This document shows positions 1 to 64,000 of a stretch of 64,000 nt of DNA, piece by piece; positions within the stretch are counted from its first letter, which is position 1, and the number at the start of each line of letters is the position of its first letter. Below the pieces are notes generated by a model. The model searched no databases and was not told the origin of the DNA. It saw only the letters and a program-made list of their open reading frames with translations. Where the stretch lies: assembly GCF_000374645.1 (NCBI RefSeq), contig NZ_KB894801.1, positions 310,001 through 374,000 of the forward strand, written 5' to 3'. A program made the translations under genes and the position numbers. This DNA is from Arhodomonas aquaeolei DSM 8974. GTDB lineage: Bacteria > Pseudomonadota > Gammaproteobacteria > Nitrococcales > Nitrococcaceae.

Positions 1-368
1 TGCCGATCATCCGTAACACCTATACCGCCATCAACGACGTCGACCCGGCCCTGCGCGAGGCGGCCCGGGGCGTGGGCATGAGTCCGATGCAGCGGCTGCG
101 CATGGTCGAAATCCCGCTGGCGGTTCCGGTGATCATGGCCGGCGTGCGCACCGCCGTGGTCATGAACATCGGCGTGATGGCCATCGCCACCTACATCGGG
201 GCCGGGGGCCTGGGGACCTTCATCAGCCGGGGCATCAGCCAGACCGATCCGCGCCAGCTCATCGTCGGCGCCGTCGCCGTGAGCCTGCTCGCGATCGCCG
301 CCGACTTCGGCCTGCTCGGCCTGCAGCGGCGGCTCACGCCGCGCGGGCTGCAGCGCGCCGGGGGCTGA
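1..368 (+). CDS. Osmolyte ABC importer permease, C-terminal part (5' end outside window)
   Basis: Inner-membrane permease of a glycine-betaine/choline-type (OpuB/OpuC/YehW) ABC importer. The reading frame is already open at base 3, so the gene starts upstream and only about 121 C-terminal residues are visible. They contain the EAA loop that contacts the ATPase (LREAARGVGM, then PMQRLRMVEIPLAVP) and two hydrophobic helices around a GAGGLG motif, as usual for this family. It is 20 bases upstream of the ATPase gene and in line with a second permease and a binding protein, giving a four-gene importer. The substrate cannot be told from the sequence; betaine, choline, carnitine or a sulfonium compound are all reasonable. 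Confidence 0.9.
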   Translation, partial: PIIRNTYTAINDVDPALREAARGVGMSPMQRLRMVEIPLAVPVIMAGVRTAVVMNIGVMAIATYIGAGGLGTFISRGISQTDPRQLIVGAVAVSLLAIAADFGLLGLQRRLTPRGLQRAGG

Positions 369-388
369 ACAACGACAAGGGGAGCCGA

Positions 389-1513
389 ATGATCCGCATC
401 GAGAATCTGACCAAGGTCTTCGAGACGCCGGAGGGACCGGTAACCGCCGCCGACCACATCACCATGGACGTGCCGGACGGTGAGATCTGCATCCTCCTCG
501 GCCCCTCCGGCTGCGGCAAGACCACCACGCTCAAGATGATCAACCGCATCATCGAGCCCACCTCCGGCCGGGTGTCCATCAACGACGAGGACACCACCGG
601 CATGAACACCACGGACCTGCGCCGCAGCATCGGCTATGTAATCCAGCAGATCGGGCTATTCCCGAACATGACCATCGAGGAGAACATATCGGTGGTGCCG
701 CGACTGCTCGGCTGGGACCGCAAGCGCACCCGCGAGCGGGCGCGGGAGCTGCTGGACATGGTCGCCCTCGACCCGTCCGCGTTCATGGGCCGCTACCCCG
801 GCGAGCTCTCCGGCGGCCAGCAGCAGCGCGTGGGCGTGATCCGCGCGCTCGCCGCAGACCCGCCGGTGCTGCTGATGGACGAGCCCTTCGGCGCCATCGA
901 CCCGATCAACCGCGCGGTGATCCAGGACGAGTTCCTGCGCATGCAATCGGAGCTGAACAAGACCATCCTCTTCGTCAGCCACGACATCGACGAGGCGATC
1001 AAGATGGGCGATCGCATCGCCATCTTCCGCGCCGGCCGGCTGGTACAGTACGACCGCCCCGACGACCTCCTCGCCCATCCGAAGAACGACTTCGTGGAGA
1101 GCTTTTTCGGCGAGGACCGCGCCCTCAAGCGCATGCAGCTGGCCCGGGTGCGCGACGTCATGGAGGACGACGTACCGGTGGTCCGCCACGACGATGACCT
1201 CCGCCGGGCCCTCGAGCTCATGGACGAGCGCGGCTACCACTACGCCATCACCCTGGTGAACGAGCACCACCAGCCGGTGGGGATGGTCATGCGCTCCACC
1301 GCCGAGACGCGCCGCGGCAAATGCGGCGAGCACTATTACGGCGTGGATGCCCTCGCCCACCTGGACGACGACCTGCGCAAGGTCGCCTCGCTGATGTTCT
1401 CCCACGACACGACCTGGCTGGCCTGCGTCGACGAAGACGGGCGCCTGGCGGGCACCCTCACCCAGCGCGGGATCACCCGCTACCTGGGCGCGACCTACCG
1501 GCCGCAGGAGTAA
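389..1513 (+). CDS. Osmolyte ABC importer ATP-binding protein with CBS domains (OpuCA/ProV-like)
   Basis: Cytoplasmic ATPase of the importer, 374 residues. Walker A is GPSGCGKTT (residues 38-46), the Q-loop lies in YVIQQIGLFPN, the signature is LSGGQQQR (about 140-147) and Walker B is LLMDEPFGAID (161-171). The last ~120 residues look like a tandem CBS (Bateman) module, which in OpuA/OpuC senses ionic strength or nucleotides and gates transport. An AAGGGGAG ribosome site precedes the ATG. The stop is 3 bases before the next permease gene, so translation is probably coupled. The presence of the CBS module favours an osmotically controlled importer over a purely nutritional one. Confidence 0.95.
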   Translation: MIRIENLTKVFETPEGPVTAADHITMDVPDGEICILLGPSGCGKTTTLKMINRIIEPTSGRVSINDEDTTGMNTTDLRRSIGYVIQQIGLFPNMTIEENISVVPRLLGWDRKRTRERARELLDMVALDPSAFMGRYPGELSGGQQQRVGVIRALAADPPVLLMDEPFGAIDPINRAVIQDEFLRMQSELNKTILFVSHDIDEAIKMGDRIAIFRAGRLVQYDRPDDLLAHPKNDFVESFFGEDRALKRMQLARVRDVMEDDVPVVRHDDDLRRALELMDERGYHYAITLVNEHHQPVGMVMRSTAETRRGKCGEHYYGVDALAHLDDDLRKVASLMFSHDTTWLACVDEDGRLAGTLTQRGITRYLGATYRPQE

Positions 1514-1516
1514 GCC

Positions 1517-2254
1517 ATGCTGTTGCAGTCACCGCAGAGACTCTTCTACGGGACCGCGCTGGTGGTGATGTTCCTGCTCGGGGTGTGGACCGAGGGCAGC
1601 GGGTTCATCGACGAGTTCCTCTACTACCGCGGCGATATCACCTACCTGCTCGGCCAGCACATCGAGCTGATGCTGATCTCAGGGGGACTGGCGATCACCT
1701 TCGCCGTGCCCGTGGGCGTGCTCCTCAGCCGGCCGCGCTTCGCCCGCGTGGCGGAACCCGCGATGCAGGTACTCAACATCGGCCAGACCATCCCGACCCT
1801 GGCGGTGCTGGCGCTGTCGATGACGCTGCTCGGCATCGGTCGCGTCCCTGCGATCTTCGCGCTGTTCGTCTACACCATCCTGCCGATTGCCCGGAACACC
1901 TACGCCGGGATCAAGGCGGTGCCGCCGCACATGAAGGAGGCCGCCGCCGGCATGGGGATGAGCGCCACGCAGATGCTCTTCCGCGTGGAGCTGCCCAACG
2001 CGCTGTTCGTGATCTTCGCGGGCATCCGCATCGCGCTGTCGGTGAACGTCGGCACCGTGCCGCTGGCGTTTCTCATCGGCGGCGGCGGGCTCGGCGAACT
2101 GATCTTCACCGGCATCGCCCTGGACCGGCCCGTGATGATGCTCGCCGGCGCGATCCCCACGGCCGCCCTCGCCGTGGTGGTCGACATGGTCGTCGCCGCG
2201 GTGGCGTTCCTCACCGTTCCCAAGGGGGTCAATCCGCTGCGAAACCCCGCCTGA
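1517..2254 (+). CDS. Osmolyte ABC importer second permease (OpuCB/OpuCD/YehY-like)
   Basis: Second inner-membrane subunit, 245 residues with about six hydrophobic segments. It has the family EAA loop (MKEAAAGMGMSATQMLFRVE) and the GGGGLGEL turn near the C terminus. It is paralogous to the truncated permease at the window start; OpuB/OpuC and YehWXYZ systems use two different permeases in the same way. It lies between the ATPase gene (3 bases upstream) and the binding-protein gene (29 bases downstream). Confidence 0.93.
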   Translation: MLLQSPQRLFYGTALVVMFLLGVWTEGSGFIDEFLYYRGDITYLLGQHIELMLISGGLAITFAVPVGVLLSRPRFARVAEPAMQVLNIGQTIPTLAVLALSMTLLGIGRVPAIFALFVYTILPIARNTYAGIKAVPPHMKEAAAGMGMSATQMLFRVELPNALFVIFAGIRIALSVNVGTVPLAFLIGGGGLGELIFTGIALDRPVMMLAGAIPTAALAVVVDMVVAAVAFLTVPKGVNPLRNPA

Positions 2255-2283
2255 CGAGACCGAAGCCAATCAGGAGAACTACC

Positions 2284-3165
2284 ATGCTACGCAAGCTCGT
2301 TACCGCCACCGTCGCCGCCGGGCTGCTCGCCCTCGGCAACAACGCCTCCGCCGAGATCGTCGTCGGCGGCAAGGGATTCACCGAGCAGCTCCTGCTCGCC
2401 TCCATGACCGCCCAGTACCTCGACGCCCAGGGCTACGACGTCGACAAGCGCGACGGCATGGGCTCCACCGTCCTGCGCAAGGCCCAGACCAATGGCCAGG
2501 TCGACCTCTACTGGGAGTACACGGGCACCTCGCTAATCACCTACAACAAGGTCGAGGAAGACCTGGGGCCCGAGGAGACCTACGAGCGGGTCAAGGAGCT
2601 CGACGCCGAGAAGGGTCTGGTCTGGCTCGCGCCATCCGACGCCAACAACACCTACGCGCTCGCCATGCGCGAGGACGACGCCGAGAAACGCGGCATCGAG
2701 ACCCTCTCCGACCTCGCCGACGCGGTCAACGGTGGCGACGAGATCACCATCGCCGTGAACGCCGAGTTCTATGCGCGACCGGACGGCTTCAAGCCCATGA
2801 TGCGCGCCTACGGCTTCCGCGTGCCGCGCGGCGACATCAAGCGCATGAACTCCGGGCTGACCTACTCCGCGCTCAAGGAGGGCGAGGTGGACGTGGCCCT
2901 GGTGTTCGCCACCGACGGGCGCATCCCGGCCTTCAACTTCCGCGTGCTCAACGACGACCGCAACTACTTCCCCTCCTATGCCCTCACGCCGGTGGTGCGC
3001 AAGGACACCCTGGAGGCGAACCCGAAGCTGCGTGAGCAGATGAACGCCCTGTCCGCGCTACTCGACGACGACACCATGGCGGCACTGAACGCCCGCGTGG
3101 ACGTCGACAAGGAGAGCATCGAGCGGGTCGCGGAGGACTTCCTCAACAAGCACGACCTCATGTGA
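2284..3165 (+). CDS. Osmolyte ABC importer periplasmic binding protein (OpuCC/OsmF-like)
   Basis: Periplasmic solute receptor of the importer, 293 residues. The ATG at 2284 is chosen because it follows an AGGAGA ribosome site and opens a clear Sec signal peptide (MLRKLVTATVAAGLLAL, cleavage after NASA). The mature protein begins with the family hallmark IVVGGKGFTEQLLLASM and later has DLYWEYTGTSL, typical of the QAT/OsmF group. It is not a lipoprotein. An open frame extends upstream of this start but only shadows the permease gene. Ligand specificity needs structural comparison of the aromatic cage. Confidence 0.92.
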   Translation: MLRKLVTATVAAGLLALGNNASAEIVVGGKGFTEQLLLASMTAQYLDAQGYDVDKRDGMGSTVLRKAQTNGQVDLYWEYTGTSLITYNKVEEDLGPEETYERVKELDAEKGLVWLAPSDANNTYALAMREDDAEKRGIETLSDLADAVNGGDEITIAVNAEFYARPDGFKPMMRAYGFRVPRGDIKRMNSGLTYSALKEGEVDVALVFATDGRIPAFNFRVLNDDRNYFPSYALTPVVRKDTLEANPKLREQMNALSALLDDDTMAALNARVDVDKESIERVAEDFLNKHDLM

Positions 3166-3255
3166 GGTCCGCAGCCGCAGCGGCGGGCCGCCGGTCCGCC
3201 GCCTTCGTCCGCCGCGAAGACCGACCCTGCAATTCCGCCACCACGCCGGAGCACC

Positions 3256-4101
3256 ATGACCGAACAGACCTCCCTCCTCGCCGGCGCGGCCCAGATCGAC
3301 TGCGCACTCGGCGAGCCCGACACCAACCTCGACCGGCATCTGGAATGGATCGCCCGGGCACGGGCCGGGGGCGTCGGCCTGCTCGTCTTCCCCGAGCTCT
3401 CGCTCACCGGTTACGGCCTCGGGCGGCGCGTACCGGAGGTGGCCATGCACCGGGACCACCCCCGCCTGGCGCGGCTCGCCGAGGCCGCCAACGGGATCAC
3501 GGTGGCCGCCGGCTTCGTCGAGGCGGCCTCGCCGGGCGAGTACTACAACGCCCTGGCGATCGTGCGTGACGGCGAGCTGGTCGCGGTCCACCGCAAGCTC
3601 AACCTGCCGACCTACGGCGGCCTGGAGGAAGGCAAGCACTTCCACGCCGGGCGGGCGCTCACCGAGGTGGCGCTGGACGGCGGCTGGCGCGGCAGCCCCC
3701 TGATCTGCGCCGACCTCTGGAACCCGGGGCTCGTCCACGCCGCCATGCTCGCACGCCCGGAGGTGCTCATCGCACCGGTAAACTCCGCCAGCGGGATCGT
3801 CAGCGAGTCGTTCTCCAACGAGCGCAACTGGCTGACCAATATCACCTTCTACGCCATGACCTATGCCACGCCGGTGATCATGGCCAACCGCTACGGCCCG
3901 GAAGGCGACAGCCACTTCTGGGGCGGCAGCCGGATCCTTGACCCGCGCGGCGAGGTCCTCGCCGCCGCCGACGACGGCGAGGCGCTGGTGACCGCGCAGC
4001 TGGACCGCGAGGCCATCGCCCGCGCCCGCTACGACATGCCCACGCACCGCGACGCCAACACCCCGCTGGTGCGCCGGCTGCTGGAGTACGGTGACCGATG
4101 A
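3256..4101 (+). CDS. Nitrilase-superfamily carbon-nitrogen hydrolase
   Basis: Cytoplasmic amidohydrolase of 281 residues that should cleave an amide or N-carbamoyl C-N bond. The Glu-Lys-Cys triad is visible: E47 in FPELSLTGYG, K114 in HRKLNLPTYG and C151 in LICADLWNPG. The length fits the single-domain branch. Its stop overlaps the next gene's start by four bases (ATGA), so it is made together with the MmgE/PrpD protein. Next to an osmolyte importer it may hydrolyse an amide formed during breakdown of the imported compound; that is inference. The exact substrate class cannot be assigned from the motifs. Confidence 0.88.
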   Translation: MTEQTSLLAGAAQIDCALGEPDTNLDRHLEWIARARAGGVGLLVFPELSLTGYGLGRRVPEVAMHRDHPRLARLAEAANGITVAAGFVEAASPGEYYNALAIVRDGELVAVHRKLNLPTYGGLEEGKHFHAGRALTEVALDGGWRGSPLICADLWNPGLVHAAMLARPEVLIAPVNSASGIVSESFSNERNWLTNITFYAMTYATPVIMANRYGPEGDSHFWGGSRILDPRGEVLAAADDGEALVTAQLDREAIARARYDMPTHRDANTPLVRRLLEYGDR

Positions 4102-5417
4102 GCACCGACGATATCGCCGGCTGGGCCCTCGGCCTGCGACCGGGCGACCTCCCGCAGGCCGCGCTCGCGGAGGCCCGGCGCTGCCTGCTCGACACCCTCG
4201 GCGTGGCCGCCGGCGCGACGTGCACGCGGCTGGGCGGCATCGTCGCCGCGTTCGCCCGTGCCCAGATGCCCGGCGCCGTACCGCTGCTGTTCAGCCCCGG
4301 CACTGCGTCCGCCGTCGGCGCGGCGCTGCACGGCGCCGCCCTCACCGACGCCCTGGACGCCCACGACGGCCAGGTGCTGACCAAGGGCCACGTCGGCGCC
4401 GCCCTCGTCCCCGGCCTCCTCGCCCTCCCGGACGCCGCCGCCGTCGACGATGGCGAGCTGCTCACCCGTATCGCCGCGGGCTACGAGATCGCCACCCGGG
4501 CGGGCATCGCGCTGCACGCCACCGCCCCGGACTACCACACCTCCGGCGCCTGGAACGCCCTCGGCGTCGCCGCCGTGGCGGCCCGGGCCCTCGGGCTCGA
4601 CACCGCGGCCACCGCCCACGCCCTGGGCACGGCGGAGTTCTACGGCCCGCGGAGCCAGATGATGCGCTGCATCGATCACCCCACCATGGTCAAGGACGGC
4701 TCGGCCTTTGGCGCGATGGCGGGCGTGAGCGCGGCCTTCCTGGCGCGGGAGGGCTTCACCGGCGCCCCGGCCGCAACCCTCGACGACCCGGCAGTGTCGG
4801 AAATCTGGGACGACCTGGGCCAGCGCTGGCGCATCGGCGAGCAGTACCGCAAGGCCTACCCGGTCTGCCGCTGGGCCCAGCCCGCCGTGGAGGCCGTGCG
4901 CAGCATCGCCGGGGAGATCCCGGGGGACCCCGCGGCCATCCGCCGCATCGTCGTGGAGACCTTCCACGAGGCGGGCCGCCTCGCGGTGGCCGCCCCGGCC
5001 ACCACCGAGGAGGCCCAGTACAGCCTGCCGTGGTCGGTGGCCTGTGCCCTTGGCGGCGGCATCGGGGCGGCCGACGTGGCCGACGCCGCGCTGGATGACC
5101 CGGCGCGCCGTGCGCTCGCCGCACGGGTAGCGGTGACGGAACGCGAGGACCTCAACGCCCGCTTCCCCCGGGAACGCTGGGCCGCGGTGCGGATCGAGTG
5201 CACGGACGGCCCCGTTATCGCGAGCGTGCCCTGCGAGGCGCGCGGCGACTGGGAGCGGCCGCTCGGCGACGACGAGCTCGACGCCAAGTTCCACCGGCTC
5301 GCCGCCCCCGTGCTCGGCGCCGCCCGGGCGAACGCACTGGCGGAGGCCATCCAGGGCCTCTCGCCGGGCCGGCACGGGGGAGCTGCAGCGGTTCGCGCCC
5401 TGACGGAGGCACCGTGA
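4098..5417 (+). CDS. MmgE/PrpD family protein
   Basis: Member of the 2-methylcitrate dehydratase/cis-aconitate decarboxylase fold family, 439 residues (usual size about 450). Family features are the N-terminal helical region with RRCLLDTLGVAAG, the segment ALTDALDAHDGQ, and KDGSAFGAMAGVSAAFLA in the middle. No other methylcitrate-cycle gene (prpB or prpC) is nearby, so it is probably not the housekeeping methylcitrate dehydratase. Many PrpD-like proteins sit in catabolic clusters beside amidohydrolases and act on other hydroxy-acids. It is translationally coupled to the nitrilase-family gene and ends convergently with the LysR gene, 23 bases away. Confidence 0.85.
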   Translation: MSTDDIAGWALGLRPGDLPQAALAEARRCLLDTLGVAAGATCTRLGGIVAAFARAQMPGAVPLLFSPGTASAVGAALHGAALTDALDAHDGQVLTKGHVGAALVPGLLALPDAAAVDDGELLTRIAAGYEIATRAGIALHATAPDYHTSGAWNALGVAAVAARALGLDTAATAHALGTAEFYGPRSQMMRCIDHPTMVKDGSAFGAMAGVSAAFLAREGFTGAPAATLDDPAVSEIWDDLGQRWRIGEQYRKAYPVCRWAQPAVEAVRSIAGEIPGDPAAIRRIVVETFHEAGRLAVAAPATTEEAQYSLPWSVACALGGGIGAADVADAALDDPARRALAARVAVTEREDLNARFPRERWAAVRIECTDGPVIASVPCEARGDWERPLGDDELDAKFHRLAAPVLGAARANALAEAIQGLSPGRHGGAAAVRALTEAP

Positions 5418-5440
5418 TCACGTGGCGCCACGATGGAGCG

Positions 5441-6328
5441 CTACCGCGCCGGTGCGGTCGGCGCGGTCACGGTCTCCACCCCCTCGGTGTGGGCGATCGA
5501 GCCCATCAGGGCGTCCACGAACGCATCCGTCGCCGCCGGCAGCACACCCGGGGCGCGGTGCAGCTCGATATCCACGTGGGGCAGCGCCGGCAGGCCATGG
5601 CGCGTATCGAGGATGCGGCAGCCCTCGGGCACGGAACGCGGGGTCTTCACCGTCACCGCGAGCCCGGCCTGCACCGCCAGGTTGATCCCCGTCGGGCTCT
5701 GGCTGGTGTACACCACCCGCCAGTCCCAGCCCGCCCGGCTGAGCGCGGAGAACGCCTGCGCACGATAGGTGCAGCCCTCCGGGTTGACCGCCATCGGCAG
5801 GGGCGCCCCCACCGGCGGCACGAAGCCCTCCGCGGCCACCCACACCAGCGGCTCGCGGGCGACCACCTCGCCGGTCTTGGTATGGCGGTGACGCACGGCC
5901 AGGGCGAGGTCCAGCTCGCCCTCCTCCAGCCGCCGGATGAGCACCGGACTCATCTCGCAGATGACCTCCAGGTGGAGCTCCGGGTGGGCGCGGGTGAAGC
6001 CGGCGAGCACCTCCGGGAGATACGCGAGCGCCTGCTCCTCGGAGAGCCCGAAACGCAGCTGCGACGCCTCCGCACCCTCGCCCACCGCGCCCACCGCCTC
6101 CTCCTGGAGCCGGAGGATACGCCGGGCATAGGGCAGGAAGGTGCCCCCGGCCTCGGTCAGCCGCACGGAGCGGCTAGTGCGCTCGAACAGCGCCTCCCCC
6201 ACGCGCTCTTCCAGGCGCTTGATCTGCAGGCTAACCGCGGACTGGGTCCGGTTCAGCCCCTTGCCGGCCGCGCTGAAACCGCCACTCTCGGCGACCGCGA
6301 TGAAGGCACGAAGGAGTTCAGTGTCCAT
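5441..6328 (-). CDS. LysR-family transcriptional regulator
   Basis: DNA-binding regulator of about 295 residues. The N-terminal winged helix reads MDTELLRAFIAVAESGGFS followed by a RTQSAVSLQIKRLE recognition helix, and the remainder is a periplasmic-binding-like effector domain. The start at 6328 is chosen because LysR proteins begin right at this MDTELLRAF element; an in-frame start ten residues upstream (6358) would add non-family residues. It is divergent from the 2OG-oxygenase gene, the usual arrangement for a LysR protein acting on its neighbour, and shares with it an AT-rich 121-base intergenic region. Confidence 0.9.
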   Translation of the reverse strand: MDTELLRAFIAVAESGGFSAAGKGLNRTQSAVSLQIKRLEERVGEALFERTSRSVRLTEAGGTFLPYARRILRLQEEAVGAVGEGAEASQLRFGLSEEQALAYLPEVLAGFTRAHPELHLEVICEMSPVLIRRLEEGELDLALAVRHRHTKTGEVVAREPLVWVAAEGFVPPVGAPLPMAVNPEGCTYRAQAFSALSRAGWDWRVVYTSQSPTGINLAVQAGLAVTVKTPRSVPEGCRILDTRHGLPALPHVDIELHRAPGVLPAATDAFVDALMGSIAHTEGVETVTAPTAPAR

Positions 6329-6449
6329 CGGAAACGCCCTATCAATGATATATCGCAATCGAACATATTAAATTAAATCGTTTCACTTATCGATTCACCA
6401 TCCCTAGCCTGATTCACGAATCCTTGCAGAGGACGAGAGAGGACCTCCC
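6329..6449. promoter_or_regulatory. Divergent LysR/oxygenase control region
   Basis: This 121-base region between the LysR gene and the oxygenase gene is strikingly AT-rich for the neighbourhood. It contains an inverted repeat at 6376-6395 (AATCG, ten bases, CGATT) and T-rich and A-rich tracts at 6340-6380. LysR proteins commonly bind imperfect T-N11-A type palindromes in such divergent regions, so it probably holds both promoters and the operator. No exact -35/-10 pair was fixed. A GAGAGGA ribosome site lies before the oxygenase ATG. Confidence 0.55.
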
Positions 6450-7334
6450 ATGAGTGTCGCCAAAGAACAGATGAAGCAGACCGACGGCATCGACGCCATC
6501 ATCGACCTGGAGCGCCACCCGATCCACGACCTGGACGGCGAGGCCGGTCAGGCGCTGATCGAGCGCTGCCGTGCCCAGCTCGCCGACGACGGGTGCGTCG
6601 TGCTCAAGGGCTTCATCCGCCCCGAGGCGCTGGCCGCGATCCGCGACGAGACCCGCGAGCTCGCCCCGCGGGCGCACTACAACGAGACCCACACCAACCC
6701 GTACAACTCCGACGGCGATCCGGCGCTGCCGGACAACCACCCCAAGAACGTCTTCGGCGACCGCACCAACGGCTTCGTCGCCGGCGACCTGATCGCCCAG
6801 GACACCGCGGTGCGCCGCGTCTACCACAACCCGGACTTCCAGCGCTTCATCGCCGCGGCGATGGACGAGCCGGAGCTCCACGAGTACGCCGACCCGCTCG
6901 CGGGGCTGGTGATCAACGTGCTGCGCGACGGCTGCCAGCACCCGTGGCACTACGACACCAACGAATTCATTGTCACGATGATGACCCAGCGGCCGGAGCA
7001 AGGCGGCGACTTCGAGTACTGCCCGCAGATCCGCAACCCAGAGGACGAGAACTTCGAGGGGGTGCAGCGGGTGCTCGAAGGCGATCGCAGCCCGATCAAG
7101 ACCCTGTCGCTGGAGCCCGGCGACCTGCAGATCTTCTACGGCCGCTACTCGCTGCACCGCGTCGCCCGCGTGCACGGCGACGTCGAGCGGCACACGGTGA
7201 TCTTCGGCTATGCCCGCGAGCCCGGGTTCATCGGCCGCGCCGAGCGCGCCAAGCGCATCTTCGGGCGCATGGCCCCCATCCACGAGCGCCAGCTCGAGGA
7301 GGGCCTGGAGCGCAGCGACAAGCTCGCGGACTGA
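6450..7334 (+). CDS. Fe(II)/2-oxoglutarate-dependent oxygenase of the ArpA/BesD-like type
   Basis: Non-haem iron oxygenase, 294 residues. The facial triad is H167-x-D169 (in HPWHYDTNEF) with distal H236 (in GRYSLHRVARV). An Arg after it (R240 or R247) could bind the 2-oxoglutarate carboxylate. Overall pattern and size resemble the ArpA/BesD-like group, which contains amino-acid hydroxylases and radical halogenases. Halogenases replace the Asp by Gly; here the Asp is kept, so hydroxylation or another oxidation is expected. It is divergent from the LysR gene and followed after 13 bases by the DddP-like M24 gene. The substrate is unknown; a zwitterionic amino acid or betaine-like molecule would fit the context. 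Confidence 0.78.
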   Translation: MSVAKEQMKQTDGIDAIIDLERHPIHDLDGEAGQALIERCRAQLADDGCVVLKGFIRPEALAAIRDETRELAPRAHYNETHTNPYNSDGDPALPDNHPKNVFGDRTNGFVAGDLIAQDTAVRRVYHNPDFQRFIAAAMDEPELHEYADPLAGLVINVLRDGCQHPWHYDTNEFIVTMMTQRPEQGGDFEYCPQIRNPEDENFEGVQRVLEGDRSPIKTLSLEPGDLQIFYGRYSLHRVARVHGDVERHTVIFGYAREPGFIGRAERAKRIFGRMAPIHERQLEEGLERSDKLAD

Positions 7335-7347
7335 TCAGGAGGCCATC

Positions 7348-8628
7348 GTGGACGACATGACCCACCCGCACGTCGATCTGCCCGACACCGGTCGGCCGCT
7401 CACCCCGTCCGGCCCGGTGGGCAACTACGACAGCGTGCCCATGAGCTTCGAGCCCCGCGCCCTGCGCGCCGGGCGCCTGCGCCGGCTGCGCGAGATGATG
7501 GCGGAGAAGGGCTACGCCGCCGTGGTGCTCTTCGACCCGTACAACCAGCGCTACGCCACCGGCTCGCGCAACATGTTCGGCTACTTTCTGCGCAACTCCA
7601 CGCGCTACATCTACGTGCCTCAGGAAGGCCCGGTGATCCTGTTCGAGTACCCGGGCAGTGCCCACGTCTCCACCTGGCTGGAGACCATCGACGAGTCGCG
7701 CACCTCCAAGGTCGTGTGGTCGGCGGTGAACCAGCGCGACAACCTCAGCGCCGACCCCTTCGCCCGCGAGATCGCCGACCTGGTGCGCGCCCACGGCCGC
7801 GGCAACGTCCGGGTCGGGCTGGACCGCTGCTCTCACCTGCTCGCCCTCAACCTCGAGGCCCAGGGTCTGGAGGTGGCCGACTGCATGCAGGACACCCTGC
7901 ACTGCCGGCGGCTGAAGACCCGTGAGGAGATCGCCTGCCTGGCCCAGTCGATGGCCGCGAGCGAGGCCGCCGTGGCATCGGTGGAACGCGGCATCCACCC
8001 CGGCGTCACCGAGACCGACCTGTTCGCCTCCATGTACGGCGAGGTGATCCGCGGCGGCGGCGAGTTCATCGAGACCCGGCTGCTCTCCTCCGGGCCGCGG
8101 ACCAACCCGTGGTTCAACGAGGCCAGCGACCGCGTGATCCGCCCCGGAGAGCTGGTGGCCCTGGACACCGACACCATCGGCTGCAACGGTTACTACTCGG
8201 ACTTCTCGCGGACCTTCCACGTCGGCCCCGGCCGCCCCTCCGGCTATCAGCAGAGCCTCTACCAGATGGCCTGGGAGCAGGTGCACCACAACATCGACAT
8301 CCTCCAGCCGGGGATGAGCTACCGCGAGATCGCCGAGCGCGCCTGGCGCATCCCCGAGCGCTTCCTCGACCGGCGCTACCCGTCGATCATCCACGGCGTC
8401 GGCATGCACGGCGAGACGCCGCTGGTGGCCCACTCCGTGGACTTCGACCGCTTCACCGGCGACGGGGTGCTCGAGCCGGGCATGGTCGTGAGCGTGGAGA
8501 GCTACATCGGCGAGGTGGACGGCCCGGAGGGCGTCAAGCTCGAGGAGGAAGTGCTGATCACCGACACCGGCGTCGAGATGATCTCCAAGTACCCCTTCGA
8601 CGAGGCCCTGCTCGGCCGCCACGTCTGA
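7348..8628 (+). CDS. M24-fold (creatinase/prolidase) hydrolase, DddP-like subfamily
   Basis: Metalloenzyme of 426 residues with the pita-bread fold. The GTG at 7348 is chosen because AGGAGG ends five bases before it; an ATG at 7357 is spaced worse. Candidate metal ligands are D273, D275, D285, H349, E384 and E399. Their spacing (2, 10, 64, 35, 15) equals that of the DMSP lyase DddP (D295, D297, D307, H371, E406, E421), and Y344 matches DddP Tyr366. The equivalent of DddP catalytic Asp377 is G355, followed by E356. So it belongs to the DddP-like branch but may not be a DMSP lyase; a C-N or C-S cleaving hydrolase for an osmolyte is an alternative. It is co-transcribed with the 2OG oxygenase. 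Confidence 0.82.
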   Translation: MDDMTHPHVDLPDTGRPLTPSGPVGNYDSVPMSFEPRALRAGRLRRLREMMAEKGYAAVVLFDPYNQRYATGSRNMFGYFLRNSTRYIYVPQEGPVILFEYPGSAHVSTWLETIDESRTSKVVWSAVNQRDNLSADPFAREIADLVRAHGRGNVRVGLDRCSHLLALNLEAQGLEVADCMQDTLHCRRLKTREEIACLAQSMAASEAAVASVERGIHPGVTETDLFASMYGEVIRGGGEFIETRLLSSGPRTNPWFNEASDRVIRPGELVALDTDTIGCNGYYSDFSRTFHVGPGRPSGYQQSLYQMAWEQVHHNIDILQPGMSYREIAERAWRIPERFLDRRYPSIIHGVGMHGETPLVAHSVDFDRFTGDGVLEPGMVVSVESYIGEVDGPEGVKLEEEVLITDTGVEMISKYPFDEALLGRHV

Positions 8629-8665
8629 ACCGCCCACGCGCGGATGGCATACTGGGGGCTGCGGG

Positions 8666-8697
8666 CCCCGATCCGGCCGTGGCACGGCGGATCGGGG
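8666..8697 (+). terminator. Long GC-rich stem-loop after the M24 gene
   Basis: A perfect 10-bp stem (CCCCGATCCG with CGGATCGGGG) encloses a further 4-bp stem (CCGT with ACGG) around a GGC loop, with one bulged G. It starts 37 bases after the M24 stop and ends 32 bases before the next ATG. No U-tract follows, so it may be a weak terminator, an mRNA-stabilising hairpin or a leader element of the regulator gene. Confidence 0.5.
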
Positions 8698-8729
8698 CGC
8701 TCCCTCGCCGAGACAGGCCGGAACCCACC

Positions 8730-9743
8730 ATGAACGCGACCGACACGGAGACCGCCGAACCGCAGGACGCGGGCGCACCGGCCCCGCGCCAGATGGGCTT
8801 TCTGCTGCTGCCGCAGTTCTCGATGATCTCACTCGCCGCAGCGATCGACCCGTTGCGCATGGCCAACCGCCTCTCCGGGCGGCACCTCTACGAATGGCCG
8901 CTGTACTGCCCGGGTGACGCCCCGGTGACGGCGAGCAACGGGATGCTCTTCCGCCCCACGCGGCGATTCGGTGACGGCGAGGGCCTGTCCGCGCTGTTCG
9001 TGGTCGCCGGCTACGACGCCGCCGCGGTGGAGAGCCCCGACATCACCCAGTGGCTGCGCCAGCTCGCCCGTGCCGGCATCACCCTGGGCGCGACCTCCAC
9101 CGGCACCCTGCTGCTCGCCCGGGCCGGACTGCTGCAGGACCGCCGGTGCACCATCCACTGGGAGAACGCCGACAGCCTGCGCGAGGAATTCCCGCGGCTG
9201 CACGTCACCAACGAGCTCTACGAGGCCGACGAGGGCGTGCTCACCTGCTCCGGCGGGGTCGCCGGCCTGGACATGATGCTCGAGCTCATTGCCCGGGACC
9301 ATGGCGAGGCGCTCGCCAATGCGGTCGCCGAGCAGGCCATCCACCCGAGCATCCGCCCCGCCCACGCCGCCCAGCGCATGTCTCTGGAGGCCAAACACCG
9401 GATCCGCCATCCGCGGCTGCTGCGCGCCGTGGAGATCATGCGCGCCCACCTGGACGAGCAGCTCCCCGCCCGGGAAATCGCCGAAAGCGCGGGCATCTCA
9501 CCGCGCCAGCTCGAGCGGCTGTTCCGCCGCCACTTCGACCGGACGCCGCGGCAGTTCTACCTGGAGCTGCGCCTCGACCGGGCCCACGACCTGCTACGCC
9601 AGTCGACGCTGAGCATCCTCGAGATCGCCTCCGCCTGCGGGTTCTCGTCCTCGTCCCACTTCGCGCGCTGCTACCGCCGGCGCTTCGGACGCTCCCCCGG
9701 CGCCACCCGGAGCGGACGCGGGGACGGCGCCGTCGCGCGCTGA
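8730..9743 (+). CDS. GlxA-family AraC-type regulator (GbdR/CdhR-like)
   Basis: Transcription factor of 337 residues. The N-terminal ~190 residues form a DJ-1/PfpI-like amidotransferase-fold ligand domain (MGFLLLPQFSMISLAAAIDP, then GATSTGTLLLARAGLL). The C-terminal ~100 residues carry two AraC helix-turn-helix units (AREIAESAGISPRQLERLF and ILEIASACGFSSSSHFARCY). The group contains GbdR, CdhR and SouR, activators of glycine betaine, carnitine and sarcosine catabolism, which supports a betaine-like compound as the theme of this locus. ATG 8730 is the first start compatible with the domain. A second paralogue lies at the window end. Confidence 0.87.
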   Translation: MNATDTETAEPQDAGAPAPRQMGFLLLPQFSMISLAAAIDPLRMANRLSGRHLYEWPLYCPGDAPVTASNGMLFRPTRRFGDGEGLSALFVVAGYDAAAVESPDITQWLRQLARAGITLGATSTGTLLLARAGLLQDRRCTIHWENADSLREEFPRLHVTNELYEADEGVLTCSGGVAGLDMMLELIARDHGEALANAVAEQAIHPSIRPAHAAQRMSLEAKHRIRHPRLLRAVEIMRAHLDEQLPAREIAESAGISPRQLERLFRRHFDRTPRQFYLELRLDRAHDLLRQSTLSILEIASACGFSSSSHFARCYRRRFGRSPGATRSGRGDGAVAR

Positions 9744-9748
9744 CCGCC

Positions 9749-10699
9749 TCAGGTCATGCCGAGGGACACGTACACCGCGTAGCCGGCAAGCAGCAACGCC
9801 CCTTCCCAGCGGGCGAGCCCGAGCCGGGTGGCGAGAAAGGCGACCACCGCCACGGCAGCGGCGATCATCACCCACTGGTCCACCGCAAGGATCCGGGGTG
9901 CCGCCGACAGCGGATGGATCAGCGCGGTAACGCCCAGGATCCCCAGCAGGTTGAACAGGTTGCTGCCGAGGATATTGCCCACGGCCACATCCGCCTGTCC
10001 GCGGAGCGTGGCGAGCAGGGAGACGGCGAACTCCGGCAGCGAGGTCCCCACCGCCACGACCGTCAGGCCGATTACCGCCTCGGGGACGTCGAGCGCCCGG
10101 GCCAACGCGATCGCCGAGATCACCAGCAGCCGCGCCCCGCCCACGAGCAGCGCAAGCCCGCCGATCAGGGCAACGAGCGCCCGCCCCCGTCCTCCACGCA
10201 GCGCCGGAACCGACGCGGCCTCGTCACGGTGCACCGCCGCCGAGGCGGCACCGTGGTAGGTCTCGGCCACGTAGGCCCAGGCCAGGTAACCCAGGAGCGC
10301 CAGGACCAGCACGGCACCGTCACCCCGCCCGATACCACCACCGAGCAACAGTACCGGCAACGCGAGGCTCGCGGCGAGCATGCCAACGCCGTCGCGCCAC
10401 AGGGCGCGGCGGGACGTCGCGAGTGGCGCGAGTAGCGCGCATATGCCGAGGATCAGCAGGACGTTGGCGATGTTGCTGCCCACCACGTTGGCGAGCGCGA
10501 TGTCGGGGCGGGCCTGGAGGGCGGCATCCAGGGAGACGGTGAACTCGGGCGCGGAGGTTCCGAAGCCGACGATCACCAGCCCGGCGAGCAACGGCGAAAC
10601 CCCGGTGCGGCGGGCCAGCGCGAGCGCGCCACGCACGACGAACTCGCCGCCCAGTGCCAGCAGCACGATCCCCCCGATGATCCCCAGCAGCGCAGTCAT
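9749..10699 (-). CDS. Calcium/sodium antiporter (CaCA family, YrbG-like)
   Basis: Inner-membrane cation exchanger of 316 residues, built from two inverted repeats of about five helices. The alpha-repeat motifs are GFGTSAPEFTVSLDAAL in the first half and VGTSLPEFAVSLLATL in the second; the acidic residue in each APEF/LPEF coordinates the ion. The start is set at 10699 (MTALLGIIGG) because the upstream in-frame extension is not hydrophobic and unlike the family. It converges with the GlxA regulator five bases away. It is likely a housekeeping or salt-tolerance gene. Confidence 0.93.
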   Translation of the reverse strand: MTALLGIIGGIVLLALGGEFVVRGALALARRTGVSPLLAGLVIVGFGTSAPEFTVSLDAALQARPDIALANVVGSNIANVLLILGICALLAPLATSRRALWRDGVGMLAASLALPVLLLGGGIGRGDGAVLVLALLGYLAWAYVAETYHGAASAAVHRDEAASVPALRGGRGRALVALIGGLALLVGGARLLVISAIALARALDVPEAVIGLTVVAVGTSLPEFAVSLLATLRGQADVAVGNILGSNLFNLLGILGVTALIHPLSAAPRILAVDQWVMIAAAVAVVAFLATRLGLARWEGALLLAGYAVYVSLGMT

Positions 10700-10771
10700 G
10701 CCCCCGGCCCCGTGGCAGCGATCGCCCCCCGGATTACCGCAGAAGCCGTGGCCGCGGGCAAGTACGGACAC

Positions 10772-11221
10772 TCAGCGCGAAGAGGTATCGGGACCCCCGC
10801 CGCGTTCGAACTGCGCGGCATAGCAGACCGGCGAGGCGGGCTCGTCCGGCGCGTACCAGGCCGCGAACTCCTCGGCGAGCACCTCCGCAAGCGCGACCGC
10901 CTGGTTGTGCTCCCGGTCACGGGCCGAGAACACGAGCGTGATCCGACCGGCCGCACAGCGCTCCACCAGGGCCCGCAACGCCTCCGGCGCGTTCCCGAGC
11001 TCTGCACGGTAGCGCTCGCGAAAGCCGGGCCAGCGCTCGGGATCGTGGCCGAACCAGCGCCGCAGGTCCGTGGAGGGGGCAAGATCGCGCGCCCACTCGT
11101 CCAGCGCGAGATCGGCCCGGCGTATCCCGCGAGGCCAGACCCGGTCGACGAGCACCCGGTAGCCGTCGTCGTCGGCCACCGGGTCATGGGCACGCTTGAG
11201 GCGTATGTCCGGTGCCGTCAC
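10772..11221 (-). CDS. DUF488 family protein
   Basis: Cytoplasmic protein of 149 residues with the DUF488 signature: DGYRVLVDRVWPRGIRR near the N terminus, then DEWARDLAPSTDLRRWFGHDP and ITLVFSARDREHNQAVAL. The biochemical role of this widespread family is not established. It starts with GTG overlapping the stop of the membrane protein gene upstream (GTGA), so the two are translated as a pair. Confidence 0.9.
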   Translation of the reverse strand: MTAPDIRLKRAHDPVADDDGYRVLVDRVWPRGIRRADLALDEWARDLAPSTDLRRWFGHDPERWPGFRERYRAELGNAPEALRALVERCAAGRITLVFSARDREHNQAVALAEVLAEEFAAWYAPDEPASPVCYAAQFERGGGPDTSSR

Positions 11222-11532
11222 CGCGGCCCCAGGGCAAGGAAGAAAACGACCAGCACCGTGTTCAGCGCCCAGGCGGCGGTGAGCAGCCGGGCCATGTCGC
11301 CCCAGCGGGCGTTGCGCACGTTATCCGCGCTGGCCCACACGGCGGCGATGATCCAGCCCGTGTAGACCAGCAGCACGGCGTAGGCGACGGCGAGGGCCCC
11401 GCCCGGCGCGCCGCCCGTGAGCATCAGCAGGGTGATGGCCCAGAGCACGTTGCTCGGGATCACCCCGTAGAGCCAGAACACGCGCCACAGCGGCGAGTGC
11501 CCGGGGAACAGGCGAGTGGCGGTAAGGCGCAT
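11218..11532 (-). CDS. Small membrane protein, function unknown
   Basis: A 104-residue protein with three hydrophobic helices (around VFWLYGVIPSNVLWAITLL, AVAYAVLLVYTGWIIAAVW and LLTAAWALNTVLVVFFLAL), so an inner-membrane protein. It was not recognised as a named family. A GGGAGGGAG ribosome site precedes the ATG. The stop overlaps the start of the DUF488 gene. A palindromic AT-rich element lies 28 bases upstream of its start. Confidence 0.75.
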   Translation of the reverse strand: MRLTATRLFPGHSPLWRVFWLYGVIPSNVLWAITLLMLTGGAPGGALAVAYAVLLVYTGWIIAAVWASADNVRNARWGDMARLLTAAWALNTVLVVFFLALGPR

Positions 11533-11559
11533 GGGTTCTCCCTCCCGGCAGACATCCGT

Positions 11560-11582
11560 TATATTCCAGTATCTGAAATATA
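11560..11582. promoter_or_regulatory. AT-rich imperfect palindrome upstream of the small membrane protein gene
   Basis: TATATTCCAG and CTGAAATATA flank TAT, giving ten-base arms with one mismatch in a locally AT-rich stretch between the TRAP dctM stop and the small-protein ATG. It may be an operator overlapping a promoter for the membrane-protein/DUF488 pair, with -10-like TATATT or TATAAC on the minus strand, or a hairpin ending the dctM transcript. Confidence 0.4.
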
Positions 11583-11613
11583 GTTTACTACCGGACCATC
11601 CACAACCGGCTGT

Positions 11614-12873
11614 TCAGCCAGACAGCCCCAGCAGGACAGGTCCATAGACCACCAGCAGCAGGACCCCGAGCAGCACCGCCAGGTACGGCACCACCGCCCG
11701 CGCGATGCGCTCCAGCGGCTGGTCCGTGATCGAGGACGCCACGTACAGATTGATCGCCACCGGTGGTGTGATCATCCCGATGCCCAGCCCCATGACCATG
11801 ATCACCCCGAAGTGGATGAGATCGACGTTCATCGCCTTGACCAGCGGCAGCAGTACCGGCGTGAGGATGATCAGCGCGCTCGCGGTCTCCACGAACACGC
11901 CGGTGACCAGGATCACCGCCGTGATCAGCAGCAGGATCACCATCGGCTCGGAGGAGATCCCGAGTACCCACTGCGCCACCTGCGTGGGGATATTCCAGTT
12001 CGCAAGCGTCCAGCTCAGCACCGCCGAGGTGGCGATCACGAACATGATCACCCCGGTGGTGAGCACCGAGCGGATCATCAGCGCGTAGATCTCGCGCAGC
12101 GTGAGGTCGCGGTAGACGAACAGCGAGACCAGCAGCGCATAGTTCACCGCCACCACCGCCGCCTCGCTGGGCGTGAACACGCCCGAGAAGATCCCGCCGA
12201 GGATGATTACCGGCGTGAGCAGCCCCCAGAAGGCGTCGCGGAAGGTACGCAGGATGTGACCCAGCGACAGCGCGCTGCCCCGCGGATAGTTGCGGTCGTA
12301 GGCCTGGGCCAGCGCGATCGCCATGAGACCGAGCCCCATGATGATGCCGGGGATGAAACCGTTGAGGAACAGCCGCGCCACCGACTGGTCGGCGAGCACG
12401 GCGTAGATGATCATCGGCACCGACGGCGGGATCACCACGCCGATGGTGCCGCTCGCCGCGATCAGGCTCGCCGCCGGGGCCTCCTCGTAGCCCTTGCGCT
12501 TGAGCTCCGGGATCAGGGTCGAGCCCACGGCCGCGGTGGTGGCCGCCCCCGAGCCGGAGATCGCGGCGAAGAACATCCCCGCGAGCACCGAGACGATGGA
12601 CAGCCCGCCCTTCACGAAGCCGAACAGGGCATCGGCGAAATCGACCAGCTTGCGGCTGACCATGCCCGAGGCCATGAGGTCGCCGGCGAGGATGAAGAAC
12701 GGCACCGCGATCAGCGCAAACGAGTCGGTGCCCGCGAACATCCGCTGCACCACGACCATCAGCGGGACGCCGTCGGCGGTGAGCGCGACCACCGCCCCGA
12801 GACCGATGGCCACCGCCACCGGGACACCGAGCACGAGCAGCCCGAAGAAGGCGATGAACAGCAGCGCCCCCAT
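11614..12873 (-). CDS. dctM: TRAP transporter large permease (DctM)
   Basis: Large membrane subunit of a tripartite sodium-driven importer, 419 residues with about 12 hydrophobic segments. The N terminus (MGALLFIAFFGLLVLGVPVA) and the segments SGSGAATTAAVGSTLIPELK and ASGTIGVVIPPSVPMIIYA are DctM hallmarks. The ATG overlaps the DctQ stop by one base. With dctQ and dctP it forms a complete dctPQM set transcribed leftward. The substrate is probably a carboxylate, but the motifs do not identify it. Confidence 0.94.
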   Translation of the reverse strand: MGALLFIAFFGLLVLGVPVAVAIGLGAVVALTADGVPLMVVVQRMFAGTDSFALIAVPFFILAGDLMASGMVSRKLVDFADALFGFVKGGLSIVSVLAGMFFAAISGSGAATTAAVGSTLIPELKRKGYEEAPAASLIAASGTIGVVIPPSVPMIIYAVLADQSVARLFLNGFIPGIIMGLGLMAIALAQAYDRNYPRGSALSLGHILRTFRDAFWGLLTPVIILGGIFSGVFTPSEAAVVAVNYALLVSLFVYRDLTLREIYALMIRSVLTTGVIMFVIATSAVLSWTLANWNIPTQVAQWVLGISSEPMVILLLITAVILVTGVFVETASALIILTPVLLPLVKAMNVDLIHFGVIMVMGLGIGMITPPVAINLYVASSITDQPLERIARAVVPYLAVLLGVLLLVVYGPVLLGLSG

Positions 12874-13380
12874 CAGCCCGCTCCCACGGTATCGCTGCCG
12901 CTCTCATCCCGGCCGAACAGCGTCTCGACGAGGTCCACCGCCGCGTACAGCCCCATCACCACCGCGGAACCGGGGATGACGGCGTACACCCAGGGCATGG
13001 GGATGCGCAGGGAGGCGGAGACCTGAAAGCTCTGCAGCTCCATGTACCGCCACCCGGCCACGACCACCACCGCGAAGAACGTCACCGACGCCGCGTGGGC
13101 GAACGCCCGGGCGCACCGCGCCAGGGTTCGCGGCAGCCGGTCCACCAGGACCGTGACGGCGATGTGGCGCCCCCGCTGGTAGGCAAGCGTGGCCCCCAGG
13201 AACGTGGTCCACACGAGCAGGTAACGCGCCAGCTCCTCCGACCAGCTGATCGCGTCGAAGGCGACACGGAAGACGATCTGGAGGGTGGTGACCACGATCA
13301 TGCCGGCCAGGGCCAGGAAGGCGGCCGGGCGGATCACGGCGTCCAGGCCGCGCTCGACGGCCTGCAGAAGGGACAGCATG
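12873..13380 (-). CDS. dctQ: TRAP transporter small permease (DctQ)
   Basis: Small four-helix membrane subunit, about 169 residues. Typical elements are IVFRVAFDAISWSEELARYLLVW, where the SEELARYL stretch is diagnostic, followed by FLGATLAYQRGRHIAVTVL. ATG 13380 is preferred over GTG 13391 because a GGAGAGG ribosome site lies directly between them. It sits between the binding-protein and large-permease genes. Confidence 0.92.
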
Positions 13381-13436
13381 GACCTCTCCACGGCGGACCG
13401 GGCGCTCGGCCCGGCCCGCCCGGCAACGCGGTGGGC

Positions 13437-14441
13437 TTACTGGAGCTGCTCGCGGATGCGATCGAGATACGAGCCGAAGCGCTCGCCGTACTTCTCGTAG
13501 ACCGGCTGCACGGCCTCCTGGAAGGCGGCGACGTCGGGCTCCATGACGATCTCCATGCCGTTGTCGCGCAGCGTCTGCAGCTGCTCGGCCTGCATCTCCG
13601 CGTTCATCCTGCGCTCATACTCGGCGGCCTCCTGGGCGGAGCGCTGGAGGACGTCCCGGGCCTCGGCCGGCAGGCGGTTCCAGACGTTCAGGCTCATCAC
13701 GAACAGCGCCGGTGCGTAGGTGTGGCGCGTCATCGACATGTACTTCTGGGTCTCGTAGAGCTTGAACGACTCGACCACGTTGACCGGGTTCTCCTGGCCA
13801 TCGATGGTGCCCTGCTGCATCGCCGTCAGCGCCTCGGTCCAGGCCATGGGCACGGCGTTGGCGCCGAGCGCGCGGAAGGTGTCGATGTAGACCGGGTTCT
13901 CCATGACCCGGATCTTCAGGCCCTCGACGTCCGCGGGCGTATGCACCGGGTGCACGCTGTTGGTGAGGTTGCGGAAACCGCGCTCGGCATAGGCGAGGCC
14001 CTTGAGGTTGACGCGCTCGAGCTCGTCGAGCAGATCCTGCCCCACCGGACCGTCCAGCACCTCGTAGGCCGCCTCGCGGGAGGGGAAGAGGAACGGCAGC
14101 TCGAACACGGCGATCTCCTCGACGAAGTTCGCCACCGGGCCGTTGGTGATCACGCCCATGTCCACGGTGCCCATCTGCATGCCCTCGAGCAGCGTGCGCT
14201 CGTCGCCGAGCTGGGCATTGGGATAGATCTCGATGGTCACGGCCCCGTCGGTGCGCTCGTCGACCAGCTTCGCGAACCGCTCGGCAGCGAGATGGAAGCC
14301 GTCCTCCTTGTTGACCACGTGAGCCAGTTTCAGGGTCACCGGTTCCATGTCCGCGAGCCCGTCCTGGGCCTGGACGGTACCTGCCACCAGGCCGGCGGTC
14401 AGGATCGCAGTGGAAAACAGCTGTTTGATCGACGGGATCAT
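13437..14441 (-). CDS. dctP: TRAP transporter periplasmic binding protein (DctP)
   Basis: Extracytoplasmic solute receptor of 334 residues with a Sec signal peptide (MIPSIKQLFSTAILTAGLVA, cleavage near VQAQ). The mature protein has the DctP pattern LKLAHVVNKEDGFHLAAERF. The segment GLKIRVMENPVYIDTFRALGANAVPM carries the conserved Arg that salt-bridges the substrate carboxylate. A strong GGGAGGG ribosome site precedes the ATG. First gene of dctPQM; the 146 bases upstream include an AT-rich stretch suited to a promoter. Confidence 0.93.
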   Translation of the reverse strand: MIPSIKQLFSTAILTAGLVAGTVQAQDGLADMEPVTLKLAHVVNKEDGFHLAAERFAKLVDERTDGAVTIEIYPNAQLGDERTLLEGMQMGTVDMGVITNGPVANFVEEIAVFELPFLFPSREAAYEVLDGPVGQDLLDELERVNLKGLAYAERGFRNLTNSVHPVHTPADVEGLKIRVMENPVYIDTFRALGANAVPMAWTEALTAMQQGTIDGQENPVNVVESFKLYETQKYMSMTRHTYAPALFVMSLNVWNRLPAEARDVLQRSAQEAAEYERRMNAEMQAEQLQTLRDNGMEIVMEPDVAAFQEAVQPVYEKYGERFGSYLDRIREQLQ

Positions 14442-14587
14442 GTGCCCTCCCGGGGATTGTTTTGACTAGTGATTATTGGGAAGCGATTTACATTAGGGGA
14501 GCCGTCCCACGCGGTCAATTCGTCCGCGCGACGGCGACGGAACGCCCGGGCCGCATGGCGCGAACCGGGTGCGGCCGCCGCACCGCC

Positions 14588-15256
14588 CTACTCGACGATC
14601 AGGGTCTTGGCGAAATACCAGTCGGTGACGGTGTACCCGCTGTCGGCGAGGCGCTCCCCCGCCGCCTCCGAGGTTCGCGGCGGCGGGACGATCACCGGCT
14701 CGCCGGGCTGCCAGTCGGCCGGCGTGGCGACGCCGTGGCGGTCCGAGGTCTGCAACGCCTGGAGCAGGCGCAGGATCTCGTCGATGGAGCGGCCGTTGGG
14801 CATGGGGTAATAGTGCATGGAGCGCAGCACGCCGTCCGGATCGATGACGAACGTCGCCCGGACCGCCGAACGGTCCGACGCCCCGTCGTGGATCATGCCG
14901 TAGGCCCGCGCCACTTCCATCCTGGCATCCGCGATGATGGGGAAGCGCACCGCCACGCCGAATTTCTCCCGGATGGACTGCATCCACGCAATGTGGGCGA
15001 ACTCGCTGTCCACGGACAGGCCCAGCAGGTCCGCACCCAGCGCGTCGAACCGGTCCTGGGCCCGCGCGAACGCCAGGAATTCGCTGGTACACACCGGGGT
15101 GAAATCGGCCGAGTGGGAGAACAGCACGAGCCAGCGCCCCCGATAGTCGGCCAGCGAGCGCTCGCCGGCCGTGGTATCCGCCCGGAAATCGGGGGCCGGC
15201 TCGTTGAGCCGTGGCGGGACACCCGGCTGCCCGCGGACCTGCTCATCCACCATCAT
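14588..15256 (-). CDS. 1-Cys peroxiredoxin (Prx6-like)
   Basis: Thiol peroxidase of about 222 residues. The peroxidatic Cys is C56 in SADFTPVCTSEF, and it is the only Cys in the protein, so no resolving Cys is present; an external thiol must recycle it. The long C-terminal arm (from about residue 150) is typical of the Prx6 group, which is larger than AhpC. Two adjacent ATGs at 15256 and 15253 follow a GGGGAGGA site and either may be used. It is probably a stand-alone oxidative-stress gene. Confidence 0.92.
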   Translation of the reverse strand: MMVDEQVRGQPGVPPRLNEPAPDFRADTTAGERSLADYRGRWLVLFSHSADFTPVCTSEFLAFARAQDRFDALGADLLGLSVDSEFAHIAWMQSIREKFGVAVRFPIIADARMEVARAYGMIHDGASDRSAVRATFVIDPDGVLRSMHYYPMPNGRSIDEILRLLQALQTSDRHGVATPADWQPGEPVIVPPPRTSEAAGERLADSGYTVTDWYFAKTLIVE

Positions 15257-15442
15257 CCGTCCTCCCCTGATGGAAACGGCGATCATGTCGTGCACCATCG
15301 GCCAACGGCGGGGCGCACACCGTCCGAACCGACACCCCCACGGGCGATGATCGGTGTCACGCAGCCCGTTACGCCGGACGCTTCCTGGCAGGCCGCTCCC
15401 GTCCCTAATTAGCGGATGACCGACCGCGGTGCAATCCCCCTG

Positions 15443-15979
15443 TCATCCCGGCGCGAACGCCGCCGCGAGCTCGTCGAGCCAGCCGAGCAGCCCCTCGGCG
15501 GTGACGATGCCCCGTCGCAACGCCAGATGCTGCAGCCGGTAACGGCGCGGCAGAGACGCCGGATCACTGAAGTACGCGGCCTCGATCCCCCGATAGACGG
15601 CGAGCCGGTCCCGCCAGAAGGCCCGCCGCCGGTCGATCTCCCCGAGCATGGCGGCATCGTCAAGCAGCTCGCCGGCGAAGAGCTTCACCAGGAAGGGGTC
15701 CCGTACCGTTGGCGGTGCATGGGGCTCGGCGAGCCACTCCCGCAGTGCGGCCTCGCCGGCCGGGGTGACCCGGTAGCGCTTGGCGTCCGGCCGGTCGTCG
15801 TGGGGCAGCGGCTCCATGGCGAGGGACCCGGCCTCGTGGAGCCGTGCCAGCTCCCGGTAGATCTGCTGATGGCTCGCCGGCCACACGTGCCCGAGCCGTT
15901 CGCGAAAGGTGCGCGTCAGTTCGTAACCCGTGGCCGGGCACTCCTGAAGGGCGGTCAGCAGGGCGAAACGCAGTGCCAT
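15443..15979 (-). CDS. PadR-family transcriptional regulator
   Basis: Repressor of 178 residues. The N-terminal winged helix (ALRFALLTALQECPATGYEL to QQIYRELARLHEAGSL) is the PadR domain. The C-terminal part (PFLVKLFAGELLDDAAMLGE onward) is the Vir_act-type helical dimerisation and ligand region. It is divergent from the DUF2306 gene across 83 bases that hold two palindromes, so it most likely represses itself and that gene. Confidence 0.9.
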   Translation of the reverse strand: MALRFALLTALQECPATGYELTRTFRERLGHVWPASHQQIYRELARLHEAGSLAMEPLPHDDRPDAKRYRVTPAGEAALREWLAEPHAPPTVRDPFLVKLFAGELLDDAAMLGEIDRRRAFWRDRLAVYRGIEAAYFSDPASLPRRYRLQHLALRRGIVTAEGLLGWLDELAAAFAPG

Positions 15980-15992
15980 TCGTCATCCCTTG

Positions 15993-16010
15993 TATGCATC
16001 CGATTGCATA
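15993..16010. promoter_or_regulatory. Probable PadR operator 1
   Basis: Perfect inverted repeat TATGCA, six bases, TGCATA, 13 bases upstream of the padR start. PadR proteins bind TATGCAT-like dyads, so this fits autoregulation. The match is by eye only. Confidence 0.6.
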
Positions 16011-16034
16011 TCTTTCGGTCCGGTGCCAGCATTA

Positions 16035-16048
16035 TGCAACACGTTGCA
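16035..16048. promoter_or_regulatory. Probable PadR operator 2
   Basis: Perfect inverted repeat TGCAAC, two bases, GTTGCA, 14 bases upstream of the DUF2306 ATG. It shares the TGCA core with operator 1 and would cover the start region of the divergent membrane gene, consistent with repression of both genes by PadR. Confidence 0.5.
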
Positions 16049-16062
16049 CCCGGGCCCGACAC

Positions 16063-16461
16063 ATGCACCTCCAGCCGCTGCTCGCCGCCCCTGCCGTAAT
16101 CCAGGTACACGTCGCCGCCGCCGTGCTCGCGCTGGCGCTGGGTATCGCGCAGTTCACGCTACGCCGCGGCGGCACCCGTCACCGCCGCGTCGGCCGGATC
16201 TGGGTCGCACTCATGGCGGTCACGGCGATCAGCTCGCTGTTCATCCACGAGCTGCGGGTCTGGGGGGACTGGAGCCCGATCCACGTCCTGTCGCTGGTCA
16301 CCCTGGCAACCCTCGTTCAGGCGGTACGGGCCGTGCGCGCCGGGCATGTCCGGGCGCACCGCGCGGCAATGGTGTCGCTGTTCGCCTTCGCGCTGATCGG
16401 GGCCGGTGCGTTCACCCTGGTCCCCGGGCGGCTGCTCCACGCCGTGTTCATCGCCGGCTGA
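16063..16461 (+). CDS. DUF2306 membrane protein
   Basis: Four-helix inner-membrane protein of 132 residues. It has the DUF2306 features of an early His in VIQVHVAAAVLALALGIAQF, the RRVGRIWVALMAVTAI turn, and a later RAHRAAMVSLFAFALIGAG. The function of the family is unknown. ATG 16063 fits the family N terminus; a longer frame upstream overlaps padR and is not used. It is divergent from padR with probable operators between, suggesting induction by a compound sensed by PadR. Confidence 0.82.
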   Translation: MHLQPLLAAPAVIQVHVAAAVLALALGIAQFTLRRGGTRHRRVGRIWVALMAVTAISSLFIHELRVWGDWSPIHVLSLVTLATLVQAVRAVRAGHVRAHRAAMVSLFAFALIGAGAFTLVPGRLLHAVFIAG

Positions 16462-16465
16462 GCGG

Positions 16466-17881
16466 TCAGCCTCCGAGACCGGCCCCGGACGCCACGAGAT
16501 CCAGGCGCTCGCCGTAGCGCATTGCGCGGGCGTGTGCCGCGCCGTCGGCCTGCAGCCGGGCGACGAGGGCGTCCTGGGCATCCGGCTCGCCGTGGACCAC
16601 CGCCACCGGTGGTGCGTCCCCGAAGCCGGTGTACCAGCCGGCGAGCCCATCCTGGTCCGCATGGGCGGAGAGGCCGCCCACGGTATGCACCGTCGCCTGC
16701 ACGCGGACCGTCTCGCCCCAGAGACGGATATGGCTGGCCCCGTCCACCAGTGCCCGGCCCAGGGTACCCGCCGCCTGGAAGCCGGTGATCACCACCTGTG
16801 CCTCCCGCCGCCAGATGTTGTGTTTGAGGTGGTGCTTGATCCGCCCGCCAGTGCACATGCCGCTGCCGGCGACGATCACCGCGCCGCTGCGGATCCGGTT
16901 GATGCCCATCGAGGCCTCGGTGGACTCCGACAGGCTCAGGTTCGGGAGATCGAAGAGCTCGCCGTGGGCGCGCTCGAAGGCGGCGGCACGCTCGTCGTAG
17001 AGGGCCGTGTGACGCGCATACACCCGGGTGGCCTTGATCGCCATGGGGCTGTCGAGAAAGATCTGCCAGTCGTCCAGCCCCCAATCCTCGTAGTAGCGCT
17101 TGAACATGTAGAGCAGCATCTGTGTGCGGTCGACGGCGAAGGTGGGTACGAGCACGTTGCCGCCGGCCTGGCGCGCCTCGCGGAAGATCCCGCCGAGCTC
17201 CGCCCAGGTCTCCTCCCAGCTACGGTGACGGCGGTCGCCGTAGGTGCTCTCCATCACCACGAGATCGGCCCGATCGATGGTCTCCGGATCGCGCAGGATG
17301 GGCGTGCCCGTATGGCCCAGGTCCCCGCTGAAGACGACCCGGCGCCGCGTCCCCGCCTCCTCCAGGTCCAGTACCGCAAGCGCCGAGCCCAGGATGTGGC
17401 CGGCGTCACGCAGGGTCAGCCGCACGCCGGGCACCACCTCCCGCTCCTGGCCGTAGTCCAGACCGTGGAAGCGGTGGGTCGACACTCGCGCCTCCTCGCG
17501 GGTGTAGAGCGGCTCCACCGGGCGCAGGCCCTTGCGCTCGCGCTTGCGGTTCTCCCACTGGGCCTCCTTCTCGTTGAGGTAGCCCGCGTCCTCGAGCATG
17601 ATCCGGCACAGGTCCACGGTCGCCCGATGGGTGAAGATCCGCCCGCGGAACCCGCGCTTGATCAGCAGCGGCAGGCGCCCGGAGTGATCGAGGTGGGCAT
17701 GGGTGAGCACCACCGCGTCGATGGACGACGCCTCGAAGGGGAACGGATCCCGGTTGTGCCGTTCGTGCCGGCGGCTGCCCTGGATCAGTCCGCAGTCCAC
17801 CAGCACCCGCCGGCGGCCGACCTCGAGCAGGAAGCACGAGCCCGTCACCTCCCGCGTCGCCCCGTAGAAACCCAGCTCCAT
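16466..17881 (-). CDS. MBL-fold/beta-CASP hydrolase with RNA-specificity C-terminus
   Basis: Metallo-beta-lactamase-fold protein of 471 residues resembling RNA-processing CPSF73/RNase J-like exonucleases. The zinc motif is H61-A-H63-L-D65-H66 in VVLTHAHLDHSGR. Further ligands are in RDAGHILGSA and FSGDLGHTG. A beta-CASP insert follows, then GLSAHADQ and a final AVVHGEP. The family is usually annotated as an RNA-metabolising hydrolase, but its substrate in proteobacteria is not firmly known. It ends 4 bases from the convergent DUF2306 gene and is followed upstream by dsbG. Confidence 0.9.
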   Translation of the reverse strand: MELGFYGATREVTGSCFLLEVGRRRVLVDCGLIQGSRRHERHNRDPFPFEASSIDAVVLTHAHLDHSGRLPLLIKRGFRGRIFTHRATVDLCRIMLEDAGYLNEKEAQWENRKRERKGLRPVEPLYTREEARVSTHRFHGLDYGQEREVVPGVRLTLRDAGHILGSALAVLDLEEAGTRRRVVFSGDLGHTGTPILRDPETIDRADLVVMESTYGDRRHRSWEETWAELGGIFREARQAGGNVLVPTFAVDRTQMLLYMFKRYYEDWGLDDWQIFLDSPMAIKATRVYARHTALYDERAAAFERAHGELFDLPNLSLSESTEASMGINRIRSGAVIVAGSGMCTGGRIKHHLKHNIWRREAQVVITGFQAAGTLGRALVDGASHIRLWGETVRVQATVHTVGGLSAHADQDGLAGWYTGFGDAPPVAVVHGEPDAQDALVARLQADGAAHARAMRYGERLDLVASGAGLGG

Positions 17882-17905
17882 GGCCCTGCTCCCGTCTCTG
17901 TCGCG

Positions 17906-18703
17906 CTATTCCGGGTGAGGCCCGCCCATGGCCCGGGTGAGGTCATCGCCCCGCGGCAGCCCCTGGACGTGATGCACCTCGCCGGCGTCGTTACGGAAGA
18001 CCACCGTGGGCGTGCCCCGGTACCCCAGCTCCTGCATCAGGGCGCCGTTGGCCTGTACGGCCTTGCGCGCGGCCTCCGGGATGTCGTCCCGGGGCGTGAC
18101 ACCGCCCTGTTCGTAGCTGCGCTCGTGGGCCTGCAGCGCCTTCGACGGATCGCCCGAGGCGAGCAGGGTCGCCGCCTTCGGGCCGCTGCTCGGGCGGATC
18201 ACCCCCACCATGATGTGACGGAGCTGGACCTCGCCCGCCTCCACCCAGGGCCGGCTCGCCTGCCAGAAGCGGTGGCAGTAGGGGCAGTTGGGGTCGGTGA
18301 AGACGTAGACCACACGGCCGGCGTCCTCCGCCCCGTCGGTGATCCAGCGGCTGTCGGCGAGCCGGTCCCAGACCTTGGGATCGAGGGGCGCACGGGCGGC
18401 GCGGTCGATCACTGGCTGACTGAGGTTCTCGCCGTCCGCGTCCACCAGCGTACCGATCACCGCGTGCTCGCCGTCCGGGGTGACATAGGCGGTCATCGTC
18501 CGGCCCTGGGCCGAGATCACGTAGCCGGTCAGCCCGCCCGCGGCCTCGAACGGCTCGCCGACATCCACCCCCTGCACCGCAAGGGACTGCAGCGGGGCCG
18601 GGAGTTCGGCCGCGTGAGCCGGGGCGAGCCCCAGGACCAACCCCGCCGGGACCAGTGCGAGACGGACGAATCGCGCCAGCGCGCGCGGAATGGATCGGTG
18701 CAT
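17906..18703 (-). CDS. dsbG: Periplasmic thiol:disulfide isomerase/chaperone DsbG
   Basis: Exported thioredoxin-fold protein of 265 residues. The start at 18703 has an AAGGAG site nine bases upstream and opens a signal peptide (RFVRLALVPAGLVLGLAPAHA). An N-terminal cystatin-like dimerisation domain (about 33-110) is followed by the catalytic domain with C140-P-Y-C143 in FTDPNCPYCHRFW and a Thr-Pro cis-proline in YRGTPTVVF, the DsbG rather than DsbC signature. It should protect sulfenylated Cys residues or isomerise disulfides in periplasmic proteins, such as the multihaem and envelope proteins made elsewhere in this window. Confidence 0.9.
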   Translation of the reverse strand: MHRSIPRALARFVRLALVPAGLVLGLAPAHAAELPAPLQSLAVQGVDVGEPFEAAGGLTGYVISAQGRTMTAYVTPDGEHAVIGTLVDADGENLSQPVIDRAARAPLDPKVWDRLADSRWITDGAEDAGRVVYVFTDPNCPYCHRFWQASRPWVEAGEVQLRHIMVGVIRPSSGPKAATLLASGDPSKALQAHERSYEQGGVTPRDDIPEAARKAVQANGALMQELGYRGTPTVVFRNDAGEVHHVQGLPRGDDLTRAMGGPHPE

Positions 18704-18926
18704 GCGTGTGTGCTCCTTACTCGTCTGCATGATGCGGTCGTCCCCGCGGGCGCCGCCGTTCCCTGGCAGGATGGTACCCGTGCCGGGCCGCCGGGTCAGC
18801 AGTCACCGCTCCAATCGACAGCGGGACACGCCCCTCGTTCCCGGGGGAACGTCTCGGCTATGCTCCGGAGAGGCCGTCGGCGGCAAGGGCGCCCGGCATG
18901 CCGGAACACGGAGGGACCGCGAAGGG

Positions 18927-19943
18927 ATGTCGTCCACCGCGATCGCAGCACAGCGTGCGCACCAGCGCCGGCTCGTGGACCAGCTCGCGGGCCACGACCT
19001 CCCCGCCCCGGCGGATGCCGTCATCGAGACCCACCTCTCCTGGGTGATCCTCGCCGGCGAACGCGCGTTCAAGCTCAAGAAGGCCCTGCTCTACCCCTGG
19101 CTCGACTACGCCAGCCCGGCCGCGCGCGGGCGCCACTGCCGCGAGGAGGTGCGCCTCAACCGCCGCCTCGCCCCGACGGTCTATCTCGGCGTGGCCGCGG
19201 TCACCGCCACGGACGGCGGCCACCTGGTACTCGACGGCGATGGCCCGCCGCTGGCGTACCTGGTGGGCATGCAGCGGCTACGCGAGCGCGACTGCCTCGC
19301 GCAGCGGTTGCCCGCCGACGGTGTGCCGCCCGCCGACATCGACGCCCTCGCCGACACGCTGGCGGGCTTCTACGCCGCGCGCGCCCCGTTCACGCCGGAG
19401 CCCCATGCCTGGATCGAGGTCATCCGCGAGCACGTCGACGCGGACAGCACGGCGCTCGCCGTTCCCCGCTACGGCCTCGACCGGACGCTGATCCGCCGCG
19501 TCGCCCGCGACGTGCACGGCCTCCTGGACGACCGGGCCGACGAGATCGCTCGGCGGCTGCGCGAGGGCCGCGTCGTGGAGGGCCACGGGGACCTGCGCGC
19601 CGAACACGTGTACTTCACCCCCGGGCCCGTGGTGATCGACTGCCTGGAGTTCGACCGCGCCCTGCGGATCGTCGATCCGGCGGACGAGCTCGCCTTCCTG
19701 GCGCTGGAATGCGCCCGGCTGGGCGCCGACTGGATCGGCCCGCGGCTGCTGCAGCGTTACACGGAGGTCAGCGGTGACGCCCCCGGCGACCGCCTGATCG
19801 CGGCCTACACCGGCCGTCGCGCCCTGCTCTGGGCGAAGCTCGCGGTGTGGCACCTGGACCGGGATCCGTCACGGGACCGGGAGAAGTGGCTGGAGCGCGC
19901 CGGCGCCTACCTGACGCTGGCCCGGGAGCGGGTGCTCGGCTAG
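18927..19943 (+). CDS. Aminoglycoside-phosphotransferase-like kinase, stand-alone
   Basis: Protein of 338 residues with a kinase-like fold: a phosphate-binding Lys region (AFKLKKALLYPWLDY), the catalytic loop in VEGHGDLRAEHVYF and a metal-binding segment IDCLEFDRALRIVDPADELAFL. It matches the N-terminal half of proteins annotated as bifunctional aminoglycoside phosphotransferase/ATP-binding protein; the P-loop kinase half found in the ~520-residue versions is absent here. The true substrate is unknown and antibiotic resistance should not be assumed. ATG 18927 has an AAGGG site close by. Neighbours suggest a nucleotide or sugar-phosphate role. Confidence 0.72.
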   Translation: MSSTAIAAQRAHQRRLVDQLAGHDLPAPADAVIETHLSWVILAGERAFKLKKALLYPWLDYASPAARGRHCREEVRLNRRLAPTVYLGVAAVTATDGGHLVLDGDGPPLAYLVGMQRLRERDCLAQRLPADGVPPADIDALADTLAGFYAARAPFTPEPHAWIEVIREHVDADSTALAVPRYGLDRTLIRRVARDVHGLLDDRADEIARRLREGRVVEGHGDLRAEHVYFTPGPVVIDCLEFDRALRIVDPADELAFLALECARLGADWIGPRLLQRYTEVSGDAPGDRLIAAYTGRRALLWAKLAVWHLDRDPSRDREKWLERAGAYLTLARERVLG

Positions 19944-19973
19944 GCGCCGCAGCCGATCACCGCCAGTGCCACC

Positions 19974-20960
19974 CTAGTCCGCCATCATCGAGACGATGGA
20001 ACCACCGGCATGCAGCCGGCGCACCGCCTCCGCCATGAAACCGGCGGTATCCACGACGCCCAGGCGGCCCGGCGGCAGCGCATCGCCCAGCCTGAACGCC
20101 GGCACGCTGTCGGTGACGAGCAGCCGCGTCAACGGCGCCGCGGCGAGGGTCCGCGCGGCGTCGCCGGTGAACAGGCCGTGACTGGCGACGGCGGTGACCG
20201 ACGCCGCGCCGGCGGCATGCGCCGCCGACGCCGCCCGGGCGACCGTGCCGCCGGTGCTGATCAGGTCATCGACGATCACCGCGTCGCACCCGGCGACCTC
20301 CCCGACCAGTCGCTCCCCGGAGACCACGCCGCCGCTGCGCTTCTTCTCCATGAAGGCCATGCCGGGCGTACCACCGGTGCGCGCCTCCAGGGTCTCGCGG
20401 AAACGCTCGGCACGCTTGTAGCCGCCGGTGTCCGGGGAGACCACCACAAGGCCATCGCCCGTCCCGGCGCGGAGCAGCTCGCCGGCGAGCAGCGGGCGTG
20501 CCTCCAGGTGGATCGCGGGCACGCGGAAGGCGTTCTCGAAGGCCGCCGGGTTGTGCACGTCCAGCGCCGCCACGCGCTGTACGCCCACCGCCTCGAGCAG
20601 CGCCGCCAGGTAGCGGCTGATCACCGGGTCCCGCGGCTTGGTGCGGCGCTCCTTGCGGGCATAGGCGAGATAGGGGATGACCACCGTCAGCCTGGCCGGG
20701 TCGGCGTCCCGCAGCGCGCCCAGGAAGAAGAGCAGGCGCACGAGCTTGTCGTCGACGCCGGCACCGGGCTCGCCGTGCAGGCCCTGGACGACGTAGACGT
20801 CGCGGCCGCGCACGCTCTCCAGCGGGCGAGCCTTGTGCTCGCCGTCCTCGAAGTCCCGCTCCTCGTGACGCGCCAGCTCGATGCCCAGACACGCCGCCAC
20901 CCGGGCGCCGTAATCACGCCCCGCGTCGAGGGTGAACAGCGCGATGTCGGGGTACTTCAT
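19974..20960 (-). CDS. Ribose-phosphate pyrophosphokinase, divergent type
   Basis: PRPP synthetase-like protein of 328 residues. Recognisable elements are the catalytic loop IPYLAYARKERRTKPRDPVISR, the metal-binding LDVHNPAAFENAF in place of the usual DLHxxQIQGFF, the phosphate site SPDTGGYKRAER in place of SPDxGGVxRAR, and the PRPP loop VIVDDLISTGGT. These deviations and the lower similarity suggest a paralogue distinct from the housekeeping prs. Start 20960 (MKYPDIALF) follows a GAAGG site. It converges with the kinase-like gene; the MBL, DsbG, kinase and Prs genes form a compact block. Confidence 0.85.
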   Translation of the reverse strand: MKYPDIALFTLDAGRDYGARVAACLGIELARHEERDFEDGEHKARPLESVRGRDVYVVQGLHGEPGAGVDDKLVRLLFFLGALRDADPARLTVVIPYLAYARKERRTKPRDPVISRYLAALLEAVGVQRVAALDVHNPAAFENAFRVPAIHLEARPLLAGELLRAGTGDGLVVVSPDTGGYKRAERFRETLEARTGGTPGMAFMEKKRSGGVVSGERLVGEVAGCDAVIVDDLISTGGTVARAASAAHAAGAASVTAVASHGLFTGDAARTLAAAPLTRLLVTDSVPAFRLGDALPPGRLGVVDTAGFMAEAVRRLHAGGSIVSMMAD

Positions 20961-21027
20961 CGTCCGCCTTCCCTGTCGCACATGAACCGCTCCAGCCTAC
21001 GCCACGATACCACCGCCGACGCCCCGC

Positions 21028-21417
21028 TCAGGGGGACTCGTCATCCGGCGGCGGCTCGTCCTCGTCATCCTCCCCGGCGCCCCCGGCCTCGCGGGCCTCG
21101 GGGTCGTGCGCCCACGGCTCGCAGGGCCGGCGGAACGGGGCGACGCCGGATACCCGCGCGTCTCGGTCGGCGAGCGCGTCGGAGTCGGTGCCGGTGTCGT
21201 CCTCCGACTCGTCCACCGGCCCGCTCCAGTCCTCCGTGGGCGCCCCGAGCTCGATGTCCATCGCCGGCCAGCCATCGCCGTCCACGGCCTCCAGGTCGCC
21301 ATCGTAGTGCTGGATCTCCACGGCGCCATCGGCCTCCACGGCGACGACCACGAACGCCTGGCCCTTGTCGTGGTGCCAGTACCACTGCCCCACCACCGGC
21401 TCGAGCTCGTTGTCCAT
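21028..21417 (-). CDS. Small acidic protein, DUF6763-like
   Basis: A 129-residue cytoplasmic protein. The first ~60 residues (PVVGQWYWHHDKGQAFVVVA, then VEIQHYDGDLEAVDGDGWPAMDIELG) resemble the DUF6763-type small domain. The second half is a low-complexity acidic and Pro-rich tail (EDDEDEPPPDDESP at the end), in line with a salt-adapted proteome. A GGGAGGGAG site precedes the ATG. It is divergent from the fds operon. Function unknown; the family name is from memory. Confidence 0.65.
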   Translation of the reverse strand: MDNELEPVVGQWYWHHDKGQAFVVVAVEADGAVEIQHYDGDLEAVDGDGWPAMDIELGAPTEDWSGPVDESEDDTGTDSDALADRDARVSGVAPFRRPCEPWAHDPEAREAGGAGEDDEDEPPPDDESP

Positions 21418-21691
21418 CGTCGCTCCCTCCCGGACGGGATCGTCCCCTCATTATGGCGGGCACCGCCGCGACGGCGCCCGTCCCCGCGGCGATCCCGCCG
21501 ACCGGCGGTCAGGATGTCGATCACGGACCACTTGGATTCGGGATCGGGACACCACCCGGGGCCGTAGCGTCCCAGCATGAACGCCATGGTCACGAGACGT
21601 GGCAGACCGCCCTCACCACGAACATACTGGTGGCAGGTGGTTGTTGCAGACACCGGGACCCTGAACACCCGCAACCGGGGGGCCTGAGGCA
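21418..21691. promoter_or_regulatory. Intergenic region upstream of the fds operon
   Basis: This 274-base stretch separates the acidic-protein gene from fdsG and must carry the promoter for the formate dehydrogenase operon. A short stem (GGACG, GGAT, CGTCC) lies at the left end. No confident -35/-10 pair and no gene was seen. No regulator gene of the FdsR type is adjacent. Confidence 0.35.
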
Positions 21692-22165
21692 ATGACGACG
21701 GAGGAGAGTGACGGCACACTGCCGTCGACCATTGCAGCGATCTGCCGGCGGCACAGCGGCCGCGAGGGACCGTTGCTGGCGATCCTGCACGACGTCCAGG
21801 ACACGTTCGGCCATATCCCGGATGAGGCCGTGCGGCACGTCGCGTACACGCTCAACCTCACCCGTGCCGAGGTCCACGGCGTGGTCCGCTTCTACACCGA
21901 TTTCCACGCCGAACCGGCCCGGGCACACCGGCTCAAGGTCTGCCGTGCCGAGGCCTGCCAGGCCGTCGGTGGCCGGGCCGTGTGGGCGGCGGCCCAGGCA
22001 CTGTCCGCGGTGCCGGACGGGCGGGTCGAGATCGAGCCGGTCTACTGCCTGGGCAACTGCCCCTGCGGCCCGTCGGCACAGTGGGACGGGCGCACGCTCG
22101 GGCGGATGACCCCGGAGCGCGTGCACGAGCTGGTCGCCGCCGCCAACGGGGGGATGCCGTCATGA
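21692..22165 (+). CDS. fdsG: NAD-dependent formate dehydrogenase gamma subunit (FdsG)
   Basis: NuoE-like subunit of 157 residues with one [2Fe-2S] cluster. The cluster ligands are in KVCRAEACQAVGG (C-x4-C) and YCLGNCPCGP. The N-terminal helical part (HSGREGPLLAILHDVQDTFG, VRHVAYTLNLTRAEVHGVV) is typical of thioredoxin-like NADH-dehydrogenase subunits. It passes electrons in the diaphorase module of soluble Mo formate dehydrogenase. Its stop overlaps the fdsB start (ATGA). First gene of the operon. Confidence 0.93.
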   Translation: MTTEESDGTLPSTIAAICRRHSGREGPLLAILHDVQDTFGHIPDEAVRHVAYTLNLTRAEVHGVVRFYTDFHAEPARAHRLKVCRAEACQAVGGRAVWAAAQALSAVPDGRVEIEPVYCLGNCPCGPSAQWDGRTLGRMTPERVHELVAAANGGMPS

Positions 22166-23691
22166 GTGTCTACCTCCCCCGCGACAGCGCCGCGGTGTCC
22201 ATCGGGGCGGACGAGGTCGCCGCCGCGATCACCGCCGCCGACCCGGCCCTCTCGCCGCTGCGCACCGGCGCCCGCGGCCTCTACGCCCTGGAGCCGCTGG
22301 TGGAGGTCGACCACGGGGACCGGCGTATCGGCTTCGGACCGGTCACCGCCGCGGCCGTGCCCGGCCTGGTCGAGGCGCTCCGCCATCCCGATACCGGGCA
22401 TCCGCTGCGCATTGGCGACGTCGACACCCTGCTCGCCGACCAGGGCCAGAACCGCTTCACCTGCCGCCGCCTCGGCCGTGTCGTGCCCGACGACTGGGAC
22501 GACTTCGTCGCCCACGGGGGCACTCGCGGCCTGCGCCGGGCCCTGGACATGGAGCGGCAGTCGATCGTCGACGCGGTCACGGCCTCCGGGCTGCGCGGGC
22601 GCGGCGGCGCCGGGTTCCCCACCGGCCGCAAGTGGCAGACCGTGCTCGATGCCGACGGCCCGGGCAAGGTCATCGTCTGCAATGCCGACGAGGGCGACAG
22701 CGGCACCTTCGCCGACCGCATGCTCATGGAGGGCGACCCCCTCGCCCTCATCGAGGGCATGGCCATCGCCGGTATCGCCGTCGGCGCCGTTCACGGCTAC
22801 ATCTACCTGCGCTGCGAATACCCTGCCGCACGGGCCTCGCTGCTGACCGCCCTGGACATCGCCCGGCACAACGGCCTGCTCGGCGCGGACGTCCTCGGCG
22901 CCGGGCACACCTTCGACATCGAGCTGCGCATGGGTGCCGGGGTCTACATCTGCGGCGAGGAGACCTCGCTGCTGGAAAGCCTCGAGGGCCATCGCGGCGA
23001 GGTGCGCTTCAAGCCCCCGCTGCCGGCGATCCGGGGCTTCATGGGCCGGCCCACGGTGGTGAACAACGTCGTCACCCTGGCCACGGTGCCGGCGATCCTC
23101 GCCGACGGCGCCGAGGCCTACGCCACCCTCGGCCACGGCAAGTCCCGCGGCACCCTCACCGTGCAGCTGTGCGGCAACGTCCGCCGCCCCGGGCTATACG
23201 AGGTGCCCTTCGGCGTATCGCTGGCCGACGTCATCGACGAGCTCGGCGGCGGCACCGCCTCCGGGCGGGCGGTGCGCGCGGTGCAGGCCGGCGGCCCGCT
23301 GGGCGCCTATCTGCCGGCCTCGGCACTGGACGTGCCGCTGGACTACGAGGCGCTGGCCGAGCGCGGCGGGATGATCGGCCACGGCGGCATCGTGGTCTTC
23401 GACGACACCGTCGACATGGCCGAGCAGGCGCGCTTCGCCATGGAGTTCTGCGCCATCGAGTCCTGCGGCAAGTGCACCCCGTGCCGGATCGGCTCGGTCC
23501 GCGCCCAGGAGGTGATCGACCGCATCGTCGACGGCGAGGCCCGGGAGTCGAACACGGCGCTGCTGCGCGAGCTCTGCGAGACCATGATCCAGGGCTCGCT
23601 GTGCGCCCACGGCGGCATGGCACCCCACCCGGTGCTCTCCGCCCTCAACCACTTCCCCGACGACTTCAACCGGCAGGCCGTCGGGTCCTGA
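22162..23691 (+). CDS. fdsB: NAD-dependent formate dehydrogenase beta subunit (FdsB)
   Basis: FMN- and NAD-binding diaphorase subunit, 509 residues, homologous to NuoF. An N-terminal thioredoxin-like region (about 1-120) precedes the FMN/NADH domain with GLRGRGGAGFPTGRKW and CNADEGDSGTFADR. A SLBB domain follows, and the [4Fe-4S] motif ESCGKCTPCRIG lies near the C terminus. It reduces NAD+ with electrons from FdsA. The ATG overlaps the fdsG stop. Confidence 0.95.
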   Translation: MSVYLPRDSAAVSIGADEVAAAITAADPALSPLRTGARGLYALEPLVEVDHGDRRIGFGPVTAAAVPGLVEALRHPDTGHPLRIGDVDTLLADQGQNRFTCRRLGRVVPDDWDDFVAHGGTRGLRRALDMERQSIVDAVTASGLRGRGGAGFPTGRKWQTVLDADGPGKVIVCNADEGDSGTFADRMLMEGDPLALIEGMAIAGIAVGAVHGYIYLRCEYPAARASLLTALDIARHNGLLGADVLGAGHTFDIELRMGAGVYICGEETSLLESLEGHRGEVRFKPPLPAIRGFMGRPTVVNNVVTLATVPAILADGAEAYATLGHGKSRGTLTVQLCGNVRRPGLYEVPFGVSLADVIDELGGGTASGRAVRAVQAGGPLGAYLPASALDVPLDYEALAERGGMIGHGGIVVFDDTVDMAEQARFAMEFCAIESCGKCTPCRIGSVRAQEVIDRIVDGEARESNTALLRELCETMIQGSLCAHGGMAPHPVLSALNHFPDDFNRQAVGS

Positions 23692-23709
23692 CGGATCCGG
23701 GAGGAGGCA

Positions 23710-26580
23710 ATGGCGGCAATCAGACCCATCGACTACGGCACCCCGGAACGGACCGCGGAGGCGAGCGTCAGCCTGGAGATCGACGGCCAGGCGGTCACGG
23801 TTCCCGAGGGGACATCGGTCATGCGCGCGGCCATGACCGCGGGCGTGGACATCCCCCGGCTGTGCGCCACCGACAGCCTGGAGCCCTTCGGCTCCTGCCG
23901 GCTCTGCCTGGTGGAGATCGAGGGGCGCAGGGGCTACCCCGCCTCGTGCACCACGCCGGTGGAGGACGGCATGGTGGTGCGCACCGCCGGCGATACCGTC
24001 CGGCGCCTGCGCCGCAACGTCGTCGAGCTCTACCTCACCGACCACCCCGGCACCAGCGTCACCGGCGAGGGCCACGGCGACGACGAGCTCCTGGCCATGG
24101 CCGCCCGTCTCGGGGTGGAAGCGAGCCGCTACCCCTCGGCACGCAACCACCAGACCGCGGCCGTCGATGACTCCAACCCGTACTTCCGCTTCGATCCCAG
24201 CCGCTGCATCGTGTGCTCGCGCTGCGTGCGCGCCTGTAACGAGATCCAGGGCACCTTCGCCCTGACCGTGGACGGCCACGGCTTCGCCTCGATGATCAGC
24301 GCCGGCACCGGCGAGGACGATTTCCTGAGTTCCGAGTGCGTCTCCTGCGGCGCCTGCGTGCAGGCCTGCCCCACCGAGGCGCTGGAGGAGAAGACCGTCA
24401 TCGAGGCCGGCGCACCGGAGCGCGCCGTGGTCACCACCTGCGCCTACTGCGGCGTGGGCTGCTCCTTCCAGGCGGAGCTCCGCGGCGATCGCATCGTGCG
24501 CATGGTCCCCTACAGGCACGGCCAGGCGAACCACGGCCACTCCTGCGTGAAGGGCCGCTTCGCGTGGGGGTATACCAACCACCCGGACCGGATCACCCGC
24601 CCGATGATCCGCGAGCGCATCACCGACGCCTGGCGCGAGGTGAGCTGGGATGAGGCCATCGGCTTCGCCGCCGAACGGCTGAACGGGCTGCGCGAGCGTC
24701 ACGGCCCCGGCGTGCTGGGCGCGATCACCTCCTCGCGCTGCACCAACGAGGAGACCTTCCTGGTGCAGAAGCTCGCGCGGGCGGTGTTCGGCACCAACAA
24801 CGTCGACACCTGCGCGCGGGTGTGCCACTCGCCTACCGGCTACGGGCTGAAGAACACCTTCGGCACCTCCGCCGGCACCCAGGACTTCGACTCCGTTCAG
24901 AGCGCGGACGTGGTGCTGGTGATCGGCGCCAACCCCACCGACGCCCACCCGGTGTTCGCCTCCCAGCTCAAGCGCCGGCTGCGGGCCGGGGCGCGGCTGA
25001 TCGTCGTCGACCCCCGGGCCATCGACCTGGTGCGCTCGCCCCACGTGGCGGCGGACTACCACCTCCAGCTCCGCCCGGGCACGAACGTCGCGCTGGTCAA
25101 CGCCCTCGCCCACACCGTGATCGCCGAGGGCCTGGAGGACGCCGGCTTCATCCGGACCCGCTGCGAGACGGACGAGTACGCCGCCTGGCGCGAGTTCATC
25201 CTGCGCCCGGAGAACGCCCCGGAGGCCGTCGAGGCGGTCACCGGCGTACCCGCCGCGACCCTGCGTGCCGCCGCCCGGCTCTACGCCACCGGCGGCAACG
25301 CCGCGATCTACTACGGCCTCGGGGTGACCGAGCACAGCCAGGGCTCGACCATGGTCATGGGCATGGCCAACCTCGCGATGGCCACGGGCAACATCGGCCG
25401 CGAGGGCGTGGGCGTGAACCCGCTGCGCGGGCAGAACAATGTCCAGGGCTCCTGCGACATGGGCTCCTTCCCCCACGAGCTGCCGGGCTACCGTCACATC
25501 GCCGACGAAGGCGTGCGGGGGATCTTCGAGCGCGAGTGGGGCGTCACCCTGGACACCGAGCCGGGCATGCGTATCCCCAACATGATCGACGCGGCCACCG
25601 GCGGCGCGTTCAAGGGGCTCTACATCCAGGGCGAGGACATCCTCCAGTCCGACCCCAACGTCCGGCATATCGCCGCCGGCCTGGAAGGCATGGAGTGCGT
25701 CATCATCCAGGACCTTTTCCTCAACGAAACCGCACGTTACGCGCATGTCTTCCTGCCGGGATCGACCTTCCTGGAGAAGGACGGCACCTTCACCAACGCC
25801 GAACGGCGGATCAACCGGGTGCGCAAGATCAGCGAGGCACCGGCGGGCATGGCGGACTGGGAGATCACCCAGGCGCTCGCCCAGGCGCTGGGCTATCCCA
25901 TGCACTACCGCCATCCCGGCGAGATCATGGACGAGATCGCCCGGACCACGCCGACCTTCGCCGGCGTGAGCTTCGAGAAGATCGACGAGCTCGGCAGCAT
26001 CCAGTGGCCGTGCAACGAGGCCCATCCGGAAGGCACCCGGGTCATGCACGTGGGCGAGTTCGTCCGCGGGCTCGGCCGGTTCCTGCTCACGCCCTACGTC
26101 GCCACCGACGAGCGGGCGAACCGGCGCTTCCCGCTGCTGCTCACCACCGGGCGGATCCTCTCGCAGTACAACGTCGGCACCCAGACCCGGCGCACGGACA
26201 ACCGCGTGTGGCACGATGAGGACATCCTCGAAATCCACCCGGAGGACGCGGAGACCCGCGGCATCCGCGAGGGCATGCGCGTGCGCCTCGCCAGCCGCAT
26301 CGGCGAGACGACCCTGCACGCGCACATCAGCCCGCGGATGATGCCCGGCGTGGTCTACACCACCTTCCACTTCCCGGAGACCGCGACCAACGTTGTCACC
26401 ACGGAATTCTCCGACTGGGCCACGGAGTGCCCGGAGTACAAGGTCACCGCCGTGGAGGTGGCACCGAGCCACACCCTTTCCGAATGGCAGTACAGCCAGG
26501 CACAGGCCCGCGAGCGCCAGCAGCGCGTCACCCACGAGGAAAGCACGACCGAGGAGGTAACCGCCCGTGAGCGCGCCTGA
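23710..26580 (+). CDS. fdsA: NAD-dependent formate dehydrogenase alpha subunit (FdsA), molybdenum enzyme
   Basis: Catalytic subunit of 956 residues. An N-terminal [2Fe-2S] ferredoxin domain (CATDSLEPFGSCRLC) is followed by a [4Fe-4S] His/Cys region, two clusters in CIVCSRCVRACN and CVSCGACVQACP, then the molybdopterin oxidoreductase domain starting with CAYCGVGCSFQAE. The Mo ligand is the Cys of ARVCHSPTGYG, encoded by TGC, so this is a Cys rather than a selenocysteine enzyme. It oxidises formate to CO2 in the cytoplasm. A GGAGGCA site precedes the ATG. Length matches the family. Confidence 0.96.
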   Translation: MAAIRPIDYGTPERTAEASVSLEIDGQAVTVPEGTSVMRAAMTAGVDIPRLCATDSLEPFGSCRLCLVEIEGRRGYPASCTTPVEDGMVVRTAGDTVRRLRRNVVELYLTDHPGTSVTGEGHGDDELLAMAARLGVEASRYPSARNHQTAAVDDSNPYFRFDPSRCIVCSRCVRACNEIQGTFALTVDGHGFASMISAGTGEDDFLSSECVSCGACVQACPTEALEEKTVIEAGAPERAVVTTCAYCGVGCSFQAELRGDRIVRMVPYRHGQANHGHSCVKGRFAWGYTNHPDRITRPMIRERITDAWREVSWDEAIGFAAERLNGLRERHGPGVLGAITSSRCTNEETFLVQKLARAVFGTNNVDTCARVCHSPTGYGLKNTFGTSAGTQDFDSVQSADVVLVIGANPTDAHPVFASQLKRRLRAGARLIVVDPRAIDLVRSPHVAADYHLQLRPGTNVALVNALAHTVIAEGLEDAGFIRTRCETDEYAAWREFILRPENAPEAVEAVTGVPAATLRAAARLYATGGNAAIYYGLGVTEHSQGSTMVMGMANLAMATGNIGREGVGVNPLRGQNNVQGSCDMGSFPHELPGYRHIADEGVRGIFEREWGVTLDTEPGMRIPNMIDAATGGAFKGLYIQGEDILQSDPNVRHIAAGLEGMECVIIQDLFLNETARYAHVFLPGSTFLEKDGTFTNAERRINRVRKISEAPAGMADWEITQALAQALGYPMHYRHPGEIMDEIARTTPTFAGVSFEKIDELGSIQWPCNEAHPEGTRVMHVGEFVRGLGRFLLTPYVATDERANRRFPLLLTTGRILSQYNVGTQTRRTDNRVWHDEDILEIHPEDAETRGIREGMRVRLASRIGETTLHAHISPRMMPGVVYTTFHFPETATNVVTTEFSDWATECPEYKVTAVEVAPSHTLSEWQYSQAQARERQQRVTHEESTTEEVTARERA

Positions 26581-27442
26581 CCCGCTCGCCCCCCGCCGGC
26601 CCGCCACGCCGCGCCCCGGCCCCCCCGTGGAGCGGGTGAGCGGCCGGCTGACGGTGGAGCGCTACAGCGCCGGGGAGCGCGGCTCCAGCGACGGCGTGTT
26701 CCCGGAGGAGGCACCCGTCGCCGTGGTGGTGAACGACACCGACTACGCGGTGATGCTGGCCTCCCCGGCGGACGTCGAGGACTTCGTCCACGGCTTCCTG
26801 CTCACCGAGGGCGTCATCCGCGACACCGCCGAGGTCGACTCGGTAACGGTCACCGACCGCCCGGAAGGCGTGGTCGCCCATGCCCGGCTCCACGGCGCCC
26901 TCCCCGGCCACCTCCGGCGCGAGCGCGCCACACCGGGGATGAGCAGCTGCGGCCTGTGTGGCGTGCGCAGCCTGCAGGAGGCGGTGCGCCCGGTGCGGCC
27001 GGTCGCTGACGGCCCGGCATTCACGCCCGCCGCGCTGCTCGCGGCCATGGCCGCACTGCCGGACTGGCAGCCCTGCAACGCCGCCGCCGGGGCCATGCAC
27101 GTCGCGGCCTTTGCCGCGGCCGACGGCACGATCCGTCACGCCCGCGAGGACGTGGGTCGCCACAACGCACTGGACAAGCTCATCGGCGCACTGCTGCGCG
27201 ACGGCGTCGCGCCGGCGACCGGCTTCGTCGTCACCTCCAGCCGCTGCAGCTACGAGATGGTGCAGAAATCGGCGGCCTTCGGCGTGCCGCTGCTGTGCAC
27301 CGCCTCGGCCCCAACGGCCCTCGCGATCCGTCTCGCCCGCCGGGCCAACATGAGCCTGGTATCGCTCGCCCGGGGCGGGTCCTTCCTCATCGGCTGCGGC
27401 GGCCAGCGCATCGCCGCAACGGAGGCAACCGGGGATGGATGA
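26567..27442 (+). CDS. fdhD: Formate dehydrogenase accessory sulfurtransferase FdhD (FdsC)
   Basis: Sulfurtransferase of 291 residues that moves sulfur from a cysteine desulfurase to the Mo cofactor so that FdsA becomes active. The key Cys pair is in SSCGLCGVRSL; other family segments are REDVGRHNALDKLIG and TSSRCSYEMVQKSAAFGVPLL. GTG 26567 has GAGGAGG nine bases upstream, inside the end of fdsA, overlapping it by 14 bases. It lies between fdsA and fdsD as in most fds operons. Confidence 0.95.
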   Translation: MSAPDPLAPRRPATPRPGPPVERVSGRLTVERYSAGERGSSDGVFPEEAPVAVVVNDTDYAVMLASPADVEDFVHGFLLTEGVIRDTAEVDSVTVTDRPEGVVAHARLHGALPGHLRRERATPGMSSCGLCGVRSLQEAVRPVRPVADGPAFTPAALLAAMAALPDWQPCNAAAGAMHVAAFAAADGTIRHAREDVGRHNALDKLIGALLRDGVAPATGFVVTSSRCSYEMVQKSAAFGVPLLCTASAPTALAIRLARRANMSLVSLARGGSFLIGCGGQRIAATEATGDG

Positions 27443-27659
27443 CGCCAAGATGGTCCACCAGGCGAACCAGATCGCGGCCTACTTCGAGGCCTACCCGCAG
27501 GCGCGCGCCCGCGAGGGCGTGCTCGACCACCTCCACAAGTTCTGGCCACCGGACAAGCGTGCCCGCCTCGCCGCCTACCTCGCCGGCAACGGCGGCGGCC
27601 TGCATCCCCTGGCGGCCTGGGCCGCGGCGCAGCTCGAGGCGCCCGCCGGGCAGGACTGA
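27435..27659 (+). CDS. fdsD: NAD-dependent formate dehydrogenase delta subunit (FdsD)
   Basis: Small 74-residue protein with the FdsD pattern: KMVHQANQIAAYFEAYP at the N terminus, then VLDHLHKFWPPDKRARLAAYL and LHPLAAWAAAQL. FdsD binds the FdsABG complex and is needed for cofactor insertion and stability. It overlaps the fdhD end by eight bases and closes the operon. Confidence 0.93.
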   Translation: MDDAKMVHQANQIAAYFEAYPQARAREGVLDHLHKFWPPDKRARLAAYLAGNGGGLHPLAAWAAAQLEAPAGQD

Positions 27660-27670
27660 GCTACCGCCCG

Positions 27671-27685
27671 GGCCCCGGCGGGGCC
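27671..27685. terminator. Short GC hairpin between convergent operons
   Basis: GGCCCC, GGC, GGGGCC form a perfect 6-bp stem in the 67 bases between the fdsD stop and the end of the convergent TRAP permease gene. No T-tract follows on either side, so it is at best a weak bidirectional terminator. Confidence 0.4.
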
Positions 27686-27726
27686 GCCGCTCTATGGCAT
27701 CGCCCGGGCCTTCGCCGGTCCGCGTT

Positions 27727-29916
27727 TCAGCTCCCGGACGCGCTCGCGGGCTGCACCGCCGGGCGCCTGCCGAGCGCGAACAGCACCACCGCGATGGCGG
27801 CGCCCAGCACGTCGCTGACCAGCCCCGGGTAGATGAGCGCCAGCGCCCCGAGCAGTGCGAGGGCGCGCCACCCCGGATTCAGCGCACGCCGCATATAGCC
27901 CTCCACCGCGACCGCCAGCAGCAGCACGCCGAGCACGCCGGTGGCGGCCACCAGGAGGACGTTCAGCCAGGTGGCGTCGATGATGAGCATGCTGTGGGCG
28001 AACACGAACATGTAGGGCACCACGAAGCCGGCGATGGCCAGCTTCATCGCCTGCACGCCGGTGGCGTTCGGCGAGCCGCCGGAGATCCCGGCGCCGGCGT
28101 AGGCGGCCAGCGCCACCGGCGGCGTGAGGTTGGCGAAGATGCCGAAGTAGAACACGAACATGTGCGCCACGAAGATGGCGGTATCGCTGGAACCGGCCAG
28201 CTCGCGGAACAGCGGCAGGTTGAGCAGGATCGGCGCCGCCATGGTCGAGGTGATGATGTAACAGGGAATGCTGGGCAGGCCCATGCCGAGCACGATGGAC
28301 GCGGCCATGGTCAGCGCCAGCGTGATCAGCAGTCGCAGCATGTCGTAGGGAATCGACTGGCCCATGGTCACGACCGCGTCGGCGGCGTCCAGGGCGATTC
28401 CGGTGAGCGTGGCCACGCCGACGATGATGCCCACCGCACCGCAGGCAATGGCCACCGGGATCGAGTTGCGCACGCCGTCGGTCATGGCGTCGCGGCAATC
28501 GCCGATGTCCATGACCTCGGACTCCAGCGAAAGCGACCGGCGCGCGAAGTTCACCGCCATCGGCACGGCGATGATGGCAAACAGCCACCAGCGCGCGAGC
28601 GTCATCTGTGGCAGGGTCCGAGCGTCGATCCAGGCCATGATCTGCGGCTCGAAGATCAGCGCCGCGAGCACCACCGACAGGCCGGCGACCAGCCGCGGCG
28701 TACCGCAGATGAGCACGGTGGAGGCGATCGACCAGAACGCGGCGAAGAACGGCGCGCGCCCATCGAAGATCAGCCACAGCAGCACGACCATGGGAATGAG
28801 CAGATGCCCGCGCTTGAGCATCACTTCCCGCACCGGCGTCAGCTCGGCGCGGTCGATGCCGGACAGGCCGTTGCGCAGCGCGCGCAGATGCACCTGGAAC
28901 AGGATGCCCAGATAGAACAGCAGCGCCGGGATGATGCCGGCCAGCATGATCCGGGTGTAGGGCACGCCGAGCACCTCGGCCATGATGAAGGCCGCCGCGC
29001 CCATGATCGGCGGCAGGATCTGGCCGCCCACGCTCGCCGCGGCCTCGACCGCGCCGGCGAACTCGGAGCGATAGCCGGTGCGCTTCATCAGCGGAATGGT
29101 GAACGCGCCGGTGGTCACCACGTTGGCGATCGCCGAGCCGTTGATCGAGCCGAGAAAGCCGCTGGCGATGACCGCAACCTTGGCCGGGCCGCCCTTCGAC
29201 GGGCCGGCGATCGCGAGCGCCAGGTCGTTGAACAGCTGCCCCAGGCCGGATTTGATCAGGAAGGCGCCGAACAGGATGAACAGGATGATATAGCTCGCCG
29301 ACACCGCCACCGCCGTGCCCAGCAGTCCCTCGGTGATATAGACCAGGTGCGACACGATCTGGCGTGTGGTCGCCAGCACGATGGAGTCGTTGAGGGCCGG
29401 ATACAGCGACAGCTTGGAGTAGAAGGCATAGGCCAGGAATACCGTCGCCAGCGCGGGCAGGCCCCAGCCGGTAACGCGCCGCGCGGCATCGATGACCAGT
29501 CCCAGCGCGGCCAGGCCCACGACCATGTCGACATTGTTGATGCGCCCGGCCGCGGCGATCACGCGGTCGGCGGAGAACAGCATGTAGCAGCCGATGGCCA
29601 CCGCCAGCAGCGCGAGGACCGCCTCGATCAGCGGCAGCCGGTCGCGCGCGCCCTTCCTGGCGAAGGGATAGAGCACGAAGGTCAGCCCGAGCAGCACGTA
29701 CAGGTGGATGCTGCGCTGCTTGATGTCGACCAGCGGCCCGGCGAACGAGGTGTACAGGTGAAACAGCGCGAGCAGCACACTCACGACGATCACGACCTGC
29801 ATGATCGCCCGCGGCAGACGGTCGCGCAGCACGCTCTCGCGGTCGTATTTTTCCAGCGTCTCGCGCGACGCGATCTCCGGTTGCGGACTCTCGCCGCTCG
29901 GCTGGGAAGCGCTCAT
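27727..29916 (-). CDS. TRAP transporter fused permease (DctQM fusion, TAXI type)
   Basis: Membrane protein of about 729 residues that joins the small and large TRAP permeases. The N-terminal ~200 residues hold four or more helices (MQVVIVVSVLLALFHLYTS onward). The DctM-like part has SGFLGSINGSAIANVVTTGA, GGQILPPIMGAAAFIMAE and MGLPSIPCYIITSTM. Such fusions work with TAXI receptors in sodium-coupled uptake. The start at 29916 is chosen because it lies just after the stop of the DUF1850 gene; an earlier start (29955) overlaps that gene. Last gene of the leftward TAXI operon. Confidence 0.92.
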   Translation of the reverse strand: MSASQPSGESPQPEIASRETLEKYDRESVLRDRLPRAIMQVVIVVSVLLALFHLYTSFAGPLVDIKQRSIHLYVLLGLTFVLYPFARKGARDRLPLIEAVLALLAVAIGCYMLFSADRVIAAAGRINNVDMVVGLAALGLVIDAARRVTGWGLPALATVFLAYAFYSKLSLYPALNDSIVLATTRQIVSHLVYITEGLLGTAVAVSASYIILFILFGAFLIKSGLGQLFNDLALAIAGPSKGGPAKVAVIASGFLGSINGSAIANVVTTGAFTIPLMKRTGYRSEFAGAVEAAASVGGQILPPIMGAAAFIMAEVLGVPYTRIMLAGIIPALLFYLGILFQVHLRALRNGLSGIDRAELTPVREVMLKRGHLLIPMVVLLWLIFDGRAPFFAAFWSIASTVLICGTPRLVAGLSVVLAALIFEPQIMAWIDARTLPQMTLARWWLFAIIAVPMAVNFARRSLSLESEVMDIGDCRDAMTDGVRNSIPVAIACGAVGIIVGVATLTGIALDAADAVVTMGQSIPYDMLRLLITLALTMAASIVLGMGLPSIPCYIITSTMAAPILLNLPLFRELAGSSDTAIFVAHMFVFYFGIFANLTPPVALAAYAGAGISGGSPNATGVQAMKLAIAGFVVPYMFVFAHSMLIIDATWLNVLLVAATGVLGVLLLAVAVEGYMRRALNPGWRALALLGALALIYPGLVSDVLGAAIAVVLFALGRRPAVQPASASGS

Positions 29917-29920
29917 AGGA

Positions 29921-30439
29921 TCAGCCCGTGCCTCGTGAATCCCTGCGGTTTGCAATCAGCGTCGGCAGCACGCGATACAGCGGCGCGCGCGCATAGGCGA
30001 ACGTGAGAATGGGCGCCTCGGCCGGCCGGCCGAGCGTATGCCAGACGCCATCGTAGCGCAGACTGTAGTTCTCCGCCGCCGCGGCCTGCACGGCGAGCGG
30101 GTCGACGACGCGATCGATATCGCTCATCACCACCCAGCCATTCTCCAGCGTGGTGCGCTTGCCGGCGTGGGCCGGCACGCCCGCGCCGAAGGTCTTGAAA
30201 CGGGTGCTGACCAGGACGATGTGGCCGTTGTCCAGACGAAAGCGTTCGATCCAGTTCTCCCGCTCCACCGAATGGGTCCAGCGCAACGCGAAGCTCGTCC
30301 CGTCATGCGCGGGGTAGACGTAACGCAGCTCGCCGTCTTCGCGGATCAGCAGCCAGGATTGCGGCCAAACGAAGACGGCGGCGATCACCCCGATCGCCGC
30401 CGTCACCAGGATCAGGCCCCTGCGCTTGCGGGCCGTCAC
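29921..30439 (-). CDS. DUF1850 protein of the TAXI TRAP operon
   Basis: A 172-residue protein with one N-terminal hydrophobic segment (LILVTAAIGVIAAVFVWP) and a periplasmic DUF1850 domain: FALRWTHSVERENWIERFRL, where the HSVE and W residues are conserved, then FKTFGAGVPAH. DUF1850 genes are regularly found between TAXI receptor and fused permease genes, but their role is unknown; an accessory or receptor-docking function is a guess. It is 21 bases from the receptor gene and 4 bases from the permease start. Confidence 0.9.
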   Translation of the reverse strand: MTARKRRGLILVTAAIGVIAAVFVWPQSWLLIREDGELRYVYPAHDGTSFALRWTHSVERENWIERFRLDNGHIVLVSTRFKTFGAGVPAHAGKRTTLENGWVVMSDIDRVVDPLAVQAAAAENYSLRYDGVWHTLGRPAEAPILTFAYARAPLYRVLPTLIANRRDSRGTG

Positions 30440-30460
30440 CGCAGTGCGAAGCGGAACGCG

Positions 30461-31498
30461 TCAGTCCGCGTCATCGCTCGACCCGGAACCGCCGTCGGTG
30501 TGCTCGTCGTAGAACGACTGCGCGCCGTCGGCCACCGGGACCACCAGGTTCTCGTCCATGCTGTCACGGTCGAACTGCTTGAGCGCGCTGATCGAGACCC
30601 TGTCGGTGCCGAGATAGTCGTAGAAACGACTGGCCAGCTCGTGGGCGACGTCGTCGTCCATGGCGCCGGAGACGATCAGCAGGTTGCGGATCGACACGGT
30701 GTTCACGGCCTGATCGAGGTCGTAGCGCTCCGGCGCGTTCGCCGGGATCTCGTAGGTCTCGTAGTAGGGATACTTCTCGAGTAGCCTGTCGGCGGTGTCG
30801 CCGTCGACGTTGACGAAGTTGACGTCGGTGTTCTGCATCAGCCCGGTGATGCTCGAATTGGGCACACCCGAGGTGAAGAAGGCGGCATCCAGGTTGCCGT
30901 TGCTCATTTCGGTGACGCTGTCGGCGTAGCCGGTATGGCTGACGCGGCCGAGATCGTCATAGCTCAGACCCGCGGATTCCAGCACCTTCTGGGCGCTCTG
31001 CTCGACGCCGGAGCCGACCTTGCCCACGCCGATGCGCTTGCCCTTCATGTCGGCGATGGAGTGGATGTCGCTGCTCGCGGTCGCGACCACCTGGACAACA
31101 TTGGGATAGAGCCCGGCGATGGAGCGGATGTCGGCCTTGCGCCCGTCGAACTGGTTCTGGCCGTTGATCGCGTCGTAGGCCACATCGCTCATGACGATGG
31201 CGATCTGGTTGGTGCCGTCCTCGATGTTGTTGATGTTCTGCACCGAGGCACCGGTGGAGACGACCTGCACGTCGCCGATCCGGTCGCTGGCCTCGAACAC
31301 GCCCTTGAGCGCGCCACCGATCGGATAGTAGGTACCCGAGGTACCGCCGGTGCCGAAGATCAGGTTGACCGGCTCGCTACTGGCCGAGGCCTCCGTCTGA
31401 TCGGCGCCGGCGCCGCTTTCCTCATCGCCGTTGCCGCACCCCACAAGCAGCGCAGACAGCGCAAAGGCGGCACCGAATGCAAAAAACCGACTCCTCAT
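30461..31498 (-). CDS. TAXI-family TRAP transporter solute receptor, lipoprotein
   Basis: Receptor of 345 residues. Start 31498 follows a GAAGGGG site and opens a lipoprotein signal (FALSALLVGCGNGDEE with lipobox LVGC), so the protein is membrane-tethered. The TAXI domain has LIFGTGGTSGTYYPIGGALK, VSTGASVQNINNIEDG, and the aspartate-rich tail after residue 325. Known TAXI receptors bind glutamate or other small carboxylates; the ligand here is unknown. A longer upstream frame is not coding. Confidence 0.93.
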   Translation of the reverse strand: MRSRFFAFGAAFALSALLVGCGNGDEESGAGADQTEASASSEPVNLIFGTGGTSGTYYPIGGALKGVFEASDRIGDVQVVSTGASVQNINNIEDGTNQIAIVMSDVAYDAINGQNQFDGRKADIRSIAGLYPNVVQVVATASSDIHSIADMKGKRIGVGKVGSGVEQSAQKVLESAGLSYDDLGRVSHTGYADSVTEMSNGNLDAAFFTSGVPNSSITGLMQNTDVNFVNVDGDTADRLLEKYPYYETYEIPANAPERYDLDQAVNTVSIRNLLIVSGAMDDDVAHELASRFYDYLGTDRVSISALKQFDRDSMDENLVVPVADGAQSFYDEHTDGGSGSSDDAD

Positions 31499-31937
31499 GA
31501 TGGACCCCTTCGTTGGATATGTACGTGCCCGACCACGGCCGAGTGCGGCGCCCATGAATAGCAAACCAGGCCGCCACGGGCAATGCGGCGATGCCGGGAC
31601 GCCGTCTGTGCCAGGGCGTCCATCCCGCCGGTCGGGACTGACCTGGCCGTGTACCCCCCTAGCCATACAGGATCGGCTGCGCCCGACAGCCGACATCGTC
31701 ACGCACGGGATCCCGGGCGGGTAGGCTGTGCTCGGCCGCAGACCGTGTGCGACGCCCCCGGGACCGGCCCGGAATGTCGCACGCCTGTGGCGCACGAGCC
31801 ACTCGACATTCCGTTCCCTACCCCGGAACAGGATCAACACACGTGGTTGTTCACCCGGGCCTCCTGGCGGAGTGGCCGGACTCGCACCGCCAATCCTCCG
31901 GGTAGATCCCGAGTGAACAACCAACTGGAAGGTCACG
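31499..31937. other. 439-base region without a recognisable gene
   Basis: Separates the TAXI receptor gene from the end of the cytochrome operon. Short open frames are present on both strands but none has a family match, a plausible ribosome site and good length. The only structure seen is the inverted repeat at 31845-31922. The right-hand side probably holds the TAXI operon promoter. Confidence 0.5.
31845..31922. repeat. Inverted repeat with 15-base arms
   Basis: GGTTGTTCACCCGGG at 31845-31859 pairs with CCCGAGTGAACAACC at 31908-31922, one mismatch, 48-base spacer. It begins 15 bases beyond the stop of the leftward gene at 31938. It could be the base of a terminator-like structure or the ends of a small mobile or REP-like element; no T-tract follows. 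Confidence 0.6.
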
Positions 31938-32426
31938 CTAGCGCCCCGGCCCCGGCGGGGTCAGCTCGATGGCGTCGCTCGCCGGGAAGGTCTCCTCCAG
32001 CGCCTCCTCCAGCAGGTCGTTGAGATGCGTCTGGCGGGAGCTCGCGATCTCGCCGACCCACTCGATCATGGTCGCGTTCGCCCGGGGGATGGGCGCCTCG
32101 AGGAAGTTGATCACGTACCGGTCGGCGAGCTCCGTTACCGCAATGGCACGGGGGCGCACCGCCATCACCTCCGGGGTCGTGAGCGTGAACCCGAAGCAGA
32201 AGATCAGGTGGGACGCCGCCAGCACCTCGCCGCGGTCCGCCTCCGGCGCCAGCGCGGCCGTGTGGGCGGCGTGATCGAAGGTCGCGATGAACGTCGCCTC
32301 CGGGCACGCATCGACCCGCTGCTTCAGGTGGGCAACGATCTCGTGGACGCTGTCGAAGCGCGACTCGCTCTTCGCCAGCTCGAACTCGTAGATCGGGTAC
32401 TTGCCCTGAAAGACACGTTTTCTCAT
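31938..32426 (-). CDS. Unrecognised 162-residue protein downstream of the octaheme cytochrome
   Basis: Soluble, acidic protein of 162 residues without signal peptide or membrane segment, so cytoplasmic. ATG 32426 is used because AGGAG lies eight bases upstream; an earlier in-frame GTG overlaps that site. Visible features are KYPIYEFELAKSES at the start, ATFIATFDHAAHTAAL, and a C-terminal ETFPASDAIELTPP. Family was not identified with confidence. It is the third gene of the octaheme cytochrome/cytochrome b operon and may serve as its maturation or regulatory partner. Confidence 0.7.
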   Translation of the reverse strand: MRKRVFQGKYPIYEFELAKSESRFDSVHEIVAHLKQRVDACPEATFIATFDHAAHTAALAPEADRGEVLAASHLIFCFGFTLTTPEVMAVRPRAIAVTELADRYVINFLEAPIPRANATMIEWVGEIASSRQTHLNDLLEEALEETFPASDAIELTPPGPGR

Positions 32427-32442
32427 CCGGTTCACTCCTATG

Positions 32443-33072
32443 TCATTCCGGATCCGCCGGCGCGGACGCCCCGTCCGCGCGTTCCCCGTCCTCGTAGCCG
32501 GTGATCATGGGCCTGAGCAGGCTGAACATCGTCCGGCCCATGGTGGCCATGTAGACGTGGGCGATCACGAAGGCGAGCATCAGGAACGCCGCCGCCGTGT
32601 GAACGAGTGCGACCGTACCGAGCTCCAGGCCCGCGAAGCCGGTATGGGCCCATCGGTTGTAGAAGAGATAGAGCAGGCCGCTGGCCCATACCAGCGGTGT
32701 GATCGCGAGCTTGAGCACGAGGTAGGTCAGGCGTTGCAGCGGGTTGTGTTTCGCCCGGGTGGTGCGCCGGAACGGGTGCGGCTCACCGGTGAACGTCCCC
32801 ACCAGGTAATAGCGGATGACGGCACCGAGCCGGTCCGTCGTCGGCAGGAACTGACGCCATTCCCCGGTAACCGCGAACCAGAAGATCACGAACACCCAGA
32901 GCGCCACCAGGAGCCAGGCCGCAAGCGTGTGCAGCCGCGCCGCCGTACCGAAGCCCAGGGCGCCGTAGCTGCCGTGGACCTCGAAACCGGTGAACAGCAG
33001 CCCCAGGATCAGCACGGCCTGGCTCCAGTGCCAGAACCGCTCGAACCGCGTGTAGATCATCGCCCGTGTCAT
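32443..33072 (-). CDS. Membrane cytochrome b subunit (cytochrome b561/Ni-Fe hydrogenase b-type)
   Basis: Di-haem cytochrome b of 209 residues with four hydrophobic helices. Haem-ligand candidates are H15 (FWHWSQAVLILGLLF), H48 (RLHTLAAW), and later His in ALVHTAAAF and FVIAHVYMATMG. Its ATG overlaps the octaheme gene stop by four bases, so it is almost certainly the quinol-linked membrane partner passing electrons to or from the octaheme cytochrome. Confidence 0.88.
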   Translation of the reverse strand: MTRAMIYTRFERFWHWSQAVLILGLLFTGFEVHGSYGALGFGTAARLHTLAAWLLVALWVFVIFWFAVTGEWRQFLPTTDRLGAVIRYYLVGTFTGEPHPFRRTTRAKHNPLQRLTYLVLKLAITPLVWASGLLYLFYNRWAHTGFAGLELGTVALVHTAAAFLMLAFVIAHVYMATMGRTMFSLLRPMITGYEDGERADGASAPADPE

Positions 33073-34685
33073 GCCTGCCTCCCGCGCCGGCCCCGGGTCC
33101 ATACCCGCACGCCCGCGTGGGCCCCGCTGGCGGCGAGCACCAGGAGCACCAGCCCCCAGCCGAGACGCTCCACCCATGCACCGCGGTCGCGCCCCGGCAG
33201 GTAGAAACCGCCGAGGGCGGCGAGGCGGCCGTCCCGGGCGTGGCAGGCACCGCAGTCCAGGGCCGCGGAGGCCGGCGCGACCATGTGCGTGATGGGCCAG
33301 TACATGACCGTCTCGACGAAACCGTACTCGCCGCTGTAGGGCTGATCCGCGAACGCCGTGCCCGCGGCCAGGGCCCGGGCCCAGTCGAAGTTCGTCCACA
33401 GCGCGGTGTCGTCGTCGCCGTAGACGTGGTTGACGAGCAGGGTCCGGTTGACGGTGTCGTAGGGCTGGCGGCCGCGCATGACCTTGAACGGCCAGATCCG
33501 TGCGTCCGCGTCGTCCGGCCCGCCGCTGAAGCGGTTGATCGCCACCGGCGGGTGGTCCGCGTCGATGGGCTCGTCACGCAGGGTGTAACGCATGGTGCCG
33601 TCGAACCAGAAGTACGCGGGGACCACGTCCTCGGCGTAGCGGAAGCTGCCCTTGGTCGAGAGGTAGCTCAGATGCCCGGCCGCGTCCCGGATCGTGAGCG
33701 GCTGGTCGTCGTCCCCGAGGCGGCCGGCGGTGGACCAGTCCCACCACATCTTGGTCGCCACCCCGCCGCGGGCGAACTCGGGGATATGGCAGCTCTGGCA
33801 GGCGACGCGGTCGACGTGATCATTCAGCTTGGCCGTGCCGTGGGGCTGCAGGCCGTGGCAGGATTCGCAGGACGCGCGGCTGTCATCGGTCCGCCCGGGG
33901 ATGTCTATCCCCCGGGTATCGCGGGCGTTGGTGGCGTAACGGCTGCCCGCCACCCGGTGGCCCCAGCTCGTGTGACACTCGGCGCAGCGGAAATCCGCAC
34001 CCTGCGCCGACATGTGCACGTCCAGCGACCGCGGCGGCTCGACCAGCGACGAGTCGAGGTCGCCGTGCTTCACGCCGTCGCCACCGCCGCCGTAGAAGTG
34101 GCAGCTCCCGCAGTTGGCGCGGCCGCTCAGGCCAACGTTGCGGGCGACATGGGCGAGGTCCACCGGCGCGCCGGGGGCGCCGCTGCTCTTCGACGAGCGG
34201 GTCTCGGCGTATGGGGGATGACCGGCGCCGGCGGGCAGCTTCCAGTACGTGCCGGTGGTGTCGTGGCAGACGAGGCAGTCCACCTGATCGTCGGCCTGCG
34301 GCGGCGGCTCGTGCATGTCCGTCCAGCCGTAGCCGACATGGCAGCTCGTGCAGCGCGGCTCGTTGGACCACACCGACCCGCAGAAGCTGTTGATGACGTG
34401 ACGCTTGCCGAGGCGCTGGCCCGTTTCCGGGTGCCGGAACTCCCAGCGCCAGTGGATGGTGCGCTGGACCTGATCGGCGGCCTTCGAGTGACAGCCCAGG
34501 CACGCCCGCGTGACATCGATCGCGGAATCGAAGGGACCGTCGAGCACCTCGAATTCACCGTGATCCGCCGTCGAGGGGGATTCGCCTTCGACCACCGCCG
34601 CGGACACGGAAACGGCCCGGGCCACCAGCCCCAGCAGGAGCAGGCCCAGCACGATCCCCAAATGCCGTTCCGTAGGCACCCTCAC
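33069..34685 (-). CDS. Octaheme c-type cytochrome, tetrathionate reductase family (OTR)
   Basis: Periplasmic cytochrome of 538 residues with exactly eight CxxCH sites: C62, C112, C137, C192, C234, C273, C296 and C478 (first Cys of each). An N-terminal signal or anchor (IVLGLLLLGLVARAVSVSAA) and a C-terminal helix (LGWGLVLLVLAASGAHAG, about 507-524) hold it in the membrane. A Lys shortly after the third site (K149) may be the unusual haem ligand known in OTR. Shewanella OTR reduces tetrathionate, nitrite and hydroxylamine in vitro; the natural substrate is unresolved. The GTG start at 34685 has a moderate ribosome site. Confidence 0.88.
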   Translation of the reverse strand: MRVPTERHLGIVLGLLLLGLVARAVSVSAAVVEGESPSTADHGEFEVLDGPFDSAIDVTRACLGCHSKAADQVQRTIHWRWEFRHPETGQRLGKRHVINSFCGSVWSNEPRCTSCHVGYGWTDMHEPPPQADDQVDCLVCHDTTGTYWKLPAGAGHPPYAETRSSKSSGAPGAPVDLAHVARNVGLSGRANCGSCHFYGGGGDGVKHGDLDSSLVEPPRSLDVHMSAQGADFRCAECHTSWGHRVAGSRYATNARDTRGIDIPGRTDDSRASCESCHGLQPHGTAKLNDHVDRVACQSCHIPEFARGGVATKMWWDWSTAGRLGDDDQPLTIRDAAGHLSYLSTKGSFRYAEDVVPAYFWFDGTMRYTLRDEPIDADHPPVAINRFSGGPDDADARIWPFKVMRGRQPYDTVNRTLLVNHVYGDDDTALWTNFDWARALAAGTAFADQPYSGEYGFVETVMYWPITHMVAPASAALDCGACHARDGRLAALGGFYLPGRDRGAWVERLGWGLVLLVLAASGAHAGVRVWTRGRRGRQA

Positions 34686-34736
34686 GGCTTCGCATCCCTG
34701 ACCGATTCCGACCGACCGCCCACGGCGGCTTCCGGT

Positions 34737-34765
34737 TATAAATATAGCGCATAAGGTTATTTATA
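34737..34765. promoter_or_regulatory. AT-rich dyad upstream of the octaheme operon
   Basis: TATAAATA and TATTTATA form a perfect 8-base inverted repeat around 13 bases, 52 bases upstream of the octaheme GTG. This is an AT island in GC-rich DNA, with -10-like hexamers on the minus strand. It is a candidate operator or promoter for a redox-responsive regulator. Confidence 0.5.
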
Positions 34766-34879
34766 CGGAAGGTGCCGGACCGGGGATGCAACGCCGGGAC
34801 GGCATGCACCACCGCGCGGGCGCATCACCCGCGCGGCGCAACCGCGGCCCGGGGGCGGACCGCGGCGCTGGGGCTTCAC

Positions 34880-36001
34880 TCACGCCATGGTGCCGATGGC
34901 CGCCCGGAAACGGGACAGCGAGTAGACGAACACGATGGTGCCGATCACGACGAGGGCGAGGAACTCCGGCCAGACCGAGGCCAGGCCTGCCCCGCGGTAG
35001 AGGATGGCCTGGGCCAGACTCACGAAGTGGGTCGTGGGCGCGGCCAGCATGAGCGTCTGCACCGCCTCCGGCATGCTTTCGCGGGGCGTGCTCCCGCCGG
35101 AGAGCATCTGCATCGGCATCATCACCAGCATCAGCAACAACCCGAACTGGGGCATGGACCGGGCGACCGTGGCCAGGAATATCCCGATGGAGGTCGTCGC
35201 GAACAGGTGCAGCGTCGCCCCCACCAGGAACAGGAGTATGGAGCCCTGTATCGGCACGGCCAGGAGTCCCTGGACCACGGTCACGAGCGCGAAGCCGCAG
35301 GCGAGGAGGACCACCAGCGCCATCGCCCAGACCTTGCTCGTCATGATCTCCAGCGGCGTGACCGGCATCACCAGCAGGTGCTCGATGGTCCCGTGCTCGC
35401 GCTCGCGGATCAGCGCCGCCCCGGTGAGCACGATGGAGAGCATCGTGACATTGTTGATCACCTCCATGACCGCGCCGAACCACGACTCGTTGAGCTCCGG
35501 GTTGAACCGGGCACGCAGTGCCAGCTCGACCTGACCGGGCGTATCCGAGCGGCGCCGCTGCATGAAGGCGTCGACCTCGTCGGTCAGGATCTCCTGGACA
35601 TAGCCGGTACCCGTCAACGCCTGGCTGACCCGTGTGGCGTCGACGTTGAGCTGAACCGAGGGCGAGCGCCCGGCGAGGACGTCGCGCTGGAAGTCCGGGG
35701 GGATGTCCAGCGCGAAGGTGTCGAGCCCTGCGTCCATCCGCTCGTCCATCTCAGCCTGGGTGATGAGTTCCGGCGGCATGAAGTACGGTGGATAGAGGGC
35801 ATCCACGAGCCGGGCGGACAGCGGCGATCGGTCCTCGTCCACCACGGAGATGGTCGCCTTGTTGAGCGTCTCCGGCATGGCCGTCGCCGCCGTGTAGATC
35901 GCCAGCGTGAACGCGTAAGCGATCAGTGCCAGCATGATCGGATCGCGCACCAGGCTGCGCAGTTCCTTGACCCCCAGACGGAAGACGTTCTCGGCACGCA
36001 T
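34880..36001 (-). CDS. ABC exporter permease (YhhJ/YbhR-like)
   Basis: ABC-2 type membrane protein of 373 residues. It has an N-terminal helix (IMLALIAYAFTLAIYTAATA), a large periplasmic domain (about 50-190) and five C-terminal helices. The ABC-2 hallmark is ALIREREHGTIEHLLVMPVTPLEIMTSKVWAM. Two bases separate it from the RbbA-like gene. It should form the export channel with that protein and the HlyD-like adaptor. Confidence 0.92.
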   Translation of the reverse strand: MRAENVFRLGVKELRSLVRDPIMLALIAYAFTLAIYTAATAMPETLNKATISVVDEDRSPLSARLVDALYPPYFMPPELITQAEMDERMDAGLDTFALDIPPDFQRDVLAGRSPSVQLNVDATRVSQALTGTGYVQEILTDEVDAFMQRRRSDTPGQVELALRARFNPELNESWFGAVMEVINNVTMLSIVLTGAALIREREHGTIEHLLVMPVTPLEIMTSKVWAMALVVLLACGFALVTVVQGLLAVPIQGSILLFLVGATLHLFATTSIGIFLATVARSMPQFGLLLMLVMMPMQMLSGGSTPRESMPEAVQTLMLAAPTTHFVSLAQAILYRGAGLASVWPEFLALVVIGTIVFVYSLSRFRAAIGTMA

Positions 36002-36003
36002 GA

Positions 36004-38751
36004 TCAGCGCTCCTGCTTGCGCAGCAGTACCGTCGCCAGCCCGATGAGCACCGGTACCACGACGAGCAGGGGAACGAACGATCCCCCCAGATTCTCAAAC
36101 CCCAGCGCCTTCGAGAACGTCCCGCGGGCGATGGTGAGGTAGTGCGTCATCGGATAGACCTGCCCGATCACCGCGCCCATCCCCTGAAGCGAGGACACCG
36201 GATCCGTCAGTCCGGAGAACTGGACGGCGGGGAGCATCGTCAGAATCGCGGTACCGAACAGCGCCGCGATCTGGCTGCGCATGAACGTCGAGATCAGCAG
36301 CCCCATCGCCGTGGTGGCGCTCACGTAGATGAGCGTCGCCACGGCCAGGGTGACGAAGCTGCCCGTCATCTCCACACCGAAGACGGTCTGTGCCAGCAGC
36401 GTCAGCAACAGGAAGTTGAGCATCGCCAGGACGATGTAGGGAAACTGCTTGCCGAGCAGGAACTCCAGCCGGGTCACCGGCGTCACGTACAGGTTGACGA
36501 TCGAGCCGAGCTCCTTCTCCCGGACCACGCTCAGCGCGGTGAGCATCGCCGGGATCAGGATCAGCAGCATCGGGATCACCGCCGGTACCATCGCCACCAG
36601 GCTCTTCACACCGGGGTTGTATCGGTACCGTGTCTCGATGTCGAACGCCCCGGCCGCCGCCGTAGGACTGCTGGACTGTCTGGCGTGCCGGGCGAGCCAG
36701 TCCGCATGCATGCCCTGCACGTAGCCGCGCACCGTCTCCGCCCGGGACGGCATGGCACCGTCGATCCAGGCACCGATCTGCACGTCCCTGCCCCGGGCGA
36801 TATCCCGCGCGAATCCCGGGGGTATCTCGATCGCGAGGCTCAGGTCGCCGTTACGCATGCGCCGGTCCATCTCGTCGTAGTTGGCGATCGGCGCCTTCTC
36901 GACGAAATAGCGCGACCCCGCGATGTTCAGGGTGTAGTCGCGGCTCATCGTGGTCTGGTCGCGATCGAGCACGGCGAAACTGAGGTCCTCGACATCCATG
37001 GTGATGCCATAGCCCATCACGAACAGCAGGATCACACTGCCGAGCCCGGCGAGCATCAGCCGTATGGGGTCGCGCAGCAGCTCCAGGGCCTCCCGGCGCG
37101 CGTAGCTGAACAGGCGCCGCAGATCGAACACCCGCTGCCCGGACGCCGTCGTGGTAGCGACCGGCGGTGGCGATTCCGCCGGCGCGGTGTCCTCCCCCGC
37201 CTCCGCGTCGCTCGCCTCCTCCAGGTACTCGATGAACGCCTGCTCGAGCGAGTCCGTGCCCCGTTCGCGAAGCAGGTTCTCCGGCGCATCGCTGACCAGG
37301 ACACGGCCGGCGCGCATCAACGAGATACGGTCGCAGCGCGCCGCCTCGTTCATGAAGTGGGTGGAGATGAAGATCGTCACCCCGTCCCGGCGGGAGAGCT
37401 CGATGAGGGCCTGCCAGAACTCGTCCCGGGCCACCGGGTCCACGCCGGACGTGGGCTCGTCGAGGATCAGCATCTCCGGGTGATGGATCATCGCGACCGC
37501 GAGCGAGAGGCGCTGGCGCTGACCGAGCGGCAGCTGGTCCGGGAGGGTGTCGGCAACGGTCTCCAGCCCGAAGCGTTCGCGCATCTCCGCGACCCGTTCG
37601 GGTATCGCCTCCGGCGGGAGCCGGAACAGCCGGGCGTGCAGCTCCAGGTTCTGCTGGACCGTGAGCTCCGTGTACAGCGAAAAGCTCTGGGACATGTAGC
37701 CCACGCGGCGCCGGGTCTCCATGTCGTTCGGGTCCACCTCGCGGCCGAACAGCCATGCCTGCCCCTCGCTGACCGGCAGCAGCCCGGTGAGCATCTTCAT
37801 GGTCGTGCTCTTGCCGCAGCCGTTGGAGCCGAGGAAGCCGAAGATCTCGCCGCGGTGGATGCGGAAGTCCACGTGATCCACGGCCACGAAATCGCCGAAG
37901 CGCCGGGTCAGTCCCTGGGCCTCAATGGCCACGGCACCGTCGTCCGACGTCCGCGGCGGGATCTCCACCGCCTTGTGGCCGCGCCGGCGCTCCTCGGGGA
38001 GCAGGGCGATGAAGGCCTCTTCCAGGGTGTCCGCCCGGGTGCGCTCGAGCATCGCCCGGGGCGTCCCGGTGGCCAGAACGCGGCCGGCATCCATGGCGGC
38101 GAGCCAGTCGAAGCGTGCCGCCTCCTCCATGTACGCCGTGGCGACGATCACGCTCATACCGGGACGCTCGTCGCGAATACCGTCGATCAGCTCCCAGAAC
38201 TGGCGGCGCGACAGCGGATCGACACCGGTGGTGGGCTCGTCGAGCACGAGCAGGTCCGGGTCGTGTATCAGCGCGCAGCACAGGCTCAGCTTCTGCTTCA
38301 TGCCGCCGGAGAGCTTCCCCGCCGGGCGGTCCACGAAGGGAGCCAGCCCCATGCCCGCCACCAGCTCGCCGATCCGCCGCTCCCGCTCCCGGCCCGTGTG
38401 CCCGAAGAGGCGGCCGAAGAAGTCGATGTTCTCGAACACCGACAGGGTGGAATACAGGTTCTTGCCCAGGCCCTGGGGCATATAGGCAATGCGCGGCCCC
38501 ATGGAGCGGCGGTATCTGGCGCTCGCGATGTCCCCGCCCAGTACCTCGATCCGGCCCTCCTGGATCCGGCGGGCACCGGCCACGAGTGCCAGCAGGCTGG
38601 ACTTGCCCACGCCGTCCGGGCCGATGACGCCGACCATGCCCCCGGCGGGCAGCGTGAGGTCGATACCGTCCAGCGCCGTTACGGTGCCATAGCGCAGGCT
38701 GACGCCGCTCAGGCGGGCCGCCGCAGCGGCCTCACCGTCCGGCGCCGTCAC
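36004..38751 (-). CDS. Fused ABC ATPase-ATPase-permease (RbbA/YhiH-like)
   Basis: Protein of 915 residues made of two ATPase domains and an ABC-2 permease. The first domain has GPDGVGKSS (44-52), signature KLSGGMKQK and Walker [13 protein letters not shown]. The second has [10 protein letters not shown], a diverged signature [12 protein letters not shown], and [12 protein letters not shown]. The last ~380 residues are a permease with [21 protein letters not shown]. RbbA was first described as ribosome-associated ATPase, but this gene order (adaptor, RbbA, permease) points to an exporter. GTG start overlaps the adaptor gene stop. Confidence 0.92.
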
Positions 38752-39818
38752 TCACGGCCCCCGGCCTGGAGCCCCTCGGGCCACTCCACCCCGGAGTCCA
38801 GGCGCACGTAGCCCATACCGGGCAGGCCGGTCTTGACCTGGGTGATGTGTTCACGCAGGAGCCCGGGGTCGATTCGGGCCTTGACCCGGAACATCAGCTT
38901 CTGACGCTCCTCCTCGGTCTCCACGGTCTTGGGCGTGAACTGCGCGACATCCGCCACGAACGTCACCGTGGCGGGGATCACGTACTGCGGTGCGGCGTCG
39001 AGCACCAGGCGCGCCTCGGTGCCCATCGCCACCCGGCCCGCCTGGGCGGTGGGCAGGAAGAAGGTCATGTAGACGTTGGTGAGGTCGACGAGATTGAGCA
39101 CACGCCCGCCCGCCCCGAGGACCTCGCCCGGTTCGGCAACGCGGTACTGAATGCGGCCGTCGGTGGGGGACTTCAGCACGCTGTCGTCGATATCCGCCTG
39201 GATACGCTGGACCGTGGCCTGCGCCGCCGCGACTGCGGCCTCCGCGTCGATCACGCCGGACTCCGCGGCCCCGACATTCGCCTCGGCCGCGGCCACCTGC
39301 GCCTCGGCGGCGGCCACCGCCGCCCGTGACGCCTGGAACGAGGCCCGGTCGTCATCGAGGCGCTCCTGGGGCACGGCCCCCTTGGGGGCGAGGCTCTCGG
39401 AACGGTTGAGCCGCAGCCGCGCGGCGTCCAGTTCGGCGCGGCGCTGGGCGACCACCGCCTGGGCGGCGCTGCGCTCGGCACGCCGCTGTTTCACCACGTT
39501 GCCGGCGGTCTCCACACCCACGCGGGCCCGCCGCAGCTGTGCCTGCGCCTCGTCGAGCTGCGCCTCGAGGGTGGCCGTATCCATGCGCGCGAGCACCTGC
39601 CCCCGGGTCACGAAATCGCCCTCGTCGACCTCGATCTCCCGGATGCGCCCGGCGATCTTGGTGGCAACGTCGACCTCCACCGCCTCGATACGCCCGTTAC
39701 CGCCCGCGAACCCCGCGGGCAAGGCATCGTGATTCGACTGCCACCACTGCCACCCGAGCATGCCCACGACGGCCACGGCCACCGCCGCCGTCACCGTCCA
39801 CTTCCAGAACGCCTTCAT
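38748..39818 (-). CDS. HlyD-family membrane fusion/adaptor protein (YhiI-like)
   Basis: Periplasmic adaptor of 356 residues anchored by one N-terminal helix ([17 protein letters not shown]). A biotinyl-lipoyl-like segment ([21 protein letters not shown]) is split by an Ala-rich coiled-coil hairpin (about 85-215) that should reach an outer-membrane factor. Start 39818 (MKAFWKW) is chosen because the upstream in-frame extension lacks any ribosome site and family match. First gene of the export operon; no TolC-like gene is nearby. Confidence 0.92.
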
Positions 39819-40214
39819 ACCCTGCACTGCCCTGTAATCGACTATCCATAAGCGTACCGCCCGCAACGCGCACGACGCGCGGGACGGCCAGAGGTGTGTA
39901 ACGCCACACCGGGAACACGGAGAGGGGCGCGCCAAACGCAGAGGGATCTACGCGGCCCCGGGGACCGCCGAAGCGCCGATTCGGGTGACAGGGGAGCGTC
40001 ACCGGTCGGTGATGGGGCTGCCGGCAGCCCCGGTCCCTGGCGCCGCACCGACGGGTGCATGGCATGCCGCCATGGTCAGGGCCCGCCGGCCACGCGGTCG
40101 TTGATGCACGGCCCGAAAGGATGCTTGGCAATTCCCTGACTACGCGGGCATGCTACCCGGCGTTGCGATCCGCGGTCCGATGCAACACCACTATCACCAC
40201 GCCGGTCTTCCCTG
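39819..40214. other. 396-base intergenic region, divergent promoters
   Basis: Lies between the leftward exporter operon and the rightward YrhK gene. No gene with family support was found on either strand; the open frames crossing it are random in this GC-rich DNA. It must contain both promoters, but no convincing -35/-10 pair or repeat was identified. Confidence 0.5.
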
Positions 40215-41042
40215 ATGCCACATTTGTTCACCAATCGGCCAAGAATCTCAGATTTGACCCGGGGGGGCAAACCGAACGTCCGCGCCGATTTCAGGTGGGA
40301 GACGGCAAACGCCGTGATCTACAAGGCCGGAGGGGCGCTATTCGTGGTCGGCAGCGTCCTGTTCTTCCCCTATTTCGAGGAATATCAGGATATTGGCTGC
40401 TGGCTGTTCTTCGTCGGCTCACTGCTGTATCTCATCGTAACCGGCCACGACATGGCCGAAGTACGCCTGTTCTGGGGGCGCAACCGGCTGCACTCGCCGC
40501 GGGAGCGGCTGGACTATCTGGCGGCGTGGTCGTATCTGACGGGGACGCTGCTGTTCACCTTCGGCAGCCTGTTCTTCCTGTCATGGTGGGGGTGGTTCAC
40601 GATCGCCGCCTGGTGTTTCGTGATCGGCTCCGTGCTGTTCGTGCTCGGCGCGAGCCTCAACGTCCTGCAGATCGTGCACCAGTCGTCGCTGGTCTCCCTG
40701 CAGCTGACCAACCTCACCGCCATCACCTTCGTCGTGGGATCGATACTGTTCGTGGTGGCATCGATCCCCTATCTGTGGACGTTCCATTGCGCCACCGACC
40801 GCTACATCGTGTTCAACTTTCTCGCCTGGCAGTACCTCGCCGGCAGCCTGCTGTTCCTGCTCGGCGGCGTGTTCAACTACTACCGCGCGTACCTGCTCAT
40901 GCGTAACCGCCTGGCGGGCATGGAGAGCGACCCCCGGGCCGATGCCCGGATGCTGGCGTTCATGCGTGGCGAGATCGACGCGGACGAGTATCGCGAGCTG
41001 GAACGCCAGGCGATGCCCGGACGCCAGCGCTGGCACCGGTAG
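40215..41042 (+). CDS. Six-helix membrane protein with three YrhK-like repeats
   Basis: Inner-membrane protein of 275 residues. Three tandem units of two helices each repeat the pattern of a small residue, then GS or GT, then LLF or LFF: AGGALFVVGSVLFFP, LTGTLLFTFGSLFF, FVVGSILFVVASIPYL. These match the YrhK domain, whose role is unknown. A hydrophilic C-terminal tail of about 40 residues follows. The ATG at 40215 has a weak ribosome site and the first ~28 residues are uncertain. Confidence 0.75.
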   Translation: MPHLFTNRPRISDLTRGGKPNVRADFRWETANAVIYKAGGALFVVGSVLFFPYFEEYQDIGCWLFFVGSLLYLIVTGHDMAEVRLFWGRNRLHSPRERLDYLAAWSYLTGTLLFTFGSLFFLSWWGWFTIAAWCFVIGSVLFVLGASLNVLQIVHQSSLVSLQLTNLTAITFVVGSILFVVASIPYLWTFHCATDRYIVFNFLAWQYLAGSLLFLLGGVFNYYRAYLLMRNRLAGMESDPRADARMLAFMRGEIDADEYRELERQAMPGRQRWHR

Positions 41043-41070
41043 ACCGGGGCGGCGCCGCGGAACTGGGATC

Positions 41071-41097
41071 CGGCGGCGGCCATCTCCCCCGCCGCCG
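41071..41097. terminator. GC-rich hairpin between convergent genes
   Basis: CGGCGGCGG and CCGCCGCCG form a perfect 9-bp stem around a nine-base loop, placed between the YrhK stop and the convergent osmC stop. It could end both transcripts although T-tracts are minimal. Confidence 0.5.
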
Positions 41098-41171
41098 TTG
41101 ACCACGGCACCGCGCCAGGCGGCGCCCCCGTGTCTGGCCCGGCGGCATCGCGCCACGCGCGCCCTGCCCTC

Positions 41172-41615
41172 TCACCCGCCGGCACGCACCTCGACAGAGG
41201 GGTCCAGCGAGACCTCGCAGTCGAGGGAATTGGTGATCAGGCACGCCCGCTCGGCCTTCTCCAGGCAACGCAGTGCGGCATCACGGGCACCCTCGTCGGC
41301 GATTTCGAGCCGGGGCCGGAGCGTCACCCGGGTGAAGCACAGGGCGCGGTCCGGGCGGTCGAGCTCGCCATCCACGTCACAGGCGAGATGCAGCCATTCC
41401 AGCCGCGACGCCCGGGCAACGGCACGGAAGGAGAGAACGAAGCAGTCCGCGATCGACGCCACGAACAGATGCTCCGGCGTCCAGTGCCCGCCGGGCCCGC
41501 CGAATTCCTCCGGCGGCGCCGTGCGAATGGTGTCCAGACCGTCCGAGGTGACGGCGATCGTACCCTCCGCCTCACCGGCGGAACGTACCCGGTAGTGATG
41601 TGGCAGTGACTGCAT
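41172..41615 (-). CDS. OsmC-family peroxidase-like protein
   Basis: Protein of 147 residues in the OsmC/Ohr superfamily. The two redox Cys are C58 (ASIADCFVLSF) and C125 (ERACLITNS). The PEHLFVASIADCF motif places it in the YhfA/OsmC-like group rather than true Ohr. It should reduce organic hydroperoxides. Start 41615 is preferred because AAGGGGG lies just upstream; a longer in-frame start adds 15 residues without support. Confidence 0.88.
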   Translation of the reverse strand: MQSLPHHYRVRSAGEAEGTIAVTSDGLDTIRTAPPEEFGGPGGHWTPEHLFVASIADCFVLSFRAVARASRLEWLHLACDVDGELDRPDRALCFTRVTLRPRLEIADEGARDAALRCLEKAERACLITNSLDCEVSLDPSVEVRAGG

Positions 41616-41895
41616 GCATGCCCCCTTGCGTGTGTTTTCCGACAGACTGTCCGGCCTCACCGCAGCGACACCAGGACGCCTGCGTCGCCACCGCGGTTCC
41701 GCCCCCGCGAGCCCCCGGCCGTGCTACGCCGAACTGCGGCCCGGCCGGTCAGCACCTCCACCGGTCCGATGGGACTCGACCTGCCCCGGGATATGCCACA
41801 ACATCCATACGAGGTGACGGGTGCGGGGGCGGCACCATGCGGGAAACCATCCCCATAATGCCGTACAAGAATATGCTTACGCTCAACAATCATAA

Positions 41896-43356
41896 ATGAA
41901 AACCAAGGGCGGGGGGTTGGGGGAGAAGCGATCCACAACGGGCGGGAGTCGCCTTCGCAGCGCGCGGGGATGGCGCTGGGACGGGCTCACTGCCCGGTCC
42001 CTCGTGCTGAGCGCCGTCATGGCGGTGGCGACCATCGGTGCAGTGGCCCTGGCACTGAACGCGTTCTCCGAATACCGAAACACCGTCTCGTCCCTCGCCC
42101 AGGAGAAGACCGAGGGGCTGATGGCGGCGAACCTCCTGCAGCAGCAGGCGGAGAGCCTGGTCGCGAGCGGCGCCATGCTGCTGCTCGCGAACAGCCAGCT
42201 CCAGCGCCGTGAGGCGATGTTTGAGATCCAGGACCGGGTCGAGTGGATCGGCCGTCTCACCACCGAGCTCTATGCGTTGCGTCCCTCCGCCCGGCAACTC
42301 GCCGATATCCGGCACAACCGCGGGCAGCTGCAGGAGAACCTGAGCACGCTGGACCGTCTCGTCGCCCAGCGTATCGAGCTCTGGAACCGCGTAAGGAATA
42401 GCGAAACCCCGTCCCCCGCGGTGCTTCGCCGGCTCGGCGAGGTGGAATCCAGACTCGCCGATGTGCTCCAGGAGAACCGGGCGCTCTCACGCCATCTCGA
42501 GGTCGCCGTGGCCTACCATGTCGCCGCCATCCGCGAAGAGATGCGCCAGACCGTCAAGGCACTGAATGCGGACGTCGTCCGCCACGAGCGCTGGCTGATG
42601 ATCGCGGCGGCGGTGGTCATGGTTGTGCTCGTCCTGATCGTCACCTTCGTCCAGTATTCCGTCGTGGGACGGTTGACGCGAATGCAGCGGGTCATGCGTC
42701 TGCCAAGGCCGACCCCGCAGGACATCGTCATCCGCGGACACGACGAGATCGCCAGCATGGGGCTTGCCGTGCGGCGGTACGTCGAGCGCATCACCGCCAA
42801 CGAGCGGCGCATCACGCAGATGAACGAGGAACTCCAGTTCCACGCGACACGGGACGCGCTCACCGGACTCCACAACCGCCGGCACTTCGAGCACGCGCTC
42901 TACGAGACCTTCGAGCGCGATCCCGCAGCACCGCTGTGTCTGGCGATGATCGATATCGATCACTTCAAGGAGGTGAACGACACCCACGGCCACGACACCG
43001 GCGACCGTGTCCTCATCCACGTCGCCGAGCAGATGCGGTACCTGCTCCCCGAGTCGATGTACCTCGCGCGTTATGGCGGCGAGGAGTTCGCCGTCCTCGC
43101 CTCAGGGCTGTCTCCGGAACACACCCGTTCCCTGCTCGAGCGTCTGCGCCGGCAGCTCGCCGCGCAACCCGTGCACGTCGGCGACGATACGGTCGAGCTC
43201 ACTATCAGTGTCGGCATCGCCCCCCGGCTCCCCGGCGGAGACGCCGCCCGGACGCTCAAGGCGGCGGACGAATCCCTCTATGCCGCCAAGCGCGCCGGAC
43301 GCAACCGGACCGTCATACGCCCGCTCCGTGCGGACGACCAGGAGACAACGCAATGA
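41896..43356 (+). CDS. Membrane-bound diguanylate cyclase with periplasmic sensor and HAMP domain
   Basis: Signal protein of 486 residues. One helix at about 36-56 (LVLSAVMAVATIGAVALAL), a ~175-residue helical periplasmic sensor, a second helix at about 233-256 (LMIAAAVVMVVLVLIVTF), a HAMP-like linker (RLTRMQRVMRLPRPT), then a GGDEF domain with ALTGLHNRRHFEHAL and intact RYGGEEFAVL. It should make c-di-GMP. No RxxD inhibitory site precedes GGEEF, so product inhibition may be absent. Its stop overlaps the start of a periplasmic binding-protein gene. The start codon has a poor ribosome site. Confidence 0.9.
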   Translation: MKTKGGGLGEKRSTTGGSRLRSARGWRWDGLTARSLVLSAVMAVATIGAVALALNAFSEYRNTVSSLAQEKTEGLMAANLLQQQAESLVASGAMLLLANSQLQRREAMFEIQDRVEWIGRLTTELYALRPSARQLADIRHNRGQLQENLSTLDRLVAQRIELWNRVRNSETPSPAVLRRLGEVESRLADVLQENRALSRHLEVAVAYHVAAIREEMRQTVKALNADVVRHERWLMIAAAVVMVVLVLIVTFVQYSVVGRLTRMQRVMRLPRPTPQDIVIRGHDEIASMGLAVRRYVERITANERRITQMNEELQFHATRDALTGLHNRRHFEHALYETFERDPAAPLCLAMIDIDHFKEVNDTHGHDTGDRVLIHVAEQMRYLLPESMYLARYGGEEFAVLASGLSPEHTRSLLERLRRQLAAQPVHVGDDTVELTISVGIAPRLPGGDAARTLKAADESLYAAKRAGRNRTVIRPLRADDQETTQ

Positions 43357-44831
43357 AATGGCCCCATTACGTGCTGTTCGCCGTGGTGCTGGCATTCGGC
43401 CACATCACTGCCGGCAGCGCGGGTCCGCCGGACAGTGTGACGATCGACCGCCAGCTCCGACCGCCACACCTCGATCCCACCCGAACCGCCTCGGCCAGTA
43501 CCGCGGAGGTCACGCACCTCAACGTCTTCCAGGGGCTCACCCGGATCAACCGCCACGGCGAGGTGAAACCCTGCCTCGCGACCGCATGGCGCGTCAGCGA
43601 CGACGGGCGGGAGCTGCTATTGCGTCTGCGCAAGGGCGTGCGCTTCCACGACGGAAGCCACTTCGACTCCGAGGTCGTACGCTACAGCCTGAACCGGCTG
43701 CTCGATCCCGAGGCCGGCAACCCGCAGCGCCAGCTCTACCAGGCCATCGAGCGTGTGGAGACCGCCGGGCCGTACCGCGTCCGCCTGCATCTGCGCTATC
43801 CGGACTCACTGCTGCCCTTCCGCCTGGGACTGGCCGCCGCGGTCATCGTCCATCCGGACAGCGTCCACTCCAACCTGACCGCACCCGTCGGTACCGGCCC
43901 CTACCGCGTCATGCCCTGGGACGGGGGTGCGGTGGAGCTACAGCGCTTCGACGGCTACTGGGGCGATCAGCCACCGATGAGGCGGGCGACCTTCACCTTC
44001 ACCGCCAACCGTCTGGAGCTGGAGAACAGCCTCAGCGAGGGACGCGTCGACCTGCACTCCGACGTCAGCCCGCTGCCCATCCATGTGCAGCTCGCGCTAA
44101 GGGGCGACTACGAAGTCCTGAAGGGCGAGAGCGAGGGCGAGGTCATTCTCGCGATGAACCACGCCAACCCCGCACTGGCCGACCGGCGGGTGCGGCGGGC
44201 GATCTCCCACGCCATCGACAAGGACGAGCTCCTGTCCATCTACCGCGGGGTCTCGCCGACGCCCATCGGCAGCCACTTCTCGCCGCGCCACCCGGCATAC
44301 ATCGATCTGACCGGCCGCTACCCCTACGACCCGCAACGCGCCCGCGAACTGCTTGCCGATGCCGGCTACGCCGACGGCCTGTCACTCACGCTGCGGCTCC
44401 CCCCGCCGATCTATGCCGAACGCGGCGGGCTGCACATCGCGAGCAACCTGGAGGCCGTGGGAATCAACATCACCGTTGAGCGGCTGAGCTGGGGGGAGTG
44501 GCTGGAGCAGGTCTTCCAGGACGCCAACTACGACCTCACGCTGGTCTCCCACGTCGAGCCCATGGACATCGGCATCTACGCCCGCCGTGACTACTATTTC
44601 AATTATGACAACCCTGAATTCCGCGCCCTGTGGCGCCAGGTCCAGCGCACCCAGGAAACGGCCGCACGCGACGCATTACTCGCACGCGCCCAGCGAATGC
44701 TCGCCGACGACGCCGTGAACGTCTTCCTGTACATGAAGCCGCAGCACTCGATACACCGGCGCGGCCTCAGGGGGGTATGGCGGGACGCTCCGATCCCGGC
44801 AATAGTCGTCGAGGATCTGTACTGGGAATGA
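43353..44831 (+). CDS. Orphan periplasmic binding protein (SBP_bac_5, oligopeptide/nickel type)
   Basis: Periplasmic receptor of 492 residues with a cleavable signal peptide (MKWPHYVLFAVVLAFG, cleavage near GSAG); there is no lipobox. Family segments are TRINRHGEVKPCLATAW, LRLRKGVRFHDGSHFDSEVV and GTGPYRVMPWDGG. No permease or ATPase genes are beside it. Instead its ATG overlaps the stop of the membrane cyclase (ATGA), so it is probably not a transporter part but the ligand-binding partner of the cyclase sensor domain. The ligand could be a peptide, opine or metal complex. Confidence 0.87.
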   Translation: MKWPHYVLFAVVLAFGHITAGSAGPPDSVTIDRQLRPPHLDPTRTASASTAEVTHLNVFQGLTRINRHGEVKPCLATAWRVSDDGRELLLRLRKGVRFHDGSHFDSEVVRYSLNRLLDPEAGNPQRQLYQAIERVETAGPYRVRLHLRYPDSLLPFRLGLAAAVIVHPDSVHSNLTAPVGTGPYRVMPWDGGAVELQRFDGYWGDQPPMRRATFTFTANRLELENSLSEGRVDLHSDVSPLPIHVQLALRGDYEVLKGESEGEVILAMNHANPALADRRVRRAISHAIDKDELLSIYRGVSPTPIGSHFSPRHPAYIDLTGRYPYDPQRARELLADAGYADGLSLTLRLPPPIYAERGGLHIASNLEAVGINITVERLSWGEWLEQVFQDANYDLTLVSHVEPMDIGIYARRDYYFNYDNPEFRALWRQVQRTQETAARDALLARAQRMLADDAVNVFLYMKPQHSIHRRGLRGVWRDAPIPAIVVEDLYWE

Positions 44832-44862
44832 GGAAACGGACCTACCCACGCTTGGTTGGAGG

Positions 44863-44868
44863 TATAAT
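44863..44868 (+). promoter_or_regulatory. Candidate -10 element TATAAT
   Basis: A perfect TATAAT lies 73 bases upstream of the LOV-protein GTG, but no good -35 sequence is seen 17 bases before it. A second -10-like TATAAA is at 44901-44906. One of them likely drives the photoreceptor gene. Confidence 0.4.
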
Positions 44869-44879
44869 CCCGCAACTTA

Positions 44880-44895
44880 TGTGACATCAGTCACG
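44880..44895. promoter_or_regulatory. CRP/Vfr-like operator
   Basis: TGTGA, six bases, TCACG: one mismatch to the CRP consensus TGTGA-N6-TCACA. It is 46 bases before the GTG of the LOV protein and next to the -10-like TATAAA at 44901, so a Crp-family factor could act as repressor there, or activate if the promoter is elsewhere. Found by eye. Confidence 0.5.
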
Positions 44896-44913
44896 TGTTG
44901 TATAAAATACGTC

Positions 44914-44927
44914 CAATGTCGACATTG
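44914..44927. promoter_or_regulatory. Perfect 14-base palindrome near the LOV-protein start
   Basis: CAATGTCGACATTG is fully self-complementary and lies 13 bases before the GTG start. It could be a dimeric repressor operator or fold in mRNA near the ribosome site. No known regulator was matched. Confidence 0.5.
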
Positions 44928-44940
44928 ATGGATCATCACC

Positions 44941-47496
44941 GTGCCCCGAGTGTCCTCGACGCTTGACCTCCGACAGGCCGTGCATGACCGCATCGCGGAG
45001 CAGGCCCCGCTTGAACAGATCTTTACCGCCATCGTGGTCATGGCCGAGGAGGCGTTGCCCGGGGCCCGGGTGTCCATCATGCGTTACGACCCGGACTCGA
45101 ACACGCTCAGCCTGACCGGGCAGTCGCCGTTTCCGCAGTGGTGCGAGGCCGCCCTGAACCATCTCCCGGTTGCCCCGGATACCGGAACCTGCGGCCGTGC
45201 CGCCTACCTGCGTGAAACCGTCATCACCCGGGACATCGACACGGACCCCGCCTGGACTGGCTACCGCCACGTCGCCCGCCAGGCCGGCCTGCAGGCCTGC
45301 TGGTCGGTGCCGATTCTGGGCGACGACGGCACACTGATCGGCACCTTCGCCGTCTACTACGACCGTCCCCGATCCCCCTCCCGGACCGCGCGCCGGGAGA
45401 TCGAGCGCGCGGCGAGGCTGGTGGCACTGGCAATGGCGCGCCACGACGACCGGCGGCGACACCAGGCCACGGAGCAGCGTCACCAGTCGCTGTTCTTCCA
45501 CCATCCCGACGGCGTATGCGAATTCGACCTCGACGGTAATTTCCTCCACTGCAACGCCGCCATGGAGCACATCACCGGCTTTCGCCGGGCGGGTCTGGTC
45601 GGCCGTCATTTCAACGAATTCGTGACCCCGGAATACCGTGCGCTCACCGAACGGCACTTCGACCTGGCCGCCCGTGGCGTCAGCCAGCACTACGAAACCA
45701 GCGGCATGCACCCCGACGGCCGCCAGTACCCGGTCGAAATGACCAACCTGCCCATCGTCGTCGACGGCAATGTGGTTGGGGTCTACGGAATCTGCCGCGA
45801 CATTGCCGAACGCCGGGCCCGGGACGAGGAGCTCCGACTGCTTCAGCGCGGCATCGAGGCCAGCTCGAACGGTGTCGTCATGGTCGACGCGCAAAGCCCC
45901 GGGCTGCCGATGGTCTACGTAAACCCGGCCTTCACCCACATCACCGGGTACACCCGCGACGAGGCCATCGGCCACAACTGCCGGTTTCTGCAGGGTGCGG
46001 ACACCGACCCGGCGGACATCGAACGGATACGCGACGCCCTGTCCACGCACCGGGACGTCCAGATCACCTTGCGCAACTACCGCAAGGGGGGACAGGCCTT
46101 CTGGAACCGCCTGTCGCTGACGGCCGTCTTCGATGAACAGCAGCGCTGCACCCATTTCATCGGCATCCAGCAGGACGTCACACGAGAGCGGGAAAGCCGG
46201 GCTCAGCTCGCCTACCAGGCCACGCACGACCGCCTGACCGGACTACTCACCCGTGAGGCCCTGATCCAGGAGCTGTCCCGTCTGGACCATGCCCTGCTGC
46301 TGCACATCGACCTGGACGGGTTCAGCCAGGTAAACGCCGGCGCCGGCTACGAGGCCGGCAACCGGCTGCTCCTCTCCGTCTCGCAGCGGTTGGGTGAAAT
46401 AGCGGACGTGAACGCCATGATCGCCCGCCTGTCCGGCGACGGCTTCGCGATCGCGGTCCCGGGCAGGAACAGCACCCGTGTGGGCATACGCCTGATCGAA
46501 AGGCTGCTCGACGCACTCGCCACCCCCTTCGAGAACATCACCGGCCATCCGCTGCAGATCAGCGCGAGCATCGGCGCCGCATCCACGGACTACAGCGGCG
46601 AGGACAAGGAAGCGCTGCTCGGCAACGCCGAAGCCGCGATGCGCGAGGCCAAACAGATCGGCCGCAATACATGGCAATGGTACTCGGCGGAAGTGGCCTC
46701 GCCGGTTCGCGACTATGTCGTTCTCCGCCGCGAGCTCCAGCAGGCCATCGCGGAGGACCAGCTGGAACTCCACTACCAGCCCATCGTCGCCGCGGATACC
46801 GGCGAAGTCCGCAGTCTCGAAGCACTGGTGCGCTGGCGTCATCCCGAACGGGGCCTGCTCGGTCCCGGCGAGTTCATTCCGCTGGCAGAGACCACCGGCC
46901 AGATCGTGGACATCGGCACCTGGGTGCTGCGCCAGGCATGCCGCGACCTGGCCGGGCAGCGGCGGAACGGCGGGCTCGACGTCCCGGTCGCGGTGAACCT
47001 CTCACCGATCCAGTTCCGGCGCACGGGATTCCTGGACATGGTGCGCACGGCGCTGGCCGATAACGGCATCGAGGGCGAAGCACTGGAGGTCGAGGTCACC
47101 GAGAGCGTGCTGCTCTCCGGTGCCGATCAGGCCATAGCGCTGCTGGACGAGCTGCGCGCGATGGGCGTGCGCGTGGCCATAGACGACTTCGGCACCGGCT
47201 ACTCCAGCCTGAGCTACCTGCGTGACCTGCCCATCACCAAGGTCAAGCTCGACCGCGGCTTCATCCGTGACATCAACGAAAGCCGGGGCAATGCCGCCAT
47301 CGTCGAGGCCGTCGCCCACATGGCCCGGCACCTCGGCATAGAGGTGGTCGCTGAAGGCGTCGAAACCACGGCCCAGCATGAAGCACTGCAACGCTTCGGC
47401 TGCGGTCTGCTGCAGGGTTTTCTGTTCTCGCCACCCCGGCCGCTGGAGGCGATCGCGCGCGGCCCGCGCGTGCTGCTCCCCGTCGCCCCCTCCTGA
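44941..47496 (+). CDS. GAF-PAS-LOV-GGDEF-EAL blue-light c-di-GMP signalling protein
   Basis: Cytoplasmic protein of 851 residues. A GAF domain (about 10-165) and a PAS domain (175-290) precede a LOV domain (300-415), which has the flavin motif GHNCRFLQG with photoactive C347, NYRKGGQAFWNRL and the FIGIQQDVT strand. The GGDEF domain has LSGDGF instead of GGDEF, so it is probably not an active cyclase. The EAL domain keeps SLEALVRWRHP, VAVNLSPIQFR, VEVTES, AIDDFGTGYSSLSYL, KLDRGF and EGVET, so an active phosphodiesterase is expected. Blue light would thus change c-di-GMP breakdown. It follows the cyclase/binding-protein pair by 109 bases. Confidence 0.93.
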   Translation: MPRVSSTLDLRQAVHDRIAEQAPLEQIFTAIVVMAEEALPGARVSIMRYDPDSNTLSLTGQSPFPQWCEAALNHLPVAPDTGTCGRAAYLRETVITRDIDTDPAWTGYRHVARQAGLQACWSVPILGDDGTLIGTFAVYYDRPRSPSRTARREIERAARLVALAMARHDDRRRHQATEQRHQSLFFHHPDGVCEFDLDGNFLHCNAAMEHITGFRRAGLVGRHFNEFVTPEYRALTERHFDLAARGVSQHYETSGMHPDGRQYPVEMTNLPIVVDGNVVGVYGICRDIAERRARDEELRLLQRGIEASSNGVVMVDAQSPGLPMVYVNPAFTHITGYTRDEAIGHNCRFLQGADTDPADIERIRDALSTHRDVQITLRNYRKGGQAFWNRLSLTAVFDEQQRCTHFIGIQQDVTRERESRAQLAYQATHDRLTGLLTREALIQELSRLDHALLLHIDLDGFSQVNAGAGYEAGNRLLLSVSQRLGEIADVNAMIARLSGDGFAIAVPGRNSTRVGIRLIERLLDALATPFENITGHPLQISASIGAASTDYSGEDKEALLGNAEAAMREAKQIGRNTWQWYSAEVASPVRDYVVLRRELQQAIAEDQLELHYQPIVAADTGEVRSLEALVRWRHPERGLLGPGEFIPLAETTGQIVDIGTWVLRQACRDLAGQRRNGGLDVPVAVNLSPIQFRRTGFLDMVRTALADNGIEGEALEVEVTESVLLSGADQAIALLDELRAMGVRVAIDDFGTGYSSLSYLRDLPITKVKLDRGFIRDINESRGNAAIVEAVAHMARHLGIEVVAEGVETTAQHEALQRFGCGLLQGFLFSPPRPLEAIARGPRVLLPVAPS

Positions 47497-47670
47497 CGTG
47501 ACGTTACCGTCCGGGCAACGCCCTCCGATCAGGCCGGACGCCTCCCTGTCTGGTCACGTGGCGTAGGGCACGTTCACGCGACATACCGCCAACGCCACGA
47601 TACGTAGAGCAGTTCGTGTATATTCGGCTACCGGGGGCGGGATGAATACACCACGACAGGGGACGTACGG

Positions 47671-50600
47671 GTGGGAGAGGCAGATCGCACGCGACCCGGG
47701 TGGCGGCTCCGGCGGGTCCCCCGGGTAAAGGCACCGGCGCGGCGGCGCGCCGCCCCCGGCATGGCGGCGGTCATGCTGGCGACAGTGCTGCCAGTGCTGC
47801 CAGTGCTGTCTGCGGCACCCGCTGACGGACAGCGGAACCTGTCCATGGGCGACCAGCCGGTCAGCCGGACATATCCGCATTCGCCCCGGATCGAGCAGGT
47901 CATCGACCTCGACCACTTCGGCCGGTACGCCTTCGAGGCCACCGGTGAACAGCCCGTCGGGATACGCCTGGTCGACCGAATGGCCGGCCCCGGTCCCGCC
48001 CGGACCGGACGGGCCGACCGCTTCCTCGACCGTGGCACCGTCAAGGCCGTCCTGAACGGGGCGGAAAACGGCACCGGCGAGATCGGGCTCACGGTCCACC
48101 CCTTCCACGAGCAGAACGGCGCGGACCTCCCGCGGCTGCCGGAACGCCGCCTGGTGGAGACGCGGCTGCGGGACTATCAGCGCCGCTCCTACTGGATCGA
48201 GGTGTCGGAGCCGCGCACCATCGACGTCGAGGCGGGCGGCCGCTATCTGGCGGACCTCCGGCTGTGGCGCGAAGGCCGCTGGCTGATGGCGGCCGAACCG
48301 ACGGCGGCGGTGCGCGAGCCCGTTACCGGGCAGCCGCTGGAGGTGCGCCGCCTCCATACCCGCCTGAGCCCGGGGCTCTACCGGCTCACGGCATACGGCG
48401 GGCCCGGCAAGCCGTGGTCCACGAATGCCGACGCCGACCCGCTCTACCTGCGCATGGGCATCCCCGAGCTGCCCGCCGGCGCCTGGTCGACACGGCAAGC
48501 CAGCCCCTTCGGCATCGATCGCTACCGCCTGCACACCGACGCCAACGTCTTCCAGCTCGAGCTCCCGGAGGCCCGGCCCGCCAGCCTGCGGGTTGCGGCC
48601 TACGACGACGCCCGCTCACCCTATGAGCCGGGAGGCGGCGCCGGCGGACGCATCGACAGGGACAGCCGGAACCCCGAGACCACGGTGCGCACCGGCGATG
48701 CTGGCCCGGGCCGTTCACGGGATGTGCTGGTGATGGTGGAGCGCGCCCCCGGCACCGAGTACCACCTCGCCTACCTGCGCAACGCGCCGCGCTATGCCAT
48801 CCCCCGGGACACCGACAGCGCCTGGGTAGGCACGCTGGCGCTCGGCGACCCGCGGGACGCCGTAGACGCCACCGCGGTCATCGTCCACGACCCGCCGGGC
48901 GGCCGGCCGGAGGTCAAGGCGGCACGGGCGGTCGAGCTGTCCTCCAGGAAGGCGTGGCGCCGCCGGTTCAACCTGCTGGACACCGTAGACCTCCTCGTGG
49001 AGATCGAGGAGGACGGCACCTACGTCGCGACGATCGACGAGGATTCCAAGGCCAGCGTGGAGCTGCGGGTCGAGCCCCTCGACCGCACCGCCGCCCGCAA
49101 CTTCCGCAGCCGCTGGGACGTCGCCTCCGAGGCGCGCTGGGACCTGGTCAAGGGCTTCTACCGCATCTCCATGCGCCCGCGCCACGGCGACGCCGGCATC
49201 GCCGAGGTCTCGCTCCACCACGCCGCCGCTCCGCCGGACAGCCTCGGCGCCCCCGAGCTGGTGCCGCGACAGGCGAGCGCCGTGTTCGAGGGCATCGCCC
49301 TGAGCCGCCACGACCACGTCCTGGCCAACCGCTACAATTACGGCCGCTCCGGCCTCACGGTGCGGCCCTGGCCGCTCACGCTGGAGAGTCCCCTGCCGGT
49401 GACCCAGTCCGCCGGCCGCACGCGGCGCTTCCGGGTGGCCGACGGCCGCGGCCGGACGCTCATCGCCGAGACACCCGCCGGCGAGCGCCTGCCCCTGTCC
49501 ACCACGGAGAACGGCCCCGGGAAGCCGTCCCTGACGGTGAACGGCCGGACAACGGCCTACATCACCAACGATGGCGCGGAGCCGGTGCGTTACCTACTGC
49601 GCTGGGCCCCGGGACCCGAGCTCCCACCGCCGCCGCTGGAACCGGTCAGCGGCGCCGCGGTGGCGCGCCAGTTGCCGGACTTCCCGGCCCTGGCACCCGG
49701 CCGGCCGGCACGGCTCACGCTCGAACGCCAACAGAAGGCCACCTACCGGCTGGCCGTGGATACCCCGGCCCTGTACCGGCTGGAGACCACCGGACTCCTC
49801 GCCACCGCCGGCGAGCTCCGGACCCGCACCGTCACGCGGCTCGCCGCCGGCCGTGAGAACGGCATCGGCCGCAACTTCCTCATCCAGCGCTATCTCGGCA
49901 GCGGCGACTATCAGCTCACCGTGAACGCCACCGGCCGCAGCGCCGGGGCCCTGGGCGTGTCCCTGGAACGCGCCCCGCTGCGCGACGCCGGCGCGATCCC
50001 GCTGACCGGGGCCGTGCGCACCACCGTGGCGCCGGGCGAAGCGGTGCGCTACCGCCTCGACGTCCCGGAAACCGGCCAGTACCGCATTCGCGCCCGCGGG
50101 CTGAAACGCCCCTTCGCCGTCCAGCTCGCCGGCCCGGACGGCTGGCCCGTGATCCGGCCCGGCCGGCAGACCCCACTGTCGCTCACCCTTCACCCGGGCC
50201 AGCACACCCTCACCGTGCTGCCCCAGAGCGTACCCTCCCGCGCCGTGGTCACCGTCGAGCGCACGGACCGGCCGGCACCGCCGCTGACCGGACACGGCCC
50301 GCACCCGCTACCCCTGAACCGGCCCCGGGAACACACGTGGATGGAGCCGGCGGACGAGGCCGCGCCGCGGACGCCGGACCGGTGGCGGTTCGACCTCGCG
50401 GCAGCCATGCACGTCCGCCTGGATCTACCCGCAGAGATGGACGCCGCCCTCCTCCGCCGCGGCGATGACGGCGACTGGTGGCCGGCGCAGGCCGACATCA
50501 ACGGGTCCCGGGAGGGCTGGCTGGCGCTCGACGCCGGTGCCTACCGGCTGGAGGCACGCAGCCGCCGCCCGGACAACCGTCTCGACTACCGCGTGCGCCT

Positions 50601-52878
50601 CGCCACGCAGGAGCTGCCCCTGGGCCAGCAGCGCGACATCGGCGTGCCCGGCACAGTCCCGTTCGTCCTCGGCGGCGACCGCCTCGTGAAGATCGGCTCC
50701 CTCGGCGAGGGCGACGTGGCCGCCACCCTGCTGGACGCAGACGGCAACAGAATCGCCTTCGGCGACGACCGCCCCGACGACTGGAACTTCCTGATAAGCC
50801 GCCAGCTCCCCGCCGGCCGCTACGCGCTGGCCGTCACCGCCCCCGGCGACGCCAACCGGACGACGGTGACCCTGGATGCCCCCCGCGAGGTCACGGAAGA
50901 CGCCCGCACCCCCGACACGGACCTCACCGTCGCCGACGGCGACGTTCACGTCTACCCGCTCGACCTGCCCGGGCCGGACGCGGCGCCACGCCACGGCCTG
51001 CCGCTGGTGTTCGCAAGCCGGTCCGGCGCCACCCACGGCGTCGCGCTGGAACGCCGGGAAGACGATACGTGGCGGACCGTCGCCACGCGCACCGGCAGGA
51101 CGGTCCGTGGCGGCGCCGTGCTCACCGCGGGCGACCTCGACCACGATTACCGCCTCCGGGTATGGACCCTGGAGACAGCGGCGGCGGGTGTCGACGTGGC
51201 CCTGCGCCTGGACGCACGGGACAGCGACGCCCCGGATGGCAGCGACCCGCGCGACTGGCGGCTCACGCCGCTGGACGGCACCAACGCGGCGCTGGGGCTA
51301 GCGCTCGCGGCACATCCGGGGCCGTTACACACCGCGGAGCGCCGGGACGGTCTCCTGTGGGCCGGCCCTGGTGGTACCTTCCGGGAGGTCCGGGAGGGCT
51401 GGATCCCGGCCCGGGATCGTCCGGTATGGCTGCTGGCGCCGCCGGGCGCCGGAACCCTCGACGCCGAACCGGTATCGCTGGTGCCGGCGACAGTGCGGAC
51501 CATCCCCGCCTCCTCGAACACCACCCTGCCGCTGCCCGTCGGCACGGCCGGGGCGGAACGGCTCAGGATCTGGACCGCCGCGAGCGCGGCGCACACGCCG
51601 GAGCTGCGGGCGTATTCACCCGGTCGCACCGTCGCCGCCACCGCGAGTGACCGCAGCGCCCTGACCGTGGCGCTCCCCGGCGCGACACCCGTAGACGGCG
51701 GGCTGGCCCTGCGCCTGGCGGACGGCAGAGGCGACGCCCCCGTGACCGTCAGCGCGCACGCCCTCGCCACCGGCGATCCGGCCACTGTGACGCCGGGCAG
51801 CACCCAGCTCACGCTGCCGGCCGGCACGGCGGTGAAGGTGACCGGCCCCGCCGGTGCCGCCGACATCGCGCTCACCGCGCCCGCCGGTATCGCCGGCATC
51901 CTTGCCCGCGACGGGGCCATCGAGCGGCTCCTGTGGACCGGTGACAACGCCGGCACGCGCCACACCCGGAGCAACGTCGGCACAATCTGGCTGGCCAATC
52001 CCGGCGACGAGGCCGAAACGGTCGCACTCCGCTGGGCGTCCGCGGCCGGCGACCGGCAGCTGGCCCCGGGCGACTACCTGCGCCTGGGCCCCACCTTCAG
52101 CGGCACCCTGTCTCTGCCGGTCACGCTACCGGCGGGCGCCGAAGGCCGGGTTCAGGTGCACGGCGCGGTGCGCGGCGCCCGCTTCGTCCGCGACGACGGC
52201 CGCACCGGCCCCGCCGTCGACGGCCCGGGCAGCGTCACGGTCGCCGGCCCGGGCACGCTACAGGTGACCCACGCGGATGCGCCGTTCGGGGTCTGGCTGA
52301 CCGCGCCCGACGGCAGCCTGACGGGCTGGCGGCACACCGAACGGCTGGCGCCGCGGGCGCCGTCGCTGCTGAGCCTGCGCGCCAGCCGCCCGACACTGCT
52401 CGCCCTGGAACGGCCGGATGGCCGTACCCGCCTGCACTGGCTCGACACGACGGCCGGCATCGACGCGCTGCTGCCGGCGGGCCGGACACGGCTGCGCGCC
52501 ATGGACGCCGCGCCGTTCGTGCGGCTGACCACTCCCACGCCGATGCCCGCCGGGCTGGGAGCGCCCGTGCGGCTGGGCCCCGGGGAGAGCCGGGCCTTCA
52601 CCTTCGAGCTCCGGCAGCCACGCACCGTGGGGCTCGGTCTCAAGACCGACCGTGAGTCGATCCGCGGCACTCTGGTCGACGCCCGGGGCCGACAGCTCGG
52701 CGACGGCATCGCGCAGATGCACCGGCTCGGGCCCGGGCGCTACTACCTGATCGCCCATCTGCCCCGGGACGAATCCCCGGCACTGGTGCGCTCGGCGCTG
52801 GTGGGCACGCAGCTGCCCGACGACGGCCCACCGGAACGGGTCAGGGAACGCTACAGACAACTGGCAGGCAAGGAATGA
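47671..52878 (+). CDS. Giant exported beta-rich protein coupled to the alpha-2-macroglobulin gene, function unknown
   Basis: A 1735-residue protein, not recognised as a known family. GTG 47671 follows an AGGGGA site. The first ~30 residues are Arg-rich, then a hydrophobic stretch (MAAVMLATVLPVLPVLSAAPA) forms a signal peptide with a long basic n-region. No further membrane segment is evident. The body contains many repeats of a beta-strand signature shaped like G-x-Y-x-L or G-x-Y-x-V (PGLYRLTAYGG, DGTYVATIDED, SGDYQLTVNA, AGRYALAVTAP, PGRYYLIAHLP), resembling PPC-type beta-sandwich domains of secreted enzymes and adhesins. The stop overlaps the alpha-2-macroglobulin ATG, so it is probably a periplasmic partner of that protein. 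Confidence 0.8.
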   Translation: MGEADRTRPGWRLRRVPRVKAPARRRAAPGMAAVMLATVLPVLPVLSAAPADGQRNLSMGDQPVSRTYPHSPRIEQVIDLDHFGRYAFEATGEQPVGIRLVDRMAGPGPARTGRADRFLDRGTVKAVLNGAENGTGEIGLTVHPFHEQNGADLPRLPERRLVETRLRDYQRRSYWIEVSEPRTIDVEAGGRYLADLRLWREGRWLMAAEPTAAVREPVTGQPLEVRRLHTRLSPGLYRLTAYGGPGKPWSTNADADPLYLRMGIPELPAGAWSTRQASPFGIDRYRLHTDANVFQLELPEARPASLRVAAYDDARSPYEPGGGAGGRIDRDSRNPETTVRTGDAGPGRSRDVLVMVERAPGTEYHLAYLRNAPRYAIPRDTDSAWVGTLALGDPRDAVDATAVIVHDPPGGRPEVKAARAVELSSRKAWRRRFNLLDTVDLLVEIEEDGTYVATIDEDSKASVELRVEPLDRTAARNFRSRWDVASEARWDLVKGFYRISMRPRHGDAGIAEVSLHHAAAPPDSLGAPELVPRQASAVFEGIALSRHDHVLANRYNYGRSGLTVRPWPLTLESPLPVTQSAGRTRRFRVADGRGRTLIAETPAGERLPLSTTENGPGKPSLTVNGRTTAYITNDGAEPVRYLLRWAPGPELPPPPLEPVSGAAVARQLPDFPALAPGRPARLTLERQQKATYRLAVDTPALYRLETTGLLATAGELRTRTVTRLAAGRENGIGRNFLIQRYLGSGDYQLTVNATGRSAGALGVSLERAPLRDAGAIPLTGAVRTTVAPGEAVRYRLDVPETGQYRIRARGLKRPFAVQLAGPDGWPVIRPGRQTPLSLTLHPGQHTLTVLPQSVPSRAVVTVERTDRPAPPLTGHGPHPLPLNRPREHTWMEPADEAAPRTPDRWRFDLAAAMHVRLDLPAEMDAALLRRGDDGDWWPAQADINGSREGWLALDAGAYRLEARSRRPDNRLDYRVRLATQELPLGQQRDIGVPGTVPFVLGGDRLVKIGSLGEGDVAATLLDADGNRIAFGDDRPDDWNFLISRQLPAGRYALAVTAPGDANRTTVTLDAPREVTEDARTPDTDLTVADGDVHVYPLDLPGPDAAPRHGLPLVFASRSGATHGVALERREDDTWRTVATRTGRTVRGGAVLTAGDLDHDYRLRVWTLETAAAGVDVALRLDARDSDAPDGSDPRDWRLTPLDGTNAALGLALAAHPGPLHTAERRDGLLWAGPGGTFREVREGWIPARDRPVWLLAPPGAGTLDAEPVSLVPATVRTIPASSNTTLPLPVGTAGAERLRIWTAASAAHTPELRAYSPGRTVAATASDRSALTVALPGATPVDGGLALRLADGRGDAPVTVSAHALATGDPATVTPGSTQLTLPAGTAVKVTGPAGAADIALTAPAGIAGILARDGAIERLLWTGDNAGTRHTRSNVGTIWLANPGDEAETVALRWASAAGDRQLAPGDYLRLGPTFSGTLSLPVTLPAGAEGRVQVHGAVRGARFVRDDGRTGPAVDGPGSVTVAGPGTLQVTHADAPFGVWLTAPDGSLTGWRHTERLAPRAPSLLSLRASRPTLLALERPDGRTRLHWLDTTAGIDALLPAGRTRLRAMDAAPFVRLTTPTPMPAGLGAPVRLGPGESRAFTFELRQPRTVGLGLKTDRESIRGTLVDARGRQLGDGIAQMHRLGPGRYYLIAHLPRDESPALVRSALVGTQLPDDGPPERVRERYRQLAGKE

Positions 52879-55800
52879 GCACTACGGCGAACCGACGTTG
52901 GCGCGACCGGCTGTTTCTGGCACTGGCCGCGCTGCTGATCTGCCAGGCGCTGGCCCCGGCCGCGGCCGCACCACCCGCCAGACCCGACGGCGCCGTGATC
53001 GTGCCCGGGGACTTCCTGCGCCGCTGGGACCCGGTCACCCTGTTCTTCAACGCCGCCCGCGGGCCGGAGGACGGCGGCCCGGAGGCCCACCCGGGCGAGT
53101 ACGTCACCGTCTCCCCGGCGCACCCGGGAGCCTACACCTGGCTGGACGCACACACCCTCCAGTTCCGCCCCGCGGAGCCCTGGCCCGCCCTCTCGGCGTT
53201 CACCTGGCGCTTCGAGGGCGACAGCCACCGCCTGGCGACGCTCATGGCCCCGGCCATCGAGACCCGGCCCACGGATGGCAGCGACGACCTTGCGCCGGTG
53301 GATACCCTGTCGCTGCGCTTCCGCGACCCGGTGGACATCGACGCCCTGGAGCAGATGGTCTCCATCGAGGTGCGAGCCCTGCCGGGTATCGAGCCGGAGC
53401 CGCTGCGCACGCTGGGCGCGGACGACTTCACCATCAAACGCACCGAACGGGCCGGGCGCGACGCGCCGGTGGACTACGTGCTGCGCCTCCGCGAACCCAT
53501 CCCCGCCGGGCGCAAGGCGCTGGTGCGGCTGCGCCTGTCCCTGGACGACCGCCCCGACCAGGCGATGCAGACCGTCACCTTCTCCACCCGCCAGTCGTTC
53601 CGCCCGGCGAGCCTCGGCTGCGCCGGCCAGCAGCGGGCGGCCACCGCCGGCGGGGTGACCTACGCCGCCTCCGATCCGCTGGTCTGCGCCCCCGGCAACC
53701 GGACCATCGAGATCGGCTTCACCGCGGAACCCCGGGACGTGGGCCCCGTGCTGGGACGCAACCTCGTGCGCTTCGAACCCGCGGTGGACAACCTGGAGTA
53801 CCACCTCGCCGGCCGGCAGCTGCGCATCACCGGCGACTTCGCCGCCGACACGCGCTACCGCCTGAGCCTGCTCCCCGGCGATCTCCGGGACACCCACGGA
53901 CGGCCGCTGCAGGCCACCGGCGTGAACAGCCTGTACCTAGCGTTCCCGGCCCGCGAGGACTTTCTGCGCGTCAACCGTGGCGAGGGACGCGCGGTCATGG
54001 AGCGCCAGGGGCCGCGGATGCTGCCCCTGCGCGGCCGCGGCGACACCCGCGTCGACCTGCGCATCCACGCCATCGACCCGCTGGACCTGCAGTTCTGGCC
54101 CTACAGCGACCGCCCGGTCAGCGTCGACGACGACGCCATGCCCCCCGGCCCGGGCGAGGCGCCGGCCCGGGGCCCGCGCCTGCGGGGCAACGACGTCGCC
54201 GCGCAGATCGCGACCCTGGGCTCGCCCAGCATCTCCGAGATCGTCGACCTGCCTCTCGAGCACGGCGGCCCGGCCGCCCGCTTCGGCCTCGACCTCCAGC
54301 CCCGGCTGCGCCGTCTCGCCGGCGAGACGGGTCCGGGCACCTACCTGGTGGGCGTCCGGCGGCTGGGTGCGGGCAGCGAGCGCCAGTGGGTGCGCGTCCA
54401 GGTCACCGACCTCTCGCTCACGGTGGTGGAGGCCGAGGACCGCGTGCACTTCGTGGTCACCTCGCTGGACTCCGGCAAGCCAGTGCCCGGCGCCCGGGTG
54501 CGCGTGCAGACCCGAGCCCGCGGCGACGACCGGCTGCTGGACACGGTGGTGGACGGCCGCACCGACGGGGACGGCGCCCTCGACTGGTCTCCCCGCCCGG
54601 GCCGGCTGTACGGCCCGCCACAGCGGCTGATCGTCTCGAACGGCGACGATACCCTGGTCATCGACCCCCGTGCCGATCCGCCGAAGCGCTATTTCGACAA
54701 CCACTTCGGCACCGACCGGAACTGGCTGTCCTGGACCGGCCACGCCAGTCGTCGCCGGCCCGAGCCCCAGTGGCGCTGCCACCTGTTCACCGAACGCCCC
54801 GTTTACCGCCCGGACGAACCCGTTCACATCAAGGGCTTCATGCGCCGGGTGCACCGCGGCCGGATCGAGAACCGGGATGCGGCGGTAACGCTGGTGGTCA
54901 CCGGGCCCGACGGCAGCGAATGGCGCTACCACCCCGGGCGCACGCCGGCCGGCGGCTTCTATCACCGCTTCAACGAGAAGACCGAGGCCACCGGGGCATA
55001 CCGCATCGCCGCCGAGCTCCAGCCCCCCGGCGAGCGGGCGCGGCGCTGCGCCGAGGTCACGGTGCGCAAGGAGGCCTACCGGATTCCGCGCTTCGAGGTG
55101 CGTGCCAGCGCCCCCGGCAAAGCCCCGCTGGACCGGCCGTTCAAAGTCGACCTCGTTGCCGAGTACTACGCCGGCGGTGTCGCCCGCCAGCGCCCGGTGC
55201 ACTGGCGGGTCACGCAATTCCCCTACCGCTGGACGCCCGCGGAGCGGGAGGGCTTCGTCTACTCCACCGACGCGCGCTTCTCGGGCATCGGCGAGTTCCG
55301 GTCCCGGCCCACGCTGACGCGGGAAGGCACCACCGACGACAAGGGCTTCGCCAGCATCCAGGTGGACCCGGCGCTGGAGCCGAGTGCCCAGCCGCGGCGC
55401 TACGTCATCGAGGCCACCGTGGCGGGCGCCGACGACCAGACCGTGACCGACACCGCCGACGTCCTGGCCCTGCCCCCCTTCGCCCTGGGCCTGAAGGCAC
55501 CGCGCTATCTGGAGGACGCCGAGCGCCTGAAGGGCGCCTTCCTGGTCGCGGGAGCGGACAGCGATCTGCTCGCCGGCAGGGACGTCACGCTGCGGCTGAT
55601 CAAGCGCCGCTGGGCGGCGCGCCTGCAGGCCAGCGACTTCACCAGCGGCGAGCCCGAATACGAGACCGAGGTCATCGACGAGACCCTGCTGGAACGCACG
55701 TTCACCAGCGGCGAGGCACCGACGGACTTCGACCTGCCGCTCGACGACACCGGCGTCTACATCGTGGAGCTCTCCGCCCGGGACACCCTCGGGCGGCTGC

Positions 55801-58685
55801 AGACGGTCCGTCTCGATCTCTTCAACGACGGCAGCGAGCGCGCTACCTGGCCACAGGCCCCGTCGGAGACGTTCACGGTACGCACGGCCAGCGACAGCTA
55901 CGCCCCCGGCGAGACCGCCACCCTGGTGCTGGAGAGCCCGTTCGCCGAGGCACACGCACTCGCCGTCGTCGAGCTGCCCGACGGCCGCAACCGCTACGAC
56001 TGGGTGCCCGTCCACAACGGCAAGGGCACCTACGAGCTGCCCATTCAGCGGACCTTCATGCCCGGCATCCCGGTCCACTTCGTGCTCATGCGCGGCCGTC
56101 TCGACGGCGTGCCGCGGTTCGACCGGGCGGGCCTGGATCTCGGCAAACCGGTCATGATGGCGGCGACCACCCGGGTGGACGTCTCCACCGCCGACCACCG
56201 CATCGACGTGGCCCTGGATCACCCCGACAACGCCCGGCCGGGGGACACCGTAGAGATGACCGTCAGGCTCACGGACCGCGACGGCGAGCCGGTCTCCGGC
56301 GAGGTGACCCTGTGGCTCGTGGACCAGGCCGTGCTGGCCCTGGGCGAGGAGCAGCCCCTGGACCCCCTCCCCGCGTTCATCCGCGAACGACCGGTGCGCA
56401 CCGCCATCCGCGACACCCGCAACCGGGTGGTCGGCTACCTGCCCTTCCGCGAGACGCCCGGTGGCGGCGAGGCGGGCCGGGAGGCCGCGAGCGCGCGCAA
56501 GCTGCTGGACCGGGTCAGCCTCCGCAAGGACTTCCGCAGCGTGCCCTACTTCGAGCCCACGCTGCGGGTGGGCAAGGGCGGCACGGCGACGGTGCGCATC
56601 GAGCTGCCGGACAACCTCACCAACTTCATGGTGCGCGCCGAGGCCGTCGGCGACGGCGACCGTTTCGGCCACGGCACTGGCCGGATCTCCGTGCGTCTGC
56701 CCGTTATCGTCCAGCCGGCACTTCCGCGTTTCGTGCGCTACGGTGACCGCTTCGCCCTGTCCGCCGTTGCCCGCATCGTCGAGGGCGAGGCCGGTGAGGG
56801 ACGTGCCGCGCTCGACGTGGACGGCCTGCGCCTGGACGGCCCCGCGTCGCAGACCTTTACCTGGCCGGACACCGGCACCCGGCGACTGAGCTACGACGTC
56901 GCCGTACCCCTGCCTGAGCGCTGGCCGGACGACCCCGGCGACGTGCCCGGCGCGCACGTCACCCTCGGCGTGGAACGGGCGGCCGACGGCGTCGGCGACG
57001 GCTTCCAGGTGGACCTGCCCGTCCGCCCGGACCGGCGCCCCCTGACCGTTCGCCAGACCGGCGAGCTCGGCGGCGGGGCCGCCTTCGACGTCCCGGCACT
57101 CGGGACCCCGGTCCGCCCGGGCAGCCTGCGCCGCACGCTGGTACTCGCCGACCGGCCCGGGCTGGTGCGCATGGCCGCGGGGCTCGATTACCTGCTTGCC
57201 TACCCCCATGCCTGCACCGAGCAGCGGATCAGCCGCGCCCGCGGCCTGCTGGCGGCGAACGAGCTGCTAGGCCTGCTGCGCCCGGACACCGCGACCACAC
57301 TGATCGACCGGCACGTGCGCAATACCCTGGCCTACCTGGACGAGGTGGTCCGCGAGGACGGCTACGTCACCTTCTGGCCCGGCAGCGGTGACGGCCAGGT
57401 GGGCCTCACCGCGTGGACCTACCTGTTCCTGCTGGAGGCGGACGATGCCGGCTACCGCGTGGAACCGGCCCTGCGCGAGCGCGTGCGCAGCGCCCTGCGA
57501 CGCGCCCTGCGCGGGGACTACAGCCACTTCCTCGACAGCTACACCGAGCGCTCGATGGCGCTGACCGCCCTCGCCCGGGGCGGCGACCTGGACGCCGGCT
57601 ACGCCGCCGAGCTGGCGCGGCGCACCCAGTTCCTGCCCCAGGAGGCGCTCGCCCACGTCACCCGGGCGCTGGCCGGCGAACAGGACCCGAGCCCGGCGGT
57701 GCTGAAGCGCCTGGAGGAGACCCTGTGGGACGGGCTGATCTTCAAGCTGCGTCACGGCAACACCGTCTACGCCGGGCTCAAGGACCGCCAGACCCAGGAC
57801 TCGCCGCTGATCCTGCCCTCGGAGACGCGCACCGTCGCGCAGACCCTGCGTGCCGCCAGCGCCGTGCCCGGCAGCGGCGAGCGCGAGCGGATCCTGGCCG
57901 ATGCCCTGGTCACCCTGGGACGGGACGACGGCTGGGGCACTACCAACGCCAATGCCGAGGCCATCCTCGCCCTGAACGACTTCCTCCTCGCCGGGGAATC
58001 GGCGACCCGGCCGGTCACGGTCTCCGCGCAGTGGGATAACACCAGCAGGACGATCCGCGTGGGCGGCAACCGCCCCGTCACTGCGACGCCGCTGCCCTCG
58101 CCCGGACAAGTGAGCCTGAGCGCCCCCGCGCTGGGTGACGGGCGCAGCCTGGCCGTGATGGCGCAGAGCCGGTACGTGCCCCTCCAACGCGGCGACCGGG
58201 TGGCCGCGCAGAGCCACGGCTTCGTGGTGGAGCGCAGCCTCGTACGGGTGGGCGGCGGCGACACCGCCGACCGACGGGTCGCACTGGACACCGCCGGGAC
58301 GGCCGTCGACTTCACCGTGGGCGACGTCGTGGAAGACCGACTCACGCTGGTCAACCCGGAGGAGCGTCACCACGTGGCGGTGGTCGTCCCCCTCGCCGCG
58401 GGCATGGAACCGCTGAACCCCGAGCTGGACACCGCCCCGCCGGAGGCCACGCCCGGCCGGCCACTGACACTGGCGCCGGCCCACGTGGCGCGCCTGGACG
58501 ACCGCGTGGCGTTCTACTACGAGACCCTGCCCAAGGGCACCTACGAGTTCGCCTTCCGGCTCCGGCCCCAGGTCCCGGGACAGTTCGTCCAGCCCGCCGC
58601 CTACGCGGAGATGATGTACCAGGAGGAGGTGCGGGGACACGGTAACGGCGCGCTGATCCGTATCCGGCGGCCCGACGGCGGATAG
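52875..58685 (+). CDS. Bacterial alpha-2-macroglobulin with thioester (YfhM-like)
   Basis: Periplasmic protease trap of 1936 residues, larger than E. coli YfhM (about 1650). A signal peptide (RDRLFLALAALLICQALAPA) is followed by macroglobulin domains; the MG region FTERPVYRPDEPVHIKGFMR and the A2M domain PYFEPTLRVGKGGTATVR with LPDNLTNFMVRAEAV are clear. The thioester motif is C1447-T-E-Q1450 in YPHACTEQRISRA, within the alpha-helical barrel domain. The Cys in the signal region (LLIC) does not form a canonical lipobox, unlike lipoprotein YfhM. It should bind attacking proteases covalently and is encoded just before PbpC, which repairs peptidoglycan. Confidence 0.94.
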   Translation: MSTTANRRWRDRLFLALAALLICQALAPAAAAPPARPDGAVIVPGDFLRRWDPVTLFFNAARGPEDGGPEAHPGEYVTVSPAHPGAYTWLDAHTLQFRPAEPWPALSAFTWRFEGDSHRLATLMAPAIETRPTDGSDDLAPVDTLSLRFRDPVDIDALEQMVSIEVRALPGIEPEPLRTLGADDFTIKRTERAGRDAPVDYVLRLREPIPAGRKALVRLRLSLDDRPDQAMQTVTFSTRQSFRPASLGCAGQQRAATAGGVTYAASDPLVCAPGNRTIEIGFTAEPRDVGPVLGRNLVRFEPAVDNLEYHLAGRQLRITGDFAADTRYRLSLLPGDLRDTHGRPLQATGVNSLYLAFPAREDFLRVNRGEGRAVMERQGPRMLPLRGRGDTRVDLRIHAIDPLDLQFWPYSDRPVSVDDDAMPPGPGEAPARGPRLRGNDVAAQIATLGSPSISEIVDLPLEHGGPAARFGLDLQPRLRRLAGETGPGTYLVGVRRLGAGSERQWVRVQVTDLSLTVVEAEDRVHFVVTSLDSGKPVPGARVRVQTRARGDDRLLDTVVDGRTDGDGALDWSPRPGRLYGPPQRLIVSNGDDTLVIDPRADPPKRYFDNHFGTDRNWLSWTGHASRRRPEPQWRCHLFTERPVYRPDEPVHIKGFMRRVHRGRIENRDAAVTLVVTGPDGSEWRYHPGRTPAGGFYHRFNEKTEATGAYRIAAELQPPGERARRCAEVTVRKEAYRIPRFEVRASAPGKAPLDRPFKVDLVAEYYAGGVARQRPVHWRVTQFPYRWTPAEREGFVYSTDARFSGIGEFRSRPTLTREGTTDDKGFASIQVDPALEPSAQPRRYVIEATVAGADDQTVTDTADVLALPPFALGLKAPRYLEDAERLKGAFLVAGADSDLLAGRDVTLRLIKRRWAARLQASDFTSGEPEYETEVIDETLLERTFTSGEAPTDFDLPLDDTGVYIVELSARDTLGRLQTVRLDLFNDGSERATWPQAPSETFTVRTASDSYAPGETATLVLESPFAEAHALAVVELPDGRNRYDWVPVHNGKGTYELPIQRTFMPGIPVHFVLMRGRLDGVPRFDRAGLDLGKPVMMAATTRVDVSTADHRIDVALDHPDNARPGDTVEMTVRLTDRDGEPVSGEVTLWLVDQAVLALGEEQPLDPLPAFIRERPVRTAIRDTRNRVVGYLPFRETPGGGEAGREAASARKLLDRVSLRKDFRSVPYFEPTLRVGKGGTATVRIELPDNLTNFMVRAEAVGDGDRFGHGTGRISVRLPVIVQPALPRFVRYGDRFALSAVARIVEGEAGEGRAALDVDGLRLDGPASQTFTWPDTGTRRLSYDVAVPLPERWPDDPGDVPGAHVTLGVERAADGVGDGFQVDLPVRPDRRPLTVRQTGELGGGAAFDVPALGTPVRPGSLRRTLVLADRPGLVRMAAGLDYLLAYPHACTEQRISRARGLLAANELLGLLRPDTATTLIDRHVRNTLAYLDEVVREDGYVTFWPGSGDGQVGLTAWTYLFLLEADDAGYRVEPALRERVRSALRRALRGDYSHFLDSYTERSMALTALARGGDLDAGYAAELARRTQFLPQEALAHVTRALAGEQDPSPAVLKRLEETLWDGLIFKLRHGNTVYAGLKDRQTQDSPLILPSETRTVAQTLRAASAVPGSGERERILADALVTLGRDDGWGTTNANAEAILALNDFLLAGESATRPVTVSAQWDNTSRTIRVGGNRPVTATPLPSPGQVSLSAPALGDGRSLAVMAQSRYVPLQRGDRVAAQSHGFVVERSLVRVGGGDTADRRVALDTAGTAVDFTVGDVVEDRLTLVNPEERHHVAVVVPLAAGMEPLNPELDTAPPEATPGRPLTLAPAHVARLDDRVAFYYETLPKGTYEFAFRLRPQVPGQFVQPAAYAEMMYQEEVRGHGNGALIRIRRPDGG

Positions 58686-58691
58686 CACGCC

Positions 58692-60935
58692 GTGAGAACG
58701 ACGGCACGGGCATTGGCGGGACGCTCCGGCCGGGCATTCGCGCACCGGCGGGTCCTGTACACGGTGCTACTGCTCGCCGTCGTGGTGCTGCTTGGCGGCG
58801 TCCTGCACACGGCCTGGAAGCGCTCCGCGCTGAAGGCCCCCGCCGCCAGCCACCTGGTAACCGACCGGTACGGACACTACCTCGCGGAGGTCGGCGGCCC
58901 GGAGCCCGGCCGCTACGGCTACTGGCCGCTCGCGGACGTCCCGCCGCGCATCGCCGCGGCCACCGTCGCCCTGGAGGATCGGCGTTTCCGCTACCACCCC
59001 GGAGTGGACCCGGTCGCTGTCGCCCGTGCCCTGTGGCAGAACCTGCGCAGCGGGCGCGTCGTCTCCGGCGCCTCCACCATCGCCATGCAGGTCGCGCGGA
59101 TGCAGAATCCCGCCCCGCGGACACTCCCGAACAAGGCAATGGAGGCCGTCACCGCGGTGTTCATGACCCTGCGCCACGGCCGGGACGCGGTGCTCCGGCA
59201 GTATCTCCGGCTGGTGCCCTTCGGCAATGGCAGTCACGGCATCGCCCACGCCGCGCGCGTCTACCTGGACAAGCCGGCCGCGGACCTCAGCTGGGCGGAG
59301 ATCGCCTTCCTCTCGGGTATCCCCCACGCACCGGAACGCCTCGACCCGCTCACCCAGGACGGCCGCCGCCGCGCAGCGGCCCGGGGCCGGCGCATCCTCG
59401 ACGCCCTGGCGGAGATGGGCGTGATCGATGCCGGCCAGCTCGACCTCGCCCGGCGCCAGATCGGCGCCCTCCACGTACACCGACGGCCGCCACGACCAGC
59501 CATGGCGATGCACGCCATCATGGCGCTGGCGGACCGGATCGCGCCGCTGCCGGAGACATCCTCGCGCACGATCGCCGCGACGCTCGACCTGAACGCCCAG
59601 CGGATGGCGAACCGTCACCTCCACCGCTGGCTGTCCCGCCTGGCACCCCGGGGCGTGCAGCACGCCGCCATCCTCGTCGTCGACCGCGACGACATGGCGG
59701 TGCGGGCGCTGGTGGGCTCCGCCGGCTTCTTCGACGAGGACGCCGGGGCCCTCGACTACACCGCGGTCCGGCGCTCGCCGGGCTCGGTACTCAAGCCCTT
59801 CGTCTACGCCCTGGCCCTGGACCGGGGCGTCATCCGCCCGGACACGGTGCTCTGGGACCGGCGCGGCCTGTCCGCCGGCATCGACAATTCGGACCGGACC
59901 TACCTCGGCCCCATGCTGCCCCGCCGCGCCCTGGCCAACTCCCGCAACGTCCCGGCCACCAACCTGGTGCGCACCGTCGGGCTGGAGACCACCTACGCCC
60001 ACCTGGAGCGCCTGGGCCTGCACGCCGACCGCCGGCCGTCGCGGCACTACGGCATCGGCCTCGCCATCGGCACGCTGCCGGTGCGCCTGCGCGACGTCGT
60101 CGCCGCCTACGGCGCACTGGCCAACGACGGCCTCTACCGCCCGCTGCGCTGGCACGCGGCGCAGCCCACCGCGCCCGGCAAGCGTGTGCTCGGCGCGGAC
60201 GCGACACGGCTGGTCACCGCCTTCCTCTCGGACCCGATGGCCCGACTGCCGGTGTTCTCGCGCATGGGCTACCAGGAGTACGACTTCCCCGTCGCCACCA
60301 AGACCGGCACCAGCCAGAGCTACGCCGACGCCTGGAACGTCGTCTATACCCGGGACTACATCGTCGGCGTGTGGATGGGGCGCGCCGACGGCGGCCCCAT
60401 GAAGGGAGTCAGCGGCGCGTCCGGCCCGGCCGGCCTCGCCCACGACGTGCTGACCGGCCTCTACCGGCTGCCGGGCACAGCCGACCGCCCTGAGCCGTTC
60501 CCGGCACCCGTGCACTACCGACGCGAGTCGCTGTGCAGTGCCCGCCCGTCGAGGTCCGCCAGCCAGTGTCCCCGTAAGCTGACGGAGTGGGTGCCCACGG
60601 CCGCTGGAAACACCACGTCCGCCGACACGGTAACGGCACTGGCCCGAACGACCGCACGGCAGGCGTCGGCGACGTTGCGGATCAGCTCGCCGCCGCCCGG
60701 TACCACGGTCATCCGCAACCCGGAGACACCGGACGATCTGAACCGCCTGCGCCTGACGGTGGACGCCGAGCCCCGGGGGATGCAGGTCGTGTGGTACGTG
60801 GACGGCCGCCCGCAGGTGGTGCAGCGCGCCGACGAGCCGTTTCTGTGGCCCCTGGACGACGGCCGCCACGTCTTCCAGGTCCGCCTCCCCTACCGACCGG
60901 AGCGCTCGCCGCCGCTGGTGCTCACGGTACGGTGA
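58692..60935 (+). CDS. pbpC: Penicillin-binding protein 1C (PbpC)
   Basis: Bifunctional peptidoglycan synthase of 747 residues. It has an N-terminal helix (VLYTVLLLAVVVLLGGV), a transglycosylase domain with catalytic E95 in ALEDRRFRYHPGVD and GASTIAMQ, and a transpeptidase domain with S365-V-L-K368, then SRN, then TKTGTS. The C-terminal ~90 residues are the PBP1C-specific domain. GTG start lies seven bases after the alpha-2-macroglobulin stop, as in the yfhM-pbpC pair of E. coli. Acts at the periplasmic face of the membrane. Confidence 0.95.
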   Translation: MRTTARALAGRSGRAFAHRRVLYTVLLLAVVVLLGGVLHTAWKRSALKAPAASHLVTDRYGHYLAEVGGPEPGRYGYWPLADVPPRIAAATVALEDRRFRYHPGVDPVAVARALWQNLRSGRVVSGASTIAMQVARMQNPAPRTLPNKAMEAVTAVFMTLRHGRDAVLRQYLRLVPFGNGSHGIAHAARVYLDKPAADLSWAEIAFLSGIPHAPERLDPLTQDGRRRAAARGRRILDALAEMGVIDAGQLDLARRQIGALHVHRRPPRPAMAMHAIMALADRIAPLPETSSRTIAATLDLNAQRMANRHLHRWLSRLAPRGVQHAAILVVDRDDMAVRALVGSAGFFDEDAGALDYTAVRRSPGSVLKPFVYALALDRGVIRPDTVLWDRRGLSAGIDNSDRTYLGPMLPRRALANSRNVPATNLVRTVGLETTYAHLERLGLHADRRPSRHYGIGLAIGTLPVRLRDVVAAYGALANDGLYRPLRWHAAQPTAPGKRVLGADATRLVTAFLSDPMARLPVFSRMGYQEYDFPVATKTGTSQSYADAWNVVYTRDYIVGVWMGRADGGPMKGVSGASGPAGLAHDVLTGLYRLPGTADRPEPFPAPVHYRRESLCSARPSRSASQCPRKLTEWVPTAAGNTTSADTVTALARTTARQASATLRISSPPPGTTVIRNPETPDDLNRLRLTVDAEPRGMQVVWYVDGRPQVVQRADEPFLWPLDDGRHVFQVRLPYRPERSPPLVLTVR

Positions 60936-61032
60936 GCCGCGAGCCGCCGGCGTGGCCCCACGGGCTCGGCGCGCGCCGGCCGGATCTGATCAAATACGCG
61001 CAAGACTTGATACGAGCGCCGTCGGAGGGAGC

Positions 61033-61902
61033 ATGAAAGGGGACAGGGACGACGACGCCGAACGCTTCGGGGTGATGGACGCGGTCCTGCCGAAGGACAT
61101 GGCCAAGCGCGCGGAACGCGCGGGCGCGGAGAAGGCCGAACAGGACGGACTGAGCCTGCTGGCGCTGGCGGCGATGGCGGGTGCCTATATCGCGTTCGGC
61201 GCGACGTTTGCGGCCTCGGTGTCCGCCGGTTTCGACGGCGAATTCCCGATCGGGCTCGGTAACATGCTGGGCGGACTGGCCTTTTCCCTCGCCTACGTGC
61301 TCGCGATCGTTGGCGGTGCCGAGCTGTTCACCACCAACAACCTCATGGTCATGGCGTGGGCACACGGGCGGCTGCCGACCGGGTGGCTGCTGCGTGCGTG
61401 GGGTATCGTGTTCGTCGGCAACTTCATCGGGGCCGCCGCCACCGGTGGCATGCTTATCGTCGCCGGACAGCATGCCGAGTCCGCCGGCGCCGTGGGCACC
61501 TCGCTCCTCGAATCCGCGGCCCGGCTGAATGCCCTCGGCTTCGTCGAGGCCCTGTTCCTCGGGATCCTGGGCAACACGCTCCTGTGTCTCGGGGTCTGGC
61601 TGACCTACAGCGCACGCTCGACCACGGACCGGATCCTGGCCCTGATCCCGCCGGTCGCGGCCTTCTATGCGCTCGGCCTGGAACACGCCGTGGCGGTGAT
61701 GTTCTACCTGCCCTGCGCCGCCTTCATCGGTGTCCTCGCCGAGCCCGGCTTCTGGACCATGGTGCCGCAGGCGCCGCCCGCGATCACGCCCGGCGGGTTC
61801 CTCCGGGTGCTGCTCCCGGTGACACTGGGCAACGTCATGGGAGGCGGCGTGCTCGTCGCGCTGGCCTACTGGTTCGTCTACCTGCGGCCCGGCCGGGTCT
61901 GA
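61033..61902 (+). CDS. Formate/nitrite transporter family channel (FocA-like)
   Basis: Inner-membrane channel of 289 residues with six helices. Family motifs are GGAELFTTNNLMV, LGNTLLCLGVWL and GLEHAVAVMFYLP; its His corresponds to the conserved pore His of FocA/NirC, then GNVMGGGVLVALAYW. An N-terminal ~45-residue charged extension is present. A GGAGGGA site precedes ATG 61033. Formate is a sensible substrate because the genome encodes the Fds dehydrogenase 35 kb away; nitrite or hydrosulfide are alternatives. Confidence 0.9.
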   Translation: MKGDRDDDAERFGVMDAVLPKDMAKRAERAGAEKAEQDGLSLLALAAMAGAYIAFGATFAASVSAGFDGEFPIGLGNMLGGLAFSLAYVLAIVGGAELFTTNNLMVMAWAHGRLPTGWLLRAWGIVFVGNFIGAAATGGMLIVAGQHAESAGAVGTSLLESAARLNALGFVEALFLGILGNTLLCLGVWLTYSARSTTDRILALIPPVAAFYALGLEHAVAVMFYLPCAAFIGVLAEPGFWTMVPQAPPAITPGGFLRVLLPVTLGNVMGGGVLVALAYWFVYLRPGRV

Positions 61903-62118
61903 GCGCCACCACCTTCCCGCAGCACCGGGGATCCACCGCCGCGAGGCGGATGACAAGCGGCAGCGGGGCACCGTGGGGCCGGTATGGCGCCCGAAGCACC
62001 GGCCCCCGGCCTCCCCGTGCCATCGATCATGCCGCACCGGCGCGACGATGGCTGCCGGACCGGGGGTCAGCCAGGCGGAAGCCTTCCGGCACCATCGTCG
62101 CCGGCGCCCGCACCAGAC

Positions 62119-62760
62119 TCAGTGAACGCGGAGCACAATCGCTCGGCAGTACGTCGGATCCTCGGCGGACTCCCCGGGCGTCGGGACATACGGACCGACA
62201 GTCTCGATCTCCGTGCAGGTACCGGCTTCAACAAGCTTTTCGATCCGGTCGCGGAACCCGTCGCGCTCGAACATCGCCTCGTTCACCGTGAACACGATCA
62301 CGCCGTTGGGCCGGACCACCCGAACGAGGTCGTCGAGGCCCTCGGGACCCACGTGGCCCCGGGTGAACACGCCCATGCAGACAGCCGCCCCGAAACCGTC
62401 ATCCGCGAACGGGATGTCCTCGCCGAGAAACGCCTTGCGCAGCACCGCATAGGCCTCCTTCCTGCCGGCAACCTCCAGCATGTCGTCCGAGGCGTCGAGG
62501 CCCTCCACATGGGAGTAGCCGAGTTGCCGCAGCCACGGGCCGATCATGCCGGTCCCGCAGCCGGCATCAAGGAGCGGGGTGTCGCCCGACGCGACATAGC
62601 GCGTGATCAACGGGAGGCAGACCACCGGGTGCGAATAGCCCGCGCCCGTCAGATCGTCCTCGTAGGTCTCGGCCCAATCGCGATAAATGGCCGCAAGCTC
62701 TTCCCGGGAACCACTCCCGTACACCCTGGAAAGTCGTTGGTCTATTGCATCGTTCGCCAT
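62119..62760 (-). CDS. Class I SAM-dependent methyltransferase (METTL27-like)
   Basis: Cytoplasmic methyltransferase of 213 residues. SAM-binding motif I is LLDAGCGTG (63-71), with the acidic residue in VEGLDASDDML and motif IV-like FGAAVCMGVFTRGHV. The N-terminal lead (SREELAAIYRDWAETYEDDL) is like the METTL27/WBSCR27 group. The substrate is unknown. AAGGAG lies seven bases before the ATG. It is divergent from the GlxA-type regulator across 343 bases. Confidence 0.85.
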   Translation of the reverse strand: MANDAIDQRLSRVYGSGSREELAAIYRDWAETYEDDLTGAGYSHPVVCLPLITRYVASGDTPLLDAGCGTGMIGPWLRQLGYSHVEGLDASDDMLEVAGRKEAYAVLRKAFLGEDIPFADDGFGAAVCMGVFTRGHVGPEGLDDLVRVVRPNGVIVFTVNEAMFERDGFRDRIEKLVEAGTCTEIETVGPYVPTPGESAEDPTYCRAIVLRVH

Positions 62761-63103
62761 GCATTACTCCTTGATTGGCCAGGCCCGGTACATCGTCCAC
62801 CGCCGGACTACCGATGTCCGGAAGGTCATCCCCTCAATCCCGCGGTCGTCAGGGGCCCCAGCCGACACGGCCGGCCCACGGACTGGCGGCAGAGGCCTGC
62901 GTGCCTGCCCGTGTCATACCGGGATCGCGTGTCAGCGTGCCCCATGACGGTGGCCGTTGGCGGTCACCTGGTCCTTCACGTTGCATCAACCGGCGCAAGA
63001 GTGGCCGACTCCGTGTGTTAGCGTATTGCGAGACTCGCCTTCTTCTTGAGGAAATCCGCCATGGATACGGCGCCCGCAGCACGAGCGACCGGAAGCGGCA
63101 TTA
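62761..63103. other. 343-base intergenic region, divergent promoters
   Basis: Between the methyltransferase and the second GlxA-type regulator. A short open frame from 63061 (47 codons, with a GAGGA site) overlaps the regulator start in another frame and is not supported. No repeat or clear promoter hexamers were identified. Confidence 0.45.
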
Positions 63104-64000
63104 ATGACCTACGAAATAGCAATCGTGGTAACGAACGATTTCAACGCGATGGGGACCACCGCGTTCATCGATCCACTGCGGGCGGCCAACTATCTCGACA
63201 ATGAAACGCTCTATCACTGGGAGCTTTTCTCCAGTGACGGCGGGCTACTGCGTGCCAGCAATGGAATGATGATCGACACCCGTCCCATTCCGGACATTGA
63301 TGAGAAGTGCCTCGATCTCGCCGTCATATCATCGAGCTGGACACCGGAGCAGCATTACGACGACGCCACGCTGATAAAAAGCATAAAACGCTGGGGTCGA
63401 CGCGGCATTCCGCTGTGCGCAATCGACACCGGCGCATTCATCCTTGCTCACGCGGGACAGCTGAAAAACCATTCGGCAACGACGCATTATGAGCACCTCG
63501 ATTCCCTCATGGAGGTGAACCCACAGGTTACGGCGAGTGACAATCTATTCGTCATGGACGGGAACATCCTGTCCACGTCCGGCGGAACAGCCTCGATCGA
63601 CCTGGCTCTTCATATTATCGGCGCGCAGCACGGGTACGCACTCACCAATGCGGCCGCGCGTTATATTTTTCATCAGCGAATTCGCACAACGGACGAGCGC
63701 CAGAACCACCCGGCGCACGAGCCCCTCGGGAACACCCCGTCCCAGGGCATCCGCGATGCCATCCTGTTAATGGAGGAAAACCTGGAGACCCCGTTGTCCG
63801 TGCCGGATATCGCGGCACGTGTCGGTATATCCCAGCGCCACCTGACCCGGCTGTTCCAGCGCTACACCAGACAGTCCGCGGTGCAGTACTACCGGGACAT
63901 GCGGCTCGACCGCGGGCGGGCATTCGTGACACAGACCGAAATGAGCGTTATCGAGATCGCAATGGCATGTGGGTTCTCGAGCGTCGAGCACTTCTCGCGC
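63104..64000 (+). CDS. GlxA-family AraC-type regulator, 3' end outside window
   Basis: The first 299 residues of a regulator related to GbdR/CdhR. The N-terminal DJ-1/PfpI-like domain begins MTYEIAIVVTNDFNAMGTT. The AraC domain has both helix-turn-helix units (VPDIAARVGISQRHLTRLFQ and VIEIAMACGFSSVEHFSR). The frame is open to the last base, so only a short C-terminal tail is missing. ATG 63104 fits the family start and has GGAAG eight bases upstream. It is a paralogue of the regulator at 8730; the regulated genes are likely beyond the window. Confidence 0.85.
   Translation, partial: MTYEIAIVVTNDFNAMGTTAFIDPLRAANYLDNETLYHWELFSSDGGLLRASNGMMIDTRPIPDIDEKCLDLAVISSSWTPEQHYDDATLIKSIKRWGRRGIPLCAIDTGAFILAHAGQLKNHSATTHYEHLDSLMEVNPQVTASDNLFVMDGNILSTSGGTASIDLALHIIGAQHGYALTNAAARYIFHQRIRTTDERQNHPAHEPLGNTPSQGIRDAILLMEENLETPLSVPDIAARVGISQRHLTRLFQRYTRQSAVQYYRDMRLDRGRAFVTQTEMSVIEIAMACGFSSVEHFSR

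Follow-up and report, generated by a model that had tools for sequence, protein, structure and literature searches.

The genes for a giant exported protein, an alpha-2-macroglobulin (A2M) and the penicillin-binding protein PbpC, which lie side by side in Arhodomonas aquaeolei DSM 8974, are a unit that is co-inherited across several bacterial groups. We consider it slightly better than an even bet (a probability of about 0.55) that giant, A2M and PbpC form a fixed module here, which would add a third kind to the known operons of bacterial A2Ms, and that the giant serves in it as a soluble periplasmic binding scaffold. Two earlier papers place bacterial A2Ms in two kinds of operon, one shared with PBP1c and the other the mag operon of six genes (PMC5764988, PMC3328433). 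Among the matches listed by our literature search, which did not cover Budd et al. 2004, there is no report of this giant or of a three-gene A2M operon. The genes occupy the following positions of the window, the whole stretch of 64,000 nucleotides that was analysed.

47671..52878, + strand: gene for the giant exported protein, 1735 codons from a GTG start, with tandem beta-sandwich domains (open reading frame list, AlphaFold models, homologues)
52875..52878, + strand: 4-base overlap of the giant stop and the A2M start (open reading frame coordinates)
52875..58685, + strand: A2M gene, 1936 amino acids from an ATG start, with a signal peptide and no lipobox (Pfam domains)
57213..57224, + strand: A2M thioester motif CTEQ, whose cysteine is residue 1447
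58692..60935, + strand: pbpC, class A penicillin-binding protein 1C, 747 amino acids from a GTG start (Pfam and TIGR02073 matches)

The original prediction of a three-gene operon with an undescribed giant holds for the layout, and the three genes moreover prove to be co-inherited, a point beyond that prediction, as gene order and the A2M and PbpC trees below attest. The 1735-residue frame does overlap the A2M start, by 4 bases, and A2M and pbpC are adjacent as claimed, with 6 bases between stop and start by coordinates where 7 had been given. It was also right that the E. coli unit holds only the last two genes: in MG1655, which has yfhM-pbpC and no giant, yfhM is preceded upstream by sseA on the opposite strand. 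A promoter scan, covering the sigma-70 type only, returned 0 sites against 0.4 expected. Judged from sequence comparison, the giant reading frame is not a product of chance, because homologues in other phyla keep it as a single long frame and three Rhizobium pairs give it a dN/dS of 0.15-0.18.

A profile scan of genome contigs recovered 46 giant loci in Gammaproteobacteria, Alphaproteobacteria, Acidobacteria, Myxococcota and others, and all gene-order counts are drawn from these. The single-sequence scan that preceded it found nothing, because of its query and not because the giant is rare. Of the 34 loci that extend 1 kb or more downstream, 33 have A2M as the next gene on the strand of the giant, and 24 of 25 still do once nine near relatives from the Rhizobium group are set aside; PbpC follows in 27 of the 28 loci with at least 1.5 kb after A2M. 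Individual loci vary: one (L060) has a giant and no A2M in the following 5 kb, another (L034) has giant and A2M and no PbpC, and in a third (L053) PbpC does not come until about 1 kb past A2M. The record titles of the hosts read as mostly environmental bacteria.

The association can also be read from the side of A2M. Of the 398 Pseudomonadota genomes searched, the four with a strong match to the giant are also the four with a giant-type A2M (>1200 bits, next best 124), our own genome included. Weak matches to the giant profile occur in 4 of the 398 genomes (22-44 bits) and in 9 of 289 (19-33 bits); they span some 50-290 residues, lie in open frames 138-687 amino acids long and were not accepted as giants. 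The seven plasmids that carry the giant, all Rhizobium records, are the very ones of 156 A2M-bearing plasmids in which the A2M match covers at least 80%. Viral contigs yielded none in a single-sequence scan, which reaches close relatives only, and a phage origin was set aside. The giant is absent from all 32 other A2M loci used as controls, 23 of which have PbpC adjacent, E. coli included (21 of these 23 have at least 3 kb upstream). The controls comprise 29 (mostly the best-scoring) of the 149 genomes whose only A2M is a distant one, two relatives from the same order, and E. coli.

Phylogeny separates the two sets. A branch with SH-aLRT support of 100 places giant-linked A2Ms on one side (27 versus 27 rows) and E. 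coli YfhM on the other side from the window A2M; 19 of 73 rows, near copies and truncated sequences, had been dropped beforehand, and the tree program flagged 23 of the 54 retained rows, the window A2M among them, for unlike letter make-up. The PbpC tree likewise has the giant-linked proteins on one side of a branch and 22 others across it (22 versus 22). Pairwise distances of the three proteins correlate over 22 loci (r 0.97, 0.90 and 0.90), in part through plain common descent; this 22-locus set, also used for the PbpC tree, excludes six Rhizobium near copies and all loci lacking a full PbpC. In the giant alignments, 3 of 42 homologues (N-terminal half) and 11 of 42 (C-terminal half) were dropped for coverage, plus L070 in both. 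Co-inheritance of this kind shows linked function, not contact between the three proteins. The original prediction was staked on two adverse outcomes, that homologues be widespread and already assigned, or that the giant be missing from other yfhM-pbpC loci. The homologues are indeed widespread, with no assigned family, and the giant is indeed missing from the control loci of the E. coli type, while all four members of the separate A2M group among the 398 genomes have it.

The two conventional members of the operon are readily classified. The window A2M matches bMG10 (1.1e-26), A2M_BRD (8.1e-15), MG2 (6.6e-14), A2M (1.2e-11) and bMG3 (2e-9), all above the Pfam cut-offs, and with its CxEQ motif, bait-region and MG domains and a gene beside PBP1c it is a type I A2M, as are the YfhM proteins of E. 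coli and Salmonella, likewise exported and encoded beside a class A PBP1C; its CTEQ and PbpC neighbour set it apart from type II and the mag operon. The window PbpC matches Transgly (1.4e-45), Transpeptidase (4.6e-16) and BiPBP_C (4e-10) above cut-off, and TIGR02073 at 3.7e-137 with 458.9 bits, just below the cut-off of 494.2. In a crude scan the window A2M has no lipobox, whereas E. coli YfhM has LAGC. A lipobox is nearly absent from cassette A2Ms generally (1 of 41, the doubtful L031), but at 3 of 32 in control A2Ms the broader contrast fails, and we retain only the contrast with YfhM. C-x-E-Q is kept in 23 of the 38 cassette A2Ms that cover the thioester site, and the Rhizobium group has lost the thioester cysteine, with a serine version among its natural copies; the Rhizobium cassette genes tested, A2M included, are under purifying selection (three pairs).

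The giant itself is less familiar. Read by eye, its first ~50 residues begin with an n-region rich in Arg and continue through a hydrophobic stretch to an end of small residues, and this resemblance to an export signal agrees with the earlier claim that the protein is exported. The whole protein has no Pfam match at E<=1, hence none above cut-off, and a profile search of PDB sequences gave 0 matches; residues 55-1075 alone gave only sub-threshold matches to PLipase_C_C and CarboxypepD_reg. AlphaFold models of its two halves show a chain of beta-sandwiches (pLDDT 89.4 and 89.8), bearing out the repeated signatures first noticed in the sequence. Conserved motifs of the giant include DYQRRSYW (residues 168-175) and WRRRFN (residues 429-434). 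The regions that could be delimited are these.

47671..47829, + strand: probable Sec signal region, residues 1-53 (translation judged by eye)
49681..49974, + strand: PPC/collagen-binding-like domain, residues 671-768 (1nqj, Z 13.8, rmsd 1.8, 92 aligned; PliG 4dzg, Z 10.8, rmsd 2.7, 94 aligned; self-profile matches)
49984..50274, + strand: related beta-sandwich domain, residues 772-868 (profile match to domain 671-770, P 1e-7 to 3e-7; structural rows spanning model 715-927)
50287..50610, + strand: beta-sandwich domain, residues 873-980 (model 819-927 rows, Z up to 10.8, clostridial sandwich domains; PliG 4dy5, Z 9.8, rmsd 2.7, 94 aligned)
50620..50886, + strand: PPC-like domain with a conserved DDWNF motif, residues 984-1072 (3afg, Z 11.4, rmsd 2.3, 88 aligned; profile P 7e-8 to domain 671-770)
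52516..52815, + strand: C-terminal PPC-like domain, residues 1616-1715 (3jqw, Z 12.0, rmsd 1.9, 96 aligned over 1598-1713; PliG 4dzg, Z 11.5, rmsd 2.1, 95 aligned over 1617-1713)

Several domains thus have the PPC/collagen-binding fold of ColG and ColH s3 (1nqj, 3jqw; Z up to 13.8). By sequence, the window giant has no PF04151 match above the Pfam gathering score, and PF04151 is matched in 10 of 39 relatives at E<=0.1 (best 8.6e-6). Such domains are known singly or a few at a time in secreted peptidases, whereas the giant is a many-domain chain with no peptidase match. A PPC-bearing collagenase segment has been tested for collagen binding, and the title of that study reports binding (PMC6168687). 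A shared fold is no proof of function, and these sandwiches could simply act as spacers. Relatives also have sub-threshold matches to adhesin, Y_Y_Y and carboxypeptidase-regulatory families, which fit a generic beta-sandwich protein equally. Foldseek and VIA-align rows include neuropilin, SIDT, botulinum haemagglutinin and clostridial enterotoxin sandwiches, which we took as common fold and not as kinship.

As a scaffold, the giant would be a soluble periplasmic rod, a long chain of PPC/collagen-binding-like sandwiches; near the peptidoglycan and the membrane-bound PbpC it would hold the A2M, which in this group shows no sign of an anchoring lipid. Once the outer membrane is breached by a predator, competitor or host, A2M would trap the incoming protease, the giant might position the A2M complex, bind the wall or the attacking lytic enzyme, or do both, and PbpC would patch the wall. 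We infer the periplasmic location, the contact with A2M or PbpC, the binding to the wall and the part played in defence. MagB-MagD is a known case of an A2M stabilised by a partner (PMC5764988). The type II A2M MagD of Pseudomonas aeruginosa also has dedicated partners and, like the Rhizobium cassette proteins, lacks CxEQ; its operon has six genes, which its authors contrast with the type I PBP1c operon (PMC5764988), and here there are one giant partner, a PbpC and a CxEQ intact in 23 of 38 rows.

The original prediction offered scaffold, bait or second trap as roles for the giant, and the scaffold fits best. That the giant is a decoy, whether a protease bait or a second protease trap beside A2M, we regard as very improbable. 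It is large, built of beta-sandwiches and encoded next to A2M, and among its Foldseek rows are E. coli A2M (4ziq) and complement C5 chains in the N-terminal half and chains of cobra venom factor, C5b, C4b and human A2ML1 in the C-terminal half. Those rows, however, have probabilities of 0.18-0.47, TM of 0.06-0.08 and rmsd >30 A in the first half and 0.20-0.75, 0.05-0.10 and >32 A in the second, as any chain of sandwiches may yield. Bait and trap are disfavoured because the window giant matches no macroglobulin, bait, thioester or CUB family, because bMG6 is matched, weakly, in only 3 of 39 relatives (best E 0.00041), and because neither confident model has a run of more than 4 residues with pLDDT <50 that could serve as an exposed bait. 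Another possibility, which we think unlikely, is that the giant is an array of inhibitors whose PPC/PliG-like sandwiches, with LprI where present, bind lysozyme-like peptidoglycan-cutting enzymes, so that the operon would neutralise protease and lysozyme and repair the wall. PliG, by its title a periplasmic inhibitor of g-type lysozyme, ranks with the better structural matches of either half (4dzg, Z 10.8 and 11.5), but its solved chains are single domains of 107-114 residues, the likeness is one of fold comparison only, and the non-inhibitors ColG and ColH share that fold and score equally or better. An LprI-like N-terminal motif is present in 11 of 43 aligned giants, and PF07007 scores above cut-off at the N-terminus in 5 of 5 giants chosen for it; in the window giant the Pfam search gave no LprI match. 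One study disputes lysozyme inhibition by LprI alone, and deletion of the LprI-domain protein ScwA left lysozyme sensitivity unchanged (PMC7933661); a proposal that PBP1c mends lysozyme damage is related in PMC5764988.

It might also be that the module serves local wall building and not defence, the giant organising a zone of PbpC-dependent peptidoglycan and A2M guarding the site against the cell's own proteases. In Caulobacter, PbpC is linked to stalks, and the hosts of the giant read as mostly environmental. A paper on the peptidoglycan specific to Caulobacter stalks mentions pbpC nine times (PMC6373972). That 23 of 38 cassette A2Ms retain the trap motif fits the trapping of foreign proteases, however, and the published A2M-PBP1c proposal is one of defence and repair (PMC4498604, PMC3328433); we find the wall-building reading quite improbable. 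The earlier label of envelope defence fits that A2M-PBP1c proposal, defence being a putative function of the locus. It is tempting to speculate, with little expectation of being right, that a single periplasmic machine meets both arms of an attack: A2M would trap the protease, the giant would capture or inhibit a peptidoglycan-cutting enzyme through PliG/PPC-like (in some lineages LprI) domains, and PbpC would rebuild the wall at the same spot, the giant in Rhizobium having taken over enough of the trapping for A2M to lose its thioester.

Returning to the scaffold module, the inheritance of the giant together with A2M and PbpC across several groups suggests that these three proteins make up a separate kit for defending and repairing the bacterial envelope. 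If this is true, bacterial A2Ms would have a third kind of operon, in which the partner is a large protein outside any named family and the hosts are mostly environmental by record title. The old idea that A2M and PBP1C cooperate would become testable in bacteria where a third protein may hold both together. Moreover, the Rhizobium copies would offer a natural experiment, a module whose A2M has no thioester cysteine and yet shows purifying selection in each of the three pairs compared.

The ORF listing of the Arhodomonas aquaeolei window places three genes at the positions given in the original prediction, and they form the cassette considered here:

47671-52878 (+), giant, a 1735-codon gene for an exported protein
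52875-58685 (+), alpha-2-macroglobulin (A2M)
58692-60935 (+), pbpC, class A penicillin-binding protein 1C (PBP1c), 747 aa

As predicted, the giant stop codon and the A2M ATG overlap; the overlap is 4 bases, and the spacing between A2M and pbpC is six bases rather than the 7 first counted. The window A2M and PbpC have their expected Pfam domains, and the A2M is indeed of the thioester kind, with CTEQ intact at residue 1447. In E. coli MG1655 the unit was correctly described as the last two genes only (yfhM-pbpC), with sseA upstream on the opposite strand. Upstream of the operon on the same strand (44941-47496) lies a gene for a GAF-PAS-GGDEF-EAL cyclic-di-GMP protein; on two Rhizobium plasmids, too, EAL-domain genes precede the cassette by roughly 10 kb. 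The genes 3' of the operon (60952-64000) look unrelated to it: they encode a formate/nitrite transporter, a DJ-1/PfpI-AraC (GlxA-like) regulator and, on the opposite strand, a methyltransferase.

Relatives of the giant are rare when searched for with a single protein, with homologues in 1 of 58 near relatives besides its own genome and in 2 of 368 other genomes of the class. With a 9-row profile, 4 of 398 Pseudomonadota genomes matched strongly, the window's own among them (in one, G458, the giant is cut at contig ends), and 4 more matched only weakly. G589, another of the four, is taken here to be alphaproteobacterial, since its cassette clusters with Rhizobiales; among 289 genomes of its class, 4 matched strongly and 9 more only weakly. 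In both kinds of search at most 2 to 8 candidates were scored per genome. Scanning genome_contigs, which spans 84,980 species, with the profile recovered 46 giant loci, from records titled as Gamma- and Alphaproteobacteria, 'Deltaproteobacteria', Myxococcota, SAR324, Schekmanbacteria, Acidobacteria/Vicinamibacteria/Thermoanaerobaculia and, once (partial, weak), Spirochaetales. One Magnetococcales locus (L040, 3764-7777; same operon as L142) has a giant frame of only 1337 aa, covering 39% of window giant residues 1062-1735. The giant also occurs on seven Rhizobium plasmid records, of mobility types from non-mobilizable to conjugative, annotated once as 'lysozyme inhibitor LprI family protein' and three times as hypothetical, the other three records being unannotated.

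The order of the three genes is steady. Using an A2M model made from cassette A2Ms themselves, we found A2M as the next same-strand gene in 33 of the 34 giant loci that have 1 kb or more of downstream sequence (the Rhizobium group supplies 9 of these 34), and PbpC within 1.5 kb of A2M in 27 of the 28 with at least 1.5 kb after it (in L053 it starts about 1 kb after); BLAST queries with the proteins of the window, L014 and L017 agreed with this. The sole giant of the 34 without A2M in the 5 kb downstream is the LprI-domain giant of a Competibacteraceae locus (L060, 806-11454), and in L034 (21297-23042) a same-strand wax ester synthase/DGAT gene takes PbpC's place after giant and A2M. All three genes are present on six of the seven Rhizobium plasmids, and giant and A2M, the two genes examined on the seventh, lie side by side there. 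In one of the six, L020 (NZ_CP092352.1, Rhizobium sp. C104, 11416-25394), each cassette gene is split into two or three frames, through either real decay or sequencing error. A quick A2M tree, made without bootstrap and with letter make-up flagged in 23 of 54 rows, separates 27 cassette rows from 27 others by one branch (SH-aLRT 100, 1.14 changes per column), and the PbpC tree shows the same split (22 versus 22). Pairwise distances among giant, A2M and PbpC at 22 loci correlate at r 0.97, 0.90 and 0.90 (Mantel P 0.001 each), to which shared descent contributes. The three genes thus travel together.

In the genomes and loci sampled, this association was seen with one type of A2M. Cassette-type A2M scored at least 1248 bits in 4 of 398 Pseudomonadota genomes (G000, G589, G571 and G458, the window's own genome included), the same four that carry a strong giant; the next best A2M scored 124 bits, and 149 of the 398 have distant A2Ms only. 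The original prediction raised recurrence of the giant upstream of other yfhM-pbpC-type pairs; we saw none at 32 control A2M loci (E. coli, two order relatives and 29 of the 149 distant-A2M genomes, most of them among the best-scoring). PbpC was adjacent in 23 of the 32, and 21 of these 23 have 3 kb or more of DNA upstream. Among 156 plasmid records with A2M matches, coverage reached at least 80% in seven, identical to the seven giant carriers.

The description of the giant as undescribed was borne out by the searches. For the whole window giant, Pfam gave nothing at E<=1 and NCBIfam gave matches only below threshold; residues 55-1075 alone gave PLipase_C_C, CarboxypepD_reg and FDP_fam, each sub-threshold. 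No curated model reached its cut-off, and no paper on the giant was among the open-licence matches listed. Across 39 giant rows, Pfam at E<=0.1 recorded PPC (PF04151) in 10 (best 8.6e-6), Y_Y_Y in 10 (1.2e-4), bMG6 in 3 (4.1e-4) and CarboxypepD_reg in 2 (4e-8), and NCBIfam recorded FDP_fam in 22 (2.3e-5) and large-adhesin in 1 (5e-7). AlphaFold2 models of residues 55-1075 and 1062-1735 (mean pLDDT 89.4 and 89.8; 39- and 31-row alignments, window included) consist of nearly all strands, with no run of more than 4 residues below pLDDT 50, and strand counts lead us to estimate about fifteen sandwiches in all. Their best structural matches are PPC/collagen-binding domains (predicted 671-767 versus 1nqj, Z 13.8, rmsd 1.8, 92 aligned; predicted 1598-1713 versus 3jqw, Z 12.0, rmsd 1.9, 96 aligned). 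Profile self-comparison relates domains 671-770, 772-868, 984-1073 and 1616-1715 to one another (P ~1e-7 to 2e-6 for most pairs) and the other domains weakly. Well-conserved motifs, in window letters, are DYQRRSYW, WRRRFN, GRNFLIQRYL and DDWNF.

Inspected by eye, cassette A2Ms carry Sec-type signals. Of 41 put through a crude lipobox scan, one gave a match, the doubtful L031, in contrast to E. coli YfhM, which has a lipobox. Only 3 of 32 control A2Ms matched in the same scan, so the anchor contrast holds against YfhM and not against all A2Ms. Because the third gene is steady, its architecture is that of binding domains and the A2M has no anchor of its own, we favor the giant as a putative periplasmic binding scaffold (probability roughly 0.55). 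This was one of the roles originally offered; the others, a bait or trap, we rank last and consider very improbable. Ranked second, and rather unlikely, is an array of inhibitors against wall-cutting enzymes. PliG, the periplasmic inhibitor of g-type lysozyme, comes next among the structural matches (Z 10.8 and 11.5), and an LprI-like (PF07007) cysteine motif lies near the N-terminus in 11 of 43 aligned giants (10 from records titled as Alphaproteobacteria groups, plus L060), with Pfam LprI above cut-off in all five giants picked for the motif. The window giant is without LprI. Moreover, the cited portion of PMC7933661 reports that deleting ScwA, another LprI-domain protein, left lysozyme sensitivity unchanged, and its authors stress there that the role of LprI is unproven. 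A wall-building module, third in rank, seems less probable still. The passages cited from PMC4498604, PMC5764988 and PMC3328433 propose A2M and PBP1c as a defence-and-repair pair.

C-x-E-Q is kept in 23 of 38 cassette A2Ms spanning the site: in 23 of 24 outside the Rhizobium group (L042 has TTEA), while the thioester Cys is absent from 14 of 14 within it (13 Ser, 1 Pro; L017-L019, L021, L022, L046, L048, L050-L052, L055-L057, L062). Three Rhizobium pairs have dN/dS values of 0.11-0.12 in the A2M and 0.15-0.18 in the giant. The cited part of PMC5764988 describes MagD of Pseudomonas as an A2M able to trap without a thioester and dependent on a partner from its own operon. The Rhizobium cassette, lacking the Cys, therefore falls outside both published classes, type I (CxEQ, beside PBP1c) and type II (no CxEQ, six-gene mag operon). 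It is tempting to guess that the giant replaces the covalent step of the Cys-less A2M. The A2M-PBP1c system was already known; what we rate as new is the addition of a third component to it.
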